A stretch of 64,000 nucleotides of DNA from Candidatus Binatia bacterium (GTDB lineage Bacteria > Eisenbacteria > RBG-16-71-46 > SZUA-252). A program made the translations under genes and the position numbers. The DNA lies in assembly GCA_035631035.1 (NCBI GenBank), contig DASQJL010000050.1, positions 1 to 64,000 on the forward strand. Reading direction: 5' to 3'. Positions 1 through 64,000 of this stretch are shown here, piece after piece. Every line of letters starts with the position of its first letter. Position 1 is the stretch's first letter. A model generated the notes under the pieces. The model was not told the origin of the DNA. It did not search any database and was given only the letters and a program-made list of their open reading frames with translations.

Positions 1-93
1 CGGAAGGAAGGCACCTCGATCTGGGTCCACCTCGCACAGATGAGCTCCGTCATCTCCCTGGTCGCGTCCATCATCGCCCTCTCCAGGCATTGA
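1..93 (+). CDS. C-terminal fragment, probable polysaccharide export (Wza-type) protein
   Basis: The window opens inside a gene; 30 codons remain before TGA at 91-93. The visible tail is a short polar stretch followed by one hydrophobic helix and a basic end (SRH). Many polysaccharide export proteins of FCB bacteria end in one membrane helix, and the next gene, 7 bases away, is a Wzz-type chain-length protein, the usual neighbour of wza. The assignment rests on context and this tail only; no SLBB or export domain is visible here. Confidence 0.45.
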   Translation, partial: RKEGTSIWVHLAQMSSVISLVASIIALSRH

Positions 94-100
94 GCCGAGC

Positions 101-1741
101 ATGAGCGCCGCCGAGCAGGAAAAGGGACTCGTTGTCGACACGCGCGAGATCGTGTGGAAGGCGAAGCGATACAAGTGGCTCGCCCTCCTCCCGATCGTCG
201 GCGCGCTCTGCGCGGCCTTCCTCTACCTGAACGTGGCGCCGAGCGTCTACGAATCCTCCGTCGTCATCTCGATGGAAGACCCCACGCGCGTTTCCGAGGG
301 CATGGAGCGCCTGGTGCGCCCCAGCGATCAGCAGGAAGATCTCGTCCAGAAGATGGCTCGGGTCCGAAGCCGCGTCTTGAACCGCACCTTCCTCACGGCC
401 ATCAGCGACCGGTTGGCGCTCGGACGCGATCCCAAGCTGGTATCGATCTCGACGGCCGCGGCACGCAAGTATCCCGGCATCACCCCCGAGGAGTACGCGA
501 CCCGCATCGCGGTCTCCACGCTGGCCAAGCGGATCAACGTCCTTCCGGTCGGCTCGACCTACATCCGGCTCGCCGTGAAGGACCCCCAGCCCGAACAGGC
601 GCGGCGCCTGGCGACCGCGGTCGGCGAGGGCCTGATCGAGGAGACCCGGAAGAGCGAATTGGAGCGGACCCAGGCGCGCGGGGAGTTCAGCCAGGACCAG
701 ATCGCGGTCGAGCGCGAAAACCTCCGCCGGGCCGAGGACGCCTACCGCGCCGCGGCGACGAGGGTCGTGGGCGCGACCATCACGACGGGATCGGTGGACC
801 CCGGCAACGTGGAGGCGATCCGCGAGCTAGCCGACGCCGCGGACAAGGAAGCCGACCAGGTCTCCGAGCGGATCCGGACCGACAAGCAGACCTGGGTCGA
901 CCGGATGGGTGGGGCCCGGATGCCGGACCTGCGCACCGGCCGCACGGCGGAGCTGGAGTCGCGGCTCTCCGGCCTCGAGGCCAGCTACGGCGTGGCCGCG
1001 GCGCGCGGCACGTCGCAGGGGGACGCCTCGGGCCAGTCGCTCCTCCAGCAGATCGGCGGGGCGCGCCAAGAGCTCCTCTCCGAGTACGAGAACGCCGCGG
1101 GCTCCCTCCAGGGGAACATCCCCGACGACGCCAAGCAGATCGCCGCCGGCGTCGCCCTCGACCGCTCGATCCTCAATTCGCTCCGCATGCGCAAGAAACG
1201 GCTCAGCTCCATGGTCGGCTCGTACGTCAGCAAGGCCCGGAGCGCTCCCGCCTCGCAGATGGAGCTGGACGGGCTCAAGGCCGAGATGCAGAAGCATCAA
1301 GATCTGCTCGCCACGCTGGAGAAGGAAGCGGCCTCGTCGCGGATCAGCGAAGCGATGGAAACGAGCCAGCTCTCCTTCCGGATCGAAGTCGTCGAGCCGC
1401 CCGTGCTGCCGCTCAAGCCGGTGTGGCCCGACAAGCTCAAGGTGATCCTGGGCGCGCTCCTCCTGGGGCCGCTCTTCTCGGTCGGCATCATCCTCGGCGC
1501 CGAGCGCGTAGGAGCGATCCTCCGCACGGTGGAGCAGGCCGAGGAGGAGATGGGAACCAAGGTGATCGGGACGATCCCGCGCATCGAGGGGTGGTCCCGC
1601 CCCGGCTCCTTCCTCGAGAACAACTGGGCGCCGCTCTCCATCCTGGCCATCGTGATCCTGACCGCGCTGGTGTCCGTGACGTACACGAGCCTCAACTCGA
1701 CCCGCCACGCCGCGACGACGAGCGGCGAGCTGCGCCGGTAG
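101..1741 (+). CDS. Wzz/chain-length determinant family protein (PCP)
   Basis: A 546-residue inner-membrane polysaccharide co-polymerase that would set chain length and work with the BY-kinase encoded next. One membrane helix lies at about 26-46, followed by the Wzz N-terminal domain (AxxxYxSSVVISMED). A long charged, probably coiled-coil region follows (about 190-410), then a proline-rich segment and a second helix (448-469). Unusually, a further hydrophobic helix (about 510-528) lies near the C terminus, so the tail may return across the membrane. It matches the GNVR-containing Wzz proteins of exosortase A loci in length and layout. The kinase domain is separate, as in proteobacterial XrtA clusters. 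The start ATG lies 7 bases after the preceding stop. Confidence 0.88.
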   Translation: MSAAEQEKGLVVDTREIVWKAKRYKWLALLPIVGALCAAFLYLNVAPSVYESSVVISMEDPTRVSEGMERLVRPSDQQEDLVQKMARVRSRVLNRTFLTAISDRLALGRDPKLVSISTAAARKYPGITPEEYATRIAVSTLAKRINVLPVGSTYIRLAVKDPQPEQARRLATAVGEGLIEETRKSELERTQARGEFSQDQIAVERENLRRAEDAYRAAATRVVGATITTGSVDPGNVEAIRELADAADKEADQVSERIRTDKQTWVDRMGGARMPDLRTGRTAELESRLSGLEASYGVAAARGTSQGDASGQSLLQQIGGARQELLSEYENAAGSLQGNIPDDAKQIAAGVALDRSILNSLRMRKKRLSSMVGSYVSKARSAPASQMELDGLKAEMQKHQDLLATLEKEAASSRISEAMETSQLSFRIEVVEPPVLPLKPVWPDKLKVILGALLLGPLFSVGIILGAERVGAILRTVEQAEEEMGTKVIGTIPRIEGWSRPGSFLENNWAPLSILAIVILTALVSVTYTSLNSTRHAATTSGELRR

Positions 1742-1749
1742 GGTTCCCC

Positions 1750-2586
1750 GTGCCCAAAGAAGCGCCGCGCAGCCTCTTCACCGAATTCAGCACCGACGCG
1801 CCCTACGTGACCGAGGCGCGGCGGCTTCTCCAGTCGCTGATGCGCCAGCACCGCGGGCCCGCCTGCCGCGTCTACATGGTCTCCAGCGCGGGCCGCGGCG
1901 AGGGGAAGAGCACGATCTGCGGGCTGCTCGGCATCGTTGCGGCGCGGATCTTCCACCGGCACACGCTCATCATCGACGCCGACATGCGGCGGCCCACGAT
2001 GCACCAGCTCCTGGACCTCTCGCAGAAGCCGGGTCTCTACGAGATCCTGCACGGCACGGCCAGCCTGGACCTGGCGCGCCGGCCGACGACGCTACCGCTC
2101 CTGCACGCGATCCCCAGCGGGAAGCCGGGGTCGCACGTGAGCGATTCCTACGACGACGAGGGCTTCGAGAAGCTCCTGCAGTCGGTGCGCCCCAGCTACG
2201 ACCTGATCTTCATCGACGCGGCGCCGATCGTGCCGGTCGTGGAGCCGATCATGATGGCGGAGCACGTGGACGGGATCCTGCTGGTCGCCATGGCCGGCCG
2301 CACCCCGATCACGATGATCCGCCGCATGCGCGGCATCCTGACGCCCGTCGCGAGCAAGGTGGCCGGCGCGATCGTGAACAACGCCACGGAAGGGCTGCCG
2401 TACTATTACGACTACAGCTACTACGGATACAAACCGCTCCTGTCCCGGCGCGATCGGAATAAGGTGGGGGGTCCGACCGCTCCGAGCGCCGATGTCCAAG
2501 CGAACGGCGATGGAGCCGCAACACCCCACGCGGCGTCCTCCCCCGCGCCACCGGCGCACGCCGCGAAACCCAAGCCCAAGGAGTAA
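1750..2586 (+). CDS. CpsD/CapB-family tyrosine autokinase (BY-kinase)
   Basis: A 278-residue bacterial tyrosine kinase. The GTG start lies 8 bases after the chain-length gene. It has a Walker A motif (SSAGRGEGKST, about 45-55), Walker A' (LIIDADMRRP, 73-82) and Walker B (LIFIDAAP, 152-159). Seven tyrosines cluster at 218-227 (YYYDYSYYGY), the usual autophosphorylation tail. A low-complexity Ala/Pro/Lys tail of about 50 residues follows. BY-kinases are activated by the cytoplasmic part of their Wzz partner, and cycles of phosphorylation control polymer assembly. Reading frame continues upstream without a stop, but the upstream part only shadows the Wzz gene. In XrtA loci this corresponds to the tyrosine autokinase of the exosortase-associated EPS operon. 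Confidence 0.9.
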   Translation: MPKEAPRSLFTEFSTDAPYVTEARRLLQSLMRQHRGPACRVYMVSSAGRGEGKSTICGLLGIVAARIFHRHTLIIDADMRRPTMHQLLDLSQKPGLYEILHGTASLDLARRPTTLPLLHAIPSGKPGSHVSDSYDDEGFEKLLQSVRPSYDLIFIDAAPIVPVVEPIMMAEHVDGILLVAMAGRTPITMIRRMRGILTPVASKVAGAIVNNATEGLPYYYDYSYYGYKPLLSRRDRNKVGGPTAPSADVQANGDGAATPHAASSPAPPAHAAKPKPKE

Positions 2587-2591
2587 CTCTC

Positions 2592-3920
2592 ATGTCGCCC
2601 CGCAAGCGGTCCGGAACGGCCGCATCGCGTCTTTCCGCTCGCCTGGAGAACCGCAGCGCACGCATCGGCGTCATCGGACTGGGCTATGTCGGCCTGCCGC
2701 TGGCCGTGGAATTCGCCAAGGTGGGCTACCGCGTCACGGGCTTCGAGATCGATGCCAAGCGCGCCTCCACGCTGAACCGGGGGATCTCCTACATTCAGGA
2801 CGTCCCGACCGGCGACGTGCGCGGGCTGGTGCGCGAGGGAATGCTGCAGGCCACCCTCGACTTCGACGCGCTCGCCAAGATGGACGTCGTCGACATCTGC
2901 GTGCCCACGCCGCTACGCAAGACCAAGGACCCCGACGTGTCCTACATCGTCGCGGCCGTGAAGGACATCGCGCCGCGCCTGAAGCGCGGGCAGCTGGTCG
3001 TGCTGGAGAGCACCACCTACCCGGGCACCACCGACGAGCTCGTGCTCCCGCTGCTGGCGGAGGGGGGCCTGACGGTGGGGAAGGACTTCTTCCTCGCCTT
3101 CTCGCCCGAGCGCGTCGACCCGGGCAACGAGAAGTACCAGACCAAGAACATCCCCAAGGTTGTGGGCGGCGTCACGCCCGAGTGCACGCGGCTCGTCGCG
3201 CAGTTCTACGGGGCCGTCATGGATTCGATCGTTCCGGTCGGCTCCACGCGCGTGGCCGAGATGGTGAAGCTGCTCGAGAACACCTTCCGGAGCGTGAACA
3301 TCGGGCTGGTGAACGAGCTGGCGCTCATGTGCGACCGGATGGGCATCGACGTCTGGGAGGTCATCGACGCCGCGAAGACGAAGCCGTTCGGGTTCATGCC
3401 CTTCTATCCCGGACCGGGACTGGGGGGCCACTGCATCCCGATCGATCCCTTCTATCTCTCCTGGAAGGCGCGGGAGAGCGGGTTCGAGGCGCGCTTCATC
3501 GAGCTCGCGGGGAACGTGAACGGCGGGATGCCGCACCACGTGACCAAGCGGGTGTCGGAGGCGCTGAACTCCGTGCGGAAGCCGCTTCGCGGCTCCAAGG
3601 TGCTCGTGGTGGGGGTGGCCTACAAGGCCGACATCGACGACGTCCGCGAGTCCCCCTCGCTGGACATCATGGAGATCCTGGAGCGCGAGGGGGCGCGGGT
3701 GACGTACGCCGATCCGTACGTGCCCTCGCTGCGGCACAACGGCTCGATGATGCACGCGAAGTCCCTGACGCCGGCGATGATCCGCGCTGCCGACTGCGTC
3801 GTGATCGCCACGGCGCACAAGAACATCGACTTCGCGATGATCGCGAAGCACGCGAAGACGATCGTGGATTCGCGCAACGCCTTGAAGGGACGCCGCACGC
3901 GCGGCGTCTTCAAGCTGTAG
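2592..3920 (+). CDS. UDP-sugar 6-dehydrogenase (UDP-GlcNAc/ManNAc dehydrogenase type)
   Basis: A 442-residue NAD-dependent nucleotide-sugar dehydrogenase that oxidises C6 of a UDP-hexose to a uronic acid. The Rossmann motif GLGYVG is at 29-34, SPERVDPG at 171-178, and the catalytic cysteine is Cys281 in GGHCIP. SPERxDPG resembles WbpA/WbpO (UDP-N-acetylhexosamine dehydrogenases) more than Ugd, so a UDP-HexNAc substrate is likely but not proven. The ATG has a strong ribosome site (AAGGAG) overlapping the stop of the kinase gene. With the next gene, an epimerase, it would supply an N-acetylhexosaminuronic acid precursor for the polymer. Confidence 0.9.
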   Translation: MSPRKRSGTAASRLSARLENRSARIGVIGLGYVGLPLAVEFAKVGYRVTGFEIDAKRASTLNRGISYIQDVPTGDVRGLVREGMLQATLDFDALAKMDVVDICVPTPLRKTKDPDVSYIVAAVKDIAPRLKRGQLVVLESTTYPGTTDELVLPLLAEGGLTVGKDFFLAFSPERVDPGNEKYQTKNIPKVVGGVTPECTRLVAQFYGAVMDSIVPVGSTRVAEMVKLLENTFRSVNIGLVNELALMCDRMGIDVWEVIDAAKTKPFGFMPFYPGPGLGGHCIPIDPFYLSWKARESGFEARFIELAGNVNGGMPHHVTKRVSEALNSVRKPLRGSKVLVVGVAYKADIDDVRESPSLDIMEILEREGARVTYADPYVPSLRHNGSMMHAKSLTPAMIRAADCVVIATAHKNIDFAMIAKHAKTIVDSRNALKGRRTRGVFKL

Positions 3921-3928
3921 GCCCGCGC

Positions 3929-4876
3929 ATGGGACGCTACCTGGTCACCGGCGGGGCCGGATTCATCGGCTCCCACATTGCCGAGCGCCTTCTCCGGGAC
4001 GGCCACGAGGTCCGCATCCTGGACAACCTGGCCACGGGGAAGCGCGAGAACGTGGAGGCGATCCGTCCCGCCGGACCCGGGCGGCTGGAATGGCTGGAGG
4101 AGGACGTGCGCGACCTGGCCGCGTGCCGGCGCGCGTGCGCCGGCGTCGAGTACGTCCTCCACGAGGCCGCCCTCGGCTCGGTGCCGCGCTCGGTGGAGAA
4201 CCCCGGCGAGACCACCGCGGTCAACGTCCTCGGCACCGTGAACGTCTTCCAGGCGGCGCGCGAGGCCAAGGTGCGCCGCGTGGTCTGGGCGTCGTCTTCC
4301 TCCGTGTACGGCGACACGCCGACGCTTCCCAAGCACGAGCAGATGCCGCTCTCCCCGCGCTCGCCCTACGCGGCGGGGAAGCTCGCGGGCGAAGAGTTCG
4401 CGCGGGTTTTCGCGGGAACGATGGATCTGCCCGTGGTCTCGCTTCGCTATTTCAACGTGTTCGGCCCGCGCCAGGATCCCGACTCGCAGTACGCGGCGGT
4501 GATCCCGCGCTTCATCCGCGCCCTCGTGGAGGGGAAGCGCCCCACCGTCTACGGGGACGGGGAGCAGAGCCGCGACTTCACCTACGTCGACAACGTGGTG
4601 CAGGTGAACCTGGCCGCCTGCGGGAAGGGCCCCGGGCGCGGCGAGGTCGTGAACGTCGCCTGCGGCGACCGCTACACCCTGAACGACCTCTTGCGCTGCC
4701 TCGAGAAGATCCTCGGCGTCAAAGCCGATCCGGAGTACCTGCCGCCGCGCGCCGGCGACGTCCGGCATTCCCAGGCCGCCATCGACCAGGCCGTGAGCCT
4801 CTTCGGCTTCCAGCCCACGGTCGGCTTCGAGGACGGCCTGGCGCGCACGGTGGAGCACTTCCGGCGTGCCGACTGA
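3929..4876 (+). CDS. NAD-dependent nucleotide-sugar epimerase/dehydratase (extended SDR)
   Basis: A 315-residue extended short-chain dehydrogenase. It has the cofactor motif GGAGFIG (8-14), the catalytic Tyr147-xxx-Lys151 pair in YAAGK, and an SSSS stretch (122-125) before VYGD. These features fit UDP-glucose or UDP-GlcNAc 4-epimerases of the GalE/WbpP branch and related UDP-sugar dehydratases. The ATG lies 8 bases after the dehydrogenase stop, and the 3' end overlaps the next gene by 11 bases. Paired with the dehydrogenase, it probably makes a UDP-linked galactosaminuronic or similar acid. Exact stereochemistry cannot be read from sequence. Confidence 0.88.
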   Translation: MGRYLVTGGAGFIGSHIAERLLRDGHEVRILDNLATGKRENVEAIRPAGPGRLEWLEEDVRDLAACRRACAGVEYVLHEAALGSVPRSVENPGETTAVNVLGTVNVFQAAREAKVRRVVWASSSSVYGDTPTLPKHEQMPLSPRSPYAAGKLAGEEFARVFAGTMDLPVVSLRYFNVFGPRQDPDSQYAAVIPRFIRALVEGKRPTVYGDGEQSRDFTYVDNVVQVNLAACGKGPGRGEVVNVACGDRYTLNDLLRCLEKILGVKADPEYLPPRAGDVRHSQAAIDQAVSLFGFQPTVGFEDGLARTVEHFRRAD

Positions 4877-5939
4877 GTCGTCCGAGGCGCTGGAGACGCG
4901 CGCCGGAGCGGAGACGCTCCGGGTGGAAGAGGTCGCGCTGGACGACCCGCGGTGGGACGGCTACCTCCGCTCGCATCCCGACGCGACGATCTTCCACCGC
5001 ATGGCCTGGCAGCGCTCCGCCGCGCGCACGTTCGGGTATCGCTTCCGCGGGCTCCTCGCGCTGCGCGACGACCGCCCCGCCGGCGTCCTCCCGCTCTTCC
5101 AGGTGCCCGGCTTTCCCGTCGGAACGTCGCTCATCTCCACGCCGCTCGCGGTCTACGGGGGCGTGGTCGCGGACGACGACGCCGCCGGCGCGGCGATCCG
5201 CGGGGCCGCGCGCGCGATGGGAGAGACGATCGGCGCGCGCTACGTGGAGCTGCGCGGCGGCATGCGCTTCGACGGGCTGCCGGTCAAGGACCTCTACGTC
5301 ACCTTCCGGCGGCCGATGGTCTCCAGCCACGACGCCAACTTCACCGCCATCCCGCGCAAGCAGCGGACCAGCATCCGGGCGGGGCAGAAGCGCGGCCTGA
5401 CGCACCGGACGGGCGGCGCCGAGCTGCTCGACCGCTTCTACCCGATCTATTCCCACAGCGTGCGCAACCTGGGCACGCCGGTGTTCCCGCGACGCCTCTT
5501 CTCGATTCTCATGGAGGAGCATCCCGACGAGAGCGGCATCCTCCTCGTCGAGACCGACGGACAGTTCGTCGCCGCCGTGCTCTCCTTCTTCGACCGCGGC
5601 CAGGTGCTCCCGTACTACGCCGGCACGCTGCGCGGCGCCTACCGCTACTCGGCCAGCGACTACATGTACTGGAGCCTCATGTGCCACGCCGCCGACCGCG
5701 GCTGCACGGTCTTCGATTTCGGCAGGAGCAAGCGCGACACGGGAGCGTTTCACTACAAGCGGCACTGGGGCTTCGACCCGACGCCGCTGGCCTACCAGTA
5801 CGACCTGGTCCGGGATCGAGCCATTCCCGACCTGAGTCCGCGGAATCCCCGGTTCTCGCTGGCGATCCAGGCCTGGAGGATGCTGCCCCTGCCGGTCGCC
5901 GAGCGGATCGGCCCCGCGATCGTCCGCTACTTTCCGTGA
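4866..5939 (+). CDS. FemAB-like protein of the exosortase A system
   Basis: A 357-residue GNAT-fold FemAB relative. The C-terminal half carries the family pattern FDFGRSKRDTGAFHYKRHWGF, followed by PTPLAYQYDL. FemAB proteins transfer aminoacyl or acyl groups; the relatives in XrtA/PEP-CTERM loci (TIGR03019 type) are genomic markers of the system, with unknown substrate. The GTG start overlaps the end of the epimerase by 11 bases, and the stop overlaps the next GTG by 4 bases, so translation is probably coupled. No signal peptide is seen, so it acts in the cytoplasm, perhaps decorating lipid-linked sugars. Confidence 0.88.
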   Translation: MPTESSEALETRAGAETLRVEEVALDDPRWDGYLRSHPDATIFHRMAWQRSAARTFGYRFRGLLALRDDRPAGVLPLFQVPGFPVGTSLISTPLAVYGGVVADDDAAGAAIRGAARAMGETIGARYVELRGGMRFDGLPVKDLYVTFRRPMVSSHDANFTAIPRKQRTSIRAGQKRGLTHRTGGAELLDRFYPIYSHSVRNLGTPVFPRRLFSILMEEHPDESGILLVETDGQFVAAVLSFFDRGQVLPYYAGTLRGAYRYSASDYMYWSLMCHAADRGCTVFDFGRSKRDTGAFHYKRHWGFDPTPLAYQYDLVRDRAIPDLSPRNPRFSLAIQAWRMLPLPVAERIGPAIVRYFP

Positions 5940-7177
5940 ACATCCTGTACCTGGCGCACCGGATCCCCTATCCGCCGGACAAGGGGGACAAGATGGTTTC
6001 GTACCACCAGGTGCGGCACCTGGGGGCGCGCCATCGCCTGCACCTGGTCTGCTTCGCCGATGACCGCCGCGACCTGGTCCACGCCGACGTGCTGCGCGAG
6101 TTCTGTGCATCGGTGGACGTGGTCTACCGCTCCCCGCGCCGCGCGCGGCTCGAGGGTCTGCGGGGCCTTCTGGACGGGCGCGCGATCTCGGTCGCGGCGT
6201 TCGACAGCAAGGCGCTCCGGCGCGCGGCGGCGGAGCGGCTGCGCGGCGCGGACATCGTGCTCGCCTTCTCCTCGGTCATGGCGCAGTACGTGCCGGCGGG
6301 GGACTGGAGGCCGCGCGTCATGGATTTCGTGGACGCCGACTCGGAGAAGTGGCGGCTCTACGCGTCGCGAAGCCGCTGGCCCGCCTCCTGGCTGTACGCG
6401 CGCGAGGCGGACCGGCTCGGACGCTTCGAGGAGGCGGTGGCGCGCTCGTGGGACCAGTCGCTCTTCGTCTGCGAGCGCGAGGCCCGCGTGCTGCGGGAGC
6501 GCGTCCCCGGCGTTCCGGTGGGCGTGATCCCGAGCGGCGTGGACCTCGACTACTACGCGCCGCCGCCCCGCGCGGCTTCGGGGAACGGCGCGGGTCCGCA
6601 TCACGAGCGGGTGCCGCGCCTGGTGTTCACGGGGATGATGGACTACTTCCCGAACGTGGACGGGGTGCGCTGGTTCGCGGCCCAGGTCTTTCCGCGGGTG
6701 CGCCAGGCGCTGCCCAACGCCCGCTTCACCGTGGTCGGGAGGAACCCCGCCCGCTCCGTACGCGCGCTCGCGTCGGTGCCGGGGATCGAGGTGACCGGCG
6801 CGGTGCCGGACGTGCGCCCCTACCTCGCGGCCGCCGACGTCGCCTGCGTGCCGCTGCGCGTCGCGCGCGGGCTGCAGAACAAGATGCTCGAGGCGATGGC
6901 GATGGGGCTGCCGGTCGTGGCGACGACGCCGGCCTACGAGGGGCTGGACGCGCCCGAGGGCGCGGGCATCGAGGTGGCCGACGATCCCGGCGTCTTCGCC
7001 GAGCGGGTCGTGGGATTCCTCCGGGACGAGCCCCGCCGGCTCGAGGCGGGCCGTCGCGCCCGCGCCCACGTCGAGGCGCGCCATCAGTGGGCGGCCCACG
7101 GCGCCGCGCTGGAAGCGCTCCTCGAGGGGCTGGTCGCGTCGCGGCCCAAGCCGGGACGGCGAGAAGCGGTATCATGA
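5936..7177 (+). CDS. Glycosyltransferase, PEP-CTERM/EpsH1-associated (TIGR03087-like)
   Basis: A 413-residue GT-B-fold glycosyltransferase of GT4 type. The N terminus (LYLAHRIPYPPDKGDK) is characteristic of the exosortase-linked sugar transferase family TIGR03087. The C-terminal Rossmann domain includes GMMDYFPNVDGVRWF and the nucleotide-sugar site region near residues 315-330 (GLQNKMLEAMAMGLPVVAT). It would add a sugar to the growing lipid-linked repeat unit at the cytoplasmic face. The GTG start overlaps the FemAB stop (GTGA). A 70-base gap without obvious signals separates it from the first amidotransferase. Confidence 0.9.
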   Translation: MNILYLAHRIPYPPDKGDKMVSYHQVRHLGARHRLHLVCFADDRRDLVHADVLREFCASVDVVYRSPRRARLEGLRGLLDGRAISVAAFDSKALRRAAAERLRGADIVLAFSSVMAQYVPAGDWRPRVMDFVDADSEKWRLYASRSRWPASWLYAREADRLGRFEEAVARSWDQSLFVCEREARVLRERVPGVPVGVIPSGVDLDYYAPPPRAASGNGAGPHHERVPRLVFTGMMDYFPNVDGVRWFAAQVFPRVRQALPNARFTVVGRNPARSVRALASVPGIEVTGAVPDVRPYLAAADVACVPLRVARGLQNKMLEAMAMGLPVVATTPAYEGLDAPEGAGIEVADDPGVFAERVVGFLRDEPRRLEAGRRARAHVEARHQWAAHGAALEALLEGLVASRPKPGRREAVS

Positions 7178-7247
7178 GAGGCGCGATCGGACCGCGGCCC
7201 CTCCATGCCCGGCGCCGGACCGTCGCATCCACCCGGAGCCACGCCTG

Positions 7248-9137
7248 ATGTGCGGCATCGCCGGAATCGTCGAGCTTCGCGGAGCCGTCCCCGACCGGGG
7301 AACGCTCGAGCGCATGGCCACGCTGCTCGCCCATCGCGGTCCCGACGAGCAGGGGATCGCCGTGATCGGACAGGCGGGGCTTGCCCATCGCCGCCTCTCC
7401 ATTATCGACCTCTCCGGGGGACACCAGCCGATGGCCGACGCCACCGGCACGCTGACCCTCCTGTTCAACGGGGAGATCTACAACTTCATGGATGTCCGCC
7501 GCGAGCTGGAAACCCGCGGGCACCGCTTCGCGACGCGCTCCGACACGGAGGTGCTGCTCCAGGCCTACCAGGAGTGGGGCACCGACTGCGTGCTCCGGCT
7601 GAACGGGATGTACGCCTTCGTGATCTGGGACGCGCCCCGGCGGCGGCTGTTCGCGGCGCGGGACCGGCTGGGGAAGAAGCCGTTCTATTACGCGCTCACG
7701 CCCGACCGGTTCGTCTTCGGCTCCGAGCTCAAGGCCGTGCTGGCCGCGCCGGGTGTTCCGCGCGACGTGGACCCGGCCGCGGTGGACGAGTTCCTCTCCC
7801 GCTACTACGTGGGAGGGGCGCGAACCATTCTCCGCGGAGTCGCGAAGCTCCCGCCCGCGAGCTGGCTCAGCCTGGAGGAGGGACGCCTGACGGTCCAGCG
7901 GTACTGGCGTCCCGCGTTCCGTCCCGACGCGCCCGCGCGCCGCGAAGAGGAGTACCTCGAGGAGCTGGAGGCGCTCTTCCGCGACGCCGTCCGCCGCCGG
8001 ATGATCAGCGACGTGCCGCTCGGCGCCTTCCTCTCGGGGGGCGTGGACTCCAGCGCCATCGTGGCGATGATGGCGGCCGAGGGGGGGCCGCCGGTGAAGA
8101 CCTTCACCGTCGGATTCGACGAGGCCGGCTACTCCGAGGTCGAAGACGCGCGCGTCGTGGCCCGCCACCTCGGCACCGACCACCACGAAGAGACGGTTCG
8201 CCCCGACGCGATCGCGATCCTTCCCGATCTCGTGTGGCACTACGACGAGCCGTTCGGCGACTCCTCGATGGTGCCGACCTGGTACGTGGCCCGCATGGCG
8301 CGGCGCCACGTGACGGTGGCGCTCTCGGGGGACGGCGGCGACGAGCTCTTCGCCGGCTACACGCGCTACCAGCGCGCGCTCGACGAGCGCAGGCTCGACT
8401 GGATTCCCGAGCCGCTGAAGCGGCGCGTGCTCGCGCCCCTGGCCGAGGCGCTTCCCGCCGGGGCGCCGGCGCGGAACCGGCTCTACGCGGCCGCGCATCA
8501 CTCCGTGCTGACCGGCGGTTACGACCTCGGGCTCTACCCCTACATCAAGTCCTGGCTCTACGCGCCGGCGATGCGGACCCAGGTGGGGAACGGCGGCGGG
8601 AACGGTGGAGCGGCGCTGCCGGCCGGCCTCACCCGGGCCGACCTGGAGCCGCTGGATCTGGTGAGCCGCCTCCAGTGGATCGACACGCTCGCGTATCTGC
8701 CCGACGACATCCTGACCAAGGTGGACCGCGCGAGCATGGCGCACTCGCTGGAGGCGCGCGCGCCGCTTCTCGACTACACCCTGGTCGACTTCATGGCCCG
8801 CGTGCCCAGCCGGCTCAAGCTACGAGGCGGCGTCTCCAAGTACCTGTTCCGGAAGATGCTCGCCAAGCACCTCCCGGCGTCCGTCTTCACCAAGCGGAAG
8901 CAGGGCTTCGCCGTGCCCAAGGGGGAGTGGTTCCGGCGCGATCTCAAGACGGTCGCGCGGGAGCGGCTTCTCGATCCCCGGACGCTCGCGCGCGGCTACT
9001 TCCGCCCCGAACGGATTCGCGAAGTGCTTCAACTGCACGAGGCAGGTCAAAGGGATTACAGCGATTGGATCTGGTGCCTGTTGATCCTCGAGGAGTGGCA
9101 CCGGACCTTCATCGACCCCGCGACGAGGCGGATCTGA
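7248..9137 (+). CDS. Asparagine synthetase-like amidotransferase 1 (exosortase-associated)
   Basis: A 629-residue two-domain enzyme. The N-terminal Ntn glutaminase has Cys2 as nucleophile (MCGIAG), Arg49, the NGE motif (74-76) and Asp99. The C-terminal synthetase has the PP-loop SGGVDSS (263-269) and GDGGDELFAG. All glutaminase and ATP-pyrophosphatase residues are intact, so it should transfer glutamine-derived nitrogen to an activated carboxylate. Amidotransferases of this kind are regular members of XrtA loci (TIGR03108 type) and are thought to amidate uronic acids of the polymer, which fits the UDP-sugar dehydrogenase upstream. It is the first of three paralogues in 7 kb. Confidence 0.9.
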   Translation: MCGIAGIVELRGAVPDRGTLERMATLLAHRGPDEQGIAVIGQAGLAHRRLSIIDLSGGHQPMADATGTLTLLFNGEIYNFMDVRRELETRGHRFATRSDTEVLLQAYQEWGTDCVLRLNGMYAFVIWDAPRRRLFAARDRLGKKPFYYALTPDRFVFGSELKAVLAAPGVPRDVDPAAVDEFLSRYYVGGARTILRGVAKLPPASWLSLEEGRLTVQRYWRPAFRPDAPARREEEYLEELEALFRDAVRRRMISDVPLGAFLSGGVDSSAIVAMMAAEGGPPVKTFTVGFDEAGYSEVEDARVVARHLGTDHHEETVRPDAIAILPDLVWHYDEPFGDSSMVPTWYVARMARRHVTVALSGDGGDELFAGYTRYQRALDERRLDWIPEPLKRRVLAPLAEALPAGAPARNRLYAAAHHSVLTGGYDLGLYPYIKSWLYAPAMRTQVGNGGGNGGAALPAGLTRADLEPLDLVSRLQWIDTLAYLPDDILTKVDRASMAHSLEARAPLLDYTLVDFMARVPSRLKLRGGVSKYLFRKMLAKHLPASVFTKRKQGFAVPKGEWFRRDLKTVARERLLDPRTLARGYFRPERIREVLQLHEAGQRDYSDWIWCLLILEEWHRTFIDPATRRI

Positions 9138-9153
9138 ACGTGGAGGCTGCCTG

Positions 9154-11043
9154 ATGTGCGGCATCTGCGGCATCTTCGCACCCGGCTCCGGCGCGGTGGA
9201 CCGGGCGGTCCTCGAGCGCATGACGTCGTCGATCGTCCACCGGGGCCCCGACGACGTCGGGGTCCACGCCAAGGGACCGATCGGCCTCGGCTTCCGCCGC
9301 CTCTCGATCATCGGCATCGAGACCGGACACCAGCCGATGTTCACCGAGGACGGCCGGCTGGCGATCGTCTTCAACGGCGAGATCTATAACTACCGCGAGC
9401 TGCGGCGCGAGCTGGAGTCGCTGGGGCACCGCTTCCGCACCGAGACCGACACCGAGACGATCCTCCTCGCCTATCGCCAGTGGGGCCACGATTCCGTGCG
9501 GCGCCTGCGCGGCATGTTCGGCTACGCCATCTGGGACGAAGCCCAGAGCGCCCTCTTCCTCGCGCGCGACCGGCTGGGGATCAAGCCGCTCTACTACGCC
9601 TGGGACGGAAGCACGCTCCGGTTCGGCTCGGAGATCAAGGCGATCCTCGAGGACCGCTCCTTCCGGCCCACGATGGACCCGCTCGCGCTGGACGAGTACC
9701 TGACCTACCTCTACGTCCCGGCGCCGCGCTCGATCTTCCGCGAGGTGCGGAAGCTGCGCCCGGGGCACACGCTGACGGCGACCGCGCGGGGCATCGAAGA
9801 GCGCGAGTACTGGGATCTCGCGATCCGTCCCGGCCCGCCGCGTTCGGAAGAGGAAGTCGTCGAGGGGCTGCGCGCCGCGCTCGAGGACTCCGTCGCCTGC
9901 CACCTCATGAGCGAGGTGCCGCTGGGCGCCTTCCTGTCCGGCGGGGTCGATTCGAGCGCGGTGGTCGCCACCATGGCGCGGATGAACGACCAGCCCGTGC
10001 GCACGGAATCGATCGGCTTCCGCGAGGACGCCTACGACGAGCTCCCGTACGCGCGGCAGGTGGCCCGGGCCTTCGGCACCGACGCCCACGAGAAGATCGT
10101 GGAGGCGCACGCCGCCGACATTCTGGACGCGCTGGCGTGGCACTACGACGAGCCGTTCGCCGACTCCTCCATGGTCCCCACGTGGTACGTCTCGAAAGCG
10201 GCACGGGAGCGCGTGACCGTCTGCCTCTCCGGCGACGGAGGGGACGAGAACTTCGCGGGCTACCGCCGCATGCGCTTCGATTACCTCGAGAACCGGATCC
10301 GGTCGCGCATCCCGCGCTGGGTGCGCCGCGGCGTGCTGGCGCCGGTGGCCGCCGCGTATCCCAAGGCCGACCGTCTGCCGCGGGTGTTCCGCGGCAAGAC
10401 GCTCCTCACCAACCTGACGCTCTCGCCCGAGCGCGCCTATCACAACACCATGCGCTGGTTCACGCCGGCGATGAAGGCGCGCCTCTACCGCCCCGCGCTC
10501 CGCGCCCAGGTGGGGGATCACGACGCGTTCGGCGTGCAGGAGGAGTTCTTCCGGCGCTCGGAGGGGTGGCACCCGCTCTCCCGCATCCAGTACGTCGACT
10601 TCAAGACGTACCTGCCGGACGACATCCTGGCCAAGGTGGACCGGGCGAGCATGGCCCATTCGCTGGAGGTGCGGGTGCCGCTCCTCGACCACCGGTTCGT
10701 CGAGCACGTCGCGACGATCCCCGCCGATCTCAAGATCCGGAACGGGTCGGGGAAGTACGTGTTCAAGCGCGCGCTGGAGGGGCGGGTGCCTCCCGACGTG
10801 CTCACGCGGCGGAAGATGGGCTTTTCCGTGCCGCTCGACCTCTGGTTCCGCGGCGAGCTGCGCGCGCCCTTCGAGGAGCGCGTGCTCGCGCCAGGGTCGT
10901 TCACCGAATCGCTGTTCGAGCCGGGCGCGATGCGCTCGCTCTGGGACGAGCACCAGAAGGGGATCCGCGACCGAAGCTATCCGCTCTGGGCGCTCCTCGT
11001 GCTCGAGCACTGGGGGCGGCGCTTCACGCCGGCCGCGTCGTGA
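9154..11043 (+). CDS. Asparagine synthetase-like amidotransferase 2
   Basis: A 629-residue paralogue of the preceding gene, starting 16 bases after its stop. The glutaminase domain is intact (Cys2 in MCGICG, Arg49, NGE at 74-76), as is the PP-loop SGGVDSS (262-268) and the GDGGDENFAG motif, where the usual DELFAG has become DENFAG. It is expected to couple glutamine hydrolysis to amidation of a carboxyl group through an adenylate. The 3' end overlaps the next gene by 4 bases (GTGA). Whether it acts on free aspartate or on a sugar acid cannot be decided from sequence; the locus favours the sugar. Confidence 0.88.
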   Translation: MCGICGIFAPGSGAVDRAVLERMTSSIVHRGPDDVGVHAKGPIGLGFRRLSIIGIETGHQPMFTEDGRLAIVFNGEIYNYRELRRELESLGHRFRTETDTETILLAYRQWGHDSVRRLRGMFGYAIWDEAQSALFLARDRLGIKPLYYAWDGSTLRFGSEIKAILEDRSFRPTMDPLALDEYLTYLYVPAPRSIFREVRKLRPGHTLTATARGIEEREYWDLAIRPGPPRSEEEVVEGLRAALEDSVACHLMSEVPLGAFLSGGVDSSAVVATMARMNDQPVRTESIGFREDAYDELPYARQVARAFGTDAHEKIVEAHAADILDALAWHYDEPFADSSMVPTWYVSKAARERVTVCLSGDGGDENFAGYRRMRFDYLENRIRSRIPRWVRRGVLAPVAAAYPKADRLPRVFRGKTLLTNLTLSPERAYHNTMRWFTPAMKARLYRPALRAQVGDHDAFGVQEEFFRRSEGWHPLSRIQYVDFKTYLPDDILAKVDRASMAHSLEVRVPLLDHRFVEHVATIPADLKIRNGSGKYVFKRALEGRVPPDVLTRRKMGFSVPLDLWFRGELRAPFEERVLAPGSFTESLFEPGAMRSLWDEHQKGIRDRSYPLWALLVLEHWGRRFTPAAS

Positions 11044-12302
11044 GCGGCCCCGCCATCGGCGCCGGACGCGAGGGCGCGCGCCTTCGCATCCTCTCCTTCA
11101 CGACGCTCTTTCCGAACCCGGCCGAGCCGGCGCGCGGGATCTTCGTGCGGAACCGGCTCGCGGGCGTGGCGGCGCACGCCGATCTCGTCGTGATCGCCCC
11201 GGTGAACGCGGGGCGAAACCCCCGCGTGCTGCGCGTCCCGCGGCGCCGGAAGGACCCGGCGGGATTCGACGTGCTCCACCCCCGCTTCGCGGTGCTGCCC
11301 GGGATGCTCAAGGGCTGGGACGCCGCGCTGCTCCACGCCGAGACGCTGCCGCAGATCCGCGGCGCTCTCGACGAGGCGCTGGGCGGGTCGCCTCCCGACC
11401 TCGTCGATGCGCATTACGCCTACCCCGACGGCGCGGCGGCCGCGCGCCTGGCGCGCCACCTCGGGGCCCCGCTCGTGCTCACCGTGCGCGGCTCCGACCT
11501 CGAGGTGCTCGCCCAGAACCCGGCGCAGCGGGGGCCGATCCAGCGAACCCTGCGCGAGGCGCGCGCCGTGGTCGCCGTCTCCCGCTCCCTGGAGCGGCGC
11601 GCGATCGAGCTCGGCGCCGCGCGCGACCACGTGCACGTCGTGCCGAACGGCGTGGACGTCGGCCGCTTCCGCGCGCTCGACCGGGCCGCCGCCCGCGAAG
11701 GGCTGGGACTCCCGGCGGGGCGCCGGATCCTGCTCGCGGTGGCGCGGCTCGATCCCGTGAAGGGGCTCGACTTCCTGCTCGAGGCGATGGCCGCGCTGCG
11801 CGCACGGCCCGGCGGCGCGGAGGTCGCGCTCCACATCGTGGGCGAGGGACCCGAGCGGCGCGCCCTGGAGGCCGCGATCGCGAGGCTCCGTCTCGGCGAG
11901 GTCGTCACCCTGCACGGCGCCGCCGCGCCCGAGATGCTTCCCCTCTGGTACGCGGCCGCGGACGTGGTCTGCCTCACCAGCCACAGCGAAGGGTGCCCGA
12001 ACGTGGTCGCCGAAGCGCTCGCCTGCGGGCGTCCCGTGGTGGCCACCGCGGTGGGAGGCGTTCCCGACATGGTTCAGGACGGCGCGAACGGACTTCTGAT
12101 TCCGCGGCGCGACCCGGCTCTCGCCGCCGACCTCCTGGCGCGGGCCCTGGCCCGGTCGTGGAGCGCGGAGTCGATCGCCGCCGGCGGACGCCGCAGTTGG
12201 GAGACGGTGGCCCAGGAGCAGCTCGCGATCTACCGCGCGGCCGCGGCGGGGGCGCCCGTCGCGGCGCTGGCCGCCGCGCCCGGACTGGAGCGCGCACGAT
12301 GA
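11040..12302 (+). CDS. Glycosyltransferase family 4 protein
   Basis: A 420-residue GT-B glycosyltransferase. The N-terminal acceptor domain begins near residue 17 (RILSFTTLFPNPAEPARGIFV), a pattern common in exosortase-linked GT4 enzymes. The C-terminal donor domain has LLAVARLDPVKGLDFLLEA and the acidic motif HSEGCPNVVAEALACG, where EGxxxxxxE is the GT4 signature. It is flanked by 4-base overlaps (GTGA with amidotransferase 2 and ATGA with amidotransferase 3), so it lies in one translationally coupled run. The sugar specificity is unknown. Confidence 0.9.
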   Translation: MSGPAIGAGREGARLRILSFTTLFPNPAEPARGIFVRNRLAGVAAHADLVVIAPVNAGRNPRVLRVPRRRKDPAGFDVLHPRFAVLPGMLKGWDAALLHAETLPQIRGALDEALGGSPPDLVDAHYAYPDGAAAARLARHLGAPLVLTVRGSDLEVLAQNPAQRGPIQRTLREARAVVAVSRSLERRAIELGAARDHVHVVPNGVDVGRFRALDRAAAREGLGLPAGRRILLAVARLDPVKGLDFLLEAMAALRARPGGAEVALHIVGEGPERRALEAAIARLRLGEVVTLHGAAAPEMLPLWYAAADVVCLTSHSEGCPNVVAEALACGRPVVATAVGGVPDMVQDGANGLLIPRRDPALAADLLARALARSWSAESIAAGGRRSWETVAQEQLAIYRAAAAGAPVAALAAAPGLERAR

Positions 12303-14200
12303 GCGGCATCGCCGGAATTCTCGTGCCGCCGGGAGGGCGCCCCCTCGCCGCCTCCGATCTGGACGCGATGGCGCGCGCGCTCGGCGGGGAGGAGGCCGGA
12401 CCGCCGCTCCTCCTCGACGAGGGGCGCGCCGCATTCGTGGTGCGCGGCCGCGCCGGCTACGATTCGGGGCTCGCGAGCCGGCGCGTGGGGAACGCGGTCC
12501 TGGGCCTCGCCTTCTTCGGCCGCCTCACCGCGCCGCCGCCGGCGGCAGGAGACGAGGGGGATTCGGGGCCGGGCCGCGGCGGCGCTCCGCTCCAGGCTCT
12601 TCTCTCGCTCTGGCTCGACCGGGGACCCTCCTGCGTCGCCGATCTGCGCGGCGAGTTCGCGCTTGCCGTGTACGACGGCCGCGACAAGACGCTCCACCTG
12701 GCCACCGACCGGATCCGCATCCAGCCGCTCGTCACGGCCGACCGCCCCGACCAGTTCCTCTTCGGGTCGCACATGGCGGCGCTCCTGGCCTCGCCGGTCC
12801 CCTTCGCGCCGACCCTGGACGCGGGAGCGCTCCTCGACGTCGTCGCCTCCTCGGTGGTCTCGGCGCCGCGCACCATCTTCCGCGAGGTGGACAAGCTGCC
12901 GGCGGGGCACCGGCTGGCCTTCCGGAACGGCCGCGCGTCGGTCGAGCCCTACTGGGAGCCCGACTTCACGCGCGCCGACGGCGCCTCGCCCGAGCGCCTG
13001 GCCACCGCGACCCGCGACGCGCTGGCCGCCGCCGTCCACGATCGGCTCGCGCGGGACGGTGCGGGGAGCTACGGCGCGTTCCTGAGCGGCGGCGTGGACA
13101 GCACGACCGTGACCGGACTGCTCACCAAGGAGAGCGGCGGCCGGATCGCGACCTTCTCGATCGGCTTCTCCGAGGAGCGCTTCAACGAGCTGCAGTACGC
13201 CCGGGTCGCCGCCTCGACGTTCCACACGCGGCACACCGAGTATTTCGTCACGCCGCGCGACACCGAGGATGCCGTGCTGGCCGTGGCGGAATCGTTCGAC
13301 GAGCCATTCGCGAACGCGTCGGCCGTGCCCACCTACTATTGCGCCAAGGTGGCCCGCGAGCACGGCGTGGCGACGCTCTACGCGGGAGACGGCGGGGACG
13401 AGCTCTTCGCGGGCAATCAGCGGTATGCCGACGGCCGCGTCTTCGAGCCCTACGACCGGGTGCCGCGCTGGCTTCGCGACCCCATTCTCACGCCGGCGAT
13501 CGCGGCGGCGGGCCGGATCGTGCCGCACCCGCTCTTCGTGAAGGCGGGGAAGTACGTGCGGCGCGCGTCCCTTCCGCCCGCGGAACGGATCGTCTCCTAC
13601 GATTTCTGGAACGTGGTGCCTCCCGCCGCGTTCGCCACGGCCGACCTCATGGCCGCGGCGGCCGGCTGGCGCCCGGCGGCGATGGTGATCCGCCATCACG
13701 ACCGCGCGCACGCCACGACCGCGCTCGACCGGCACCTCTATCTCGATCTCAAGATCACGATCAGCGACAACGACGTCCCCAAAGTGGCGCGCATGTGCGA
13801 GCGCGCCGGCGTCGCCGTCCGGTTTCCGTTCCTGGACGAGCGCGTGGTGGACGTGGCGACGCGCGTGCCCGCTCGGATCAAGATGCGCGGGGGAGAGCTC
13901 CGGACATTCTTCAAGGACGCCTACAAGGACCTTCTCCCGGTGGAGACCCGCACGAAGTCCAAGCACGGCTTCGGGCTCCCGATCTCCGGCTGGCTCAAGA
14001 GCGATCCGGGCCTCCGCGCGATGATGCGCGACCTGGTGCTCTCCCCGCGCAGCGTGGACCGCGGCTACTTCCGGCGGGAAGCCCTCGAGGACGTGGTGCG
14101 CCGCCACGAGGAGGACGCGACGCCGTACTACGGAACGGTCCTCTGGAATCTCATGGTGATCGAGCTGTGGCACCGCCGGGTGCTCGACGGACGGCGGTGA
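12299..14200 (+). CDS. Asparagine synthetase-like protein 3, glutaminase inactive (Cys2 to Ser)
   Basis: A 633-residue homologue of AsnB whose N-terminal domain is degenerate. It begins MSGIAG, so the essential Cys2 nucleophile is Ser, and the RLSI and FNGEIYN motifs that hold Arg49 and the oxyanion residues in its neighbours are absent. The synthetase half is intact: PP-loop SGGVDST (263-269), DEPFANASAVPTYY and GDGGDELFAG. It may use free ammonia, receive ammonia from a partner, or perform an ATP-dependent condensation that needs no glutamine, as the AsnB relatives beta-lactam synthetase and carbapenam synthetase do. ATG overlaps the preceding stop (ATGA). No other in-frame start would restore a cysteine. 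Confidence 0.88.
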   Translation: MSGIAGILVPPGGRPLAASDLDAMARALGGEEAGPPLLLDEGRAAFVVRGRAGYDSGLASRRVGNAVLGLAFFGRLTAPPPAAGDEGDSGPGRGGAPLQALLSLWLDRGPSCVADLRGEFALAVYDGRDKTLHLATDRIRIQPLVTADRPDQFLFGSHMAALLASPVPFAPTLDAGALLDVVASSVVSAPRTIFREVDKLPAGHRLAFRNGRASVEPYWEPDFTRADGASPERLATATRDALAAAVHDRLARDGAGSYGAFLSGGVDSTTVTGLLTKESGGRIATFSIGFSEERFNELQYARVAASTFHTRHTEYFVTPRDTEDAVLAVAESFDEPFANASAVPTYYCAKVAREHGVATLYAGDGGDELFAGNQRYADGRVFEPYDRVPRWLRDPILTPAIAAAGRIVPHPLFVKAGKYVRRASLPPAERIVSYDFWNVVPPAAFATADLMAAAAGWRPAAMVIRHHDRAHATTALDRHLYLDLKITISDNDVPKVARMCERAGVAVRFPFLDERVVDVATRVPARIKMRGGELRTFFKDAYKDLLPVETRTKSKHGFGLPISGWLKSDPGLRAMMRDLVLSPRSVDRGYFRREALEDVVRRHEEDATPYYGTVLWNLMVIELWHRRVLDGRR

Positions 14201-15327
14201 GCGCGCCCGACCGCTTCGAGGTGGTGGAGCCCGCGCGCGCGTTCGGCGAGCTGGGCCCGGCCTGGGAGGAGCTCCTTTGCTCGAGCGCGGCGGACTCGCC
14301 GTTCCTCACGCCGGCCTGGCTCGAGGCCTGGTGGGGCGCGTACGGCGCCGGCCGCGAGCCGCTCCTGGTCTTCGCCCGGCGCGGCGAGGCGATCGTCGGC
14401 ATCTTCCCGCTCCAGGTCGCGGCCGAGCGGTGGCGCGGCCGCCTTCCGCTCCGGACGCTCCGCCTGTTCGGAGACGGGACGCACGATTCCGACTACCTGG
14501 ACTTCATCGTGGCGCGCGGCGAGGAGGATCTCGTCCTCCCCGCGTTCTGGGCCTGGCTCCGCCGCGCCGGCTCCTCCCTCCGCTACGAGGTGGCGCAGTG
14601 GAACGAGATCCCGGAGGCGTCCCCCGCGGGCGCGGTCGTCCGGAAGCTCGCCGAGCGGGACGGCTCCCTCCTGGAAGAGCACCGCGTCGGGTGCGTCGTC
14701 ACGGCGCTGCCCCCGTCCTACGAGGGCTACGTCGCGTCGCTCAAGCCGCGGATGCGGACCAAGGTCCGCTCGCTGCGTCGCGTCCTCTCCGATCAGCACG
14801 GCGCCCGGTTCGAGCGCGCCGACGAGGCCACTCTGGACGCCACCCTGGACTCGCTCTTCCGTCTGCACGAGCGCCGGTGGACACTTCGAGGGGAGTCCGG
14901 CGTGTTCGCCGCTCCCGAGAAGCGCGCCTTCTACCATGCCATGGGACGCGCCCTGTTGACGCGGGGCTGGCTGGATCTGACGACGCTGGTCGCCGACGGG
15001 GCCCCCGTGGCGCACCAGTGCTGCATCCGCTACCGCGGGACCGCGTTCCTGCTCCAGGAGGGGTACGACCCCGACTGGGAGGACCGCGGCGTGGGCAACG
15101 CGCTCCGCGCGATGACGATCGAGGCCATGATCGGGGACGGCCTCCACACCTACGATTTCCTGGCGGGCGTCACCAGCCACAAGCTCTCCTGGGGGGGCAC
15201 CGTGAAGGAGAGCCTCCGGCTCACCCTGCGGGGAAACGGCGCGCGCGCGGCGATCGCGTCGGGGCTCTCGCTGCTCTCCGCCGCGCGGGCGCGTCTGCGC
15301 GCCGCCTTCTCCCGGAGCGCCCGATGA
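14197..15327 (+). CDS. GNAT-fold acyltransferase of the CelD/BcsL type
   Basis: A 376-residue protein of the family annotated as 'acetyltransferase involved in cellulose biosynthesis' (PF13480). Typical features are SPFLTPAWLEAWW near the N terminus, a central LHERRW segment and a C-terminal YDFLAGVTSHKLSWG stretch that parallels the FDFGRSK region of the FemAB gene upstream. It probably acylates a precursor or lipid-linked sugar. GTG overlaps the stop of the third amidotransferase, and the next ATG overlaps its own stop. It lacks a signal peptide and is expected to be cytoplasmic. It is the second GNAT-fold protein of the operon but is clearly distinct from the first. Confidence 0.82.
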   Translation: MSAPDRFEVVEPARAFGELGPAWEELLCSSAADSPFLTPAWLEAWWGAYGAGREPLLVFARRGEAIVGIFPLQVAAERWRGRLPLRTLRLFGDGTHDSDYLDFIVARGEEDLVLPAFWAWLRRAGSSLRYEVAQWNEIPEASPAGAVVRKLAERDGSLLEEHRVGCVVTALPPSYEGYVASLKPRMRTKVRSLRRVLSDQHGARFERADEATLDATLDSLFRLHERRWTLRGESGVFAAPEKRAFYHAMGRALLTRGWLDLTTLVADGAPVAHQCCIRYRGTAFLLQEGYDPDWEDRGVGNALRAMTIEAMIGDGLHTYDFLAGVTSHKLSWGGTVKESLRLTLRGNGARAAIASGLSLLSAARARLRAAFSRSAR

Positions 15328-16433
15328 ACGCCGCGAAGGCGGCCGCGGCGGCGCTCTTCCAGGCGGCGGGAGGGGAGCCGCTCCTCCGGGCCGCGGGAAA
15401 CCGCTGGATGCTCGCGCCGGGCGGCGGAGGCGCGCGCCTGCGCCGCCGCGCGTCCCCGCCCTTCCTGATCCTGATCTATCACCGCGTCCACCCCGACCCC
15501 GGGCCGTTCATGATCGATCCCGTGCCTCCGGCGCTCTTCGAGCGCCAGATGCGCCACCTGGCGCGCGCCTACCGGCCGCTGCCGCTCGCCACCCTACTCG
15601 AGCGGAGCCGCGCGGGCACCGTCCCCGAGGGGGCCGTCGCGGTCACCTTCGACGACGGCTACGCCGACAACGCCGAGTACGCGGCGCCGATCCTGGCGCG
15701 CCACGGGGTTCCCGCGACGATCTTCCTCGTGACCGGGTGCATCGGCACGGGGACGATCCCCTGGCACGACGAGGTGCTCCTCGCGTTCGCGGCGGCGCGC
15801 GGAGGCGCGATCCGCATTCCGGGGCAGCCGGCCGACGAGCCGCCCCTTCCGCTCGGAACCGAAGCGGAGCGGCACCGCGCGGCCTTCCGCGCCCTGGCCG
15901 CGCTCAAGCCGAGGCCCGAGGCGGAGCGCCTCGCCGGCGTGCGCGCGATCCGGGAAGCGCTGGGGCCGGGCGATCCGGGTACCGCCGCGTCGCTGATGCT
16001 CGACTGGGACCGCGTGCGCGCGATGCGGGACTCGGGGATCGTGTTCGGCTCGCACACGGAGACCCACCCCATCTTGAGCCGCGTCACCTCCGAACGGGCG
16101 CGCGAGGAGGTGGTGCGCTCGAAGCGGACGATCGAGAAGGAGCTGGGGGAGGAGGCGGCGTTCTTCGCCTATCCGAACGGCCGCCCCGAGGACTACGACG
16201 AGGGCGCGGTCGAGGCGCTCCGCGCCGCGGGGTACCGGGGCGCGCTCACGACGACGTTCGGACCGAACGAGGCGGGGGAGGACCCGTTCCGGTGGCGCCG
16301 GGCCGCCGCGTGGTCGGCCGATCCGCGGCGCTTCGCGCTGCAACTCGCCTGGTATCGGTTCCGCGGCGCCGACGCGGCGGCCGAAGCGCCCGTCGCCGGC
16401 CCCGCGCTGGCCGGAGCCGGAGGGGGCCGCTAG
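15324..16433 (+). CDS. Polysaccharide deacetylase (NodB domain)
   Basis: A 369-residue carbohydrate esterase 4 family protein. The NodB motif TFDDGY is at 108-113, followed by the region GVPATIFLVTG (128-138); a second motif, SHTETHP, supplies the metal-binding histidines. The early IYHRVHP segment (51-57) is typical of deacetylases in exosortase-linked EPS loci. It would remove N-acetyl groups from the glycan. No clear signal peptide is present, although the first 25 residues are alanine-rich, so its site of action is uncertain. It starts within the stop of the acyltransferase gene (ATGA). A second deacetylase of a different subfamily lies at 32025. Confidence 0.88.
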   Translation: MNAAKAAAAALFQAAGGEPLLRAAGNRWMLAPGGGGARLRRRASPPFLILIYHRVHPDPGPFMIDPVPPALFERQMRHLARAYRPLPLATLLERSRAGTVPEGAVAVTFDDGYADNAEYAAPILARHGVPATIFLVTGCIGTGTIPWHDEVLLAFAAARGGAIRIPGQPADEPPLPLGTEAERHRAAFRALAALKPRPEAERLAGVRAIREALGPGDPGTAASLMLDWDRVRAMRDSGIVFGSHTETHPILSRVTSERAREEVVRSKRTIEKELGEEAAFFAYPNGRPEDYDEGAVEALRAAGYRGALTTTFGPNEAGEDPFRWRRAAAWSADPRRFALQLAWYRFRGADAAAEAPVAGPALAGAGGGR

Positions 16434-16435
16434 CG

Positions 16436-17737
16436 ATGCGCGACATCCTGATCGCGCTCCTCGTCTTCGGCAGCGCTCCGGTCGCGGTCTTCCGCCCCGA
16501 CATCGGCATCCTGGCCTACATCTGGATCGGGCTCATGAACCCCCACCGCCTCTCGTGGCGGCTGGAGTACGCGCCGGTCGGGCTGGTGGTGGCGATCGCC
16601 ACGCTGCTCGGCACGGTGATCCGCGGGGAGATCCGGCGCATCCCGATGAAGTCCACGACCATCCTCCTGATGGTCTGGATGCTCTACACGACGCTGACGA
16701 CGATGACGGCCATCTCCGGACGCGACGCCTGGATCGAGTGGAACCGCTTCTCGCGGATCATCTTCATGTGCTTCGTGGCGATGATGCTGCTCCAGGAGCG
16801 GAAGCGCCTCGAGCGCTACGTCTGGGTGGCGATGGCCTCGATCGCCTTCTACAGCGTGAAGGGGGGGCTCTTCTCCCTCGCGACCCGCGGCGCCTATCGC
16901 GTGTGGGGGCCGATGGGCTCCTTCATCGAGGGGAACAACGAGCTGGCGCTCGCCGAGATCATGATCCTGCCGCTCATGCTCTACTTCGCGCGCCAGGTGA
17001 AGAAGACCTGGCAGCGCTGGGCCTATTACGGCTCGATCGTGCTGACGATCTTCTCGATCCTCTTCTCCTATTCGCGGGGGGCCTTCGTGGCCTTCGCCGG
17101 CGTCGCGGGCATCCTCCTGGTCCGCTCCCGCTACCGGTTCCAGGGACTTCTGATGGTGCTCGTGCTCGGAGCCGCCCTGATCTCCTTCGTTCCGGCCGAA
17201 TGGAAGGATCGGATGACCTCGATCGAGTCGTATCAGACCGACCAGTCCGCCCAGGGGCGTATCAACGCCTGGCACTTTGCCGTGAACATCGCGATGACGC
17301 ATCTCTTCGGCGGGGGGTTCCGCACCTTCACGAAAGAGCTCTTCATGGTGTACGCCCCAAACCCGACCGACGTCCACGACGCGCACAGCATCTACTTCGA
17401 GGTGCTTGCGGAGCAGGGGTTCCCCGGGCTCTTCATCTTCCTCGGCATCCTCGCCACCGCCCTCTGGAAGCTGGAGCGGATGCGGAAGCGCTGGCCGAAG
17501 GATCCCGACCGGCGCTGGGCGCGCGACCTGGCCGAGATGCTGCAGTTCTCGCTGCTCGGCTACATGTTCGGCGGGGCGTTCCTGGGGCTGGCCTACTTCG
17601 ACCTGCCGTACTACCTCGTGGTCTCGACGATTCTCCTCGAGTACGTCGCCGAGCGCCAGCCGGCCGCCGTCCCGGTGCCGTCGCCGGCGGAGCCGGCCCG
17701 TCCCGGCGCGCTCGGCCGCGCGCCCGCGGCGGGCTAG
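16436..17737 (+). CDS. O-antigen ligase/Wzy-like membrane protein, exosortase A-associated
   Basis: A 433-residue polytopic inner-membrane protein with about ten hydrophobic segments and the Wzy_C/O-antigen ligase layout, including the large periplasmic loop near 255-320 (INAWHFAVNIAMTHLFGGGF). The N terminus (IALLVFGSAPVAVFRPDIGILAYIWI) strongly resembles the putative O-glycosylation ligase of exosortase A systems (TIGR03097). It may polymerise repeat units or ligate glycan to protein. In XrtA organisms glycosylation of sorted proteins has been proposed for this family. It begins 2 bases after the deacetylase stop and ends in a proline/alanine-rich tail. Confidence 0.88.
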   Translation: MRDILIALLVFGSAPVAVFRPDIGILAYIWIGLMNPHRLSWRLEYAPVGLVVAIATLLGTVIRGEIRRIPMKSTTILLMVWMLYTTLTTMTAISGRDAWIEWNRFSRIIFMCFVAMMLLQERKRLERYVWVAMASIAFYSVKGGLFSLATRGAYRVWGPMGSFIEGNNELALAEIMILPLMLYFARQVKKTWQRWAYYGSIVLTIFSILFSYSRGAFVAFAGVAGILLVRSRYRFQGLLMVLVLGAALISFVPAEWKDRMTSIESYQTDQSAQGRINAWHFAVNIAMTHLFGGGFRTFTKELFMVYAPNPTDVHDAHSIYFEVLAEQGFPGLFIFLGILATALWKLERMRKRWPKDPDRRWARDLAEMLQFSLLGYMFGGAFLGLAYFDLPYYLVVSTILLEYVAERQPAAVPVPSPAEPARPGALGRAPAAG

Positions 17738-17740
17738 CGC

Positions 17741-18961
17741 ATGCGGCTGGTCGTCGACCACCGGACGCAGGGGCAGGGCGTCGAGGGGGTGCACCTTCTC
17801 GGCATGGCGCGCGCCTTCGAGCGCGCGGGCGCCGAGGTCGTGATCGTCTCGCCGCCGGGGGTGGAGGTGGGGCGGCCCGGCGCGGCGCCGCGCAAGGCGC
17901 CCGGCCTCCGGGGGCTCTGGTGGATGCTCGCCGAGCACGTCCCCGAGACGCTCTTCGAGCTGATGGAGATGGTCTACAACGTCCCGGCCTATTTCCGCCT
18001 GCGTCGGGCGCTGCGGACGCCGCGGGCCGACGCGCTCTACGAGCGCTACGCGTTCTTCCACGTCGCGGGAGCGCTGGCGGCGAGCGCCGCGGGCGTGCCG
18101 CTGATCCTGGAAGTGAACTACACCGCGGCGACGCCGCTCTACCGGCGCCGCAGCCGCCTGCTTCGCCCGATCGCGCGCGCCGCCGAGCGCTTCGTCTTCC
18201 GCCGCGCCCGGCTCATCGTGGCCGTATCGTCGGTGCTCCGCGACGCCATCGTGGCCGGCGGCATTCCCGCCGACCGCGTCCTGACGCTGCCCAACGCCGC
18301 CGATCCCGATCGATTCCGTCCCGAGATCTCGGGGGAGGCGGTGCGCGAGCGGCATGGGCTTCGCGGCGCCCGCGTCGTGGGCTTCACGGGGGCGTTCTTC
18401 CCCTGGCACGGCGTCGGGTTCCTGCTCGACGCGGTGGCGGCGCTCCTGCGCGAGATGCCCGAGGCGGCGGCCCTGCTGGTGGGGGACGGTCCCGAGCGGC
18501 CCCTCCTGGAGGAGCGCGTGCGCCGCGAGGGCCTCGAGGCGCGCGTGCGCTTCGCGGGATGGATCGGCCACGACGGACTCCCCGAGCACGTCGCCGCCTT
18601 CGACATCGCGGTGATGCCCGACTCCAACGAGTACGGCTCGCCGATGAAGATCTACGAGTACATGGCGATGGGGAAGCCGGTGGTGGCGCCGCGCCTGGGC
18701 CCGCTCGCGGACGGGATCGTGGATGGGGCGACGGGAATTCTCTTCCCGCGGCGGGACCCCGCCGCGCTGCGTGCGGCGCTGGCGTCGCTTTTGGGCGACG
18801 AAGCGCTCCGGGCGCGCATGGGGGCGAACGCCCGCGCGCACGTCCTGGCCCATCACACGTGGGACCGGAACGCGGCGCGGGTCCTGGAACGGATCGGCGC
18901 GTCCCCGCCCACGACGCCCGCCGGGGTCGGGGGACGCACTGCTGCGCCCTCGGGAACGTGA
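17741..18961 (+). CDS. Glycosyltransferase family 4 protein
   Basis: A 406-residue GT-B glycosyltransferase. The N-terminal domain begins LVVDHRTQGQGVEGVHLLGMA; the C-terminal donor domain contains GFTGAFFPWHGVGFLLDA and the tail motif EYGSPMKIYEYMAMGKPVVAP, which supplies the conserved ExxxxxxxE region. It lies 3 bases after the ligase-like gene and ends the tightly packed run of EPS enzymes. It probably adds one of the later sugars of the repeat unit. It resembles exosortase-associated glycosyltransferases in general layout, but subfamily assignment needs a profile search. Confidence 0.88.
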   Translation: MRLVVDHRTQGQGVEGVHLLGMARAFERAGAEVVIVSPPGVEVGRPGAAPRKAPGLRGLWWMLAEHVPETLFELMEMVYNVPAYFRLRRALRTPRADALYERYAFFHVAGALAASAAGVPLILEVNYTAATPLYRRRSRLLRPIARAAERFVFRRARLIVAVSSVLRDAIVAGGIPADRVLTLPNAADPDRFRPEISGEAVRERHGLRGARVVGFTGAFFPWHGVGFLLDAVAALLREMPEAAALLVGDGPERPLLEERVRREGLEARVRFAGWIGHDGLPEHVAAFDIAVMPDSNEYGSPMKIYEYMAMGKPVVAPRLGPLADGIVDGATGILFPRRDPAALRAALASLLGDEALRARMGANARAHVLAHHTWDRNAARVLERIGASPPTTPAGVGGRTAAPSGT

Positions 18962-18974
18962 TACTCTTAGGGGT

Positions 18975-19721
18975 ATGAGAACGATGCGATGGGCCGTTCC
19001 GGCCCTCCTGATGGGCGTGTGCGCGGCGGCGTTCTGCGGGTCCCGGGAACAGGCCCGCGCCCAGGGGAGCTATATCCCCTCGCCGCCGGAGCAGGACTCG
19101 ATCCTCTATCCGGAGCAGAAGCAGGATCCCCGGGTCGCGCCGCACGACGCGCACAACGCCTACACCAAGGACCCGTACTCGCCGAAGAACGAGAAGAAGG
19201 GGTTCGTCAACAACGACTACTTCTCGATCGCGGTGAACCCGACGGCCGCGCAGCTCATTCCGATCGTCGAGAACGGGCACCTGGGCTCAAAGAACAACCC
19301 GCGCGGCTTCTGGCCGCGCTACAACGAGGGGAACAAGGACCAGGCGTTCGGCGAGCTGAAATACGTCCTCTGGGTCTTCCCGAACCATCCCCGGGCGCTC
19401 CACCTGCTGGGGATGCTCTCCCGGGAGACCAACCAGCCCGCGATCCCGATCGCCTACTACGAGAAAGCGCTCCGGCTCTTCCCGGACCGTGCCTACACGC
19501 ACGCGCAGTATGGCGCCTACCTGGTCGAGATCGGGGAGAAGACGCAGGGAATCCTGCAACTCCAGCAGGCCCTGCAGATGGACCCCAGCCTGCTCACGGC
19601 GCGCGCCTGGCTGGACAAGGCCAAGCGCTCGGTCGGGATCGAGGTGGGGGACAACGCCCCGGCGTCCAGCAGTCCCGAGAACCCCACCCAGCGGGACGGA
19701 ATGTACGTGCCGAGGCGCTAG
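18975..19721 (+). CDS. Secreted tetratricopeptide-repeat protein
   Basis: A 248-residue protein with a signal peptide (about 1-30; hydrophobic core VPALLMGVCAAAFCG, cleavage near ARAQ-GS). A central region with no recognised domain (about 31-110) is followed by two or three TPR motifs (about 115-215), for example AFGELKYVLWVFPNHPRALHLLGM and AIPIAYYEKALRLFPDRAYTH. TPR proteins in EPS loci act as periplasmic scaffolds, for example holding export machinery. The ATG follows an extended -10-like TGATACTCT by 7 bases, so an independent, nearly leaderless transcript is possible. It is convergent with the flippase gene, with 21 bases between stops. Confidence 0.8.
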   Translation: MRTMRWAVPALLMGVCAAAFCGSREQARAQGSYIPSPPEQDSILYPEQKQDPRVAPHDAHNAYTKDPYSPKNEKKGFVNNDYFSIAVNPTAAQLIPIVENGHLGSKNNPRGFWPRYNEGNKDQAFGELKYVLWVFPNHPRALHLLGMLSRETNQPAIPIAYYEKALRLFPDRAYTHAQYGAYLVEIGEKTQGILQLQQALQMDPSLLTARAWLDKAKRSVGIEVGDNAPASSSPENPTQRDGMYVPRR

Positions 19722-19742
19722 CCGCCGGCCGTCGATTCGATC

Positions 19743-21245
19743 CTAGGAAGCTTCCGGCGCTGCCGTGCCGGGGCGCAGCCGGGCCCGCACCCACGCGACG
19801 AGCGCCTCCCGCTCCTCCTTGCGGATCCATCCAAGACCCCACATCAGGCCGGCGTACACGAGGAAGAGGGCGATTCCCACGGCGAGCGATGCGACGAGCG
19901 GCATCGGCGGCAGCAGGGCGCGCAGCCCCCAGATCGCCGCCGCGAGCAGGGCCGCCGGGACGACCCGCCCGAACTCGAAGCGGATCGGGTAGGCGCGCTG
20001 CCCCTCGCGATAGACCCACACCGCCTTGAAGGCGAACGCGATGACGGTGGCGAGCACCGCGCCGAACATCCCCCAGCGGGGAATCAGGACGGCGTAGAGC
20101 CCGAGGCAGAGGAGGCAGGTCCCGGCGAAGATCGCTCCGAGGAGCGGCGTGCGGCTCTTCAGCTTCATCCCCAGCTCGAAGTAGGTCCCGATCCCGTTCA
20201 GCACGTACGCCACGACGACGAGGGGGACCAGGCGCGCCGCCGCGGCGTAGCTCGGCGGCGCCACGATGCCGATCACGTCGCGGATGACCAGCGCCATGCC
20301 CAAGCCGGCCGCGAGGAGGCCCAGGGTGAAGTAGCTGAAGACGCGCGTGTAGAAGGACGGCGCCGCGGGGTCGCTCGCGACCTCGAACGATTTCGCGTTC
20401 CACACCTGGAAGAACGACGCGACCACGAGGGTGTTCAGCATGATGCCGAATTTGTAGGCGAGGGCGTAGATGCCCACCTGGGCGAAGCCGGCGCTGGCCT
20501 GCAGGAAGAAGCGGTCGGCGAAGTTGATGCCGAACAGGCTGAGCTGCACCAGCACCAGCGGGTAGCCGTAGGCCACCATCTTCCGGAGGAGGGCGCCGTC
20601 GAACCCGAGCCCCACCGAGCGGATTACGTACGCGAGGAGGACGCCGCCCAGAGCCAGGTTGGTGATCAGGTTGCTGACCAGGATCCCCTCGACGCCCCAG
20701 TGGAGGCCCACCAGGAAGAAGACGTTGAGGAGCGCGCCCACGATGAACTTGATCACTGTGATCGTGCTGAAGAGGGCGGAGCGCAATAGAACGGCCAGGT
20801 AGGTCATGCCGAACTCGGCCACCATGTTGAATCCGAATCCGACGAAGAGGATCCGGAGCCAGCGGGTGAAGCGCGGGTCGTGGAAGACGCCCCGCGCGAG
20901 CCAGGGCGCCGCGAGAAAGAGCGCCGCCGCGATCGCGAAGGACACCGCGAGGATGGGGAGGAGCGCGGTGGAGACCACGCGCTTCCGCTCCTCCTCGGGG
21001 GCGAGATAGTAGTAGCGGTAGATGGCGTTCGCGAGCCCCAGGCTGAAGAGCATCCCGATCGCGAGGGCGGTCAGGTCGAGGTACTCGATGACGCCGTACT
21101 CGGCGGGGGAGAGGTTGTACGTGTAGAGGGGAACCAGGAGGAGCCCGGCGATGCGGATGCCGACGTTCCCCAGGCCGTAGATGCCGGCGTGCTTGAGAAC
21201 GCTCGCGAAGGAGGCGGCGGAGGGCTTCCCGGCGGGGGCGCTCAC
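19743..21245 (-). CDS. Wzx-type polysaccharide flippase (MOP superfamily)
   Basis: A 500-residue integral membrane protein with about 12-14 hydrophobic helices. The N terminus (LKHAGIYGLGNVGIRIAGLLLVPLYTYNLSPAEYG) is the classic start of the oligosaccharide flippase/polysaccharide biosynthesis family. It would move undecaprenyl-linked repeat units to the periplasmic face for polymerisation. It is on the minus strand, downstream of the ATP-grasp gene, with a GTGA overlap. It is the only Wzx candidate in the window, which ties this minus-strand block functionally to the plus-strand EPS operon. Confidence 0.9.
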   Translation of the reverse strand: MSAPAGKPSAASFASVLKHAGIYGLGNVGIRIAGLLLVPLYTYNLSPAEYGVIEYLDLTALAIGMLFSLGLANAIYRYYYLAPEEERKRVVSTALLPILAVSFAIAAALFLAAPWLARGVFHDPRFTRWLRILFVGFGFNMVAEFGMTYLAVLLRSALFSTITVIKFIVGALLNVFFLVGLHWGVEGILVSNLITNLALGGVLLAYVIRSVGLGFDGALLRKMVAYGYPLVLVQLSLFGINFADRFFLQASAGFAQVGIYALAYKFGIMLNTLVVASFFQVWNAKSFEVASDPAAPSFYTRVFSYFTLGLLAAGLGMALVIRDVIGIVAPPSYAAAARLVPLVVVAYVLNGIGTYFELGMKLKSRTPLLGAIFAGTCLLCLGLYAVLIPRWGMFGAVLATVIAFAFKAVWVYREGQRAYPIRFEFGRVVPAALLAAAIWGLRALLPPMPLVASLAVGIALFLVYAGLMWGLGWIRKEEREALVAWVRARLRPGTAAPEAS

Positions 21246-22534
21246 TCGGGGCGGGACGCCTCATCGCCGGCCCGGGCAGGCATGGCGCGTCCGGTCGGGT
21301 CCGAGGCGCCGCGCGTCCCGCCCAGCCGCCGCGCGACCGCGGTGCGCACGCGGCGCGCCAGGGGCGCGAGCCAGGCCGCGTAGGGGCGAAGGTCCCGCCA
21401 GTCGAAGAGGGCGAACCGCTTCGGCTCGAGGAGCTGGGCGATCAGGCGGCCCTTCGGCACGGCCGGGTCGGACCACGATTCCAGGAACACCCCCAGATCG
21501 CGATCGCCGTCCACCCACGCGGCGCGGTTCTTCTGCCGCTCCGAGGCGCCCACGTCCACGCCCGCGAGGTCGGCATAGACCAGCGCCGGCAGGTCCACCC
21601 CGTTCACGATCATCGTCTTCATCCAATAGTCCGACCGCCCGACGGTTGCCTCGATGAACCAGGGGGCGCCGGCGCCGTCCAGCTTGAACTCCACCGAGGC
21701 GATCCCGCGGTAGTCGAGCCCGCGAAAGAGGCGGAGCCCCTCGTCGATCAGGTCGGGGCGATCGAGGCCGCGCGCCGCGCTGCTGTTGCCGAGGGTGCGC
21801 GGCACCTGGCGGATCTTCTGTCCCGCGAAGGCGCCGCGCGGGCGCCCCTCCCGATCGAAATACCAGGCGGCGAACACGACCTGCTCGTCGCCGCCCTCGA
21901 TCCACTGCTGGAGCAGGTAGCGGTCGATGTCGCGATGGCGCTCCGCGAGCCGCGCGAGCTCCCCGCGGTCGGGAACGATCTCGACCTTGAGCGAGGACAT
22001 CGGCACCGCGGGCTTCACGACGCAGGGAAACGCCGCGGCGTCGAGCGCGGCCGAGGGGCGTTCGCCGCGGGCCTCCGCGGCGCTCACCGCAGTCGTGCGC
22101 GGCACGCGCAGGCCCTGACGCTCCGCGAGGGGTCCCAGGGTGTCCTTCTCGATCAGCTCGAGGAGGAGCTCGGGGCGGGGAAAGGGAATCCGGTAGCGGT
22201 CGCGGAGCCCCGCCCGCGGGTCGTTCACGACGCGGACCATCCGGTCGTTCGTCACGAAGAGGACCGGGGCTTGGGGCAGGGCGCCGGCCAGCTCGGTGAG
22301 AAAGGGAGCCAGCGAGGGCCCGTGCACGTCCTCGTGGTGCAGCTTCAGCCCGTAGCGGGTCGCGGCGGAGGGCTGCGCCCAGTTCGATTCGACCGCGACC
22401 ACCGTGACCCCTTTCCGCGCGAGGGAGCGCACGATGGCAAGCCCGTGCGAGCAGAGGCCAACCACCACGGCCGGCGGCCTGCCGGACGCGGGCAGGGCCC
22501 GCCTCAGGCTCTCGACCGAGCGGTGGATCGTCAC
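21242..22534 (-). CDS. ATP-grasp ligase, carbamoyl-phosphate-synthase-like
   Basis: A 430-residue ATP-grasp protein. Residues about 22-70 form a pre-ATP-grasp domain (VVVGLCSHGLAIVRSLARKGVTVVAV). The ATP-binding part includes FPCVVKPAVP and the metal-binding FIEATVGRSDYWMKTMIVNGVD, where Glu and Asn positions match the family. Such proteins join a carboxylate to an amine, for example D-aspartate ligases; here an amino acid could be attached to a uronic acid or a lipid-linked sugar. GTG start; its stop overlaps the start of the flippase gene. A 97-base gap separates it from the lyase-like gene upstream. Confidence 0.82.
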   Translation of the reverse strand: MTIHRSVESLRRALPASGRPPAVVVGLCSHGLAIVRSLARKGVTVVAVESNWAQPSAATRYGLKLHHEDVHGPSLAPFLTELAGALPQAPVLFVTNDRMVRVVNDPRAGLRDRYRIPFPRPELLLELIEKDTLGPLAERQGLRVPRTTAVSAAEARGERPSAALDAAAFPCVVKPAVPMSSLKVEIVPDRGELARLAERHRDIDRYLLQQWIEGGDEQVVFAAWYFDREGRPRGAFAGQKIRQVPRTLGNSSAARGLDRPDLIDEGLRLFRGLDYRGIASVEFKLDGAGAPWFIEATVGRSDYWMKTMIVNGVDLPALVYADLAGVDVGASERQKNRAAWVDGDRDLGVFLESWSDPAVPKGRLIAQLLEPKRFALFDWRDLRPYAAWLAPLARRVRTAVARRLGGTRGASDPTGRAMPARAGDEASRPE

Positions 22535-22631
22535 GCTGGAAACACCTCCGGGAAGACCGATGGAACGGGAGGGGCGGGAGCGCCCCGGCCGACCATCTTA
22601 GACGATTTCGAGGATTTGGGGCGGGCCCGGC

Positions 22632-25478
22632 TCAGCGCGCCATCAGGTTGCTGGGCGGCGCCGGGGGGGTCGTGTCGACGACGTTCGTCGTGTAGCGCAC
22701 CGCGAACTTCCAGCTCTTCGCGGGGTCGAGGCCGCTCACGGTCACGGTCTGCACCGAGCCGGGCGCGAGCGGGGCCGGGACCGTTCCCGGCGCGTCGCCG
22801 GCCGCGAACCACGCCACGTTGCTCGCCGGCGGGAACTGGTAGGCGCGCGTCGCCTGGTTGAACCCGAGCCAGGGAACGATCGTGCGGTCGGCCGCCTTGA
22901 TGCGGTAGCCGGTCGTGCCGGGGGGAACGGTCCAGGAGAGCTGGTAGGAGCCGCTGCCCACGCTGGTCGCGGCGACGCCGGGAACCGTGAACCACCCCGT
23001 GACCGGACGATACAGGTCGGTCTGCATCATCGCCTCGCTCGCGGGATCGCTGGGGGTTCGCACCGTGACGTACTGGATGTCGCCGACCAGGAGCTTGGCC
23101 GCGCGCGTCAGGTACTTGGCGTCGCCGGTCAGGTTGTAGGCCAGCGTGAGCGCCCGCGCGCTGGAGATCGGACGGAAGCCCTCGGACCAGTAGGGATTGG
23201 TGGCGTCGTTCACCTGGTCCAGGTAATAGGCGTAGACGTATCCGAACTGCGTGCTCCCGCTGCCGACGTCGAAGTAGAACTCGTTGTAGATGAAGTCGGC
23301 CAGCCCGAGCAGGTAGTCCTCCATCGCCTGTGCGCGCGGATCGTTCGCCTCGCGCATCAGGCGCAGCCCTTCCCACATCGCCTCGAAATGAATCTGCACC
23401 GTCATGAAGTCGGAGACCAGGCGCGGCGTGACGTAGCCGTTCCAGGACTGCCACATGTAGCCCCGGTCCAGGTTGCGTCCGGCGGGAAGGCCGCTGCCGG
23501 GCGTGTCCCGCGATGCGAGGGTCGCGGTCGTCATCGTGCTGAGGTCCGACCAGTAGCGCGGATCGCGCGTGATGTCCCAGAGGAGCGCGAAGTCGCGGTA
23601 GTAGCGCGACCACCCGCGCATGCCTCCGTCGCCGAAGGTCTGGAGCGGCTTGTAGTAGTAGGGCGTCACGCCGTCCGCCATGCCGTGCTTCCATTCGCCG
23701 TAGTCCAGGAACGCCTCGTGGTAGAGCTCGTTGCCGGTCATGTAGTAGGCGATCGGCACGCTGATCCAGTGGGGGTGCTCGAAGTCGAAGATCCGGCCGT
23801 TGAACGTCCCAAGGTTCACGCCGCTCCCCTCGTCGCCCGGGTCGATCTGGTTCGCCGTGTAGTCGAATCCGTCCGAGTGGCGCACGGCGGTGTCCGCCTT
23901 GTAGAGCGAGTTCCGCTCGCCCTCCGCCAGGAAGCCGCCGTTGCCGGTTCGGATCCAGTCGATCATGTCCACGAAAGCGAAGTCCATCTGGTTGCCGCCG
24001 CCGCCGGCGCCCCACGCCTTGTACCGGTAGAAGCCCGGGGTCAGGTTCGCCAGGGAGGGGCTGGTGCCGCCGTGGGCGGTGAACCAGCGCTGCTGGTCGT
24101 TCGCGGAGACCAGCTTCGTCTCGCCGTAGATGGCGCCGGCCGCGGAGTACTGCGCCATCGGCGCGCGGCCGGAGAGCGGGTACTGCATCTCGTAGAGCGC
24201 GGTGTTCCGGTTCGCCGGAGCCGTGGCGTGGAAGTCGAAGAAGAGCTCCCGCGTCTCGTAGGCGCCCCACGCGAACTTGATCGAGGTCTTGCTGTTCCGC
24301 TTGCTGAAGAGCTCGATCCGCGCGCTGCCATCGCCGGCCAGCTCGAATCCGGCCGGCCAGAGCGCGCTCATCCAGCGCATGCCGAGGGTGATGCCGCGTC
24401 CCGTCCCGTCCTCCAGCGAGGCCCATCCCAGGGCGTAGTCGGCGGCGTTGCCCGACAGCGCCTGGTAGATCGTGCCGCCGACCTTCCGGACCTCGACGCC
24501 GTTCTGCGCGAAGGTCGTCCCCGAGATCACCATCGGCGCGTTCGTGTAGGCGTTCTCCGGGATGCCGTCCTGCGTCGAGTAGGCCTGGTAGAGGTACATC
24601 GTCTCGCCCGAGGCGAGGGCGTCGGTTACGGTCCCGCGCGACGTCGCCGTCGTGAAGCGCAGGGAGGGTCCGGGGGAGAGCGGCACGACGACTTCGGCGC
24701 TCTTGAAGGCGAAGGCGGAGACGTTCGCGGCCCTGGCGTTTCGGAGCGAGACCCACGCCCGCGCGTACGACTTGCCCTTGTAAAAGTGGAGCCGGACCAG
24801 GTACTCGCAGAGCCTCGTGCCCGCGCCGTTCTTCAGGGTGCCGGTCGCGCGCACCACCGCGCGCACGGGTCCGTTCTCCTCGATCGTGACCGAGGCGCCG
24901 GCATCGTTCGCCGAGGTGAAGCGCCCGCCCGAGGGATCGATCGCCACGACGCCCTCGCCGCCGGCCGTGACGAGGGAGGTGGCGCCGACGGAGACCTGAT
25001 CGAAGAGCCGGAAGGGGCTCTTTCGGATGGTGAAGGTCGCCGCTCCGGTCGCGATCTGGATCGACGTGCCCTGATCGGTCGCGAGATCGGACCCGCCGAA
25101 ATTCCCGGCGCCGTTCGTGAGCGAGACCGAGGCGCTCGATCCTCCGGCGGCGAGGTCGCTCTGGTAGTCGACGAGGACCCAGCGGATCGCCCCGCTCGGG
25201 TAGCGCGCGAGCTCCCGGAACTGGCCCGCGGCGGCGCCGGTGAGCCCCAGCTGGGACACGCTCGTGATCCCCTGCGCTTCCTCGAGGGGGATCCCCACGC
25301 TGACGGGACCCGCCGTGCGCGCGAGACCCGCGGCGCCCGCCACGAGCGCTTCCTGAACCGTGATCGGAACGGGGAGCGCGGCGAGCGCGGGGAACACAGC
25401 CACGGAGGTCAGGAAGAGGAACGCGGCCAGCGCGGTGGCGCCCGCGGCGACCGCGCGTCTACCGGATCCGGAGGTCAC
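22632..25478 (-). CDS. Large secreted protein resembling the PcRGLX/YetA rhamnogalacturonan lyase family
   Basis: A 948-residue protein with a signal peptide (about 1-34). The first domain has VSVGIPLEEA and ELARYPSGAIRWVLVDYQSDLAAGG, close to the RIFT-barrel start of PcRGLX/YetA-like proteins. A mostly helical middle region contains FDFEHPHWISVPIAYYMTGNELYHEAF and RGWSRYYRDFALLWDI, compatible with an (alpha/alpha) toroid. The C-terminal 150 residues look like a Fn3-type sandwich and end DTTPPAPPSNLMAR, which reads like the opening of a further Fn3 domain. A role in trimming or turnover of acidic polysaccharide is inferred. The start overlaps the end of the Kelch gene by 20 bases. Confidence 0.65.
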   Translation of the reverse strand: MTSGSGRRAVAAGATALAAFLFLTSVAVFPALAALPVPITVQEALVAGAAGLARTAGPVSVGIPLEEAQGITSVSQLGLTGAAAGQFRELARYPSGAIRWVLVDYQSDLAAGGSSASVSLTNGAGNFGGSDLATDQGTSIQIATGAATFTIRKSPFRLFDQVSVGATSLVTAGGEGVVAIDPSGGRFTSANDAGASVTIEENGPVRAVVRATGTLKNGAGTRLCEYLVRLHFYKGKSYARAWVSLRNARAANVSAFAFKSAEVVVPLSPGPSLRFTTATSRGTVTDALASGETMYLYQAYSTQDGIPENAYTNAPMVISGTTFAQNGVEVRKVGGTIYQALSGNAADYALGWASLEDGTGRGITLGMRWMSALWPAGFELAGDGSARIELFSKRNSKTSIKFAWGAYETRELFFDFHATAPANRNTALYEMQYPLSGRAPMAQYSAAGAIYGETKLVSANDQQRWFTAHGGTSPSLANLTPGFYRYKAWGAGGGGNQMDFAFVDMIDWIRTGNGGFLAEGERNSLYKADTAVRHSDGFDYTANQIDPGDEGSGVNLGTFNGRIFDFEHPHWISVPIAYYMTGNELYHEAFLDYGEWKHGMADGVTPYYYKPLQTFGDGGMRGWSRYYRDFALLWDITRDPRYWSDLSTMTTATLASRDTPGSGLPAGRNLDRGYMWQSWNGYVTPRLVSDFMTVQIHFEAMWEGLRLMREANDPRAQAMEDYLLGLADFIYNEFYFDVGSGSTQFGYVYAYYLDQVNDATNPYWSEGFRPISSARALTLAYNLTGDAKYLTRAAKLLVGDIQYVTVRTPSDPASEAMMQTDLYRPVTGWFTVPGVAATSVGSGSYQLSWTVPPGTTGYRIKAADRTIVPWLGFNQATRAYQFPPASNVAWFAAGDAPGTVPAPLAPGSVQTVTVSGLDPAKSWKFAVRYTTNVVDTTPPAPPSNLMAR

Positions 25479-26625
25479 TCACGTCCCCGGGCGCGATGGC
25501 GTCGCTGCTCGATGCGTAGCGGTAGAGCCAGAAGTCTCCGTTCATGTGGAGGATGAAGACGTCGTTGTCCGGATCGTAGATGAGATCCTCGTTGCTCATG
25601 TCCAGGTTCGGCGGGGAGGTGGCGGGGAAGACCTGCTGCCACTGCCGCGTCGAGGGCCGGTAGAGCCACGTGTCGGTGAGCGGCGTCGTGTTGTTCGTGC
25701 CGCCCCAGAGCATGACGAGATCGTGCTTGGAGTCGTACGCCATGGACGCGAAGCGGCGCACCGGCGGCGGGCTGTTCTGGGGCGACACCTGCGACCAGAC
25801 GCGGGCCGATGCGTCGAAGGCCCACATCTCGTTCCCGGGATTGGGGTAGACGGTGCCTCCGCCGAACACGTAGGAGACCCGCCGCATGGAATCGAAGACC
25901 ATCGACTGCGACATCCGGGCTGCCGGCGTGCTGGCCGTGGTGGCCTGCTCCCACAGCTCGGTGTTCACGTCGAAGAGCCAGGCCGAGGTTCCGCTGCCGT
26001 AGGAGGACGTGGCGCCGCCGAACACGACGAAACGGTGCGTGTTCGGATCGTACGTCGAGGTCTGCTCGAAGACGTTGAAGGGGTGCGTCGTTCCGGTCGC
26101 CTGGTGCCAGGCCTTCGTCGCGAAGCTGTAGATCCAGGTGTCGCCGACGTAGTCGTTCGGGATGCTGCTGTTCGCGCCGCCCCACATCACGACCTCGTTC
26201 TTCTCGGGGACGAACGCGATGCAGGCATAGGAATGGCGGTCGAACGGCGTGGGATCGGTCGTGTTGGCCGGGAGGGCGGTCGTGATCCCGTTGATCCGTG
26301 CCCAGTTGCTCACCTTCTCCAGGGAGATCCGGTTGGCGAGCGGATCGTACGTCCAGAGCGCGTTCGCGTAGATGTTGTAGGGGCGCGACGCGTCCATGTA
26401 GCCGTCGAAGAGGATCAACCGTTTGCCGAGCGGGTCGTACATCATGCGGTTCCAGCCGCGCGCCTGGAACTGCCCCGAGAACCCGGAGAGCCCGACCTGG
26501 CTGGGGGTCGGCTGCTTCACCCAGATATTGGATGGAATGGAGATGGCGGCGGCCGCGTCGCTCGAAACGATCAGGAGCGCGGCCGCGAAGAGCGCGGCGA
26601 ACGTTCGCTGCAGCCACAGGAGCAC
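25459..26625 (-). CDS. Secreted Kelch-repeat beta-propeller protein
   Basis: A 388-residue protein with a signal peptide (about 1-27, ending DAAAA). About six Kelch-like repeats follow, recognisable by units such as NEVVMWGGANS, HRFVVFGGATSSYGSG, RVSYVFGGGTVYPNPGNEMWAFD and DLVMLWGGTNNTTPLTDTWLY, so a six-bladed propeller is likely. No catalytic residue is evident; binding of carbohydrate or protein is the usual role. The C terminus, DAIAPGDVSDLRIR, resembles the linker that opens an Fn3 domain, although none follows. GTG start. A good sigma-54 element lies about 110 bases upstream, and the gene probably forms an operon with the lyase-like gene. Confidence 0.82.
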   Translation of the reverse strand: MLLWLQRTFAALFAAALLIVSSDAAAAISIPSNIWVKQPTPSQVGLSGFSGQFQARGWNRMMYDPLGKRLILFDGYMDASRPYNIYANALWTYDPLANRISLEKVSNWARINGITTALPANTTDPTPFDRHSYACIAFVPEKNEVVMWGGANSSIPNDYVGDTWIYSFATKAWHQATGTTHPFNVFEQTSTYDPNTHRFVVFGGATSSYGSGTSAWLFDVNTELWEQATTASTPAARMSQSMVFDSMRRVSYVFGGGTVYPNPGNEMWAFDASARVWSQVSPQNSPPPVRRFASMAYDSKHDLVMLWGGTNNTTPLTDTWLYRPSTRQWQQVFPATSPPNLDMSNEDLIYDPDNDVFILHMNGDFWLYRYASSSDAIAPGDVSDLRIR

Positions 26626-26735
26626 AGTTCCACCCTCCGGGACCGGCGGTTCGCGCCGCCGGCGCCGATCTCGATTCTCGGTGTAGGTTCTCGGTGACGG
26701 AGACGGCTTTCCCCCGGAAAGCGCCGCACACGAAC

Positions 26736-26752
26736 AAGCAGCTATCGTACCA
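26736..26752 (-). promoter_or_regulatory. Candidate sigma-54 promoter for the Kelch gene
   Basis: Read on the minus strand, TGGTACGATAGCTGCTT has GG and GC separated by exactly 10 bases and matches the -24/-12 consensus TGGCACGnnnnTTGCTT at 11 of 13 defined positions. The start site would lie near 26726, giving a leader of about 100 bases. A PrsR-like sigma-54 activator is encoded at 40902. Confidence 0.6.
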
Positions 26753-26870
26753 TCGTTCGGCAGCGCTGCGTCGCGGGATCAGCGTGGCCCCGCATTCGAT
26801 TGGGCCCGACCCATATGGCATCCGGGACGCGCCGCAAACCGCAACTCGCGACCGCAGCTACGGCGCGAGG

Positions 26871-26893
26871 TCTTGCACGCCCCGCGTGCGAGA
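26871..26893. promoter_or_regulatory. Palindrome between divergent sigma-54 elements, candidate activator site
   Basis: TCTTGCACGC and GCGTGCGAGA form a 10-bp inverted repeat with one mismatch around a CCC spacer. Its centre is about 130 bases from the -24 element of the Kelch promoter and 175 bases from that of the Fn3 promoter, in the range used by enhancer-binding proteins. Function is inferred from position and symmetry only. Confidence 0.4.
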
Positions 26894-27056
26894 CGCCACC
26901 GGCCGTGGCGGCGGCTTGGGGGCCGGATCCAGCCCAAGACGACGCGACTCGCTCCGAATCACGTACCGATCCGTACTCCGAGCGCCCGAACGGGGTTCGG
27001 CGGGGACATGGCACCGGGCGGGCGATTTGCCTCATAATGGCTATCTTGCCTTCCGA

Positions 27057-27072
27057 TGGTACGAACGCGGCA
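27057..27072 (+). promoter_or_regulatory. Candidate sigma-54 promoter for the first Fn3 gene
   Basis: TGGTACGAACGCGGCA has GG-N10-GC spacing and shares CGATGGTACGA with the divergent Kelch promoter. The -12 part (CGGC) departs from TTGC. The start would be near 27083, with a 40-base leader and a GAGGAGA ribosome site before the ATG at 27123. A second TGGCAC at 27009 also has the spacing (GG at 27010, GC at 27022) but a poorer -12 element. Confidence 0.5.
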
Positions 27073-27122
27073 GGGGTTGCCGGATGGGTCGACCGGCGGC
27101 CCGCGACCAGAGGAGACAGCAC

Positions 27123-28133
27123 ATGAGGGACCGGACATCGAGAATGCGTCGCGCGGTCGCCCTCGCGCTGGCCGCGGGCGCCATCCTGGGCGCGTCCGCC
27201 TCCCGCGCGCAGAGCAACGGCTACAACTCCCTCACGGCGTTCTGGACGGCTCCCGGCGACGACGGCACCACAGGGCAGGTGAGCGCCTACGAGCTCTTCT
27301 ATGACACGCGTCCGCCCGGAGCCGACATCGGGGCTTGGTGGAACGCCGTTCCGTTCTCGCAGCGGGTGAGCCTCATCCCGCCCCTCGCGGTCGCGGGGCA
27401 GCCCGATTCGGCGCGCATCGCCGGTCTCAGCCAGGGCACCACCTATTATTTCGTGATCGTGGCGCGCGACGAGGCCGCGAACGTTTCCGGATATTCCAAC
27501 GTCGCCTCGGGGACCACGCTCTCGTGCGGAGCGCCCACCACGGCGCCCTCCTCGTTCGCCTCCGAGGTCGATTCGGCCGGAGTCCTGGTCACGTGGGACG
27601 CGGCCACCGATCCCGCGGCGCTCTCCCTTCACCTCTATCGCGCGACCGGTTCGGGGCCCTCGTGGACGATGCTCCAATCGCTCCCACCGTCGTCCACCTC
27701 CTGGCGCGATCCCCAGACCGCGGCGGGAACGACCTATCGCTACCGGGCCACGTGGGCCGGTCCCGACATCCAGGGCGTCACCTGCGAGGGGCCCTACTCC
27801 GCCCAGGCGGTCGTCACGACCCCCTCGCGCGCCGGGACGGCCGCGATGGCGGGGAGCGGGCAGATCCACGCGTACCCCAATCCCGCCTCCGACCACGTCC
27901 AGGTCGCCCTCGACGTCACGGCGCCGTCGCCGCTCGCCGCGCGAATCCGGGTCTACGACCTGAACGGGCATTGGCTCGCCACGGTCGCCGAGGGGACGTT
28001 CCCGCCGGGGCGCAGCGTCGTCACGTGGGACCGTCTGGGGCGGAGCGGCTTGAAGCTGGCCCCGGGCTACTACGAACTCCTTGGGACGGTGGGGAACAGC
28101 CGCGTGCGCGAGCGCCTCGTCCTACTCCCCTAG
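27123..28133 (+). CDS. Secreted Fn3 protein with FlgD-like C-terminal sorting domain
   Basis: A 336-residue protein with a signal peptide (about 1-29, cleavage near SRAQ). An Fn3 domain (about 35-130) contains FWTAPGDDGTTGQVSAYELFY and GTTYYFVIVARDEAANVSGYSNVA. A second Fn3-like domain (about 135-225) follows. The last 90 residues (from AYPNPASDHVQV, with RVYDLNGHW and PGYYELLG) form a FlgD-like Ig domain, the type of C-terminal module used for sorting and surface attachment in many FCB bacteria. No PEP-CTERM motif is present although the exosortase gene starts directly after its stop. The ATG has a good GAGGAGA ribosome site. Its role may be an adhesin or matrix protein. Confidence 0.85.
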   Translation: MRDRTSRMRRAVALALAAGAILGASASRAQSNGYNSLTAFWTAPGDDGTTGQVSAYELFYDTRPPGADIGAWWNAVPFSQRVSLIPPLAVAGQPDSARIAGLSQGTTYYFVIVARDEAANVSGYSNVASGTTLSCGAPTTAPSSFASEVDSAGVLVTWDAATDPAALSLHLYRATGSGPSWTMLQSLPPSSTSWRDPQTAAGTTYRYRATWAGPDIQGVTCEGPYSAQAVVTTPSRAGTAAMAGSGQIHAYPNPASDHVQVALDVTAPSPLAARIRVYDLNGHWLATVAEGTFPPGRSVVTWDRLGRSGLKLAPGYYELLGTVGNSRVRERLVLLP

Positions 28134-29699
28134 GTGGATTCCCTTCGAGCCAAGTCCGGCGGCCTGGCCCCGTCGCTCGACCTCCCGCGACCGCGGCGCT
28201 GGCCGCTCGCCGCCGCGCTGTTCGCCTTGGGCCTCGCGGCGATGGCAGCGGCCTATCCCGCGACCCTCGGGTCGTTCTACGAGGTCTGGCGCGGGTCCGA
28301 CACCTTCACGCACTGCTTCTTCGTGATCCCGATCACGGCGTGGCTCGTCTGGCGCCGGCGCGCCGACCTCCGCGCGCTCGCCCCGGAGCCGTTCTGGCCG
28401 GGGCTCCTCCTCATCGCGGGCGCGGGCGCGCTCTGGCTGGTGGCCCATGTCGCGGGGGTGCTCTTCTACGAGCAGCTCGCGTTCGCCTTGATGATCCCGG
28501 CGCTCGTGATCACGCTCTTCGGGCTGCGCGTGACGCGCACCCTCACCTTCCCGCTCGCGTTCTTCTTCTTCGTGGTCCCGTTCGGCGAGGCGCTCCATCC
28601 CGCGCTCATGAGCTTCACGGCCCGGGCCACGGTGTTCGGCCTGCGCCTCACCGGCGTCCCGGTGGCGGTGGAGGGGATGTACCTCACGACGCCCACAGGG
28701 AACTGGCAGGTGGTGGAGGCCTGCAGCGGCCTCCGGTTCCTCATCTCGATGTTCACGCTCGGCTGCCTCTTCGCCTACCTGCACTTCCAGCGCGCCCGAA
28801 ACCGCATCCTCTTCGGCTCCCTCGCACTCGTCGCGCCGATTCTGGCGAACGGGCTCCGCGCCTACGTGATGGTGCTGACCGGATACCTGAGCCGGCGCGA
28901 GATCGGAGCCGGCTTCGACCACTTCGCGATCGGCTGGACGGTGTTCGCGATCGCGATGGCGATCTTCTTCTTCCTGGGGAGCCGCTGGCGCGAGACGCCG
29001 GTTCCCGTGGACGACGCCGCCGCGCCCCGGCCCGCGACGGCGCGCTCGCCACGCCGGCTCGCGGTGACGGCCGCGGCGGCCGTGGCGCTCGCGCTCGCGC
29101 CCGCGGCGTACGCGGCCTGGATCCGGCCGCCCGTCGAATCCGCACCCGTCGCGCTCCACGCCCCCGCTCCGGCCGGAGGCTGGACGCCGCTCCGGATCCC
29201 TCCCTCCGCCTGGGCGCCCGAGTTCAAGGGCACCGACGCCGCGGTGCGCGCCGTCTTCGAGAAGAACGGAAGCCTGGTCGACTGCTACATCGGGTTCTAC
29301 CGGAATCAATCGCAGGGGCGGGAGCTGATCCACTACGCGAACGTGATCGCCCCGCGGGGGGAATCGGTCTGGCACGTCGTGACGCAGCGCGACACCACGA
29401 TCGCCGCCGAAGGGGATGCGGTCCCGGTGCACGAGACGCTCATGCGCTCTCCCGGGCTCCGCTACGGCGTGTGGCACTGGTACTGGCTGCCCGACGAATT
29501 CACGGGGAGCGCCACGCGCGCCAAGCTCCTCCAGGCGCGCTCGAGGCTGCTTCGCCGGCCGGACCACGCGGCGGTCGTGATTCTCTCGGCGCCGTACGTG
29601 GACAACCCCGCGCGCGCCCGCGCGCGGCTCGAGGACTTCACGCGCTCCATGCTTCCCTCGATCCACCGCTCCCTGCGCGAGGCCGACGCCTCCCACTAG
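28134..29699 (+). CDS. xrtA: Exosortase A with fused EpsI domain
   Basis: A 521-residue fusion. Residues about 22-285 are the exosortase, with about eight membrane helices and the conserved triad Cys197 (EACSGLR), Arg242 (ANGLRAY) and His263 (GFDHFAIGW). Residues about 300-515 are the periplasmic EpsI/DUF3485 domain (GSLVDCYIGFYRNQSQGRELIHYAN, VWHWYWLPDEF). The fusion is the usual form of exosortase A. The enzyme cleaves PEP-CTERM tails at the membrane, a transpeptidase-like step linked to EPS production. GTG start directly abuts the stop of the Fn3 gene. An inverted repeat (29701-29728) begins right after its stop. No PEP-CTERM protein was found in the window. Confidence 0.93.
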   Translation: MDSLRAKSGGLAPSLDLPRPRRWPLAAALFALGLAAMAAAYPATLGSFYEVWRGSDTFTHCFFVIPITAWLVWRRRADLRALAPEPFWPGLLLIAGAGALWLVAHVAGVLFYEQLAFALMIPALVITLFGLRVTRTLTFPLAFFFFVVPFGEALHPALMSFTARATVFGLRLTGVPVAVEGMYLTTPTGNWQVVEACSGLRFLISMFTLGCLFAYLHFQRARNRILFGSLALVAPILANGLRAYVMVLTGYLSRREIGAGFDHFAIGWTVFAIAMAIFFFLGSRWRETPVPVDDAAAPRPATARSPRRLAVTAAAAVALALAPAAYAAWIRPPVESAPVALHAPAPAGGWTPLRIPPSAWAPEFKGTDAAVRAVFEKNGSLVDCYIGFYRNQSQGRELIHYANVIAPRGESVWHVVTQRDTTIAAEGDAVPVHETLMRSPGLRYGVWHWYWLPDEFTGSATRAKLLQARSRLLRRPDHAAVVILSAPYVDNPARARARLEDFTRSMLPSIHRSLREADASH

Positions 29700-29700
29700 G

Positions 29701-29728
29701 TTGCATCCTGAAATGCCTTCAGGTGCAA
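29701..29728. promoter_or_regulatory. Inverted repeat after xrtA, candidate activator site or attenuator
   Basis: TTGCATCCTGAA and TTCAGGTGCAA pair over 11 bp with one bulged base around a 5-base loop. Its centre is about 118 bases upstream of the sigma-54 -24 element at 29833, a typical enhancer distance. It lacks a following T-run, so it is a poor intrinsic terminator. Part of it (ATCCTGAAATGCCT) recurs with one change at 35771-35784. Confidence 0.4.
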
Positions 29729-29832
29729 AACCCCGGGTGCATCCTGCACGGCGCGCCCTGCCGGCATCGCGCTTCGCAGCCATGAGCCCACGTACCCTCG
29801 CGTGCCCGCCGTGCACAACGCAAGACGTCTCC

Positions 29833-29848
29833 TGGCACCGAACCTGCA
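29833..29848 (+). promoter_or_regulatory. Candidate sigma-54 promoter for the second Fn3 gene
   Basis: TGGCACCGAACCTGCA has a perfect -24 hexamer TGGCAC and a -12 CTGCA, with GG-N10-GC spacing. The start site would be near 29859. It is the closest match of the plus-strand sigma-54 candidates in the window. Confidence 0.6.
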
Positions 29849-30047
29849 CGGGCCCCGGACACGCGGGGGCATCCAATCGCATATCCATGCTCAGAGCAAA
29901 CCGTTCGAAAGGACGGGGCGCAGAGTCACGGGGCTTCCGATCGCGGGGTCTTTCCCTCGATCCACGCCGGCCGGGCCGCCATGGATCCGAAGCGGGTCGT
30001 GGCGGGCTCCGACATCCGGCGGGGGCCGTCGAGGAGGGGGACAACGC

Positions 30048-30938
30048 ATGCCTGACATCGAATCGACGACCGAATCCGGCGCCGCGAGAACCGCGAGGGT
30101 CCCCCTGTGGGTCCTCATCGCGGTCTTTCTCGCGGGAGTCGCGCTGCTCTCGGTGATCCAGCCGGCCGCCGCGCACGCCCAGACCGCCGCCGACTCGACG
30201 GTGCTCCTGAACTGGACCGCGCCCGGCGACGACGGCACGGTGGGACGCGCCACCACCTACGACATCCGCTACCGGACGGTCGCGATCGCCGGCACCGACA
30301 CGACGACGTGGTGGAACGCCGCGACCCAGGTGACCGGCGAGCCCGTGCCCGGCACGGCGGGGGCGTCCGACTCGATGCGCGTCCGCGGCCTCTCGCCGCT
30401 CACCACCTACTACTTCATGATTCGCGCCGCCGACGAGGTGCCGAACTGGTCGGGCTACTCCAACGTCGCGGTCCGCTCCACCAGCGGCGACGCGACGGCG
30501 CCGGCCACGATCGCAGACCTCACGGTCACGGGCACCACCGGGACCTCGGTCTCGGTGCGCTGGACGGCGCCGGGCGACGACGGCACGACCGGCACCGCGG
30601 CGAGCTACGACGTGCGCTACTCCACCTCGGCCATCACGAGCTCCAACTGGAGCAGCGCGCTGCAGGCGACCGGCGAGCCGGCTCCGGCGGCGGCGGGGAC
30701 CTCCCAGTCCTTCACGATCAGCGGCCTGAGCGGCAGCCGCACGTACTACGTCGCCATCAAGACGACCGACGACGCCGGCAACGTCTCGGTGCTCTCGAAC
30801 GTGGTGAACGGCACGACGTCGGACACCGTGGCTCCGGCCCCGGTGCGCGACCTCTCGCGTCTCGACGGATCGGGCCTCTCCTCGGAGATGCTGGCGCTCG
30901 CCGACGCAGACTCGAGCGGCGCCGCGGACCTCCCGTGA
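30048..30938 (+). CDS. Secreted/membrane-anchored protein with two Fn3 domains
   Basis: A 296-residue protein. A charged N terminus is followed by a hydrophobic segment (about 19-38: VPLWVLIAVFLAGVALLSVI) that is a signal peptide or anchor. Two Fn3 domains follow (about 48-145 and 155-265), each opening with a WTAPGDDGT motif shared with the proteins encoded at 27123 and 30941. A short tail opens like a third Fn3 domain (DTVAPAPVRDL) but ends within 30 residues. Unlike the other two Fn3 proteins it has no FlgD-like tail. The ATG is preceded by GAGGAGGGGG. Its stop overlaps an alternative start of the next gene, so the two are probably co-expressed. Confidence 0.82.
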   Translation: MPDIESTTESGAARTARVPLWVLIAVFLAGVALLSVIQPAAAHAQTAADSTVLLNWTAPGDDGTVGRATTYDIRYRTVAIAGTDTTTWWNAATQVTGEPVPGTAGASDSMRVRGLSPLTTYYFMIRAADEVPNWSGYSNVAVRSTSGDATAPATIADLTVTGTTGTSVSVRWTAPGDDGTTGTAASYDVRYSTSAITSSNWSSALQATGEPAPAAAGTSQSFTISGLSGSRTYYVAIKTTDDAGNVSVLSNVVNGTTSDTVAPAPVRDLSRLDGSGLSSEMLALADADSSGAADLP

Positions 30939-30940
30939 CC

Positions 30941-31942
30941 ATGCACACGATTCCGGGCCGGGGCCGCCGCGCGCACGCGGCGGTCCCTTCGCTCGCAGCG
31001 GCGATCCTGTTCGGCGCGTCGGCGCTCGGCGCGTCCTTCGGCGCGCCGGCGTCGGCACGCGCGGACTCGATCACGCTCACCTGGACGGCGACCGGCGACG
31101 ACGGATCGGCCGGGCGCGCGACGGCGTACGAGCTGCGCTTCTCGGAGCAGCCGGTGTCCGGAGTGGACACGACCTCCTGGTGGAACAGCGCCTCGACCGC
31201 CGGCGTCCTGCCGCCACCCGCCACCTCGGGAACGCGCGAGAGCTACGTGATGTCGGGACTCGCGACCGGCTCGACCTATCACTTCGTGCTGCGGGTCGCC
31301 GACGAGGCGGGCAACTGGTCGGGCTTCTCGAACGTGCGCGCGCGCCAGGCCGGCACCACCGGCGGCACGCTCGCGACGCCCGAGTCGTTCACGGCGTCGG
31401 CGGTGAGCGGCGGGGTGGACCTGACCTGGACCGAGCCGGCATCGGGCTCGGGCAGCGGCTATCACCTGTACCGCCGCACGAGCGCGGGACCCGACACGCT
31501 TCTCACGTCGCTCCCGGTGGGCGTCGTGGCGTGGTGCGACTCCACGGCGGCGGGGGGCTCGTCCTACGAGTACCGCCTCGCCACCTACCAGGGCTCGGGC
31601 GAGGGCGTTCCGGCCGTCGCCTCGATCGCGGTGCCGAGCGATCGGCTGGCGAACGCCACGACCGGGATCCACGGCTATCCCAACCCGGCCCGGGGCCGCG
31701 TGACCCTTCGCTTTGCAGGCGGCACGAAGGAGGGTGCGCCAGGGCGGGTGCGCCTGGTCATCTACGATCTCACCGGCCACATGGTCTGCCAGCTGGTGGA
31801 CCGCGTGCTCCCGGCGGGGGAGCAGGCGATCGAGTGGCCCTGCCGTTCCGACGCCGGGAACGCGGTCGCGCCCGGCCTCTACAATGCCATCCTCGACGCC
31901 CCCCAGGGACGTACCGTTACGCGCATCGCCGTCGTCCCCTGA
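30941..31942 (+). CDS. Secreted Fn3 protein with FlgD-like C-terminal domain
   Basis: A 333-residue protein with a signal peptide (about 1-40, ending ASARAD). One Fn3 domain (about 40-135) opens with WTATGDDGSAGRATAYELRF; a second, more divergent one (about 140-235) follows. The C terminus (from GYPNPARGRVTLRF, with LVIYDLTGHM and APGLYNAIL) is a FlgD-like Ig module like that of the protein at 27123. I chose the ATG; an upstream in-frame GTG at 30935 would overlap the preceding stop by four bases and is equally possible. Probable paralogue of the first Fn3 gene, with an unknown binding partner. Confidence 0.82.
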   Translation: MHTIPGRGRRAHAAVPSLAAAILFGASALGASFGAPASARADSITLTWTATGDDGSAGRATAYELRFSEQPVSGVDTTSWWNSASTAGVLPPPATSGTRESYVMSGLATGSTYHFVLRVADEAGNWSGFSNVRARQAGTTGGTLATPESFTASAVSGGVDLTWTEPASGSGSGYHLYRRTSAGPDTLLTSLPVGVVAWCDSTAAGGSSYEYRLATYQGSGEGVPAVASIAVPSDRLANATTGIHGYPNPARGRVTLRFAGGTKEGAPGRVRLVIYDLTGHMVCQLVDRVLPAGEQAIEWPCRSDAGNAVAPGLYNAILDAPQGRTVTRIAVVP

Positions 31943-32024
31943 CGACCTTCGCTCTTCCGCGCAGGCCCTCCGGTCCGTATCCTCTCTGGTCGCGCGCACC
32001 ATCCCGCGCGCGGGGAGGAGCCCC

Positions 32025-32936
32025 TTGTCCAATCGTCCGCCGGTTGGCGGAAACGGCGCCCACGGAGGCGCCGAGCCGGCGCTCGCCTTGAGCGTCGACG
32101 TGGAAGACTATTACCAGGTGCAGGCGTTCGCGGGGATCGTGCCGCGCGACGCCTGGAGCAGCTATCCCTCCCGCGTCGTGGCGAACACGCGCCGCCTGCT
32201 CGATCTGTTCGACGAATCGGGGGCGCGGGGGACCTTCTTCGTGCTCGGCTGGGTCGCCCGGGCGGAGCCCGGGCTGGTGCGCGAGATCGCCGCGCGCGGG
32301 CACGAGGTGGCCTCGCACGGGATGGACCACCGGATGCTGACCGAGCTCTCGCGGAGCGAGTTCCTGGCGCAGGCGCGCGAGTCGCGCGCGCTCCTCGAGG
32401 ACCTGGCGCAGGCGCCGGTGCTCGGCTATCGCGCGCCCAGCTACAGCGTGGGGAAGGGCACCCTCTGGGCGATCGGCGCCCTCGCCGAGGCGGGGTACGC
32501 CTACGACTCCAGCGTCTACCCGATCCGCCGCCGCCGCTACGGCTACCCCGAGGGGCCGACCCGCCCCACCCGATTCGAGGCGGAGGGCGTCACCCTGGTG
32601 GAGTTTCCGCTTCCGACGGTCCCGATCGGACCGGTGCGCTTCCCGGTGCTCGCGGGCGCGTATCTCCGGCTCCTGCCGCGGTGGGTCTCGGCGCGGGCGC
32701 TCGACTACCACCTGGCCCGGGGCGTGCCGCTCATCCTGAACGTCCATCCCTGGGAGGTCGACCCCGACCAGCCTAGCGTCGGTCCGGCCCGTCGTCCCTG
32801 GACCCACTACGCGGGCCTCCACAAGACGGCCGGCGTGCTCCGGGCCGCGCTGGCCCGGGCGCGCTTCCGCACGGCGGCGGCATGCCTCCGCGATCTGGGC
32901 CTCCTCCCGGCCGCGCCTGCCGGAGCGATTCGATGA
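32025..32936 (+). CDS. Polysaccharide deacetylase of the XrtA system (TIGR03006-like)
   Basis: A 303-residue NodB-family deacetylase. The first motif is VDVEDYY (24-30), the form typical of exosortase-associated deacetylases rather than TFDDG; the second is SHGMDH (97-102), and RAPSYS and LNVHPWE also match. It probably de-N-acetylates the exopolysaccharide. The start is a TTG at 32025 with a strong GGGGAGGAG site 4 bases upstream; reading frame further upstream only shadows the Fn3 gene. Its last codons overlap the ATG of the sensor gene (ATGA). The gene at 15324 is a second deacetylase with a different active-site form. Confidence 0.9.
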   Translation: MSNRPPVGGNGAHGGAEPALALSVDVEDYYQVQAFAGIVPRDAWSSYPSRVVANTRRLLDLFDESGARGTFFVLGWVARAEPGLVREIAARGHEVASHGMDHRMLTELSRSEFLAQARESRALLEDLAQAPVLGYRAPSYSVGKGTLWAIGALAEAGYAYDSSVYPIRRRRYGYPEGPTRPTRFEAEGVTLVEFPLPTVPIGPVRFPVLAGAYLRLLPRWVSARALDYHLARGVPLILNVHPWEVDPDQPSVGPARRPWTHYAGLHKTAGVLRAALARARFRTAAACLRDLGLLPAAPAGAIR

Positions 32937-34369
32937 GCATGGATCTGCTGCTCCTCGGCGCCGGAGGCATGATCGCCCTGATCGCCGCGGGAATCGTGGC
33001 CATCCTCAGTCCGGGAGGCATCGTCTCGCTGATCGCCGCCGGAGCGCTGGCCATGCTCGGAGTCCTCGAGTTCTGCTTCGCGCGCGCGGTGTTCGATCTG
33101 GCGGCGACCGGCCGCACCGAGTGGTTCGTCAACTCGCTCGCGCTCTCGCTGCCGGTGTCCGCTCTCTGGGTGCTACTGGCGGCGACGCTCGGCCGCACGC
33201 GGGGCTCGCGGGGCATCGGCGCCTGGCGTTTCTACCTGCTCTTCCAGGCGCTGCTCGCGGCGGGAGTGGCGACGTACGCCTTCTTCCGCGTCGATCGCGC
33301 GCCGGAAGCGCCGGGCGAGGTCTTCCACCTGCACGGCGTCGACTGGGCGATCCTCGCCGCCATCCTCCTCAACCTGATCCTGCTGGCGGCCAAGTTCGAG
33401 GCGACGCACCTGTCCCTGCCGCCGCGCCGGCGGGAGACGTTCCGTCCCGCGCTCCTCGGGGTGCTCGGCTGCTCGGGACTCCTTTCCTACCTGATCTTCT
33501 CGATGCTGGCGACCGGCCGCGTCGACGTGGGGGACATCGGAGCGAGCGCCGCACCGGCTTCGCTCCTCTCGTTCCTCCTCGCCGCCTCGCTGATCCGCGG
33601 CCGGATCGGCGAGGCGCGCGCGCCCGAAGACCGGCTCCCCGCGACGGCCACGACCTCGCTCCTGATCGCCGTGGGCTACGTGACGTGGACCGCGATTCTC
33701 CTGTGGCTCACCCGGTCGGCGGGGATGCGACTTGCGGAAGGGCTGCTCTGGATCACGGTCGGGGGGGTCGTCGTCGGCGTGACCGCGCTCACCGTGTCGA
33801 ACCGGCTCCGCCGCAAGCTCGACCTCTTCCTCGATCCCGTGTGGTTCGAGCCGCGCGCCGTGCGCCGGATGGCGGCCAAGGGCGCCGACGCGCCGCTGGC
33901 GAGCGCCGCGTCGCTGGAGGATCTCTGCCGGCTCATCCCGGAGAATGCGCGCGCGCTGGCCGACGTCGACCCGGTCACCCTCTTCCTCGCCGATCCCGCC
34001 GAGCGCTGCTTCCGAGCGGTGGGGAGCACGATCGCGCCGGGGCCGGGTGTGGTGATCCCCGACCGCGAGCCGCTTCCGATGGAGCTGCGCCGCGCGCGGC
34101 GCCCGATCCGGCTGACCGGCCGCTCCGACGATCTCGAATACGTCGGCATCTACGTCGAGAACGCCGAACAGATCGCGGCCTGCTCGGCCGTCTGCGCCGT
34201 GCCGATCCTGGGGGACGAGGGGCTGATGGGATTCCTGCTCTGCGGCTCGCGCGGCACGGCCCGGCAGCTGCACGGGGAAGAGCTGGTTCTCCTGAATCTC
34301 GTCTCGCGCGACTACGCCGAGCGGCTCGAGCGGCTGCAGCGGGAGACGGCGCGCAGCCGCCCGCTGTGA
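32933..34369 (+). CDS. PrsK-like membrane sensor lacking the kinase domain
   Basis: A 478-residue protein. Residues about 1-295 contain eight or nine membrane helices, as in the N-terminal half of the PEP-CTERM histidine kinase PrsK. A linker (RRKLDLFLDPVWF) leads to a GAF-like domain (about 315-470: SLEDLCRLIPENARALADVDPVTLFLAD, VPILGDEGLMGFLLCG). It stops where PrsK would continue into its dimerisation and ATPase domains: no His phospho-acceptor motif and no N/G1/G2 boxes exist here, and none follow in other frames. Translationally coupled to the deacetylase. A soluble histidine kinase is encoded 4.6 kb downstream, so sensing and phosphotransfer may be split between two proteins. Confidence 0.75.
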   Translation: MSMDLLLLGAGGMIALIAAGIVAILSPGGIVSLIAAGALAMLGVLEFCFARAVFDLAATGRTEWFVNSLALSLPVSALWVLLAATLGRTRGSRGIGAWRFYLLFQALLAAGVATYAFFRVDRAPEAPGEVFHLHGVDWAILAAILLNLILLAAKFEATHLSLPPRRRETFRPALLGVLGCSGLLSYLIFSMLATGRVDVGDIGASAAPASLLSFLLAASLIRGRIGEARAPEDRLPATATTSLLIAVGYVTWTAILLWLTRSAGMRLAEGLLWITVGGVVVGVTALTVSNRLRRKLDLFLDPVWFEPRAVRRMAAKGADAPLASAASLEDLCRLIPENARALADVDPVTLFLADPAERCFRAVGSTIAPGPGVVIPDREPLPMELRRARRPIRLTGRSDDLEYVGIYVENAEQIAACSAVCAVPILGDEGLMGFLLCGSRGTARQLHGEELVLLNLVSRDYAERLERLQRETARSRPL

Positions 34370-34434
34370 CGCCCGCGAAGAAGTCCACCGCCGCGAGCGG
34401 CGCGGCCCGCTCCGCCGCGACACCGGGTCGGTCC

Positions 34435-34463
34435 TTGACAGGCTCGCGGGCCGCCCGTACCGT
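34435..34463 (+). promoter_or_regulatory. Sigma-70-type promoter, nearly leaderless
   Basis: A perfect -35 TTGACA, a 17-base spacer and a TACCGT -10 element. The -10 box ends 9 bases before the ATG at 34473, so transcription would start about three bases before the start codon and the gene would be essentially leaderless. Confidence 0.6.
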
Positions 34464-34472
34464 CTCGTGGCC

Positions 34473-35573
34473 ATGACCCCACACCGGTTCCTGCCATCGC
34501 TCGGCCACGCCGCGCCGCTGCTCGCCGCGCTGCTGCTCGCCGCGGCCGCGAGCGCGCAACCGCTGGGCGAAGCGCCCTCGGCCGCCGAGCCGGGGCCGCC
34601 CATCCTCACCGTGCTTTCCAGCCCGCCCAACGTGTCCTTGTCGCTCTCGGGGCCGGCCGAGGTGTACGGGCGCACGCCGATGGACCTGCCGTCGTCGGTG
34701 GTGGGACGCTTCTCCGTCCTCGCCGAGGGCGGGGGCGTCGCGAAGACGCAGGGCGTGTTCGCCTTCAGCCCGCGGGGCGGGGCGCCGTACTGCCTCTCCG
34801 AGCCTCCCGGCATGAGCGCCGGGCTTCTCATTCGCTCGCTCAACTATCCGGGCGTTCCGGCCATGACCGTGAAGCGCGCCCTCCGCGGAGCCCCCCTCGC
34901 GATCGCCGAGACCGGCGCGATCGCGGAGGCGCTGCGCGCCCATCTTCGCTACCGCGACCGCCTCGACGAGCCGGGAACGCTGTCGGGGTTGCGCGCGGTC
35001 GAGGAGCGCCGCGTGCGCAACGGGTGGATCATCTACGGCGCCTCCGTCTGGGGCATCAGCGCCATCGATTACTGGATCCGCCCGCGATTCACGGTCCAGG
35101 AGGCGACCCCGTCACGGCTCTCGCTCGTCATCCCGACGCTCGACCGCCAGGAGGTGGTCACGCGCTCGCTCATCATTCCGGGAGCGGGCCAGGAGTTCGC
35201 GAACCACAGCACCCGCGGCGCCCTCTGGCTGGCGGGCGTGCTCGCGACCGGCGCCGGGTACACCGCCGCTCAGGCGGTCGTCAATCACAAGCGCGCCGAC
35301 ATCGCCTACAACCAGATCCTCGCCGATTCCAGCGGTCCCGGCGATCAGCTGCGCTACCTGCGCGAGGTCGAGGTCCTCAGGAGCGACCTCAAGTCCGCGC
35401 AGGATCTCCGCCGCGGATTCGCCTACGCCACGCTCGCGGTGTACGCCGCGAACATCGTCGACGCGCTGGTGCTCTCGATCGGACCGCCCGCCGCCAAGAC
35501 GCCGGCGCGCGTATCGGCGACGTTCCCGATCGGGCCCCGAAGCGCCGGTTTCGCCCTGACCTACCGCTACTGA
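34473..35573 (+). CDS. Secreted PEGA/DUF5683-like envelope protein
   Basis: A 366-residue protein with a signal peptide (about 1-27, ending ASAQ). The next 70 residues resemble a PEGA beta-sandwich (ILTVLSSPPNVSLSLSGPAEVYGRTPMDLP). The C-terminal half has SLIIPGAGQEFANHSTRGALWLAGVLATGAGY, the signature of DUF5683-type proteins, with two hydrophobic segments, and a final strand-rich end FALTYRY that suits outer-membrane insertion. The function is unknown; PEGA domains often bind surface polysaccharide or peptidoglycan. I take the ATG at 34473 rather than the GTG two codons earlier because the promoter places the transcript start between them. Confidence 0.7.
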   Translation: MTPHRFLPSLGHAAPLLAALLLAAAASAQPLGEAPSAAEPGPPILTVLSSPPNVSLSLSGPAEVYGRTPMDLPSSVVGRFSVLAEGGGVAKTQGVFAFSPRGGAPYCLSEPPGMSAGLLIRSLNYPGVPAMTVKRALRGAPLAIAETGAIAEALRAHLRYRDRLDEPGTLSGLRAVEERRVRNGWIIYGASVWGISAIDYWIRPRFTVQEATPSRLSLVIPTLDRQEVVTRSLIIPGAGQEFANHSTRGALWLAGVLATGAGYTAAQAVVNHKRADIAYNQILADSSGPGDQLRYLREVEVLRSDLKSAQDLRRGFAYATLAVYAANIVDALVLSIGPPAAKTPARVSATFPIGPRSAGFALTYRY

Positions 35574-35640
35574 CGCCGCCGCCGCGCGCGTACTTCGCGA
35601 AACGCGGCGTGCGGAATACGGCGTCCCGGCACCACGCCAC

Positions 35641-35659
35641 GATTGCGTTTTGCGCGATC
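35641..35659. promoter_or_regulatory. Palindrome upstream of sigma-54 element, candidate activator site
   Basis: GATTGCG and CGCGATC pair at 6 of 7 positions around TTTTG, about 85 bases upstream of the -24 element at 35735. The core TGCGTTTTGCGCGATCGCG recurs at 35715 with four changes, and a weaker copy occurs at 35610. Function is inferred. Confidence 0.35.
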
Positions 35660-35734
35660 GCGCCGGCCCCGACCCACCCCTCGAAACCGCATACGCTTCC
35701 ACGGTTTCCGAGCGTGCGTAATGCGCGATTCCGC

Positions 35735-35750
35735 TGGCATGTTCCGTGCT
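35735..35750 (+). promoter_or_regulatory. Candidate sigma-54 promoter for the PorV-SPOR gene
   Basis: TGGCATGTTCCGTGCT has GG-N10-GC spacing and a TGGCA start. Transcription would begin near 35761, giving a leader of about 85 bases that includes ATCCTCAAATGCCT (35771-35784), a 13-of-14 match to part of the inverted repeat after xrtA. Confidence 0.55.
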
Positions 35751-35845
35751 CGACCATGAGCGGACACCCAATCCTCAAATGCCTGCCTCGCAAAGTTCGG
35801 CGGACGGGGGCCGATTCAGACTCGACATCATCGGGGGAAACTCGC

Positions 35846-37339
35846 ATGTCCAGGCTGCCTCACGCCTCCTCGTGCTGCGCCTCCACGCCGGTTCGCCTCG
35901 CCCTGATCACGACCGCCTGCGTCCTCTCTGCGTACCTGTTCGTACGCCCCGCGTCCGCGGATGTTTCCGTCGGAGCCTCCTCGGGGGACTTTCTTTCGTT
36001 CGAGGTGGGCGGACGTTCCGCGGGCATGGCGGGCGCGCACACCGGCGTCGCCACGGGGGTGACGGCGCAGTTCTGGAATCCCGCCGGGCTCGCGACGCTG
36101 ACGCAGCCGCAGGTCGGCGCGATGCACGCGAACTGGCTCCAGGACCTCAGCTATGAGTGGCTCGGCGTGGCGAAGCCGATGGGGATCGGCGTCGGCTCGC
36201 TCAGCGTTGCGTATTTCCACACTCCGGGGATCCAGGGGGTGGATGAGTTCGACAATCCCACGGGCGACTTCCGCGTCTACGACCTCGCGGTGACCGCGGG
36301 CATCGCGCGATCCCTGGCCCGCGGGTTCTCGATCGGCGCGAACGCGAAGATGGTCCGCCAGAGTCTCGGCACGATCTCGGCCACGGCGCCCGCCGTCGAC
36401 TTCGGCGCGCGCGCCACGGTCGCCGGCGCCAGCATCGGCGCCGCCGTTCAGAATCTCGGCCCGGGCCTCTCCTTCGGCGGCTCGGCCTATCCGCTGCCGC
36501 GGGAGATCAAGCTGGGCATGGGCCGCTCCTTCTGGAACGACCGCATCCAGCTCGCGGCGGACTACAACATGCCCAGCCACTACTACGACGACCTGCGCGT
36601 GGGGACGGAACTCCGCGCGCATCCGAACGTCTCGCTGCGCGTGGGGTATCGCCACGAATTCGGCACGCCGGAGGATCCGGCCAACGGACTCTCGTACGGG
36701 CTCGGGCTCCACTTCCACCAGCTCGAGGTGGACTACGCCATGACGCCCAGCAACGCCTTCGACAACGTGCACCGGCTCTCGTTCGGCTACAGCTTCGGCT
36801 CGGGCTCGGAGGAGAAGAAGCCGGAGAAGCCCAAGCCCGAGGTCGAGCCTCCGCCGCCGCCCGCGCAGCCGGGCCCGAAGGTGATCGCGTCGGCTCCGGA
36901 GACGAAGGCCCCGTCGCCCAAGCCTCAGGCGAGCGTGCAGGCGCCGAAGGCCATCGCGGCGGCGCCGGCAGCGCCGACGTCCAAGCCTGCGACCGAGACG
37001 GTGGCCCAGGCGGCGCCGAAGCCGGACCAGGCCCTTGCGACCGCGTCGGCTCCGGCCGCCCCGTCCGAGCCGGCGCCGAGCAAGCCGGCCAAGGCCAAGG
37101 ACCTCGAATACCTGGTGATCCTGCCCGGCTACTGGTCGAAGGAAAGCGCTGAGGCGGAGCTCAAGGCGCTCTCGCTGCTCGGATTCCGGATCAAGGACGC
37201 GCAGATCGAGAAGAGCCCCGGATCCGGCTACCAGGTCCGGCTGGCGCGCACCCGTTCGAAGTCGAACGCCGACGACATGGCCGCGTCGCTCTCGCGCATG
37301 TCCTTCCGGGCGTCCGTCGAGGTCGCCTCCGCGCCGTAA
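35846..37339 (+). CDS. PorV/PorQ-type outer-membrane barrel fused to a SPOR domain
   Basis: A 497-residue protein with a signal peptide (about 1-38, ending ASA-DV). Residues about 45-320 match the PorV/PorQ (UPF0164) barrel family: GGRSAGMAGAHTGVATGVTAQFWNPAGLA is its hallmark N terminus, and alternating strands end at HRLSFGYSFG. A linker of about 95 residues rich in Pro, Ala and Lys follows (about 322-417). The last 80 residues form a SPOR-like domain (LEYLVILPGYWSKESAEAELKAL). SPOR domains bind denuded peptidoglycan, so the fusion could anchor the outer membrane to the wall or to division sites. A strong terminator follows. Confidence 0.82.
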   Translation: MSRLPHASSCCASTPVRLALITTACVLSAYLFVRPASADVSVGASSGDFLSFEVGGRSAGMAGAHTGVATGVTAQFWNPAGLATLTQPQVGAMHANWLQDLSYEWLGVAKPMGIGVGSLSVAYFHTPGIQGVDEFDNPTGDFRVYDLAVTAGIARSLARGFSIGANAKMVRQSLGTISATAPAVDFGARATVAGASIGAAVQNLGPGLSFGGSAYPLPREIKLGMGRSFWNDRIQLAADYNMPSHYYDDLRVGTELRAHPNVSLRVGYRHEFGTPEDPANGLSYGLGLHFHQLEVDYAMTPSNAFDNVHRLSFGYSFGSGSEEKKPEKPKPEVEPPPPPAQPGPKVIASAPETKAPSPKPQASVQAPKAIAAAPAAPTSKPATETVAQAAPKPDQALATASAPAAPSEPAPSKPAKAKDLEYLVILPGYWSKESAEAELKALSLLGFRIKDAQIEKSPGSGYQVRLARTRSKSNADDMAASLSRMSFRASVEVASAP

Positions 37340-37386
37340 CACGCTGCTGACGGCAGAGCGTCCGCTCCATAGGCTCCATTGTCGAA

Positions 37387-37420
37387 GCCGCGGTCCCGAG
37401 GGGGCCGCGGCCTTGTTTTG
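37387..37420 (+). terminator. Intrinsic terminator after PorV-SPOR gene
   Basis: GCCGCGGTCCC and GGGGCCGCGGC pair around a GAG loop to give an 11-bp, almost purely GC stem with one T-G pair, followed by CTTGTTTTG. Placed 48 bases after the stop codon. Confidence 0.8.
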
Positions 37421-37441
37421 AGGTCTCCCGTCGCCTATAAT
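37413..37441 (+). promoter_or_regulatory. Sigma-70-type promoter for the sugar transferase
   Basis: A perfect -10 TATAAT lies 17 bases after TTGTTT. The -35 element overlaps the T-tail of the preceding terminator, so termination and initiation share the same bases. Confidence 0.6.
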
Positions 37442-37670
37442 TGACAGCGATCGGTGGGGGGCCGGTCCGCGGCGGGTCCACACTCGCGCGCGGGCCCTCG
37501 CCTGACATCCATCGGTCCCGCCGTCCCTGGTGCCGGTGCACGGGAATGGCGGAGCCGCCGGATCCGCGTCGCTCCTGATTCGCACGGGGGCTTGCGCGCG
37601 CCCGGCTGTCGCCCGGCGTTCCACGGCGAGGAACGGCCCCTTGAGCATGATGATCCTCCCATCCACGATG

Positions 37671-37677
37671 AAGGAGG
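37671..37677 (+). promoter_or_regulatory. Shine-Dalgarno site that fixes the sugar transferase start
   Basis: AAGGAGG lies 8 bases before GTG 37686 and overlaps or follows the alternative ATG codons, so it supports initiation at the GTG only. Confidence 0.7.
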
Positions 37678-37685
37678 GGACGGCT

Positions 37686-38396
37686 GTGGCCAGGGGATTC
37701 GCCGACGTGCCCGCCAACGGGCGCATCTACTCCCGCCTGAAGCGCGCGCTCGACATCCTCGTCTCCGGCATCGGTCTGATCCTCCTGCTCCCGATCTTCG
37801 TCCTGGTGGCAATCGCGATCAAAATCGACAGCCGCGGACCGATCCTCTACGCGCAGGAGCGGGTGGGGAAGAACCGCCGCCGCCGCCCGCGCCGCGCCGC
37901 CGATCCCGCGTCCGGACTACGCCCCGGAGCGCCCGACCGGCGCAAGGCCGACTGCTATGGGCGCGTCTTCGAGATCTACAAATTCCGAAGCATGGTCGTG
38001 GACGCGGAAAAGCACACCGGCCCCGTCTGGGCCACGCAGAAGGACGCGCGCGTCACGCGGGTGGGGAAGATCCTCCGCAAGTCGCGCCTCGACGAAACTC
38101 CTCAGCTCTGGAACGTGCTGCGCGGCGACATGAGCCTCGTCGGCCCGCGTCCCGAGCGGCCGAACTTCGTGATCTCGCTCGCGCGAACGCTCCCCGACTA
38201 CCCGGCCCGCTGCCAGGCGCTGCCCGGCGTCACGGGGCTCGCGCAGGTGAAGTGGCGCTACGACACCTCGATCGAGACGGTGAACCGAAAGCTTCAGTAC
38301 GACCTCTACTATCTGCGCTATGGACGGCTGCTGCTGGATCTGAAGATCATGGCGGCGACACTCCGCGTCGTCGTGCGCGGCGATGGGGCGCTCTAG
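37686..38396 (+). CDS. Initiating sugar-phosphate transferase (WcaJ/EpsL-type)
   Basis: A 236-residue monotopic phosphoglycosyl transferase that loads the first sugar phosphate onto undecaprenyl phosphate. It has the N-terminal hairpin helix (about 18-45: KRALDILVSGIGLILLLPIFVLVAIAIKI), then IYKFRSM, DETPQLWNVLRGDMSLVGPRPERP (the catalytic D-E region) and LPGVTGLAQVKWRY. Between GPILYAQERVGKNRR and the IYKFRSM block lies an insertion of about 28 residues rich in Arg, absent from E. coli WcaJ. The GTG start is chosen because AAGGAGG (37671-37677) sits at the right distance; upstream ATG codons at 37647 and 37668 have no such site. It probably starts the polymer built by the operon at 101. Confidence 0.9.
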   Translation: MARGFADVPANGRIYSRLKRALDILVSGIGLILLLPIFVLVAIAIKIDSRGPILYAQERVGKNRRRRPRRAADPASGLRPGAPDRRKADCYGRVFEIYKFRSMVVDAEKHTGPVWATQKDARVTRVGKILRKSRLDETPQLWNVLRGDMSLVGPRPERPNFVISLARTLPDYPARCQALPGVTGLAQVKWRYDTSIETVNRKLQYDLYYLRYGRLLLDLKIMAATLRVVVRGDGAL

Positions 38397-38432
38397 ACCG
38401 AAAGACTGACGCACGCGCAGGTCGTCTCTACA

Positions 38433-38961
38433 GGCGGCCGGGCGCACTGCGGTTGGCGCGAGGAGAGACAGCCCTTCGGGCGGCCGCCCTTCGGCCCGAC
38501 TCTCTCCTCGATGGTGGGTACCGCCACGGCGGGCCTCCGGGAGGCGCCCTCCGCGGCTGTCTCTCCTCGCGTCCAAGACTGCGTTGCGGCCTGCCCCCGT
38601 AGATTCGAAGTGCGTGGCGATCGTCTCCCGTTAAGGCACTCCACGAAGCGCACGGCGCCGCCCCGCTTCTCGTGAAATCATCATCCCCCCGATCGAGTCC
38701 CGATTCATTCCCACCAAGAAGACTGAGCCGCACGCACCGCACCCCACCGTGTGTACGTGGGGGAGGGCGGCGCGCGAAGCGCGCACGCCCGAACGCCGGC
38801 AGGTCACATCGCGGTCTTTGACGTGAGGAGAGACAGCCGCGGAGGTCGCCTCCCGGAGGCCCGCCGTTGGCGGTCGGCAATCACGAGGTCAGTGTCGGGC
38901 CGTAGGGCGGCCGCCCGAAGGGCTGTCTCTCCTCACGCCAACCGCAGTGCGCCCGGCCGCC
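38433..38961. repeat. 529-bp inverted-repeat element (MITE-like or REP-like)
   Basis: Two arms of about 145 bp (38433-38577 and 38816-38961) are reverse complements of each other, nearly identical over the outer 68 bp and somewhat diverged further in. They enclose a unique core of about 238 bp. Each arm is itself built of hairpins: in the left arm GAGGAGAGACAGCC (38460-38473) is mirrored by GGCTGTCTCTCCTC (38555-38568), with GGGCGGCCGCCC and CCTCCGGGAGG palindromes between. The gap (38397-39013) has no supported gene; frames across it only translate the repeat (recurrent GCLSSR). Flanks show no obvious target-site duplication. A non-autonomous element or an RNA/recombination structure is possible. 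Confidence 0.75.
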
Positions 38962-38994
38962 CTTTGGCGTGGTCGCTCGAAGGGGGCGTCTCCC

Positions 38995-39023
38995 TTGACC
39001 GCACCAGAGTCGGATGCTAGCGT
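38995..39023 (+). promoter_or_regulatory. Possible sigma-70-type promoter before the histidine kinase
   Basis: TTGACC, a 17-base spacer and TAGCGT. The -10 box overlaps the first codons if translation starts at ATG 39014, so either the promoter is not used or the kinase starts later (for example TTG 39035). Confidence 0.35.
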
Positions 39024-40888
39024 GCGCCACAAGCTTGAAGACACCCCCTCGACCGACACAGCGCACCGCCGTCGAGCGCCTTTGGCGCCGCGCGGAAGAG
39101 ATCCGATCGCTCTGCGGTCTGCCTCCGCTCACGGGGCAGGAGCAGGGCGCGCCGGAGAGCGGCGATCCTGTCGCGCTCGAACCGCTGGTCGAGATCCTCC
39201 TTCGCGACCTCGAGACCAACTTCCGCCGCGAGCTGGCCACGCGCGTCCAGCTCGAGGGCCTCGGCGAGCTGGTCGCCTTCGCCGCCCGCGACGCCGAACC
39301 CGGGCGCCCCTATCAGATTCTCGTGAACTACCTCGCGCGCGCCCTCGACGAGCCGCGTCTCTGGCTCGGCACCGTCGACGGGAGCCCCGCCTCGTTCACC
39401 GTCTACCGCGCCGGCGATCCCGCCGTGATGGACGTGAGCCCCGACCGCGTGCAGGTTCACTGGCTCCAGCCCGACTGGCTCCACTGGATCGCGCTCGGGG
39501 AGGGGAACCGCCAGCTCTGGATCGGACCCTCGGGCTCGCGGAAGGGCGGACCGTGGCATCCGATCCCCGTGCGCGGGGAGATCGCGGTGGACCGTCTCAC
39601 CGGCGAGGTGCCGATCTGCCCGGGCGCCGTCGGAGGCGGCAAGTCGTGCGGCCTCTCGCGGCTTCCGCTTGAAGAGATGGCCGGGGGGCATCGCGCGTGC
39701 GGCCGCTGCCAGTTCCGCCACGTGGTGGCGCTGATCGGGATCGAAGGGGCGGACGCACGGCAGCGGCTCTCGCAGCTGGAGGCGATCGCCCCATCGCTCG
39801 GACCGATCCTCGTCAACCTCGGCCTGAAGGAGGTGCTCGATCTGGAGGCGCGGTTCCGCGACGAGGTGATCGAGAACCTCCCGCTCGGCGTGGTCGCCAT
39901 CGACACGCGGGGCCGCGTGCTCGCCTGGAACCGCTCGGCCGAGGCGATCGTCGGGCTCGATCGCGAGCGGGTGCGCTCGGGACCGCTGCCGCGGCTCCTC
40001 CCGGAGCGCTCCTGGCACGAGGTGCTGGTGCGATCGCTCGAGATGGGGGAGACGACGGTGGGCGCGGAGAACGACATCGTCCGCCCCGACGGATCGAGCG
40101 TTCCGGTGGAGGTGAGCACCGCGCCGCTGCGCGACGCCGAGGGGCGGATCCGCGGCGCGGTGGCCACGCTGCTCGACGTCTCCAGCCTGCGCGAGATGGA
40201 GGACCGGATCCGCCAGCTCGACCGGCTCGCGGCGCTGGGGCGGTTCGCCTCGAGCGTCGCGCACGAGCTCCGCAACCCGCTCACCGGCATCGCGACGGGC
40301 GTCCAGTATCTGAGCCGGGGGTTCCCGGAAGGAGACGAGCGCCACGAGAGCGTGGCGTTCATCCTGCGCGAGGTGGTGCGCCTGAACACCATCATCCAGG
40401 ACCTCTTCACCGCCACCAAGCCGCGCGCCATCCTGCCGCGGCCGACCCGACTCACCGACGTCGTGGAGTGGGCGGTGCGGGGGCTCTCGCCGGCCATCGA
40501 CGCTTCGGGGGTCACGATCGAGCGGCAGGGTGCCGATACCTGGCCCACGGTCACGGCCGACGCGGACCAGCTCCAGCAGGTGCTCCTGAACCTGATCCAG
40601 AACGCGGTCCAGGCCTCGCCCAAGGGCGGCACGGTGACCATCCGCGCCTTCCGGCGTCCGGGGGACCGGCCCTCGGTCGCCATTCAGGTCGAGGACCGCG
40701 GGCACGGCATCCCGCCCGACCTCCTGCCGCGGATCTTCGAGCCCTTCTTCACGACCCGGCCCAAGGGGACCGGGCTGGGGCTCTTCGTCGCGCATGGTAT
40801 CGTGCAGCGCCACGGCGGAACGCTCGAGGTGGAGAGCGACGCCGCGGGAACCCGCTTCCGCGTGATCCTGCCGGAAGCACCGGAATGA
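39014..40888 (+). CDS. Soluble NtrB-like histidine kinase with GAF and PAS domains
   Basis: A 624-residue cytoplasmic sensor kinase. A GAF-like domain (about 85-270) carries four cysteines, Cys202, Cys212, Cys229 and Cys232 (the last two as CGRC), suited to metal or redox binding. A PAS domain follows (about 285-390), then the phospho-acceptor His417 in SSVAHELRNPLTGI and a HATPase domain (about 505-622) with NLIQNAVQAS, DRGHGIP and GTGLGL. No membrane helix is seen. It ends 13 bases before the sigma-54 activator and is its likely cognate kinase. It may also serve the kinase-less PrsK-like sensor at 32933. The start is uncertain: ATG 39014 is used here, but a promoter-like sequence overlaps it and TTG 39035 is an alternative. 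Confidence 0.87.
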   Translation: MLACATSLKTPPRPTQRTAVERLWRRAEEIRSLCGLPPLTGQEQGAPESGDPVALEPLVEILLRDLETNFRRELATRVQLEGLGELVAFAARDAEPGRPYQILVNYLARALDEPRLWLGTVDGSPASFTVYRAGDPAVMDVSPDRVQVHWLQPDWLHWIALGEGNRQLWIGPSGSRKGGPWHPIPVRGEIAVDRLTGEVPICPGAVGGGKSCGLSRLPLEEMAGGHRACGRCQFRHVVALIGIEGADARQRLSQLEAIAPSLGPILVNLGLKEVLDLEARFRDEVIENLPLGVVAIDTRGRVLAWNRSAEAIVGLDRERVRSGPLPRLLPERSWHEVLVRSLEMGETTVGAENDIVRPDGSSVPVEVSTAPLRDAEGRIRGAVATLLDVSSLREMEDRIRQLDRLAALGRFASSVAHELRNPLTGIATGVQYLSRGFPEGDERHESVAFILREVVRLNTIIQDLFTATKPRAILPRPTRLTDVVEWAVRGLSPAIDASGVTIERQGADTWPTVTADADQLQQVLLNLIQNAVQASPKGGTVTIRAFRRPGDRPSVAIQVEDRGHGIPPDLLPRIFEPFFTTRPKGTGLGLFVAHGIVQRHGGTLEVESDAAGTRFRVILPEAPE

Positions 40889-40901
40889 GGGCCCGACGGG
40901 C

Positions 40902-42321
<1,420 letters not shown>

Positions 42322-42335
<14 letters not shown>

Positions 42336-42840
42336 GCTCCTTCTCCAGCTCGGCCTCGTCGCGCTCGCCCCGTGGATGATGTCCGGCTGCGGCTACACGC
42401 TCTCGAGCGTGGTCCCGGGCTACATCAAGACGATCGCCATCCCGGTCTTCCAGAACAGCACCGTCGAGTTCGGGATCGCCGAGGACGTGACCCGGGCCCT
42501 CCAGGACGCGTTTCAGGCGAACGGGCGCCTCACGGCGGCGGGGGAGAAGCAGGCCGATTCCGTGCTCCGCGGGACCGTGCTCGCCTACCGGAACCAACCC
42601 TTCGGCTACACGCAGCAGGAGCGGGCCACCTCCTACGAGGTCGCCCTCACCGTGCGCGTGCTCTACCGTGATCTCGTGAAGAGCCGGGATATCTGGAAGG
42701 AGGACGCGCTCACCGTCCGGACCACGTACAATATCGTCGCCGTGGGAGGGGTGCCCGCGCGGACCGAAACGGACGCGAGGGCCGAGGTCGTGCGCAAGCT
42801 GGCCGACCAGATCGTGAGCCGAACCGTCCAGGGGTGGTGA
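42322..42840 (+). CDS. lptE: LPS-assembly lipoprotein LptE-like
   Basis: A lipoprotein of about 172 residues with a short basic start, a hydrophobic core and the lipobox MSGC (lipidated Cys23 if GTG 42322 is used), followed by GYTLSSVVPGYIKTIAIPVFQN, typical of the LptE (DUF4136/LptE) family in this group. LptE plugs the LptD barrel and helps insert lipopolysaccharide into the outer leaflet. The gene overlaps the end of the regulator; ATG 42295 is an alternative start giving a longer, still basic N-region. The order lptE-holA-leuS is frequent in bacteria, often with leuS first. A lipopolysaccharide outer membrane is thus implied. Confidence 0.82.
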
Positions 42841-42842
42841 CC

Positions 42843-43811
42843 ATGCTGAAGCGGGGAACCGCGATCGCCTACGACGAAGCGGAGCGCCTGCTCGCCGGGG
42901 ACGCCGCGGGACTGCCGCCGCTCCTCGTCGCCGCGGGCCCCGACGAGTACCTGCGCGAGCGTCTCGTGGACGCCTTCCGCGCCGGAGGGGAGCGGGACGG
43001 CTCCGAGTTCTGCCGCCTCGAGGGCGACGATCTTCAGCCGGCCTCGCTCGCCGAGGCGCTCGCGTCGATCTCCCTCTTCTCCTCCTCGCGCCGGATCTGG
43101 ATCCGGGAAGCCGCGAAGCTCGACAAGGCGTGCGAGGAGGCGCTGCTCGACTGGTCGCGCGGCTCCGCCGACGGCGCGCGCGTTCTGGTCACGACCGCGC
43201 GGGAGATCCCGGAGCTGAGGACGCTCCAGGCGCTGGCCGCGGCGGGCGCCTCCACGACCTGCGCGCCCCGGCCGGGGGAGGCGGCGCGCTGGGTCGCCCG
43301 GATGATCGACGAGGCGAAGCTGGTCCTGCCGCCCGGCGCCGCCGAGGCGCTGGCCGGAGCCGCGCGCGATCTGCTCGAGGCCCGCCAGGAAGTGGAGAAG
43401 CTTCGCGTGCACGCCGAGCCCTCGGGCAAGGTGCCGCCCCGCGCGCTGTCCGCGCTGCGCGGCGCGCGCGCCGGCGGGTCGCTGGACCGCTGGGCGGACG
43501 CCGTGCTCGCGCGGGACGCCGCTTCGGCGCGGCGCGAGGCCGCCGCCCTCGATGCCGAGGGGGTGGGCGGCGGGAACTCGCTCTGGGCCGTGGCCGAACG
43601 CGCGCTCGCGGCGCTCGAGCCGCAGTCGTTCGGCTATCGCCGCGCCGCACCCCGCGTCGCGCTCACGCCGTCGGCCGCCCGGGCGGCGCTCGACGCCGTC
43701 TACGCGGCCGACCGCGCCCTCAAGCGGGGCGAGGTGCGGGACGCGGAACTTCGCGATCTGATCGAACGGAGACTCATGGCAGCGGAAGGAGCGACGGGAA
43801 CGCATGGCTGA
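42843..43811 (+). CDS. holA: DNA polymerase III subunit delta
   Basis: A 322-residue clamp-loader subunit. The divergent N-terminal AAA+-like region contains LLVAAGPDEYLRERLVDAFRAG and ISLFSSSRRIWIREA, and the C-terminal collar ends with YAADRALKRGEVRDAELRDLIERRLM, typical of HolA. It opens the beta clamp within the clamp loader. I use ATG 42843, which has AGGGG at a suitable distance; in-frame GTG codons at 42834 and 42837 overlap the end of lptE and are possible. The 3' end overlaps leuS by 8 bases. Sequence similarity in this family is low, so gene order adds to the assignment. Confidence 0.85.
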   Translation: MLKRGTAIAYDEAERLLAGDAAGLPPLLVAAGPDEYLRERLVDAFRAGGERDGSEFCRLEGDDLQPASLAEALASISLFSSSRRIWIREAAKLDKACEEALLDWSRGSADGARVLVTTAREIPELRTLQALAAAGASTTCAPRPGEAARWVARMIDEAKLVLPPGAAEALAGAARDLLEARQEVEKLRVHAEPSGKVPPRALSALRGARAGGSLDRWADAVLARDAASARREAAALDAEGVGGGNSLWAVAERALAALEPQSFGYRRAAPRVALTPSAARAALDAVYAADRALKRGEVRDAELRDLIERRLMAAEGATGTHG

Positions 43812-46380
43812 GCCGCGACGAACCGGACCGGACACCGCGCAGCCCGCGGAGGAGCCGCGCGGGGAAGAGCGCGGCCGGAGCTACCCCTTCCGCGAGCTGG
43901 AGGCGGCCGCGCGGAAGCGCTGGCAGGAGGAGCGCCTCTTCGAGCTGGACGATCCGATGAAGGCGGAGCGCCGCTTCTACTGCCTCAACATGTTTCCCTA
44001 TCCCTCGGGCGATCTCCACGTCGGCCACGGCCGCAACTACATCCTCGGCGACGCGGTGGCGCGCGTTCGGAAGATGCAGGGCTTCACCGTGCTCCAGCCG
44101 ATGGGCTGGGACGCGTTCGGCCTGCCCGCGGAAAACGCGGCGATCAAGAACCGGACGCACCCCGCGATCTGGACGCGGAAGAACATCGCGCGGATGAAGG
44201 CGCAGCTCTTTGCGTGGGGCGTGATGTTCGACTGGAACCGCGAGATCTCCTCCTGCGAGCCGTCCTACTACCGCTGGACGCAATGGATCTTCCTCAAGCT
44301 CTACGAGCAGGGGCTGGCCTACCGCGCCATGGGGGCGGTGAACTGGTGCCCCTCCTGCCAGACCGTGCTCGCCAACGAGCAGGTGGTGGACGGGAAGTGC
44401 GAGCGGTGCGGCACGACGGTCGAGACGCGCGAGCTGGAGCAGTGGTACTTCAAGATCACCGACTACGCCGAGCCGCTCCTGCGCGACCTGGCGCTGCTCG
44501 AGCACTGGCCCGAGAAGGTTCGCGTGATGCAGTCGAACTGGATCGGACGAAGCGAGGGCGCGTCGGTGCGCTTCCCGGTCGCCGGCCGCGAGGCGGCGCT
44601 CGAGATCTTCACGACGCGCCCCGACACCCTGATGGGCGCGACCTTCATGGTCGTGGCCGCCGAGCACCCGCTGGTCGCGGCGCTCGCGTCCGAGGGGAAG
44701 CTCTCGGCGGAGGCGGTCCGCTTCGTGGACCGCCTGAAGCGCGCGCGGGTCGAGAACCGCTTCGCCGTGGAGACCGAGAAGGAGGGGGTCGACCTGGGGC
44801 TCAAGGCCGTGCACCCGCTGACGGGCGCCCGCCTCCCGGTCTGGGTCGCCAACTACGTCCTGATGGGCTACGGCACCGGCGCGATCATGGCCGTTCCCGC
44901 GCACGATCAGCGCGACTTCGAATTCGCGACGCGCTACCGCCTGCCGATCGTCGAGGTGATCCGCCCCGCCGAGGGCCCGGCCTTCGACGGAACGGCGGCG
45001 TACGAGGGGGACGGCGTCCTCGTCCACTCCGCGCCGTTCGACGGGCTCCCCGCGGAAGAGGGAAAGCAAGCGGTCGTGAAGGCGCTGGAGAAGGAGGGGA
45101 AGGGAGAGGCGCGGGTGAACTGGCGCCTCCGCGACTGGCTGATCTCGCGGCAGCGCTACTGGGGGGCGCCGATCCCGATGGTGACCTGCCCCTCATGCGG
45201 CATGCAGCCCGTGCCCGAGTCGGAGCTGCCCGTGATCCTGCCGGAGCAGGTCGAGTTCGAGCCGACCGGGAAGTCGCCCCTGCTTTCCAACAAGGCGTTC
45301 CTCGAGACCAAGTGTCCCAAGTGCGGCGGCCCCGCCCGGCGCGAGACCGACACCATGGACACCTTCGTGGACTCGTCGTGGTACTTCCTGCGCTTTCTGA
45401 GCCCGAAGGCGGAAGACCGTGCCTTCGATACGGATGCGGTGAACCGTTGGCTGCCCGTCAACCAGTACATCGGCGGCGTGGAGCACGCCATCCTGCATCT
45501 CCTCTACTCGCGCTTCATCGTGAAGGTCTTCCAGAAGATGGGCCTCGTCTCCTTCCGCGAGCCCTTCGAACACCTCTTCACGCAGGGGATGATCACCAAG
45601 GACGGCGCCAAGATGTCCAAGTCGCACGGCAACGTCGTCCCCCCGGACGCCCTCATCGAGCGCTACGGCGCGGACACCGTCCGCCTGTATACGCTCTTCA
45701 TCGGCCCGCCCGAAAAGGAGGCCGAGTGGAACGACCGCGGCGTCGAGGGCGCGTACCGATTCCTCACGCGCTACTGGAAGGTGATCGAGGATTTCACGGA
45801 AGCCAACGAGGTTATCCCGGGCAGCAAGCGCCCCCAAACCGCGCCGGTGGCCGGACCCCGGACCGCCTACGCCGCGTCGGGCCCGGCCAGGGACCTGCGC
45901 CGCCGGGTCCACCAGCTCGTCCACCAGATCACCGGCGACGTGGAGCGCTTCCACTTCAACACCGCGGTGAGCGGCCTCATGCAGGTCGTGAACGCCGTCC
46001 AGGAATACCAAGCCGCGGAAGGAGATCTGAGGGCCCCGGAAGTCGCCGAAGCGGTCGATCTGGCCACGAGGCTCCTGGCGCCCCTGGCCCCACACACCGC
46101 AGAAGGCGCCTGGGACCGCCTGGGACACCCCGATTCGATCGTCCCGACCCCCTGGCCCTCAGCCGACCCCGAAGCCCAGCAGAGCGCCTCCCAAACGCTC
46201 GCCGTCCAGGTCAACGGCAAGCTGAGAGCCCAGATCCAGGTCCCGGCAGCCGCCAAGAAGCCCGAAATCGAGCAGGCGGCCCTGGCCGACCCCAAGGTGC
46301 AGAAGTTCACCCAGGGCAAGCAGGTCGTCCAGGTGATCGTCGTCCCAGGCAAGTTGGTCAACGTAGTCGTCCGAGATTAG
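43804..46380 (+). CDS. leuS: Leucyl-tRNA synthetase
   Basis: An 858-residue class I aminoacyl-tRNA synthetase. The HIGH motif is HVGH (72-75) and KMSKS is at 603-607. The CP1 editing domain with TTRPDTLMGATFMVVAAEHPL lies between, and Zn-binding cysteine pairs occur in CPSCQTV...CERCG and CPSCGMQ...CPKCGG. The first 25 residues are an extension rich in Glu, Arg and Pro not seen in most LeuRS. Length and domain order are normal. It overlaps holA by 8 bases. A 657-base repeat-rich gap follows; no clear terminator on this strand is visible beyond the palindromes. Confidence 0.97.
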   Translation: MAEPRRTGPDTAQPAEEPRGEERGRSYPFRELEAAARKRWQEERLFELDDPMKAERRFYCLNMFPYPSGDLHVGHGRNYILGDAVARVRKMQGFTVLQPMGWDAFGLPAENAAIKNRTHPAIWTRKNIARMKAQLFAWGVMFDWNREISSCEPSYYRWTQWIFLKLYEQGLAYRAMGAVNWCPSCQTVLANEQVVDGKCERCGTTVETRELEQWYFKITDYAEPLLRDLALLEHWPEKVRVMQSNWIGRSEGASVRFPVAGREAALEIFTTRPDTLMGATFMVVAAEHPLVAALASEGKLSAEAVRFVDRLKRARVENRFAVETEKEGVDLGLKAVHPLTGARLPVWVANYVLMGYGTGAIMAVPAHDQRDFEFATRYRLPIVEVIRPAEGPAFDGTAAYEGDGVLVHSAPFDGLPAEEGKQAVVKALEKEGKGEARVNWRLRDWLISRQRYWGAPIPMVTCPSCGMQPVPESELPVILPEQVEFEPTGKSPLLSNKAFLETKCPKCGGPARRETDTMDTFVDSSWYFLRFLSPKAEDRAFDTDAVNRWLPVNQYIGGVEHAILHLLYSRFIVKVFQKMGLVSFREPFEHLFTQGMITKDGAKMSKSHGNVVPPDALIERYGADTVRLYTLFIGPPEKEAEWNDRGVEGAYRFLTRYWKVIEDFTEANEVIPGSKRPQTAPVAGPRTAYAASGPARDLRRRVHQLVHQITGDVERFHFNTAVSGLMQVVNAVQEYQAAEGDLRAPEVAEAVDLATRLLAPLAPHTAEGAWDRLGHPDSIVPTPWPSADPEAQQSASQTLAVQVNGKLRAQIQVPAAAKKPEIEQAALADPKVQKFTQGKQVVQVIVVPGKLVNVVVRD

Positions 46381-46735
46381 CCGGCGGAGCCAGTTCAGGG
46401 GGCCAGGGCCGAGGTCTGAAAGGCCGACCCGTGGGTAGATAGCCCAACCGGGATTAGAGGCGGAAGGCCGAAGGCCGACCCGCCCAAGGCCGAAGCCCCT
46501 CGGACCCGCTTACGGGACCGCCGATGGGGGGAGGCCCGCCGATCGCCGATCGGTATTCATGTCCAACTTCACGCCCAAGCCATGGCCGGCGAGCCAATTC
46601 GGTCCCGGCGTGAAGTTGACATAATACCCCTTATGCGACATGCATTCGAACGCCTGGGGCCGCGCCCTGCGGCAGGCGCCAACACGTGATCGGCTTCCGC
46701 CCTGTTCATAGAGATTACTTCTGCGGGCAGCCCCC
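46381..46735. repeat. Repeat-bearing part of the leuS downstream gap
   Basis: This non-coding stretch contains a short satellite in which AAGGCCGA occurs four times (46419-46496), twice as part of AAGGCCGACCCG. A 16-bp inverted repeat follows: ATGTCCAACTTCACGCC (46559-46575) against GGCGTGAAGTTGACAT (46607-46622). The AAGTTGAC end of the latter recurs in the palindrome array downstream. No gene is supported. Confidence 0.55.
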
Positions 46736-46929
46736 GACTTGCGCCTGGCGCAAGTTGACCGAACCGTCTACTCGCCCCGGGGCGAGTTGTGGTGACTCTC
46801 AGTCACTGGCCAAGCGCCCGGAGATGGCGAGGCCCAACTTGCGCCAGCGCAAGCTGACCGCCACTCTCCAACTTGCGCCAGCGCAAGTTGACCGACGCGC
46901 TCCCGACTTACGTCAGCGCAAGTTGACCG
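46736..46929. repeat. Array of 25-bp palindromes ending in AAGTTGACCG
   Basis: Four copies of an imperfect palindrome of the form AACTTGCGCCAGCGCAAGTTGACCG lie at 46736-46761, 46836-46860, 46870-46894 and 46905-46929; the last three are spaced 34 and 35 bases apart. A related hairpin, ACTCGCCCCGGGGCGAGT (46770-46787), lies after the first. The copies differ by one to three bases, partly in compensating pairs (GCGCC/GGCGC), which suggests selection on the stem. Between convergent genes they could act as bidirectional terminators, protein sites or relics of an element. The spacers are too short for CRISPR. An open frame across the array only translates the repeats. Confidence 0.75.
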
Positions 46930-46972
46930 TGTGCCCGCGCCCGAACCTGCAAAACCCGCGACAAGACCCAAC

Positions 46973-47001
46973 AAAAAGGGCCCCGGAACACACCGAGACC
47001 C
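46973..47001 (-). terminator. Intrinsic terminator for the minus-strand operon ending at 47038
   Basis: Read on the minus strand, GGGTCTCGG pairs with CCGGGGCCC (nine pairs, two of them G-U) around a 6-base loop, followed by TTTTTG. It starts 36 bases after the stop of the small membrane protein gene. Confidence 0.75.
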
Positions 47002-47037
47002 TCAGCCTTCCTCAATTCCCGTAGAAAGCCGCCAGAC

Positions 47038-47376
47038 CTACTCCCGCTCCACGACCTCACCGACCCGATCCCGCACCTGCTGCATCAGCGTCGTGAGCTT
47101 CTCCAGCACGTACGTCGACTGCTTCGTGTTCTCCTCGATCGCCAGGATCACCTGGATCGACTGCGCGATCCAGAGCAGGTTCACGAAGATCAGCCCGCCC
47201 GAGGCGCCGTACTTGAGCCATTCGATCAGCTCGAGCTTGTCGCCGTTCATGACGCTCCGCGCGATCCCGACCGGCGTGACCACCACGATCAGCGCGAACA
47301 CGAGCCAGGCGCCGATCGTCATCGCCTTGGCCAGCCGGCGGAGCAGCCAGAAGCGCTTCTCGGGGATCATCGACAT
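47038..47376 (-). CDS. Small membrane protein with C-terminal coiled coil
   Basis: A 112-residue protein that I do not assign to a named family. Two hydrophobic helices (about 21-40 and 60-80) are followed by a heptad-like helix (EENTKQSTYVLEKLTTLMQQVRDRVGEVV) that may mediate oligomerisation. The ATG has a good GGAGGT ribosome site and overlaps the stop of the gene before it by one base, so the two are an operon. Its layout resembles DUF4282-type proteins, but the match is not secure. A terminator follows at 46973-47001. Confidence 0.7.
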   Translation of the reverse strand: MSMIPEKRFWLLRRLAKAMTIGAWLVFALIVVVTPVGIARSVMNGDKLELIEWLKYGASGGLIFVNLLWIAQSIQVILAIEENTKQSTYVLEKLTTLMQQVRDRVGEVVERE

Positions 47377-47753
47377 CAAACCTCCATGCGGTCGGCCACG
47401 TCGCCGAGATATGGGATCCGGACCGTCTCGCCGGAGAGCGCCTTCGCGATGCCGTACAGCGCCGCGGCCAGGAACAGGAGTCCCAGGGCCAGGCGCAGCA
47501 CCGCGCCGGTGACCACGCCCAGGACGGGGATGCGCCCGAGGGATCCGTCCACGATGGCAACCGCGACCATCCCCGCCGCTTCCGCCAGGAAGAGGACCAG
47601 TCCCTGGCGCGCGTGAAAGCGCACGAAGCGGTTCCGGGGCGCGTCGAGGAGTCCGATCAGGAAGAGCCCGGGGAGATAGGCGACGGCGGCGAGCGCCCGG
47701 CCGGTCGCGATCTCGCGCTCGGATATCGCTTCGTACGGCGGCCGTGTCGCCAC
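47376..47753 (-). CDS. DUF4870-like membrane protein
   Basis: A 125-residue protein. The segment RALAAVAYLPGLFLIGLLD followed by FVRFHARQGLVLFLAE and two further helices is the DUF4870 pattern (Tic20-like small membrane proteins). Its function is unknown. I choose GTG 47753 because a promoter-like TTGACG-N17-TATCCG ends 6 bases before it; ATG 47792 would lie upstream of that promoter's start site, within the -35 region. Operon with the small membrane protein at 47038. Confidence 0.72.
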   Translation of the reverse strand: MATRPPYEAISEREIATGRALAAVAYLPGLFLIGLLDAPRNRFVRFHARQGLVLFLAEAAGMVAVAIVDGSLGRIPVLGVVTGAVLRLALGLLFLAAALYGIAKALSGETVRIPYLGDVADRMEV

Positions 47754-47759
47754 GGGGGA

Positions 47760-47788
47760 CGGATAGCACGCGGCTCGTAACCCGTCAA
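47760..47788 (-). promoter_or_regulatory. Sigma-70-type promoter, leaderless, for DUF4870 gene
   Basis: Minus-strand TTGACG, a 17-base spacer and TATCCG. The start site would coincide with the GTG at 47753. The -35 box overlaps the last codons of the GH57 gene. Confidence 0.45.
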
Positions 47789-49839
47789 GCATGGGGCGCA
47801 TCCGCCGCGTCGAACCAGCCCTCCTCCGGGGCGCGCTCCTCCACGGCTTCCCCGCGCCCGACCACGAGACTCCAGGGGCGGGAGCCGGCGGATCCCTCCG
47901 GCAGGAGCGCGAGCGGGATCCGGACCTCCACCGCTTCCCCGCGCTCGTAGGAGCCGCCGGGTGAGCCGTCTTCCCAGGCGAGAGCGCCACGATCGGGGCC
48001 GTCCAACGGAATCCGCACCACCCGCCCGTGCGCCACGCCGGCCGTCAGCCGCAACGCGGCGCCCTCCCGCGAACCGCCCGGAGCCAGGCGGATCCTCACG
48101 AGCAGGTCGTCTCCCTCCCGGCGCCACCGGATCCGCTCGAGAAGGCCCGAGACCCGGTGCATCGAGCCGGCCGCGCCCGCCGCCTCGTAGCGCGCGGCGC
48201 CGGCCCACCCGGGCCCGTCCTCGCCGACGTCCTCCGCATGGTCGACTCCGCGAAAGCTCCGGCTCAATACCGCCGGGGGCTCGAGTCCCAGCGACGCGTA
48301 CACGCGACGCAGAAGTCCCCGGAAGAGCGCGTCGAAGACGTCCTTGTGATCGCTCTCGTGGTCGTCGCCGTACCACCAGAACCAGTCGCTTCCTTCCGCC
48401 GCCTGCAGCGCCTCGCGGGCATCGGCCGGCGCCTCGCCGCCGCGCGCAGCGAGAAGCGCGCGCGCGTCGCGCAGCGCGGCCCAGGCAGCGTTCTTCTCGG
48501 GATGTCCGATCCAGATCCCGAGGTCGTCCCGGATCCAGGATCCCACCGGCACGCGCGGCAGCGTCTCCGCGGGGGGCATCCGCTCGAGCGCCTGGGATAC
48601 GGTGACCGCCTCGATCGAGGGATGACTCTCGAGGCGCTCGTAGAGCGCTTCGAGAAAGGGGCGCCCGTCCTCCTCGTAGCCCTCCCAGCAGTTCTCACCA
48701 TCCAGGATGACTGTCACGAGCGCCGGCCCGGACCCCTTCGCGTGGGCGGCCGAGGAGCGGATCTGCTCGACGAAATCCTCCGCCGCGTCCACGGCGTCCC
48801 AGCGCTGGTAGACGAATCCGATGCGGTCGGAGAGCGCGCGGTCGCGGAAGATCATCGACAGCGGCCCGGCGGACGTCTCGACGCGGTAGGGGCGGCAGCG
48901 CGCGGCGGGCCAGTCGGGCGGGTCGATCCCTCCCTCGCTCGCCAGCGCGCGGCGGAGCACCGTCTCGTCCGAGGCGGCCCAGGTGAACCCCTGCGCGCGG
49001 ATCAGGTCGAGCGCGGCGTCGCTCACCGCACCCTCCGGCGGCCACGTGCCGCGCGGCGGAGCGCCGAAGCGCCGCGCGTGGCTCGCGCGCGCGCTCTTCA
49101 GCTGCGCCTCCGCCTCTTCCGGCGCGTGAAACGGCGGATCGGGGAGCGGGAACGCGGCGCCGGCCTCGCGAGGCGCGTCGCTGTCGACGAGGAGCGGCAG
49201 GATCGGATGGTGATGGGCGGAGGCGGCGATCTCGATCTGCCCCGCCGTGGACGCCTCGCGGTAGGCTGGGATCACCGTCCCCGCGAGCGCGCACCCCCAG
49301 TCGAGGAGCGACCGCTTCTCGTCCTCCGTGTACCCCTCCCCTTTCGCGAGGAGGGACCGCAGCGGCTCCTCGCCCGCGTAGGAGGGATCGGTCCAGGCGA
49401 GGTGGAACCAGACCTGGAGGTCGCGCAGCTCGGCTTCGGTCAGCGGCGGCCCGCCGGAGCGCTCCTCCCCGGCGCGGCGGAGGAGCTCGCGGTAGCGCGG
49501 CCGCGGCTCGAGCATCCGCTCGCGGTGCACCGAGAAGAAATCGCGGAGCAGAGCCGCGCGGTCTTCGGGCGCGAGCGCGGCGGGCGACGCGCGGGCGAGG
49601 CGCAGCGCCTCGTCTTCCCCGCCCGCCGCGATCCGCTCCAGCTGGTCGAGCAGGACGGGGGTCAGGTTGAACGTGCAGCGGACGCGCGGGTAGGCGCGCA
49701 GAAGGTCCACCATGTCGCGGTAGTCCTTCGTGGCGTGGAGGCGCGTCCAGGGAAGGAGCGAGCGCCCGGACGCGGGATCGCGGTAGCTCGGCTGGTGCAT
49801 GTGCCAGACGAGCGCCAGCAGGATGGGACGCGCCGACAT
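47785..49839 (-). CDS. Glycoside hydrolase family 57 protein
   Basis: A 684-residue protein. The GH57 catalytic barrel opens with VWHMHQPSY (His13 and His15). A nucleophile-region motif (GTWPPEGAVS) and an acid/base-region motif (VILDGENCWEGYEEDG) are visible, with the DUF3536/GH57-like segment HPSIEAVTVSQALE between the domains. The C-terminal 150 residues are a beta-sandwich-like module (LERIRWRREGDDLLVRIRLAPGG). GH57 enzymes are amylases, amylopullulanases or alpha-glucan branching enzymes, usually cytoplasmic; no signal peptide is visible. Substrate is probably an alpha-glucan, but exact specificity is open. It follows the TPR gene by 10 bases. Confidence 0.85.
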   Translation of the reverse strand: MSARPILLALVWHMHQPSYRDPASGRSLLPWTRLHATKDYRDMVDLLRAYPRVRCTFNLTPVLLDQLERIAAGGEDEALRLARASPAALAPEDRAALLRDFFSVHRERMLEPRPRYRELLRRAGEERSGGPPLTEAELRDLQVWFHLAWTDPSYAGEEPLRSLLAKGEGYTEDEKRSLLDWGCALAGTVIPAYREASTAGQIEIAASAHHHPILPLLVDSDAPREAGAAFPLPDPPFHAPEEAEAQLKSARASHARRFGAPPRGTWPPEGAVSDAALDLIRAQGFTWAASDETVLRRALASEGGIDPPDWPAARCRPYRVETSAGPLSMIFRDRALSDRIGFVYQRWDAVDAAEDFVEQIRSSAAHAKGSGPALVTVILDGENCWEGYEEDGRPFLEALYERLESHPSIEAVTVSQALERMPPAETLPRVPVGSWIRDDLGIWIGHPEKNAAWAALRDARALLAARGGEAPADAREALQAAEGSDWFWWYGDDHESDHKDVFDALFRGLLRRVYASLGLEPPAVLSRSFRGVDHAEDVGEDGPGWAGAARYEAAGAAGSMHRVSGLLERIRWRREGDDLLVRIRLAPGGSREGAALRLTAGVAHGRVVRIPLDGPDRGALAWEDGSPGGSYERGEAVEVRIPLALLPEGSAGSRPWSLVVGRGEAVEERAPEEGWFDAADAPHA

Positions 49840-49849
49840 CGGCGCCGGG

Positions 49850-50554
49850 TCAGGGTGCCGCGGGAGCGGTGACCGAGAGCTCTCCCAAGTGCGTGTTGGC
49901 CGCGTCCTTGATCGGCACCTCGGCGCCCGGGAGCGTGGCGGTCTTCTGATAGATCTCCACGGCCTTCCGGGTCTGGCCGGCGCGCATGAGGCTGCGCGCT
50001 TCGGACAGCATGGCGCGCCCGCGATCGTTGTCGCTGGTCGAGCGCTCCGCCGACTTGGCGTAGGCGTCGGCCGCGGGGGCGAACTGTCCCCCGTCCTCGA
50101 GCGCCGCGCCCAGGCCGAGATAGCCGGCGCGCTCGAGCGTCTTGTCGCCGCCGGCCTTGTCCACGAACTTCTGGTACCAGGTGGCCGCTTCCTTCGGATT
50201 GCGCTGCGCCATCATCGCGTCGCCCAGGAGGAGCATCGCGTCGCGAGCCGCCCGGGTCCCCGGCGAGTTGTCCACCAGCTCCTTCAGCATCGGCGCCGCC
50301 GACTGCGCGTCGCCCTGCGTCAGGGCCACCTGGGCGCGGAAGAGGTCGCCCATCGCGCGCTGCTCGGCCTGCGCCCGGGTGCGGAGGACGAAGAAGACGA
50401 GCAGGGCGAGAAGAAGAATCCCGCCGGCGGCGATCAGGATGGTCCGTCCGAAGCGCTCCCAGACCTCGGTGGCCCGGAAGGCCGCGGTGACGAGCGGGTC
50501 CTCCTTCATCTGCCGCTTGGTGAGCTTCTGGTGCTTCACGAGATGCGTCGACAT
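49850..50554 (-). CDS. Membrane-anchored TPR protein (YfgM-like)
   Basis: A 234-residue protein. A basic N terminus (MSTHLVKHQKLTKRQMKEDP) precedes one membrane helix (about 39-60: TILIAAGGILLLALLVFFVL). The periplasmic part is helical with several TPR-like repeats (AMGDLFRAQVALTQGDAQSAAPMLKELVDN, YLGLGAALEDGGQFAPAADAYAKSAE). The layout matches YfgM/ancillary SecYEG-BamB proteins, whose role is in periplasmic chaperone networks. ATG 50554 is preferred over TTG 50569 because the sequence GGAG lies 9 bases upstream of it. It probably forms an operon with the GH57 gene. Confidence 0.78.
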   Translation of the reverse strand: MSTHLVKHQKLTKRQMKEDPLVTAAFRATEVWERFGRTILIAAGGILLLALLVFFVLRTRAQAEQRAMGDLFRAQVALTQGDAQSAAPMLKELVDNSPGTRAARDAMLLLGDAMMAQRNPKEAATWYQKFVDKAGGDKTLERAGYLGLGAALEDGGQFAPAADAYAKSAERSTSDNDRGRAMLSEARSLMRAGQTRKAVEIYQKTATLPGAEVPIKDAANTHLGELSVTAPAAP

Positions 50555-50621
50555 GGCGCGGGACTCCAAGGGATGAGCGTCGATTACGAGTCGCCGAGTT
50601 TACCCCGGCTCCCGGGGAGTG

Positions 50622-51414
50622 TCAAACGGGCGGCAGAAGGGTGATCAATGCGGCCGCCACGAGCCGCGCTTCGGTATCGAACGCGCGCTGCCGCACGGCG
50701 GCGGCGAGCTTCCGCTCCCAGTCCTCCTTCAGCTGCAGCATCCGCCCCGCCTCGCCGTCCGTGGGGCGGCGCCGGCGGCCCGCGCGCTCCTCGGCGATCA
50801 GCGACCGGAAGTGCACGCTCAGCGTGCGCATCTCGCGGTGGAGCTCGCGGCGCACGCGGTCTTCGTGCGGGCGGAGCCGCGTCCGGATCCGAAGCTCGAG
50901 CTGCCGGAGCGCGCGATGCCAGGCGCGCGTGAGCCGCTCGGGATCGGGGGTGTCGAGGAGGCCCGCCTCCTTCTCCGTCGGGGCGCGCAGCGCCCCGTCG
51001 CGGGGAGCGCGGACCCCGCTGGTTGCCGCGATCGGCAGGGTCTGCGCGAGCAGCTCCTCGGGGAGGTCGTCGCTTCCGTACCGGATCCGCCAGTGGAGCC
51101 GGACCCATTGCGCCGGCGCCTCGCTTCCCTTGGGAAGCGGCGCGCGCGCGACCAGCCGCGTCACCGTGCCCATCGACCGGCCGATCAGGAGGATCCGCTC
51201 GGTCATCGCGGCGTCGGCCTCGGCGCCGCGCGCGGCGCGCCCGGCCGGCGAGGCCACGAGGCGCACCCGATCCGTCCCGAGTTCCTTGGCCAGCGGCTCG
51301 GGAAGCGACGCCTCCCACACGCCGCCCCCGCGGCGCGCCACCTCGGCGCCCCGGGTCTCGAGGATGGCCGCGAGGAGCTCGGGCAGCTCAGCGCGGGGGC
51401 CGTCTCCGGAGCGC

Positions 51415-51428
<14 letters not shown>
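50622..51428 (-). CDS. Uncharacterised partner of the SNF2 helicase
   Basis: A 268-residue basic protein with no signal peptide or membrane segment; I do not recognise a family. The C-terminal half is a long charged helical region (RAWHRALRQLELRIRTRLRPHEDRVRRELHREM, QLKEDWERKLAAAVRQRAFD) that suits nucleic-acid or protein binding. The ATG lies 14 bases inside the end of the helicase gene, so translation is coupled, and the pair is followed by the YfgM-like gene after 67 bases. The close overlap implies that it works with the helicase, perhaps as a specificity or regulatory subunit. Confidence 0.65.
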
Positions 51429-53405
<1,977 letters not shown>

Positions 53406-53409
<4 letters not shown>

Positions 53410-54794
53410 CCGAGGTCCCACGTCTCGCCCTCGGTCGGGATGCGGCAGTTGAAGCCGGGCCGCAGCGCGGCCCGGAGCGCTTCGGCGCGCAGGAGGTCGG
53501 CGTGCACGATGGCGCATCCGGCCGAGGGGGCGCAGCACTCGGCCTGAGCCACCAGCGCGGGATGGTCGGCGTGCGCGCTGAATCCGTTCAGCACCTCCAC
53601 GCGGGCGCGCACGGCATGCGGATCTCCGAAGATCCGGACCTCGGGCAGCCGGTCCACCAGGCGCTTCCCCAGCGTCCCCTCCGCCTGGTAGCCGACGATC
53701 AGGATGGTGTGGCGCGGATCCTCCACGGTGTGGCGGAGGTGATGGAGGATGCGCCCCGCCTCGCACATCCCCGAGGCCGCGATCGTCACGAACGTGCCGG
53801 GCTTCTCGTTCAGCTTCTTCGACTCCTCCGGATCGCGCACGGCGATCACACGCCTCATGCCGAGGGGGTCCTCGCCGCGCGCGAGCGCCGCGCAGGTCTC
53901 GTCGTCGAAGACCTCCGTGTGCCGCGCCACGATCGCCTGCACCTCGTTGGCGAGCGGGCTGTCCAGGTAGACGGGGAGGGAGGGAATCCGCTTCTCGGCC
54001 TCCAGCCGGCTCAGCGCGTGCACCACCTCCTGCGTCCGTCCGACGGCGAAGGCGGGGATCACGATCCGGCCGCCCCGATCCACCGCCTCGCGCACCACGC
54101 GCTCGAGCGCGGCCAGGAGCGAGGGCTCGTCGGGGTGGATCTTTCCGCCGTAGGTCCCCTCCGTGATCAGATGGTCCGCGTGCGGGAGCGGGGCCGGGTC
54201 GCGGATGATGGGACGGTGCAGCCGCCCCAGGTCGCCGGTGAAGACCAGCGAGCCGGAGCGCCCGTTCTCCTTCCAGCGGGCCTCCACGTGGGCCGAGCCC
54301 AGGATGTGCCCCGCCTCGTGGAAGGCGACCGAGAGGTCGGGCCGGACCTCGAAGACCTCGCCGTAGGGGTGCGGACGGAACTGCTCCAGCGTGCGCTCGA
54401 CGTCGCGGGTGTCGTACAGGGGGATCAGCCGCTCGCGCCCGTGGCGGCCCCCGCGGCGCCGGTTCATGTACTCGGCGTCCTTCATCTGGATGTGCGCGGC
54501 GTCGAGGAGCATCGCGCGGCAGAGGTCCGCCGTCGCGGCGGTGGCGTGGATCGGCCCCTCGAAACCGCTCTTCACCAGGAGGGGAATCGCGCCCGAGTGA
54601 TCGATGTGCGCGTGCGTGAGCACCAGCGCGTCCACGGAACCCGCGTGGAACGGGAGCGCCTGGTTCCTCGCCATGGACTCGGCGCGGCGCCCCTGGAAGA
54701 GGCCGCAGTCCAGCAGCACCGTTCCCTGGCGTCCGGCGAGGAGGTGCTTCGATCCGGTCACGGTGCGTGCCGCGCCCCAGAAGGTGACGCGCAC
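53406..54794 (-). CDS. Beta-CASP metallo-beta-lactamase nuclease (RNA-processing type)
   Basis: A 462-residue protein. The metal site HAHIDH is at 61-66, followed by the second motif GHILGSAH and GDLG. The beta-CASP insert contains PAFAVGRTQEVV (motif A region), and the C terminus carries FSAHADHPAL, where the last histidine completes the site. It is most similar in layout to bacterial/archaeal CPSF73-like exo/endoribonucleases (YSH1-type). A role in RNA processing or decay is expected. GTG start; it is the first gene of the tightly overlapping run with the helicase and its partner. Confidence 0.9.
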
Positions 54795-54799
54795 GCGGG

Positions 54800-55579
54800 C
54801 TAGTCTCCGGGGTAGAGATGGATCCCGAGACTCAATTGGCCCATCGACGTGAACTGGGAGTTGGAGACCATGGCGTACCCGCGGATCGAGACGTCGGCCG
54901 AGAAGCGGGGGCGGATGAAGCGCTCGAAACCCGCTCCCACGACGGCGAACGCCCCTTCGTTGACGCGGCTCGACTGGTCTTCGGAGAAGATGATGTCGGG
55001 CGAGGCATAGCCGAACCCGCCGACGAAATACGGCATGGCCATGCGTTCGCGGTGGACGTAGAAGACTCCCTCCACCGAGACGGTGGTGGCCACGACGTGG
55101 CTGTCGGCGAAGACGCCGGTGTTGATCGGCGCGTTGATGGCTCCGAAGCGCTGGTGCTCGAACGAGAATCCGACGGCCGCGCTGGGCGAGACCATGTAGC
55201 GGAAGCGGAAGGCGTAGCCGGGGCCGTTGTCGAATCCGTCGGCGAGACGGGAGTTCCCCCGGATCGCCCCGTACTGCCCCTGGATTCCGACGCTGATCGT
55301 GTTCGGGCGCTGCCGGCGCTCGAGCACGCGCGCCGGTTTCTCCGGCACCGGCTCGGGCTGGCGCCGCGCGGCGCGCCCCGCCTCGGACGAGACGGCGACG
55401 AACAGCCCTTCCCCGTCGCGAAGGAGCAGCGTGCCCCCTTCGCTCGCCGCCGCGTCCCGCGCCTGCGGCGCGCTCACGGCGCTTGGGTTCGGGTACGATG
55501 CGTGCGCGGACGGCGCGTAGGCGGCCGCGATCAGGAGCAGCGGGCCCAGCGCGAGCGCCCCGACGACTCGGTCTCTCAT
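54800..55579 (-). CDS. Outer-membrane beta-barrel protein
   Basis: A 259-residue protein with a signal peptide (about 1-27, ending SAHA). A charged region (about 28-90) precedes a beta-barrel of about eight strands (NTISVGIQGQYGAIRG, YAFRFRYMVSPSAAVGFSFEHQRF, MPYFVGGFGYASPDIIFSED, RFIRPRFSADVSIRGYAMV) that ends with a typical terminal strand (LSLGIHLYPGD). It belongs to the broad OmpW/OmpX-like group; ligand unknown. The second of two neighbouring ATG codons (55579) is chosen because GGGGAGGG lies at a proper distance; 55585 would place the ribosome site directly against the codon. Confidence 0.78.
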   Translation of the reverse strand: MRDRVVGALALGPLLLIAAAYAPSAHASYPNPSAVSAPQARDAAASEGGTLLLRDGEGLFVAVSSEAGRAARRQPEPVPEKPARVLERRQRPNTISVGIQGQYGAIRGNSRLADGFDNGPGYAFRFRYMVSPSAAVGFSFEHQRFGAINAPINTGVFADSHVVATTVSVEGVFYVHRERMAMPYFVGGFGYASPDIIFSEDQSSRVNEGAFAVVGAGFERFIRPRFSADVSIRGYAMVSNSQFTSMGQLSLGIHLYPGD

Positions 55580-55620
55580 CTCCATCCCTCCCCGACTCCG
55601 GCGTGCTCCGGCGGTTCGTC

Positions 55621-56565
55621 TCAGGCTCTCGGATGAAACTTGGCGTGGACCTCGCGCAGGTAGTTCCGGTCCAGATGGGTGTAGATCTGCGTCGTCTCGA
55701 TCGACCGGTGCCCCAGGAACTCCTGCACGACGCGCAGGTCGCAGCCTCCTTCGAGGAGGTGCGTCGCGCACGAATGCCGGAGCGTGTGCGGCGAAACCGC
55801 CCGGTCGATCCCCGCGGCCAGTGCGTAGCCGCGAAGGAGCTTCCAGTAGCCCATCCGCGTGAACGGCCGGCCCAGGCGCGTCACGAACACCGCGCGCTCG
55901 GCGCGCTGCCGCACCAGGAGCGGCCGCGCCCCGTCCAGGTAGCGGACCAGCGCCGCGCGCGCCTGGCTCCCGAAGGGGACGATGCGCTCCCGCTGCCGCT
56001 TCCCCACGCAGCGAACCAGCCCCTCCTCGAGGTCGACCTCTTCCAGGGCCAGCTTCACCAGCTCGCTCGCGCGGAGGCCGGTCGCGTACGCCGTCTCGAG
56101 GAGCGCCCGGTCGCGCACCGACTGCGGCGACTCGCCGCCCGGCGCCTTCAGGAGCGCCTCGATCTGCTCCACCGCGAGCACGTCGGGCAGAGGGCGCGAG
56201 CGTCGCGGCGGGCGGACCGGAAGCGCGGGATTGTCTCTCGCGAGCCCCCGCCGGCGCAAGAACTCGTGGAAGGAGCGGAGCGCCGCGATCTTCCGCGCCA
56301 CGGTGGAGGCCGACCAGCCGGCCGCGGCCACGTAGCGCTCGATGTCGGCCGGAGAGACCGCCGAGGGCTCCCGGCGTCCCTGGCCCGCGAGGTAGCGGTC
56401 GTACTGCGCCAGATCGCGGCCGTAGGCGCGCACGGTGTTCACGCTGAGGCGCCGCTCCTCGGCCAGATGGTCCCGGAAGCGCTCGAGGAGCGGGCCGAGA
56501 ACGCTCTTCGCGCGCTTGATCTCGGGCTCGGCGGCGCCCGGCTTGTTCCTCGGGGCGGGGGTCAA
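55621..56565 (-). CDS. xerD: Tyrosine recombinase XerC/XerD
   Basis: A 314-residue tyrosine recombinase. The N-terminal SAM-like core-binding domain spans about 18-120; the catalytic domain has Arg165 (TGLRASE), Lys189 (GKRQRER), His260-xx-Arg263 (HTLRHSCATHLLEGG), His286 (LGHRSIETTQIYTH) and the nucleophile Tyr295. Length and motifs fit the chromosome-dimer resolution enzymes XerC and XerD, and the exact paralogue cannot be told from sequence alone. The start is a TTG that overlaps the stop of the ogt gene (TTGA) with GGGAGG directly upstream, so the gene is translationally coupled to ogt. It is not next to an integrative element. Confidence 0.88.
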   Translation of the reverse strand: MTPAPRNKPGAAEPEIKRAKSVLGPLLERFRDHLAEERRLSVNTVRAYGRDLAQYDRYLAGQGRREPSAVSPADIERYVAAAGWSASTVARKIAALRSFHEFLRRRGLARDNPALPVRPPRRSRPLPDVLAVEQIEALLKAPGGESPQSVRDRALLETAYATGLRASELVKLALEEVDLEEGLVRCVGKRQRERIVPFGSQARAALVRYLDGARPLLVRQRAERAVFVTRLGRPFTRMGYWKLLRGYALAAGIDRAVSPHTLRHSCATHLLEGGCDLRVVQEFLGHRSIETTQIYTHLDRNYLREVHAKFHPRA

Positions 56566-57194
56566 CGACCTCCCGCCCGGCCGGCCGCCCGCCCCGCGGC
56601 GCGCAGCAGTCCCAGCACCCCCCGTCGCGGCTTCCGCCACTCCAGCTCCAGCTGACCGCCCTCCAGCGAGAGCAGGTAGCGCTTCCAGTCGAGCCCCGAC
56701 GTGAATCCGCCGATCGAGCCGCCGGAGTGGACCACGCGATGGCACGGGACGACGATCGGCACCGGGTTCTCGCCGAGCGCGTTCCCCACGGCGCGGACCG
56801 CTCGCGGCGCGCCGGCGCGCCGGGCGATCTCGGCGTACGAGACCACCTCGCCCCAGGGCACCGCCCGCGTCGCCTCCCACACGCGTCGCTGGAACGGCGT
56901 GCCGCAGGCAAGATCGAGCGGCAGGGTCGCCGGGACGGCGCCGCCGCGCGTGAAGCGCCGCATCGCGGCTTTCGCCCCCGCAGTCCAGCGCGGCCGCCGC
57001 ACGTAGCGGATCCCCCGCGCCCGCGCCTCGCGGCGGCGCGTTTCCGCGGCGCCCAGGTGCACCTCGCGCAGCCCCGCGGCGCTGCAGACGACCGTGATCG
57101 TTCCCGCGGGAGTCCGGACCGATGCCACCGCGAGCGGCTCCAGCTGGAGCTGCCCGCGCCGTTCCGCCTTCGCCGCGCGCTTCTTCGTCTTCAT
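56562..57194 (-). CDS. ogt: Methylated-DNA-protein-cysteine methyltransferase
   Basis: A 210-residue suicide repair protein that removes O6-alkyl groups from guanine. The acceptor Cys151 lies in PCHRV, preceded by PFQRRVWEATRAVPWGEVVSYAEIARRAGAPRAVRAVGNALGENP, the DNA-binding helix-turn-helix, and followed by GGSIGGFTSGLDWKRYLLSLE. The first 25 residues are basic. A C-terminal tail rich in Arg/Gly/Ala is poorly conserved. The ATG overlaps the stop of uvrC (ATGA), and the stop overlaps xerD (TTGA), giving a three-gene coupled repair and recombination operon. Confidence 0.92.
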   Translation of the reverse strand: MKTKKRAAKAERRGQLQLEPLAVASVRTPAGTITVVCSAAGLREVHLGAAETRRREARARGIRYVRRPRWTAGAKAAMRRFTRGGAVPATLPLDLACGTPFQRRVWEATRAVPWGEVVSYAEIARRAGAPRAVRAVGNALGENPVPIVVPCHRVVHSGGSIGGFTSGLDWKRYLLSLEGGQLELEWRKPRRGVLGLLRAAGRAAGRAGGR

Positions 57195-59035
57195 GACCCA
57201 CTCCCCCCTTCGCTCCCCGCCCCGACCGTCTCGAGAATCCGTTCCGCCATCCGCTTTCCGATCCCGGGCACGGACGCGATCGTCTCGATCGGCTCGTTGC
57301 GGAGCCGCGTCACCGAGCCGAAGCGCGCGAGCAGCATCGCGCGGCGCTTGGGCCCGAGTCCCTTCACCTGATCCAGAGCCGACTCGCTCGCGGCGCGCCC
57401 CCGGAGCGTGCGGTGATAGGTCACCGCGAAGCGGTGCGCCTCGTCGCGCACGCGCATGAGCAGCTTGAGCCCCGGCGCGCGGCGCGAGAGCCGGAGCGGC
57501 TCGCGCCGGCCCGGGATCACGATCTCCTCCAGACGCTTCGCCAGCCCCACGACCGGCACCGTCTCGAGCGGCGTCCCGATCGCGGCGCGGCGCGCCGATT
57601 CCAGCTGCCCGACGCCACCGTCGATCACGATCAGGTCGGCCGCCGAGAGGTCCTGGATCGCGACCCGCTGCGCGTGGCGCGACACGACCTCGGCCATGGA
57701 GGCGAAGTCGTCCTGCCCCGCGACGGCGCGGATGCGATACCGGCGGTACTCCGACTTGTAGGGCGCCCCGTCCAGGAACGTCACCATCGAAGCGACGACG
57801 TGCGTTCCGAAGAGGTTCGAGACGTCGAAGCAGCGGATGCGCCGTGGCATCGCCGGCAGGCCCAGCGCGCGCTGGAGATCCAGCGCCTCCTCCCCGGACA
57901 TCCCCTCCAGGCCCTTCGTCGCCTCGCCCTTCTCCTTCGCGAGCAAAAACGCCGCGTTCCGCCGCGCCATGCGCGCGAGCGCCTGCTCCCCCGTGCCTCG
58001 GGGCGGCCGGACGCGCACCGGGGCGTCTGCCCGCCGGGAAAGATACGATTCGAGCAGCTCGCGATCGCCGTCCGCGGCCTCGGCGATGAGCGTCGAGGGG
58101 ACGCTCTCCGAGCCCGCGTAATAGAGCGCGACGAAGGAGCGAAGCAGGTCGGCGTCGTCCGCGCCGCCGGTGCCCTTGAGCCAGCGCACGTCGCGCGAGA
58201 GCACCCGGCGCTCGCGGATCTTCAGCACCGCGACGCAGGTCTGGTCGCCGCCGCGCGTCCACCCCACGACGTCCACCGGCCGGTGCCCCACGTCGACCAT
58301 CCGCTGCCGCGCCAGGATCGATTCGAGGCGGCGGATCTGGTCGCGAAGGCGCCCCGCGCGCTCGTACTCGCGGCGCTCGGCCGCGTCCAGCTGGAGCGCG
58401 CGGAGCTTCTCCACGACGCGCTCGCGCTTCCCCGCGAGGAAATCGCAGAACTGGTCCACCATGGCGCGGTAGTCGTCCTGGCTCTGCATCGCGATGCACG
58501 GTCCGGTGCAGCGCCCAATGTGGAAGTCGAGGCACTCCTTCCGCGCCGCGATATGCGCGTCGATGTCGCGGCAGGTCCGGATCGGGAAGATCGTCTGGAT
58601 GTGGCGCAGGAGCGACCGGAGCGCGCTCACCTCGGTGTAGGGCCCGAAGTACCGGGCCCCGTCCTTCTCGACACGCCGCACCAGCGTGACGCGCGGATAG
58701 GGCTCCTGCCAGGAGACGCGCACGTAGGGGTAGCGCTTGTCGTCCTTGAGCCGGATGTTGTACGGCGGCTGCCGCTCGCGGACGAGCGTCGCCTCGAGGA
58801 GGAGCGCGTCGATCTCCGACTCGGCCGCGATGTACTCGACGTCGGTCACGCGCCGGATCAGCCCCACCTGCTTCGGGCCGATCTGCTCGGGGTTGGCGAA
58901 GTGGGACCGCACACGATGATCCAGCCGCTTCGCCTTGCCGACATAGAGCAGCTCCCCTTTCGAGCCCCGGAAGATGTAGACCCCGGGCTGGGCGGGAAGG
59001 GCGGCGATCTGGGATTCGAGCGTGGATGGCGTCAT
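57191..59035 (-). CDS. uvrC: Excinuclease ABC subunit C
   Basis: A 614-residue nucleotide-excision-repair nuclease that makes both incisions with UvrB. The GIY-YIG domain (about 15-95) starts QPGVYIFRGSKGELLYVGKAKRL. A UVR motif (REYERAGRLRDQIRRLES) follows near residue 225; the RNase H-like C-terminal nuclease has FDVSNLFG and VIDGGVGQL; two helix-hairpin-helix motifs end the protein (KGLGPKRRAMLLARFGS, VPGIGKRMAERILE). Length is normal. A minus-strand TATACT (59054-59059) 18 bases before the ATG is a likely -10 box, divergent from the rpsT promoter. Confidence 0.96.
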   Translation of the reverse strand: MTPSTLESQIAALPAQPGVYIFRGSKGELLYVGKAKRLDHRVRSHFANPEQIGPKQVGLIRRVTDVEYIAAESEIDALLLEATLVRERQPPYNIRLKDDKRYPYVRVSWQEPYPRVTLVRRVEKDGARYFGPYTEVSALRSLLRHIQTIFPIRTCRDIDAHIAARKECLDFHIGRCTGPCIAMQSQDDYRAMVDQFCDFLAGKRERVVEKLRALQLDAAERREYERAGRLRDQIRRLESILARQRMVDVGHRPVDVVGWTRGGDQTCVAVLKIRERRVLSRDVRWLKGTGGADDADLLRSFVALYYAGSESVPSTLIAEAADGDRELLESYLSRRADAPVRVRPPRGTGEQALARMARRNAAFLLAKEKGEATKGLEGMSGEEALDLQRALGLPAMPRRIRCFDVSNLFGTHVVASMVTFLDGAPYKSEYRRYRIRAVAGQDDFASMAEVVSRHAQRVAIQDLSAADLIVIDGGVGQLESARRAAIGTPLETVPVVGLAKRLEEIVIPGRREPLRLSRRAPGLKLLMRVRDEAHRFAVTYHRTLRGRAASESALDQVKGLGPKRRAMLLARFGSVTRLRNEPIETIASVPGIGKRMAERILETVGAGSEGGSGS

Positions 59036-59077
59036 AGGTGCGGTTACCGCAGCAGTATACCACTCAAGCGGTTGCGA

Positions 59078-59106
59078 TTGACAGACGGCGGCCGGGCCGC
59101 TAGTCT
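59078..59106 (+). promoter_or_regulatory. Sigma-70-type promoter for rpsT
   Basis: A perfect TTGACA, a 17-base spacer and TAGTCT. The start site would be near 59113, with a leader of about 40 bases and the ribosome site GGAGGAG before the ATG. Divergent from the uvrC promoter. Confidence 0.7.
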
Positions 59107-59153
59107 CCTGGGCTCATTCCCGTTTCGATGCTTCGCCTGTCCGGAGGAGACGA

Positions 59154-59408
59154 ATGCCGCACCACAAGTCAGCCGTGAAGCGCATGCGCACGAGCAAGCG
59201 GGATCGGACCAAGAACATCGCGGTCCGCTCAGAGTTGAAGACGCTTCTCAAGAGAATGTCGGATCAGCCTACCAATACGGACGTTATGAAGCTTACCGTT
59301 TCCGAGCTGGACCGCGCCGTCAAGAAGGGCGTGCTCAAGAAGGCGGTCGCGAACCGCCGGAAGTCGCGCCTGGCGAAAGCCGCGAACCGGGCGACCGCGA
59401 AGAAGTAG
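59154..59408 (+). CDS. rpsT: Small ribosomal subunit protein bS20
   Basis: An 84-residue, highly basic protein. The sequence MPHHKSAVKRMRTSKRDRTKNIAVRS matches the conserved start of bS20, followed by the three-helix bundle with KKGVLKKAVANRRKSRLAK near the C terminus. It binds 16S rRNA helices early in 30S assembly. It stands alone between divergent uvrC and a convergent outer-membrane protein gene. Ribosome site GGAGGAG lies 5 bases before the ATG. Confidence 0.97.
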   Translation: MPHHKSAVKRMRTSKRDRTKNIAVRSELKTLLKRMSDQPTNTDVMKLTVSELDRAVKKGVLKKAVANRRKSRLAKAANRATAKK

Positions 59409-59437
59409 AGAGCAGGCATCATCGCAGGGGCCGGGTC

Positions 59438-60022
59438 CTAGTCATCGAGCGCAGGCCACGACCACCCGAGTCTCGCGTGGATGCTCCACACCTTGTAGGT
59501 CGTGGAGTATCGACCGAAATCCTGATTCAAAGCACTATAGCGGACGCCGGCGCCCACCCGGAGCCGGCTGCTCGCCCGGAAAAGCCCGCCACCCGCCGCC
59601 CACCAACCCAGGCCGTGCGACGAAAATCCAAACGGCATCCCATTGTCATCGTAGTCTTCCTTGACCCGTTCTTCGCCCCACTCGGCGCCGGCGCTCGTAT
59701 AGGGCTGAAACAGTCCGCGACTCCAATCGCGACGGATGCCCAGGCCAAGCTGATCGAACTTGTAGTGAAAGTCACCGCCCTCCGTCGCACTGGGGACGGT
59801 CATTGCCGAGCGGCTGGCGAACAATGCGACGGCTACTGGCCAGCGCACGCCTTGGATCGCCAGATCGAGGCCCGCCTCGGTGCGTGAACCGTCGTGAGTG
59901 TCGATCGTCTGGCCGCCGACGATGACACTCGCGCTTCCGCGAGAACGTAATGGGTTGCCGAATGCTGCAGGAGGTAACGTGAGGAAATAGACGAGAAGAG
60001 TCGGCAGGAACAATCGTCTCAT
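59438..60022 (-). CDS. OmpW-like outer-membrane beta-barrel protein
   Basis: A 194-residue protein with a signal peptide (about 1-22, ending AAFG). The rest is a probable eight-stranded barrel: SASVIVGGQTI, AGLDLAIQGVRWPVAVALFAS, LGLGIRRDW, FQPYTSAGAEWG, GLGWWAAGGGLFRAS, RVGAGVRYSAL and the final HARLGWSWPALDD. No ligand can be predicted. Base composition is visibly less GC-rich than the neighbours, with codons such as AAA, ATA and TAT more frequent, so it may be a recent arrival. ATG 60022 has GGAGGAG upstream. It follows proS by 75 bases in the same direction. Confidence 0.75.
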   Translation of the reverse strand: MRRLFLPTLLVYFLTLPPAAFGNPLRSRGSASVIVGGQTIDTHDGSRTEAGLDLAIQGVRWPVAVALFASRSAMTVPSATEGGDFHYKFDQLGLGIRRDWSRGLFQPYTSAGAEWGEERVKEDYDDNGMPFGFSSHGLGWWAAGGGLFRASSRLRVGAGVRYSALNQDFGRYSTTYKVWSIHARLGWSWPALDD

Positions 60023-60097
60023 GGCTCCTCCACGGGCTGGCACAAGGCCCCCCGAAGAAACCCCGGCACCGACGCGCTTCTCCCTACTTACTTCCCT

Positions 60098-61816
60098 TCA
60101 TCGGCTCTCCTCCAACGCTCCATGCACGCGCTTCGCTGTCAGGCTCACGGCCTCGCCGACCGGGACTTTCTCCACTTCCCCCGTCTTTCGGTCGCGCAGC
60201 TCCACGACGCCTTCCGCGAGCCCCCGTTCGCCCACCGTCACGCGCAGCGGCATCCCAAGCAGGTCGGCGTCCTTGAACTTGGCGCCGGGGCGCTCGTCGC
60301 GGTCGTCGAGCAGCACCTCGACGCCGCGCGACTCCAAATCCGCCGCCAGCTTCTCCGCGGTGTCGCGCGACGGCTCGTGCTTCGTGTTCACGGCGAGCAC
60401 GTGGACGTGGAACGGCGCGAGCGGCATCGGCCAGACGATGCCGTTCTCGTCGTGCGACTGCTCGATGACCGCCGCGACGGTGCGGGTGATCCCGATCCCG
60501 TAGGTTCCCATGACGATGGTCTTCTCCGCTCCCGCCGCGTCCAGGAAGCGCGCTTTCATCGGCTCCGAGTAGCGGGTGCCGAGCTTGAAGATGTGCCCCA
60601 CCTCGATGCCGCGCGAGACGACCAGCTCGTCGCCGCAGCGCGGACAGCGGTCGCCGCGGCGCGCGGTAGCGATATCGGCGCGCTCCTTGGCGGCGGCGTC
60701 CCGGCCCAGGCGCACGTTCACCAGGTGGACGTCCTTCTTGTTCCCGCCCGCGACCCAGTTCTTCCCTTCCTGCACCGAGGGGTCCCAGATCGTGCGGATG
60801 CGCGACTCCAGCCCGACGGGGCCGGTGAAGCCCATCGGGCCGCCCGTGAGCTGCTCGATCTCCGCCGCGGCGGCGAGGCGCACCGGCGCGCCGCCCAGGT
60901 AGCGGCTCAGCTTGGCCTCGTTCAGCTCGCGATCGCCCGGCACGACCGCGAGGATCGGATCGCCGCCGGCCCAGAAGACGAGCGTCTTCAACAGCCGGTC
61001 GCTCGTCACGCCCAGGAACGCTGCCACTTCCTCGACCGTCTTCTTCCCCGGCGTCTCCCGCTCGGCGAGCGGCGCCTCCGCCTCGTGCGGCGCCGGCGGC
61101 AGCGCGAACTTCGCGCTCTCCGACGACGCGGCGTAGCCGCACGCCGACGAGAAGACCTCCGATTCCCCCGAGTCGGCGGTGACCATGAACTCGTGGTTCA
61201 CGTCCCCCCCGATCGCTCCCGAGTCGGCTTCCACCACGACGAAGGAGAGCCCGCAGCGGCGGAAGATCGCCGTGTAGGCGCGCCGCATCGCCTCGTACCC
61301 CACGTCGAGCGACGCCTCGTCCACGTGGAACGAGTAGCCGTCCTTCATGAGGAATTCCCGCGCGCGCATGACGCCGAAGCGCGGGCGGATCTCGTCGCGG
61401 AATTTGACGCCGATCTGGTAGAGGTTGAGCGGCAGGTCCCGGTAAGAGCGCACGTGGCTCCGCACCAGGTCGACCACCGCCTCCTCGTTCGTCGGTCCCA
61501 CGGCGTACTCGCGGTCGTGGCGGTCCTTCTGCCGGAAGAGCTCCTTCCCGTACTTCTCCCAGCGCCCCGACTCGACCCAGAGCTCGCTCGGCATGAGGAT
61601 CGGGAGCGACAGCTCCTGGGCTCCCTCGCGGTTCAGCTCCTCGCGCACGATGCGCATCAGCTTCGAGGCGGTGCGCCAGCCGAGCGGGAGCAGGCTGTAG
61701 ATCCCCGCCGCGTGCTTGCGCAGCATGCCGGCGCGGATCATGAGGCGGTGGCTCACCAGCTCGGCGTCGGCCGGGTCTTCCTTCAGGGTCGGGATGAACG
61801 CCTGGGAAAAGCGCAT
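60098..61816 (-). CDS. proS: Prolyl-tRNA synthetase, bacterial type with editing insertion
   Basis: A 572-residue class II synthetase. The N terminus (TLKEDPADAELVSHRLMIRAGMLRKHAAGIYSLLPLG) contains motif 1; motif 2 is around FRDEIRPRFGVMRAREFLMKDGYSFH. A YbaK-like editing insertion (about 235-385) contains KTLVFWAGGDPILAVVPGDRELNEAKL; motif 3 is GIGITRTVAAVIEQSHDENGIVWP. The anticodon-binding domain ends the protein. Domain order and length are normal for the bacterial type, so mischarged Ala-tRNA should be cleared. It begins 16 bases after dapB. Confidence 0.96.
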   Translation of the reverse strand: MRFSQAFIPTLKEDPADAELVSHRLMIRAGMLRKHAAGIYSLLPLGWRTASKLMRIVREELNREGAQELSLPILMPSELWVESGRWEKYGKELFRQKDRHDREYAVGPTNEEAVVDLVRSHVRSYRDLPLNLYQIGVKFRDEIRPRFGVMRAREFLMKDGYSFHVDEASLDVGYEAMRRAYTAIFRRCGLSFVVVEADSGAIGGDVNHEFMVTADSGESEVFSSACGYAASSESAKFALPPAPHEAEAPLAERETPGKKTVEEVAAFLGVTSDRLLKTLVFWAGGDPILAVVPGDRELNEAKLSRYLGGAPVRLAAAAEIEQLTGGPMGFTGPVGLESRIRTIWDPSVQEGKNWVAGGNKKDVHLVNVRLGRDAAAKERADIATARRGDRCPRCGDELVVSRGIEVGHIFKLGTRYSEPMKARFLDAAGAEKTIVMGTYGIGITRTVAAVIEQSHDENGIVWPMPLAPFHVHVLAVNTKHEPSRDTAEKLAADLESRGVEVLLDDRDERPGAKFKDADLLGMPLRVTVGERGLAEGVVELRDRKTGEVEKVPVGEAVSLTAKRVHGALEESR

Positions 61817-61832
61817 GCGGGTTCGGTTCCTC

Positions 61833-62612
61833 CTAGGCTTCGGTCAACGCGTCTTCGAACGAGTAGAGGCCGGGCTTCCGTCCGTGGAGGAAGCGCGCGG
61901 CCCGGAGCGCGCCGCGCGCGAAGACGGCGCGGTCCTGCACGGCGTGGCCCAGGGTGAGCGTTTCCCCCTCGCCGCTCAGCACGATCTCGTGCGTCCCGGG
62001 AGCGCTGCCGCCCCGAAGGGAGTGCGTCGCCACGCCGCCGGGGCGCCGCTCGGTGCCCACGCCGCGAAGCAGCTCGCCGAGCGCGATCGCCGTGCCGCTC
62101 GGCGCATCCTTCTTCGCGGCGTGGTGATGCTCCACGACGTCGGCATCGTAGAGCCCGCGCGCACCGGGCGGGAGGGCGCGCAGCACGGCGGAGAGGACCG
62201 CGATCCCCGGGCTCAGGTTCCGCGCGCGCAGGACGGGCGCCCGCGCGGCGAGCCGCGCGATCCGCTCCTCGGTCGCGGGGGATAGTCCGGAGGTCGCGGC
62301 CACGAGCGCCCGGGGCAGCGCCTCGAGGGCTCCGAGGAGCGTCTCGGTGCCGCTGGCGAGGCTCACGTCGACCACGACCAGATCGGGCGGAAGGGACGCG
62401 AGGCCCTCGGGCTTCCCCAGCGCGTCGGGGCCGAACCAGACGCACCCCTCGGGATGCGGTTCGCCGTCGTGCGAGCGCGCCACGCATCCCCGGAGCGAGA
62501 ACCTCCCCCGCTCGGAAGCCTCCGAGGCCGCCAGGGCGGCTCGAATCGCCCGTCCCATGCGGCCGGTCGCGCCGAAGAGAAGGATGGGAACGACGGCCGC
62601 GGAACCGCCCAC
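61833..62612 (-). CDS. dapB: 4-hydroxy-tetrahydrodipicolinate reductase
   Basis: A 259-residue enzyme of the lysine/diaminopimelate pathway. The N-terminal Rossmann motif GATGRMGR is at 14-21; the catalytic region HHHAAKKDAPSGTA begins at His162, with Lys168 as the conserved lysine. It reduces the product of DapA with NAD(P)H. GTG start, 3 bases after the dapA stop. It is somewhat shorter than E. coli DapB, with a degenerate cofactor-specificity loop. The operon order dapA-dapB-proS suggests co-regulation of wall precursor and translation genes. Confidence 0.93.
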   Translation of the reverse strand: MGGSAAVVPILLFGATGRMGRAIRAALAASEASERGRFSLRGCVARSHDGEPHPEGCVWFGPDALGKPEGLASLPPDLVVVDVSLASGTETLLGALEALPRALVAATSGLSPATEERIARLAARAPVLRARNLSPGIAVLSAVLRALPPGARGLYDADVVEHHHAAKKDAPSGTAIALGELLRGVGTERRPGGVATHSLRGGSAPGTHEIVLSGEGETLTLGHAVQDRAVFARGALRAARFLHGRKPGLYSFEDALTEA

Positions 62613-62615
62613 GCG

Positions 62616-63521
62616 CTAGTGCGCGGCGCGCGCCGGCGCGCGAAGGCCCAGGCCGTCCAGGGCTGCGTCCACGGCCCGGACCGTGTCGGGCTTCAGCCCG
62701 ACCAGCGGCAGCCGGAGGTCCGGAGCGATCGATCCGAGGGCGGAGAGGGCGTACTTGACCGGAGCCGGGCTGGTCTCGAGGAAGAGCGCCTTGAAGAGCG
62801 GGTAGAGGCGGCGGTGGATCGCCTCGGCCTCCGCGACGCGTCCCGCGCGGTGGTGGTTCCCCATCAACACCAGATCCTCCGGCGTCAGGTGCCCCGCGAC
62901 CGAGACGACGCCTTTCGCTCCGATCGAAAGCAGCGGCAGGTAGAGCGCGTCGTCCCCCGCGAGGATCGTGATGTCGGAGCGGCCGCGGATCTGGCTGGCC
63001 TGGTCCAGCGAGCCGCTCGCCTCCTTGATCGCCGCGATGCGCGGATGTTCACCCAGGCGCGCGACGGTCTCGGGGAGGATGTTGGCCCCGGTGCGCGTCG
63101 GGACGTTGTACAGGACCATCGGGCGGTCGATCGCGTCCGCCACCGCGCGGTAATGGGCGATCAGCCCCTCCTGGGTGGGCCGGATCGAATACGGCGTGAT
63201 CACCATCACGGCGTCCGCGCCCAGGCGGATCGCCTCGCGCGAGAATTCGATCGTCTCGTCGGTGACCGCCGTGCCGGTCCCGGCCACGACGGCGGCCTTG
63301 CCGCGCGCCGCCTCGACCGCGATCCGGATCACGGCCGCGCGCTCCTCGCGCGTGAGCGAGGTCGCCTCGCCCGTGCATCCGCACGGATAGAGCGCGCGCA
63401 CGCCGCGCGCGACCAGTCCGCCGGCCAAGGCGGCCAGCGCATCACGGTCCACTGCCCCGCCGCGGAACGGCGTGACCAGCGCGACGCCCACTCCCTCGAA
63501 GATCCCGCTTCGCTCGCTCAT
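62616..63521 (-). CDS. dapA: 4-hydroxy-tetrahydrodipicolinate synthase, altered proton relay
   Basis: A 301-residue TIM-barrel aldolase of the DapA/NanA superfamily. The Schiff-base Lys166 (IKEASG), Tyr138 (LYNVPTRTG) and Arg143 are present. Two of the three proton-relay residues known from E. coli differ: the GTTGE motif reads GCTGE (Cys49 in place of Thr44), and TPYYNRP reads TPYSIRP (Ser112 in place of Tyr107). Context with dapB strongly favours the DHDPS function, but a related aldolase activity cannot be excluded. ATG at 63521 with AAAGGAGAGG upstream. The gene before it is an incomplete Ig-like protein. Confidence 0.88.
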   Translation of the reverse strand: MSERSGIFEGVGVALVTPFRGGAVDRDALAALAGGLVARGVRALYPCGCTGEATSLTREERAAVIRIAVEAARGKAAVVAGTGTAVTDETIEFSREAIRLGADAVMVITPYSIRPTQEGLIAHYRAVADAIDRPMVLYNVPTRTGANILPETVARLGEHPRIAAIKEASGSLDQASQIRGRSDITILAGDDALYLPLLSIGAKGVVSVAGHLTPEDLVLMGNHHRAGRVAEAEAIHRRLYPLFKALFLETSPAPVKYALSALGSIAPDLRLPLVGLKPDTVRAVDAALDGLGLRAPARAAH

Positions 63522-63551
63522 GGTCCTCTCCTTTTCCTTCGCGGAGGCGCT

Positions 63552-64000
63552 CTATCGTCTTGGCGGGGGCGGCGGCGGAGCGCCGGGGCCCTCGGCCGGC
63601 CGGAAGTCGAACGTGAACCCGCCGCGCTCCTCTTCGGGCCGGAGCACCACCGCCTCCGGCGCGCGCAGCTCGAGTCGAGGGGGCGACCCGCCCGGCCCCT
63701 CGAGGCGGAAGGCGCGGAGCGTCCACGTGCCCGCGGGCACCCGCAGCGAGAACGCGCCGGGCCCGGTGCGCTGGAACGGCGGCGCCGTCACGGTGGAGTC
63801 GGCCGCGCCGCGCGCCTCGACGCGGTAGCGGGACGTCGAGTCGGAGGCGACGATCGTTCCCGAGAGCACCGCGAGCGCGCGCGGGTCCACCGCGACGATG
63901 TTGATACTATCCGCGACCGGTCGTTCGGGTGTCAATCGGATCGGCTCGGGGTGCGGCGCCAGCACGTCCTGCCCCTCGTCGTACGTGTTGTTGGCATTCC
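63552..64000 (-). CDS. C-terminal part of an Ig-like-domain protein (runs off the window)
   Basis: The open frame continues past the window edge (NANNTYDEGQD at the edge), so only the last 148 residues are visible. They contain a beta-rich stretch, ADSINIVAVDPRALAVLSGTIVASDSTSRYRVEARGA, then VPAGTWTLRAFRLEGPGG, similar to the terminal domain of secreted Ig-like lipoproteins common in FCB bacteria. The C terminus is a run of Pro residues ending RR. The function is unknown; it is the gene directly upstream of dapA (30 bases). Confidence 0.6.
   Translation of the reverse strand, partial: NANNTYDEGQDVLAPHPEPIRLTPERPVADSINIVAVDPRALAVLSGTIVASDSTSRYRVEARGAADSTVTAPPFQRTGPGAFSLRVPAGTWTLRAFRLEGPGGSPPRLELRAPEAVVLRPEEERGGFTFDFRPAEGPGAPPPPPPRR

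Follow-up and report, generated by a model that had tools for sequence, protein, structure and literature searches.

A probable sigma-54-controlled Fn3/PorV surface-protein unit with a GEMM-I riboswitch in an uncultured Eisenbacteria

The window analysed here is a stretch of 64,000 nucleotides from the 3.35-Mb genome of an uncultured member of the Eisenbacteria. The first-pass annotation had proposed that a Kelch gene, two Fn3 genes and a porV gene in this stretch are preceded by sigma-54 promoters, within an exosortase locus that also encodes a PrsR-like activator. All four 16-mers are located where they had been placed, each with the exact GG-N10-GC spacing, and the first two do share a sequence on opposite strands, the 11-mer CGATGGTACGA, of which the window has exactly two copies, one on each. 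A search for rpoN found the gene (C82; Sigma54_DBD E=6e-65). The features of the locus are listed in the table below.

Features of the locus, with positions in the window
Feature	Position	Strand	Evidence or remark
Kelch beta-propeller gene, GTG start	25459..26625	-	PF24681 E=5.3e-32; PF13418 E=1.7e-23
Candidate sigma-54 promoter of Kelch gene, TGGTACGATAGCTGCT	26737..26752	-	Top matrix score in window, 15.3; TGGYAYN6TGCW match
Weak candidate sigma-54 site 5' of Fn3-1/xrtA, TGGTACGAACGCGGCA	27057..27072	+	Matrix score 11.2 bits
Fn3-1, Fn3 protein with FlgD/Por_Secre-like tail, xrtA directly 3'	27123..28133	+	fn3 E=4e-4; FlgD_ig E=5.5e-5; Por_Secre_tail E=0.0035
xrtA, exosortase A fused to EpsI domain	28134..29699	+	TIGR03109 303 bits (cut-off 208); TIGR02914 130 (cut-off 42.8)
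Distal dyad of fn3-2, GGTGC-ATCCT-GCACG	29736..29750	+	9/10; 97 nt upstream of -24 element
Proximal dyad of fn3-2, CGTGC-ACAAC-GCAAG	29810..29824	+	9/10; 23 nt upstream of -24; family-wide fixed offset
Predicted sigma-54 promoter of fn3-2, TGGCACCGAACCTGCA	29833..29848	+	Conserved
GEMM-I (c-di-GMP-I, RF01051) aptamer, A at nucleotide 20	29885..29983	+	49.4 bits (gathering score 35), E=1.2e-6
Candidate expression platform, GC-rich hairpin overlapping aptamer 3' side	29970..30015 (approximate)	+	Folding; no T-run
Fn3-2 gene	30048..30938	+	Pfam fn3 E=7.4e-17; orthologues in 7/9 family genomes
Fn3-3 gene	30941..31942	+	Open frame; Fn3-like sequence; Por/FlgD-like tail; 35% identity to Fn3-2
XrtA-system polysaccharide deacetylase	31734..32936	+	TIGR03006 289 bits (cut-off 276.2); true start probably past 31942
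PrsK-N-terminal-like GAF protein, without kinase domain	32882..34369	+	Weak TIGR02916 match, positions 31-461 of 679, 26.6 bits; GAF E=6.4e-6
DUF5683 protein, upstream neighbour of porV	34467..35573	+	PF18935 E=8.5e-8
Proximal dyad of porV, CGTGC-GTAAT-GCGCG	35713..35727	+	9/10; top site of matrix trained on other genomes only
Predicted sigma-54 promoter of porV-SPOR, TGGCATGTTCCGTGCT	35735..35750	+	Conserved
PorV family outer-membrane protein, C-terminal SPOR-like region	35846..37339	+	NF033709 PorV/PorQ 165.7 bits (cut-off 90)
Sugar-phosphate transferase near EpsB_2, EPS_sugtrans	37530..38396	+	PF02397 E=6.4e-62; under cut-off with TIGR03025 (274.7 bits, cut-off 295.6) and TIGR03013 (248.3, cut-off 393.4)
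PAS histidine kinase, AtoS/ZraS type	39014..40888	+
NtrC-family response regulator: receiver, sigma-54 AAA+, Fis helix-turn-helix	40902..42335	+	PF00158 E=3.1e-71; PF00072 E=1.1e-26; PF02954 E=1.3e-9

Two of the four suspected promoters, those of fn3-2 and porV, are very likely real, judging from their conservation: the former is found 5' of 8/8 fn3-2 copies in seven genomes and the latter in 8/8 family genomes with a PorV-SPOR gene, including genomes without XrtA. Because rpoN is present and both sites are kept at orthologous positions, sigma-54 control of the Fn3/PorV set is very likely as well. Scores above 12 bits were obtained for 14 of the 16 fn3-2 and porV promoters of the family genomes, the background density of such sites being 0.033 per kb and strand, using a position matrix drawn from general knowledge with no curated set behind it. 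With this matrix, the Kelch, porV, Fn3-2 and Fn3-1 sites rank first, second, third and fifth among the approximately 128,000 positions of the window. A strict consensus scan for sigma-70 alternatives between 26.6 and 36 kb found none.

A second conserved element accompanies these promoters. In most fn3-2 and porV orthologues a dyad, CGTGC-N5-GCACG, lies 22-25 nt upstream of the -24 element, and at the fixed offset it matches at 7-10 of its 10 positions in 10 of 16 promoters; among 20,000 draws of random DNA, a score of 9 was reached in 0.04% and a score of 10 in 0.0%. None of 30 other sigma-54-like sites of the genome has a score above 7 at the same offset (mean 4.67, null 4.9). A matrix built from four other genomes ranked the window's two porV copies first and second and its two Fn3-2 copies fourth and eighth. 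The dyad is weak or absent at porV of G001, G002, G006 and G008 and at both fn3-2 copies of G001, and since its count over the whole window (7 vs 10 expected) is not above chance, it is informative only through its fixed position. Perfect dyads also lie upstream of pilM and of the MglA-like gene. An earlier enhancer pattern, CGTGCRNAAYGMR, enriched about 7-fold over the reversed control in five genomes, was superseded by the dyad.

RpoN reading the promoters at 29833 and 35735 would need an enhancer-binding activator, which probably binds the dyad just upstream of the -24 element and, at fn3-2, also about 75 nt farther upstream. The likeliest candidate, tied to the dyad only by its neighbourhood, is the 40902 regulator of NtrC type, together with the adjoining kinase; the AAA+ and Fis domains ascribed to it by the first-pass annotation are indeed present. 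We regard it as a real, if lesser, possibility that the promoters are genuine and another protein activates them, the 40902 regulator serving, for example, a general envelope response. The genome offers many candidates, with at least 19 enhancer-binding proteins, and the regulator, which has an orthologue in 9/9 family genomes, is conserved class-wide, far outside the range of the Fn3 unit (most of the class shows 53-61% identity), and sits between the sugar transferase and kinase on one side and lptE/leuS on the other. However, PorV, sugar transferase, kinase and regulator are kept together in the family, and upstream of the regulator no conserved promoter is closer than that of porV.

The fn3-2 leader contains a feature missed in the first pass, a GEMM-I riboswitch, the only RF01051 match in the genome, which starts 37 nt past the promoter and lies 5' of the gene. 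Riboswitches above the gathering score are found in the same place in G000, G001, G003, G006 and G007, and also 5' of the homologous Fn3 pair in G013, G016 and G019, each 33-43 nt after a sigma-54 site. Promoter, riboswitch and Fn3 pair co-occur in two families of the class. The promoter is present without the riboswitch in G002, in G005 and at the second fn3-2 copy of G001. The equivalent of the candidate expression platform is a 16-bp hairpin followed by TTTTTT in G006; by their T-runs the platforms of G006 and G001 are clear terminators, while the hairpin in the window has no T-run. The arrangement resembles the Geobacter GEMM-Ib riboswitches (PMC6456294) in its GEMM-I fold, its A20, its surface-function genes and, in the relatives, a likely anti-terminator ON logic; it differs in belonging to another phylum and in consisting of a single, sequence-predicted aptamer directly behind a sigma-54 promoter and 5' of an Fn3 pair.

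In Geobacter, A20 versus G20 sets the choice between cGAMP and c-di-GMP (PMC6456294). All 11 promoter-linked riboswitches carry A20, which in the window's aptamer was read from a covariance-model alignment and an 8-sequence alignment; G20 is found in L251, the one class member without a sigma-54 site. The genome also encodes, at C48, a GAF-GGDEF protein with equivalents of Y304, S348 and GGDEF (NYR...GHLRGS...GGDEF), as in Geobacter GacA, and from these residues cGAMP synthesis is predicted, following the Hypr criteria of the same study (Ser at the guanine-contact position, a GGDEF motif and non-Arg at the 304 position; PMC6456294). Another 28 genomes of the class retain this signature (Tyr or Phe, Ser, GGDEF), and 13 class genomes have the GGDEF gene on the same strand as the orthologue of the 40902 regulator, about 6 kb from it. 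In G019, where A20 riboswitches are present, a search at E<=1e-45 gave no Hypr orthologue; G007 and G008 (incomplete) have none either, and most Hypr-bearing genomes have no riboswitch.

Because of A20 and of a class-wide GGDEF enzyme with Hypr residues, the sequences point to 3',3'-cGAMP as the riboswitch ligand. It seems less likely that the ligand is instead c-di-GMP, or both dinucleotides. The Rfam family is named c-di-GMP-I, other GGDEF proteins are encoded in the genome, of which one has the selectivity position occupied by the canonical Asp, and A20 is one determinant only; against this stand the conserved Hypr signature and the uniform A20 of the promoter-linked aptamers, with G20 confined to the aptamer that has no sigma-54 site.

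The first-pass reading is improbable, namely that of an XrtA/PrsK-PrsR regulon whose PrsR-like activator acts through four sigma-54 promoters on Fn3, Kelch and PorV genes rather than on PEP-CTERM genes. It is true that XrtA, EpsI and the XrtA-type deacetylase all score above their model cut-offs, that the succession of sugar transferase, kinase and NtrC-type regulator recalls Aquincola epsB2-prsK-prsR (PMC9850573), and that the genome has PEP-CTERM genes, one of them in the syntenic G002 cluster. Yet the regulator scores 382 bits with the PrsR model TIGR02915, under the cut-off of 502.6 and lower than with the ntrC model (442 bits, cut-off 558.6), and ranks only seventh of 19 PrsR matches in its own genome; the kinase reaches 91.8 with the PrsK model TIGR02916 (cut-off 300). 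XrtA occurs in 4/9 family genomes and the regulator in all nine, so that model score and distribution together rule out the regulator as PrsR. In the PEP-CTERM sigma-54 cis-element, motif 1 ends in TTTACA about 63 nt upstream (PMC1569441); a search for this end of the 17-nt motif, the only part covered, gave no copy within 150 nt of the Kelch, Fn3-1, Fn3-2 or porV site, and no strong sigma-54 site was found at the two PEP-CTERM genes of this genome.

Nor is XrtA the organiser of the unit, because relatives without it keep the promoters, the genes and the regulator. What had been called an exosortase locus is thus better read as an Fn3/PorV sigma-54 unit with XrtA beside it as an accessory. It shares with the PEP-CTERM/EpsH systems governed by PrsK-PrsR (Haft 2006, PMC1569441; Aquincola pepA, PMC9850573) a -24/-12 promoter (TGGCAC...CTGC) 5' of exported-protein genes, an upstream activator motif and an NtrC-type regulator beside a kinase and an EpsB-like transferase. 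Unlike in those systems, the targets would be Fn3, PorV and perhaps Kelch genes without PEP-CTERM, the putative operator is CGTGC-N5-GCACG and not the TTTACA motif, the regulator falls short of the PrsR model, XrtA is not required and one leader contains a riboswitch. There is also a likeness to the PorV family of type IX secretion, in the PorV/PorQ model match and in the Por/FlgD-like tails of Fn3-1 and Fn3-3; the porV product differs in its long C-terminal extension, SPOR-like in the view of the first-pass annotation. A Pfam search of the porV product gave no SPOR match.

Support for the other two sites is weaker. The pattern TGGYAYN6TGCW occurs three times in the window, at the Kelch, Fn3-2 and porV sites, against 0.14 expected, and none of 100 dinucleotide shuffles reached three. 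This makes the Kelch site a plausible sigma-54 promoter; the syntenic G002 locus has no Kelch gene, with a beta-helix protein in its place. The Fn3-1 site is not above chance, since a Markov shuffle yields about five such scores per window, and a chance match is a viable reading for it; no comparable site was found in G002, and a look there for conserved Fn3-1 or Kelch promoters gave none. Neither site has the operator dyad. Between them lies an inverted repeat at 26870-26894 (GTCTTGCACGC-CCC-GCGTGCGAGAC) with strong arms, a candidate shared enhancer for Kelch and Fn3-1, whose half-sites are opposite in sense to those of the dyad. The proposed regulon of Fn3, Kelch and PorV genes is thus very likely for Fn3-2 and PorV by conservation, but is not supported as a four-promoter, XrtA/PrsR-like set. 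The GG-N10-GC spacing on its own is no evidence, being trivial in DNA of 71% GC (the window has 1,748 instances when both strands are counted), and the 31 genome-wide matches to TGGYAYN6TGCW do not exceed the 68 of its reversed control, but it is highly improbable that GC-rich DNA has produced all four elements by chance, given the conservation at orthologous positions upstream of fn3-2 and porV (8/8 each) and the near-constant distance from promoter to riboswitch.

Building on the computed features, namely promoter conservation, dyad, riboswitch, A20, Hypr residues and regulator conservation, we consider it probable that the locus is a sigma-54 surface-protein unit with promoters at fn3-2 and porV, a dyad-binding activator, gating by a riboswitch that cGAMP switches ON, and XrtA as an accessory. 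As for transcription itself, fn3-2 transcripts are predicted to start about 25 nt ahead of the riboswitch, so that fn3-2, fn3-3 and the genes behind them would have to pass two gates, one set at initiation by the two-component system and one set in the leader by a cyclic dinucleotide. The sign of the switch is likewise a prediction, with 3',3'-cGAMP acting to turn it ON. Because each A20 aptamer found sits directly behind a sigma-54 promoter, the Eisenbacteria may couple a dedicated 3',3'-cGAMP pathway, made up of the class-wide Hypr GGDEF enzyme and the A20 GEMM-I aptamer, in series to a two-component switch acting through sigma-54, the Fn3 operon being made only when activator and cGAMP are both available; we see the case for this wider proposal as evenly balanced.

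Among the papers searched, none was found to join Eisenbacteria with riboswitches or exosortases. We believe that the promoter set, the candidate operator, the candidate activator and a riboswitch that can be made and assayed in vitro without culturing the organism offer direct, testable ways into how an uncultured phylum regulates its genes. The locus also cautions against calling regulators beside xrtA PrsR. Should the ligand be cGAMP, the finding would extend the Hypr/GEMM-Ib pathway, known mostly from work on Geobacter, and would reveal that control of initiation by sigma-54 and a cyclic-dinucleotide riboswitch come as a fixed pair.

The first-pass annotation had placed four sigma-54 promoters, upstream of the Kelch, Fn3-1, Fn3-2 and porV genes, in an exosortase locus encoding a PrsR-like activator, an interpretation that we found to be half right. 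All four elements were recovered from the window sequence with the exact GG-N10-GC spacing described. This spacing has no evidential weight on its own, since there are 1,748 matches in the window. The window is the opening 64 kb of contig C50 (77.5 kb), part of a 3.35-Mb draft genome (G000) that is 97% complete. The fuller word TGGYAYN6TGCW occurs three times in the window, at the Kelch, Fn3-2 and porV sites, against 0.14 expected, and 0 of 100 shuffles reached three. Genome-wide we counted 31 matches, below the 68 of the reversed control, which shows no enrichment of the word itself; the unusual feature is the presence of three such words inside 9 kb, all upstream of correctly oriented genes. 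A sigma-54 position matrix, composed from general knowledge of sigma-54 sites, ranked the Kelch, porV and Fn3-2 sites first, second and third in the window and Fn3-1 fifth, with a score at the level where shuffles yield five per window. The divergent Kelch and Fn3-1 genes are separated by a region containing an inverted repeat.

Features of the window, its genome and a related genome (G002)
Feature	Location	Strand	Remarks
Kelch sigma-54-like site	26737-26752	-	
Inverted repeat GTCTTGCACGC-CCC-GCGTGCGAGAC	26870-26894		
Fn3-1 sigma-54-like site	27057-27072	+	
Fn3-2 sigma-54-like site	29833-29848	+	
c-di-GMP-I riboswitch aptamer	29885-29983	+	between Fn3-2 promoter and start codon; 49.4 bits, gathering score 35
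PrsK-like protein	32882-34369		
porV sigma-54-like site	35735-35750	+	
NtrC-family regulator	40902-42335	+	
Site TGGCATGGAAGTTGCT upstream of pilM	L036:2096-2111 (G000:C123)	-	perfect CGTGC-N5-GCACG dyad 110 nt upstream
Site TGGCACGTCTCGTGCT, Arf/MglA-like GTPase gene downstream	L033:2691-2706 (G000:C112)	+	perfect dyad 135 nt upstream
GAF-GGDEF protein, Hypr (cGAMP synthase) residue signature	L263 (G000:C48:3822-4847)	-	class-conserved
PEP-CTERM protein gene	L039:9404-10186 (G002)		upstream of DUF5683 and porV

Conservation in relatives separates the four sites. The syntenic locus of G002 carries TGGCACCGATCCTGCC at the place orthologous to Fn3-2 and TGGCATGTAACCTGCT, the top-scoring site of 20 kb, at that of porV, and no site at those of Fn3-1 or the divergent gene. 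Of the nine genomes in the family, eight bear porV and all eight have its site; the Fn3-2 site was present in 8/8 gene copies from seven genomes. Scores exceed 12 bits at 14 of these 16 sites, and the background rate of sites this strong is 0.033 per kb on each strand. Function as sigma-54 promoters is thus strongly supported for the conserved Fn3-2 and porV sites, plausible for Kelch and not supported for Fn3-1.

Furthermore, in 10 of 16 promoters a dyad, CGTGC-N5-GCACG, starts 22-25 nt upstream of the -24 element with 7-10 of 10 positions matching; in 20,000 draws of random DNA, nine matches occurred in 0.04% and ten in 0.0%. An operator matrix trained only on sequences from G002, G003, G005 and G007 ranked the window's two copies of this element at porV first and second and the two at Fn3-2 fourth and eighth. 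The dyad was absent at that offset from 30 other sigma-54-like sites of G000 (mean 4.67, null 4.9), two of which, at pilM (TIGR01175, above cut-off) and a GTPase gene, have a perfect copy farther upstream. This distribution makes the dyad a good candidate binding site for a single particular activator, which may have pili and polarity among its targets; the pilM site is a possible further regulon member. Other good sigma-54-like sites in G000 (stretches L032, L046, L050 and L031) lie upstream of OmpA/TSP3, Hsp20, DUF892 and Lon genes and suggest a broader sigma-54 regulon for envelope and stress.

The regulator at 40902 combines a receiver, a sigma-54 AAA+ and a Fis domain and could, as proposed, activate such promoters in principle. 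Its identity as PrsR is ruled out: its PrsR score of 382 bits falls short of the 502.6 cut-off, the ntrC model gives a higher score, and it comes only seventh among the 19 PrsR-model hits of G000. Every one of the nine family genomes, including five that lack XrtA, has an orthologue at 80-86% identity, and the order porV, sugar transferase, kinase, regulator is preserved in those where porV was located beside the orthologue. The regulator is, by neighbourhood only, the leading candidate activator. The window also encodes a protein whose sequence resembles the PrsK N terminus; it contains a GAF domain but lacks a kinase, and may be a PrsK that was split or has decayed.

The window's XrtA, fused to EpsI, can be taken as genuine from its score (303 bits, cut-off 208), and the G002 protein is 52% identical to it. 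XrtA is found in 4/9 family genomes, and in G007 it lies on a separate contig while the cluster Fn3, PEP-CTERM, DUF5683, PorV, kinase, regulator is intact. No strong sigma-54 site was detected at the two PEP-CTERM genes of G000. The unit is better described as an Fn3/PorV module than as an exosortase locus, and in this group the module is found more widely than XrtA. G002, G005 and G007 have a PEP-CTERM gene upstream of DUF5683 and porV that is missing from the equivalent place in the window.

The Fn3-2 leader contains the only c-di-GMP-I aptamer found in G000, and G001, G003, G006 and G007 have one at the same place. G013, G016 and G019, members of another family, have two aptamers apiece, one of them ahead of the homologous Fn3 pair, with a sigma-54 site lying some 41-56 nt upstream of each of the six. 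The second aptamer in these genomes (L253, L254 and L252, respectively) is also A20; in G016 and G019 it is followed by an MFS-transporter-like gene. Compensatory base changes distinguish the families in the P1 helix, which lies outside the Rfam RF01051 model (CCATG/CATGG versus CCTTG/CAAGG). In G006 the 3' side of the aptamer is overlapped by a hairpin of 16 bp with TTTTTT directly after it, the predicted layout of a ligand-relieved terminator, and G001 resembles it; the window's own hairpin is followed by no T-run, so its output mechanism is uncertain.

Mapped by the helix limits for a cGAMP-riboswitch structure (PMC6274999), nucleotide 20 immediately precedes the first base pair of P2. It is A in the aptamer of the window and in the ten other aptamers linked to a sigma-54 site; the sole G037 aptamer, which lacks a sigma-54 site, has G there. 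Aptamers with A20 are selective for 3',3'-cGAMP in Geobacter, and the A20G change switches selection to c-di-GMP (PMC6456294). At its two selectivity positions the C48 GAF-GGDEF protein carries Tyr and Ser, and it also has GGDEF; together these mark Hypr cGAMP synthases (PMC6456294). With either Tyr or Phe accepted at the first of these positions, the signature was seen in 29/30 class sequences examined, and in thirteen class genomes the gene lies ~6 kb from the regulator's orthologue. No Hypr orthologue was detected in G019, which has aptamers, and the enzyme occurs in many genomes that lack an aptamer, arguing against strict pairing. The Fn3 branch of the Fn3/PorV module would thus carry a second gate, the riboswitch, whose ligand is probably cGAMP.
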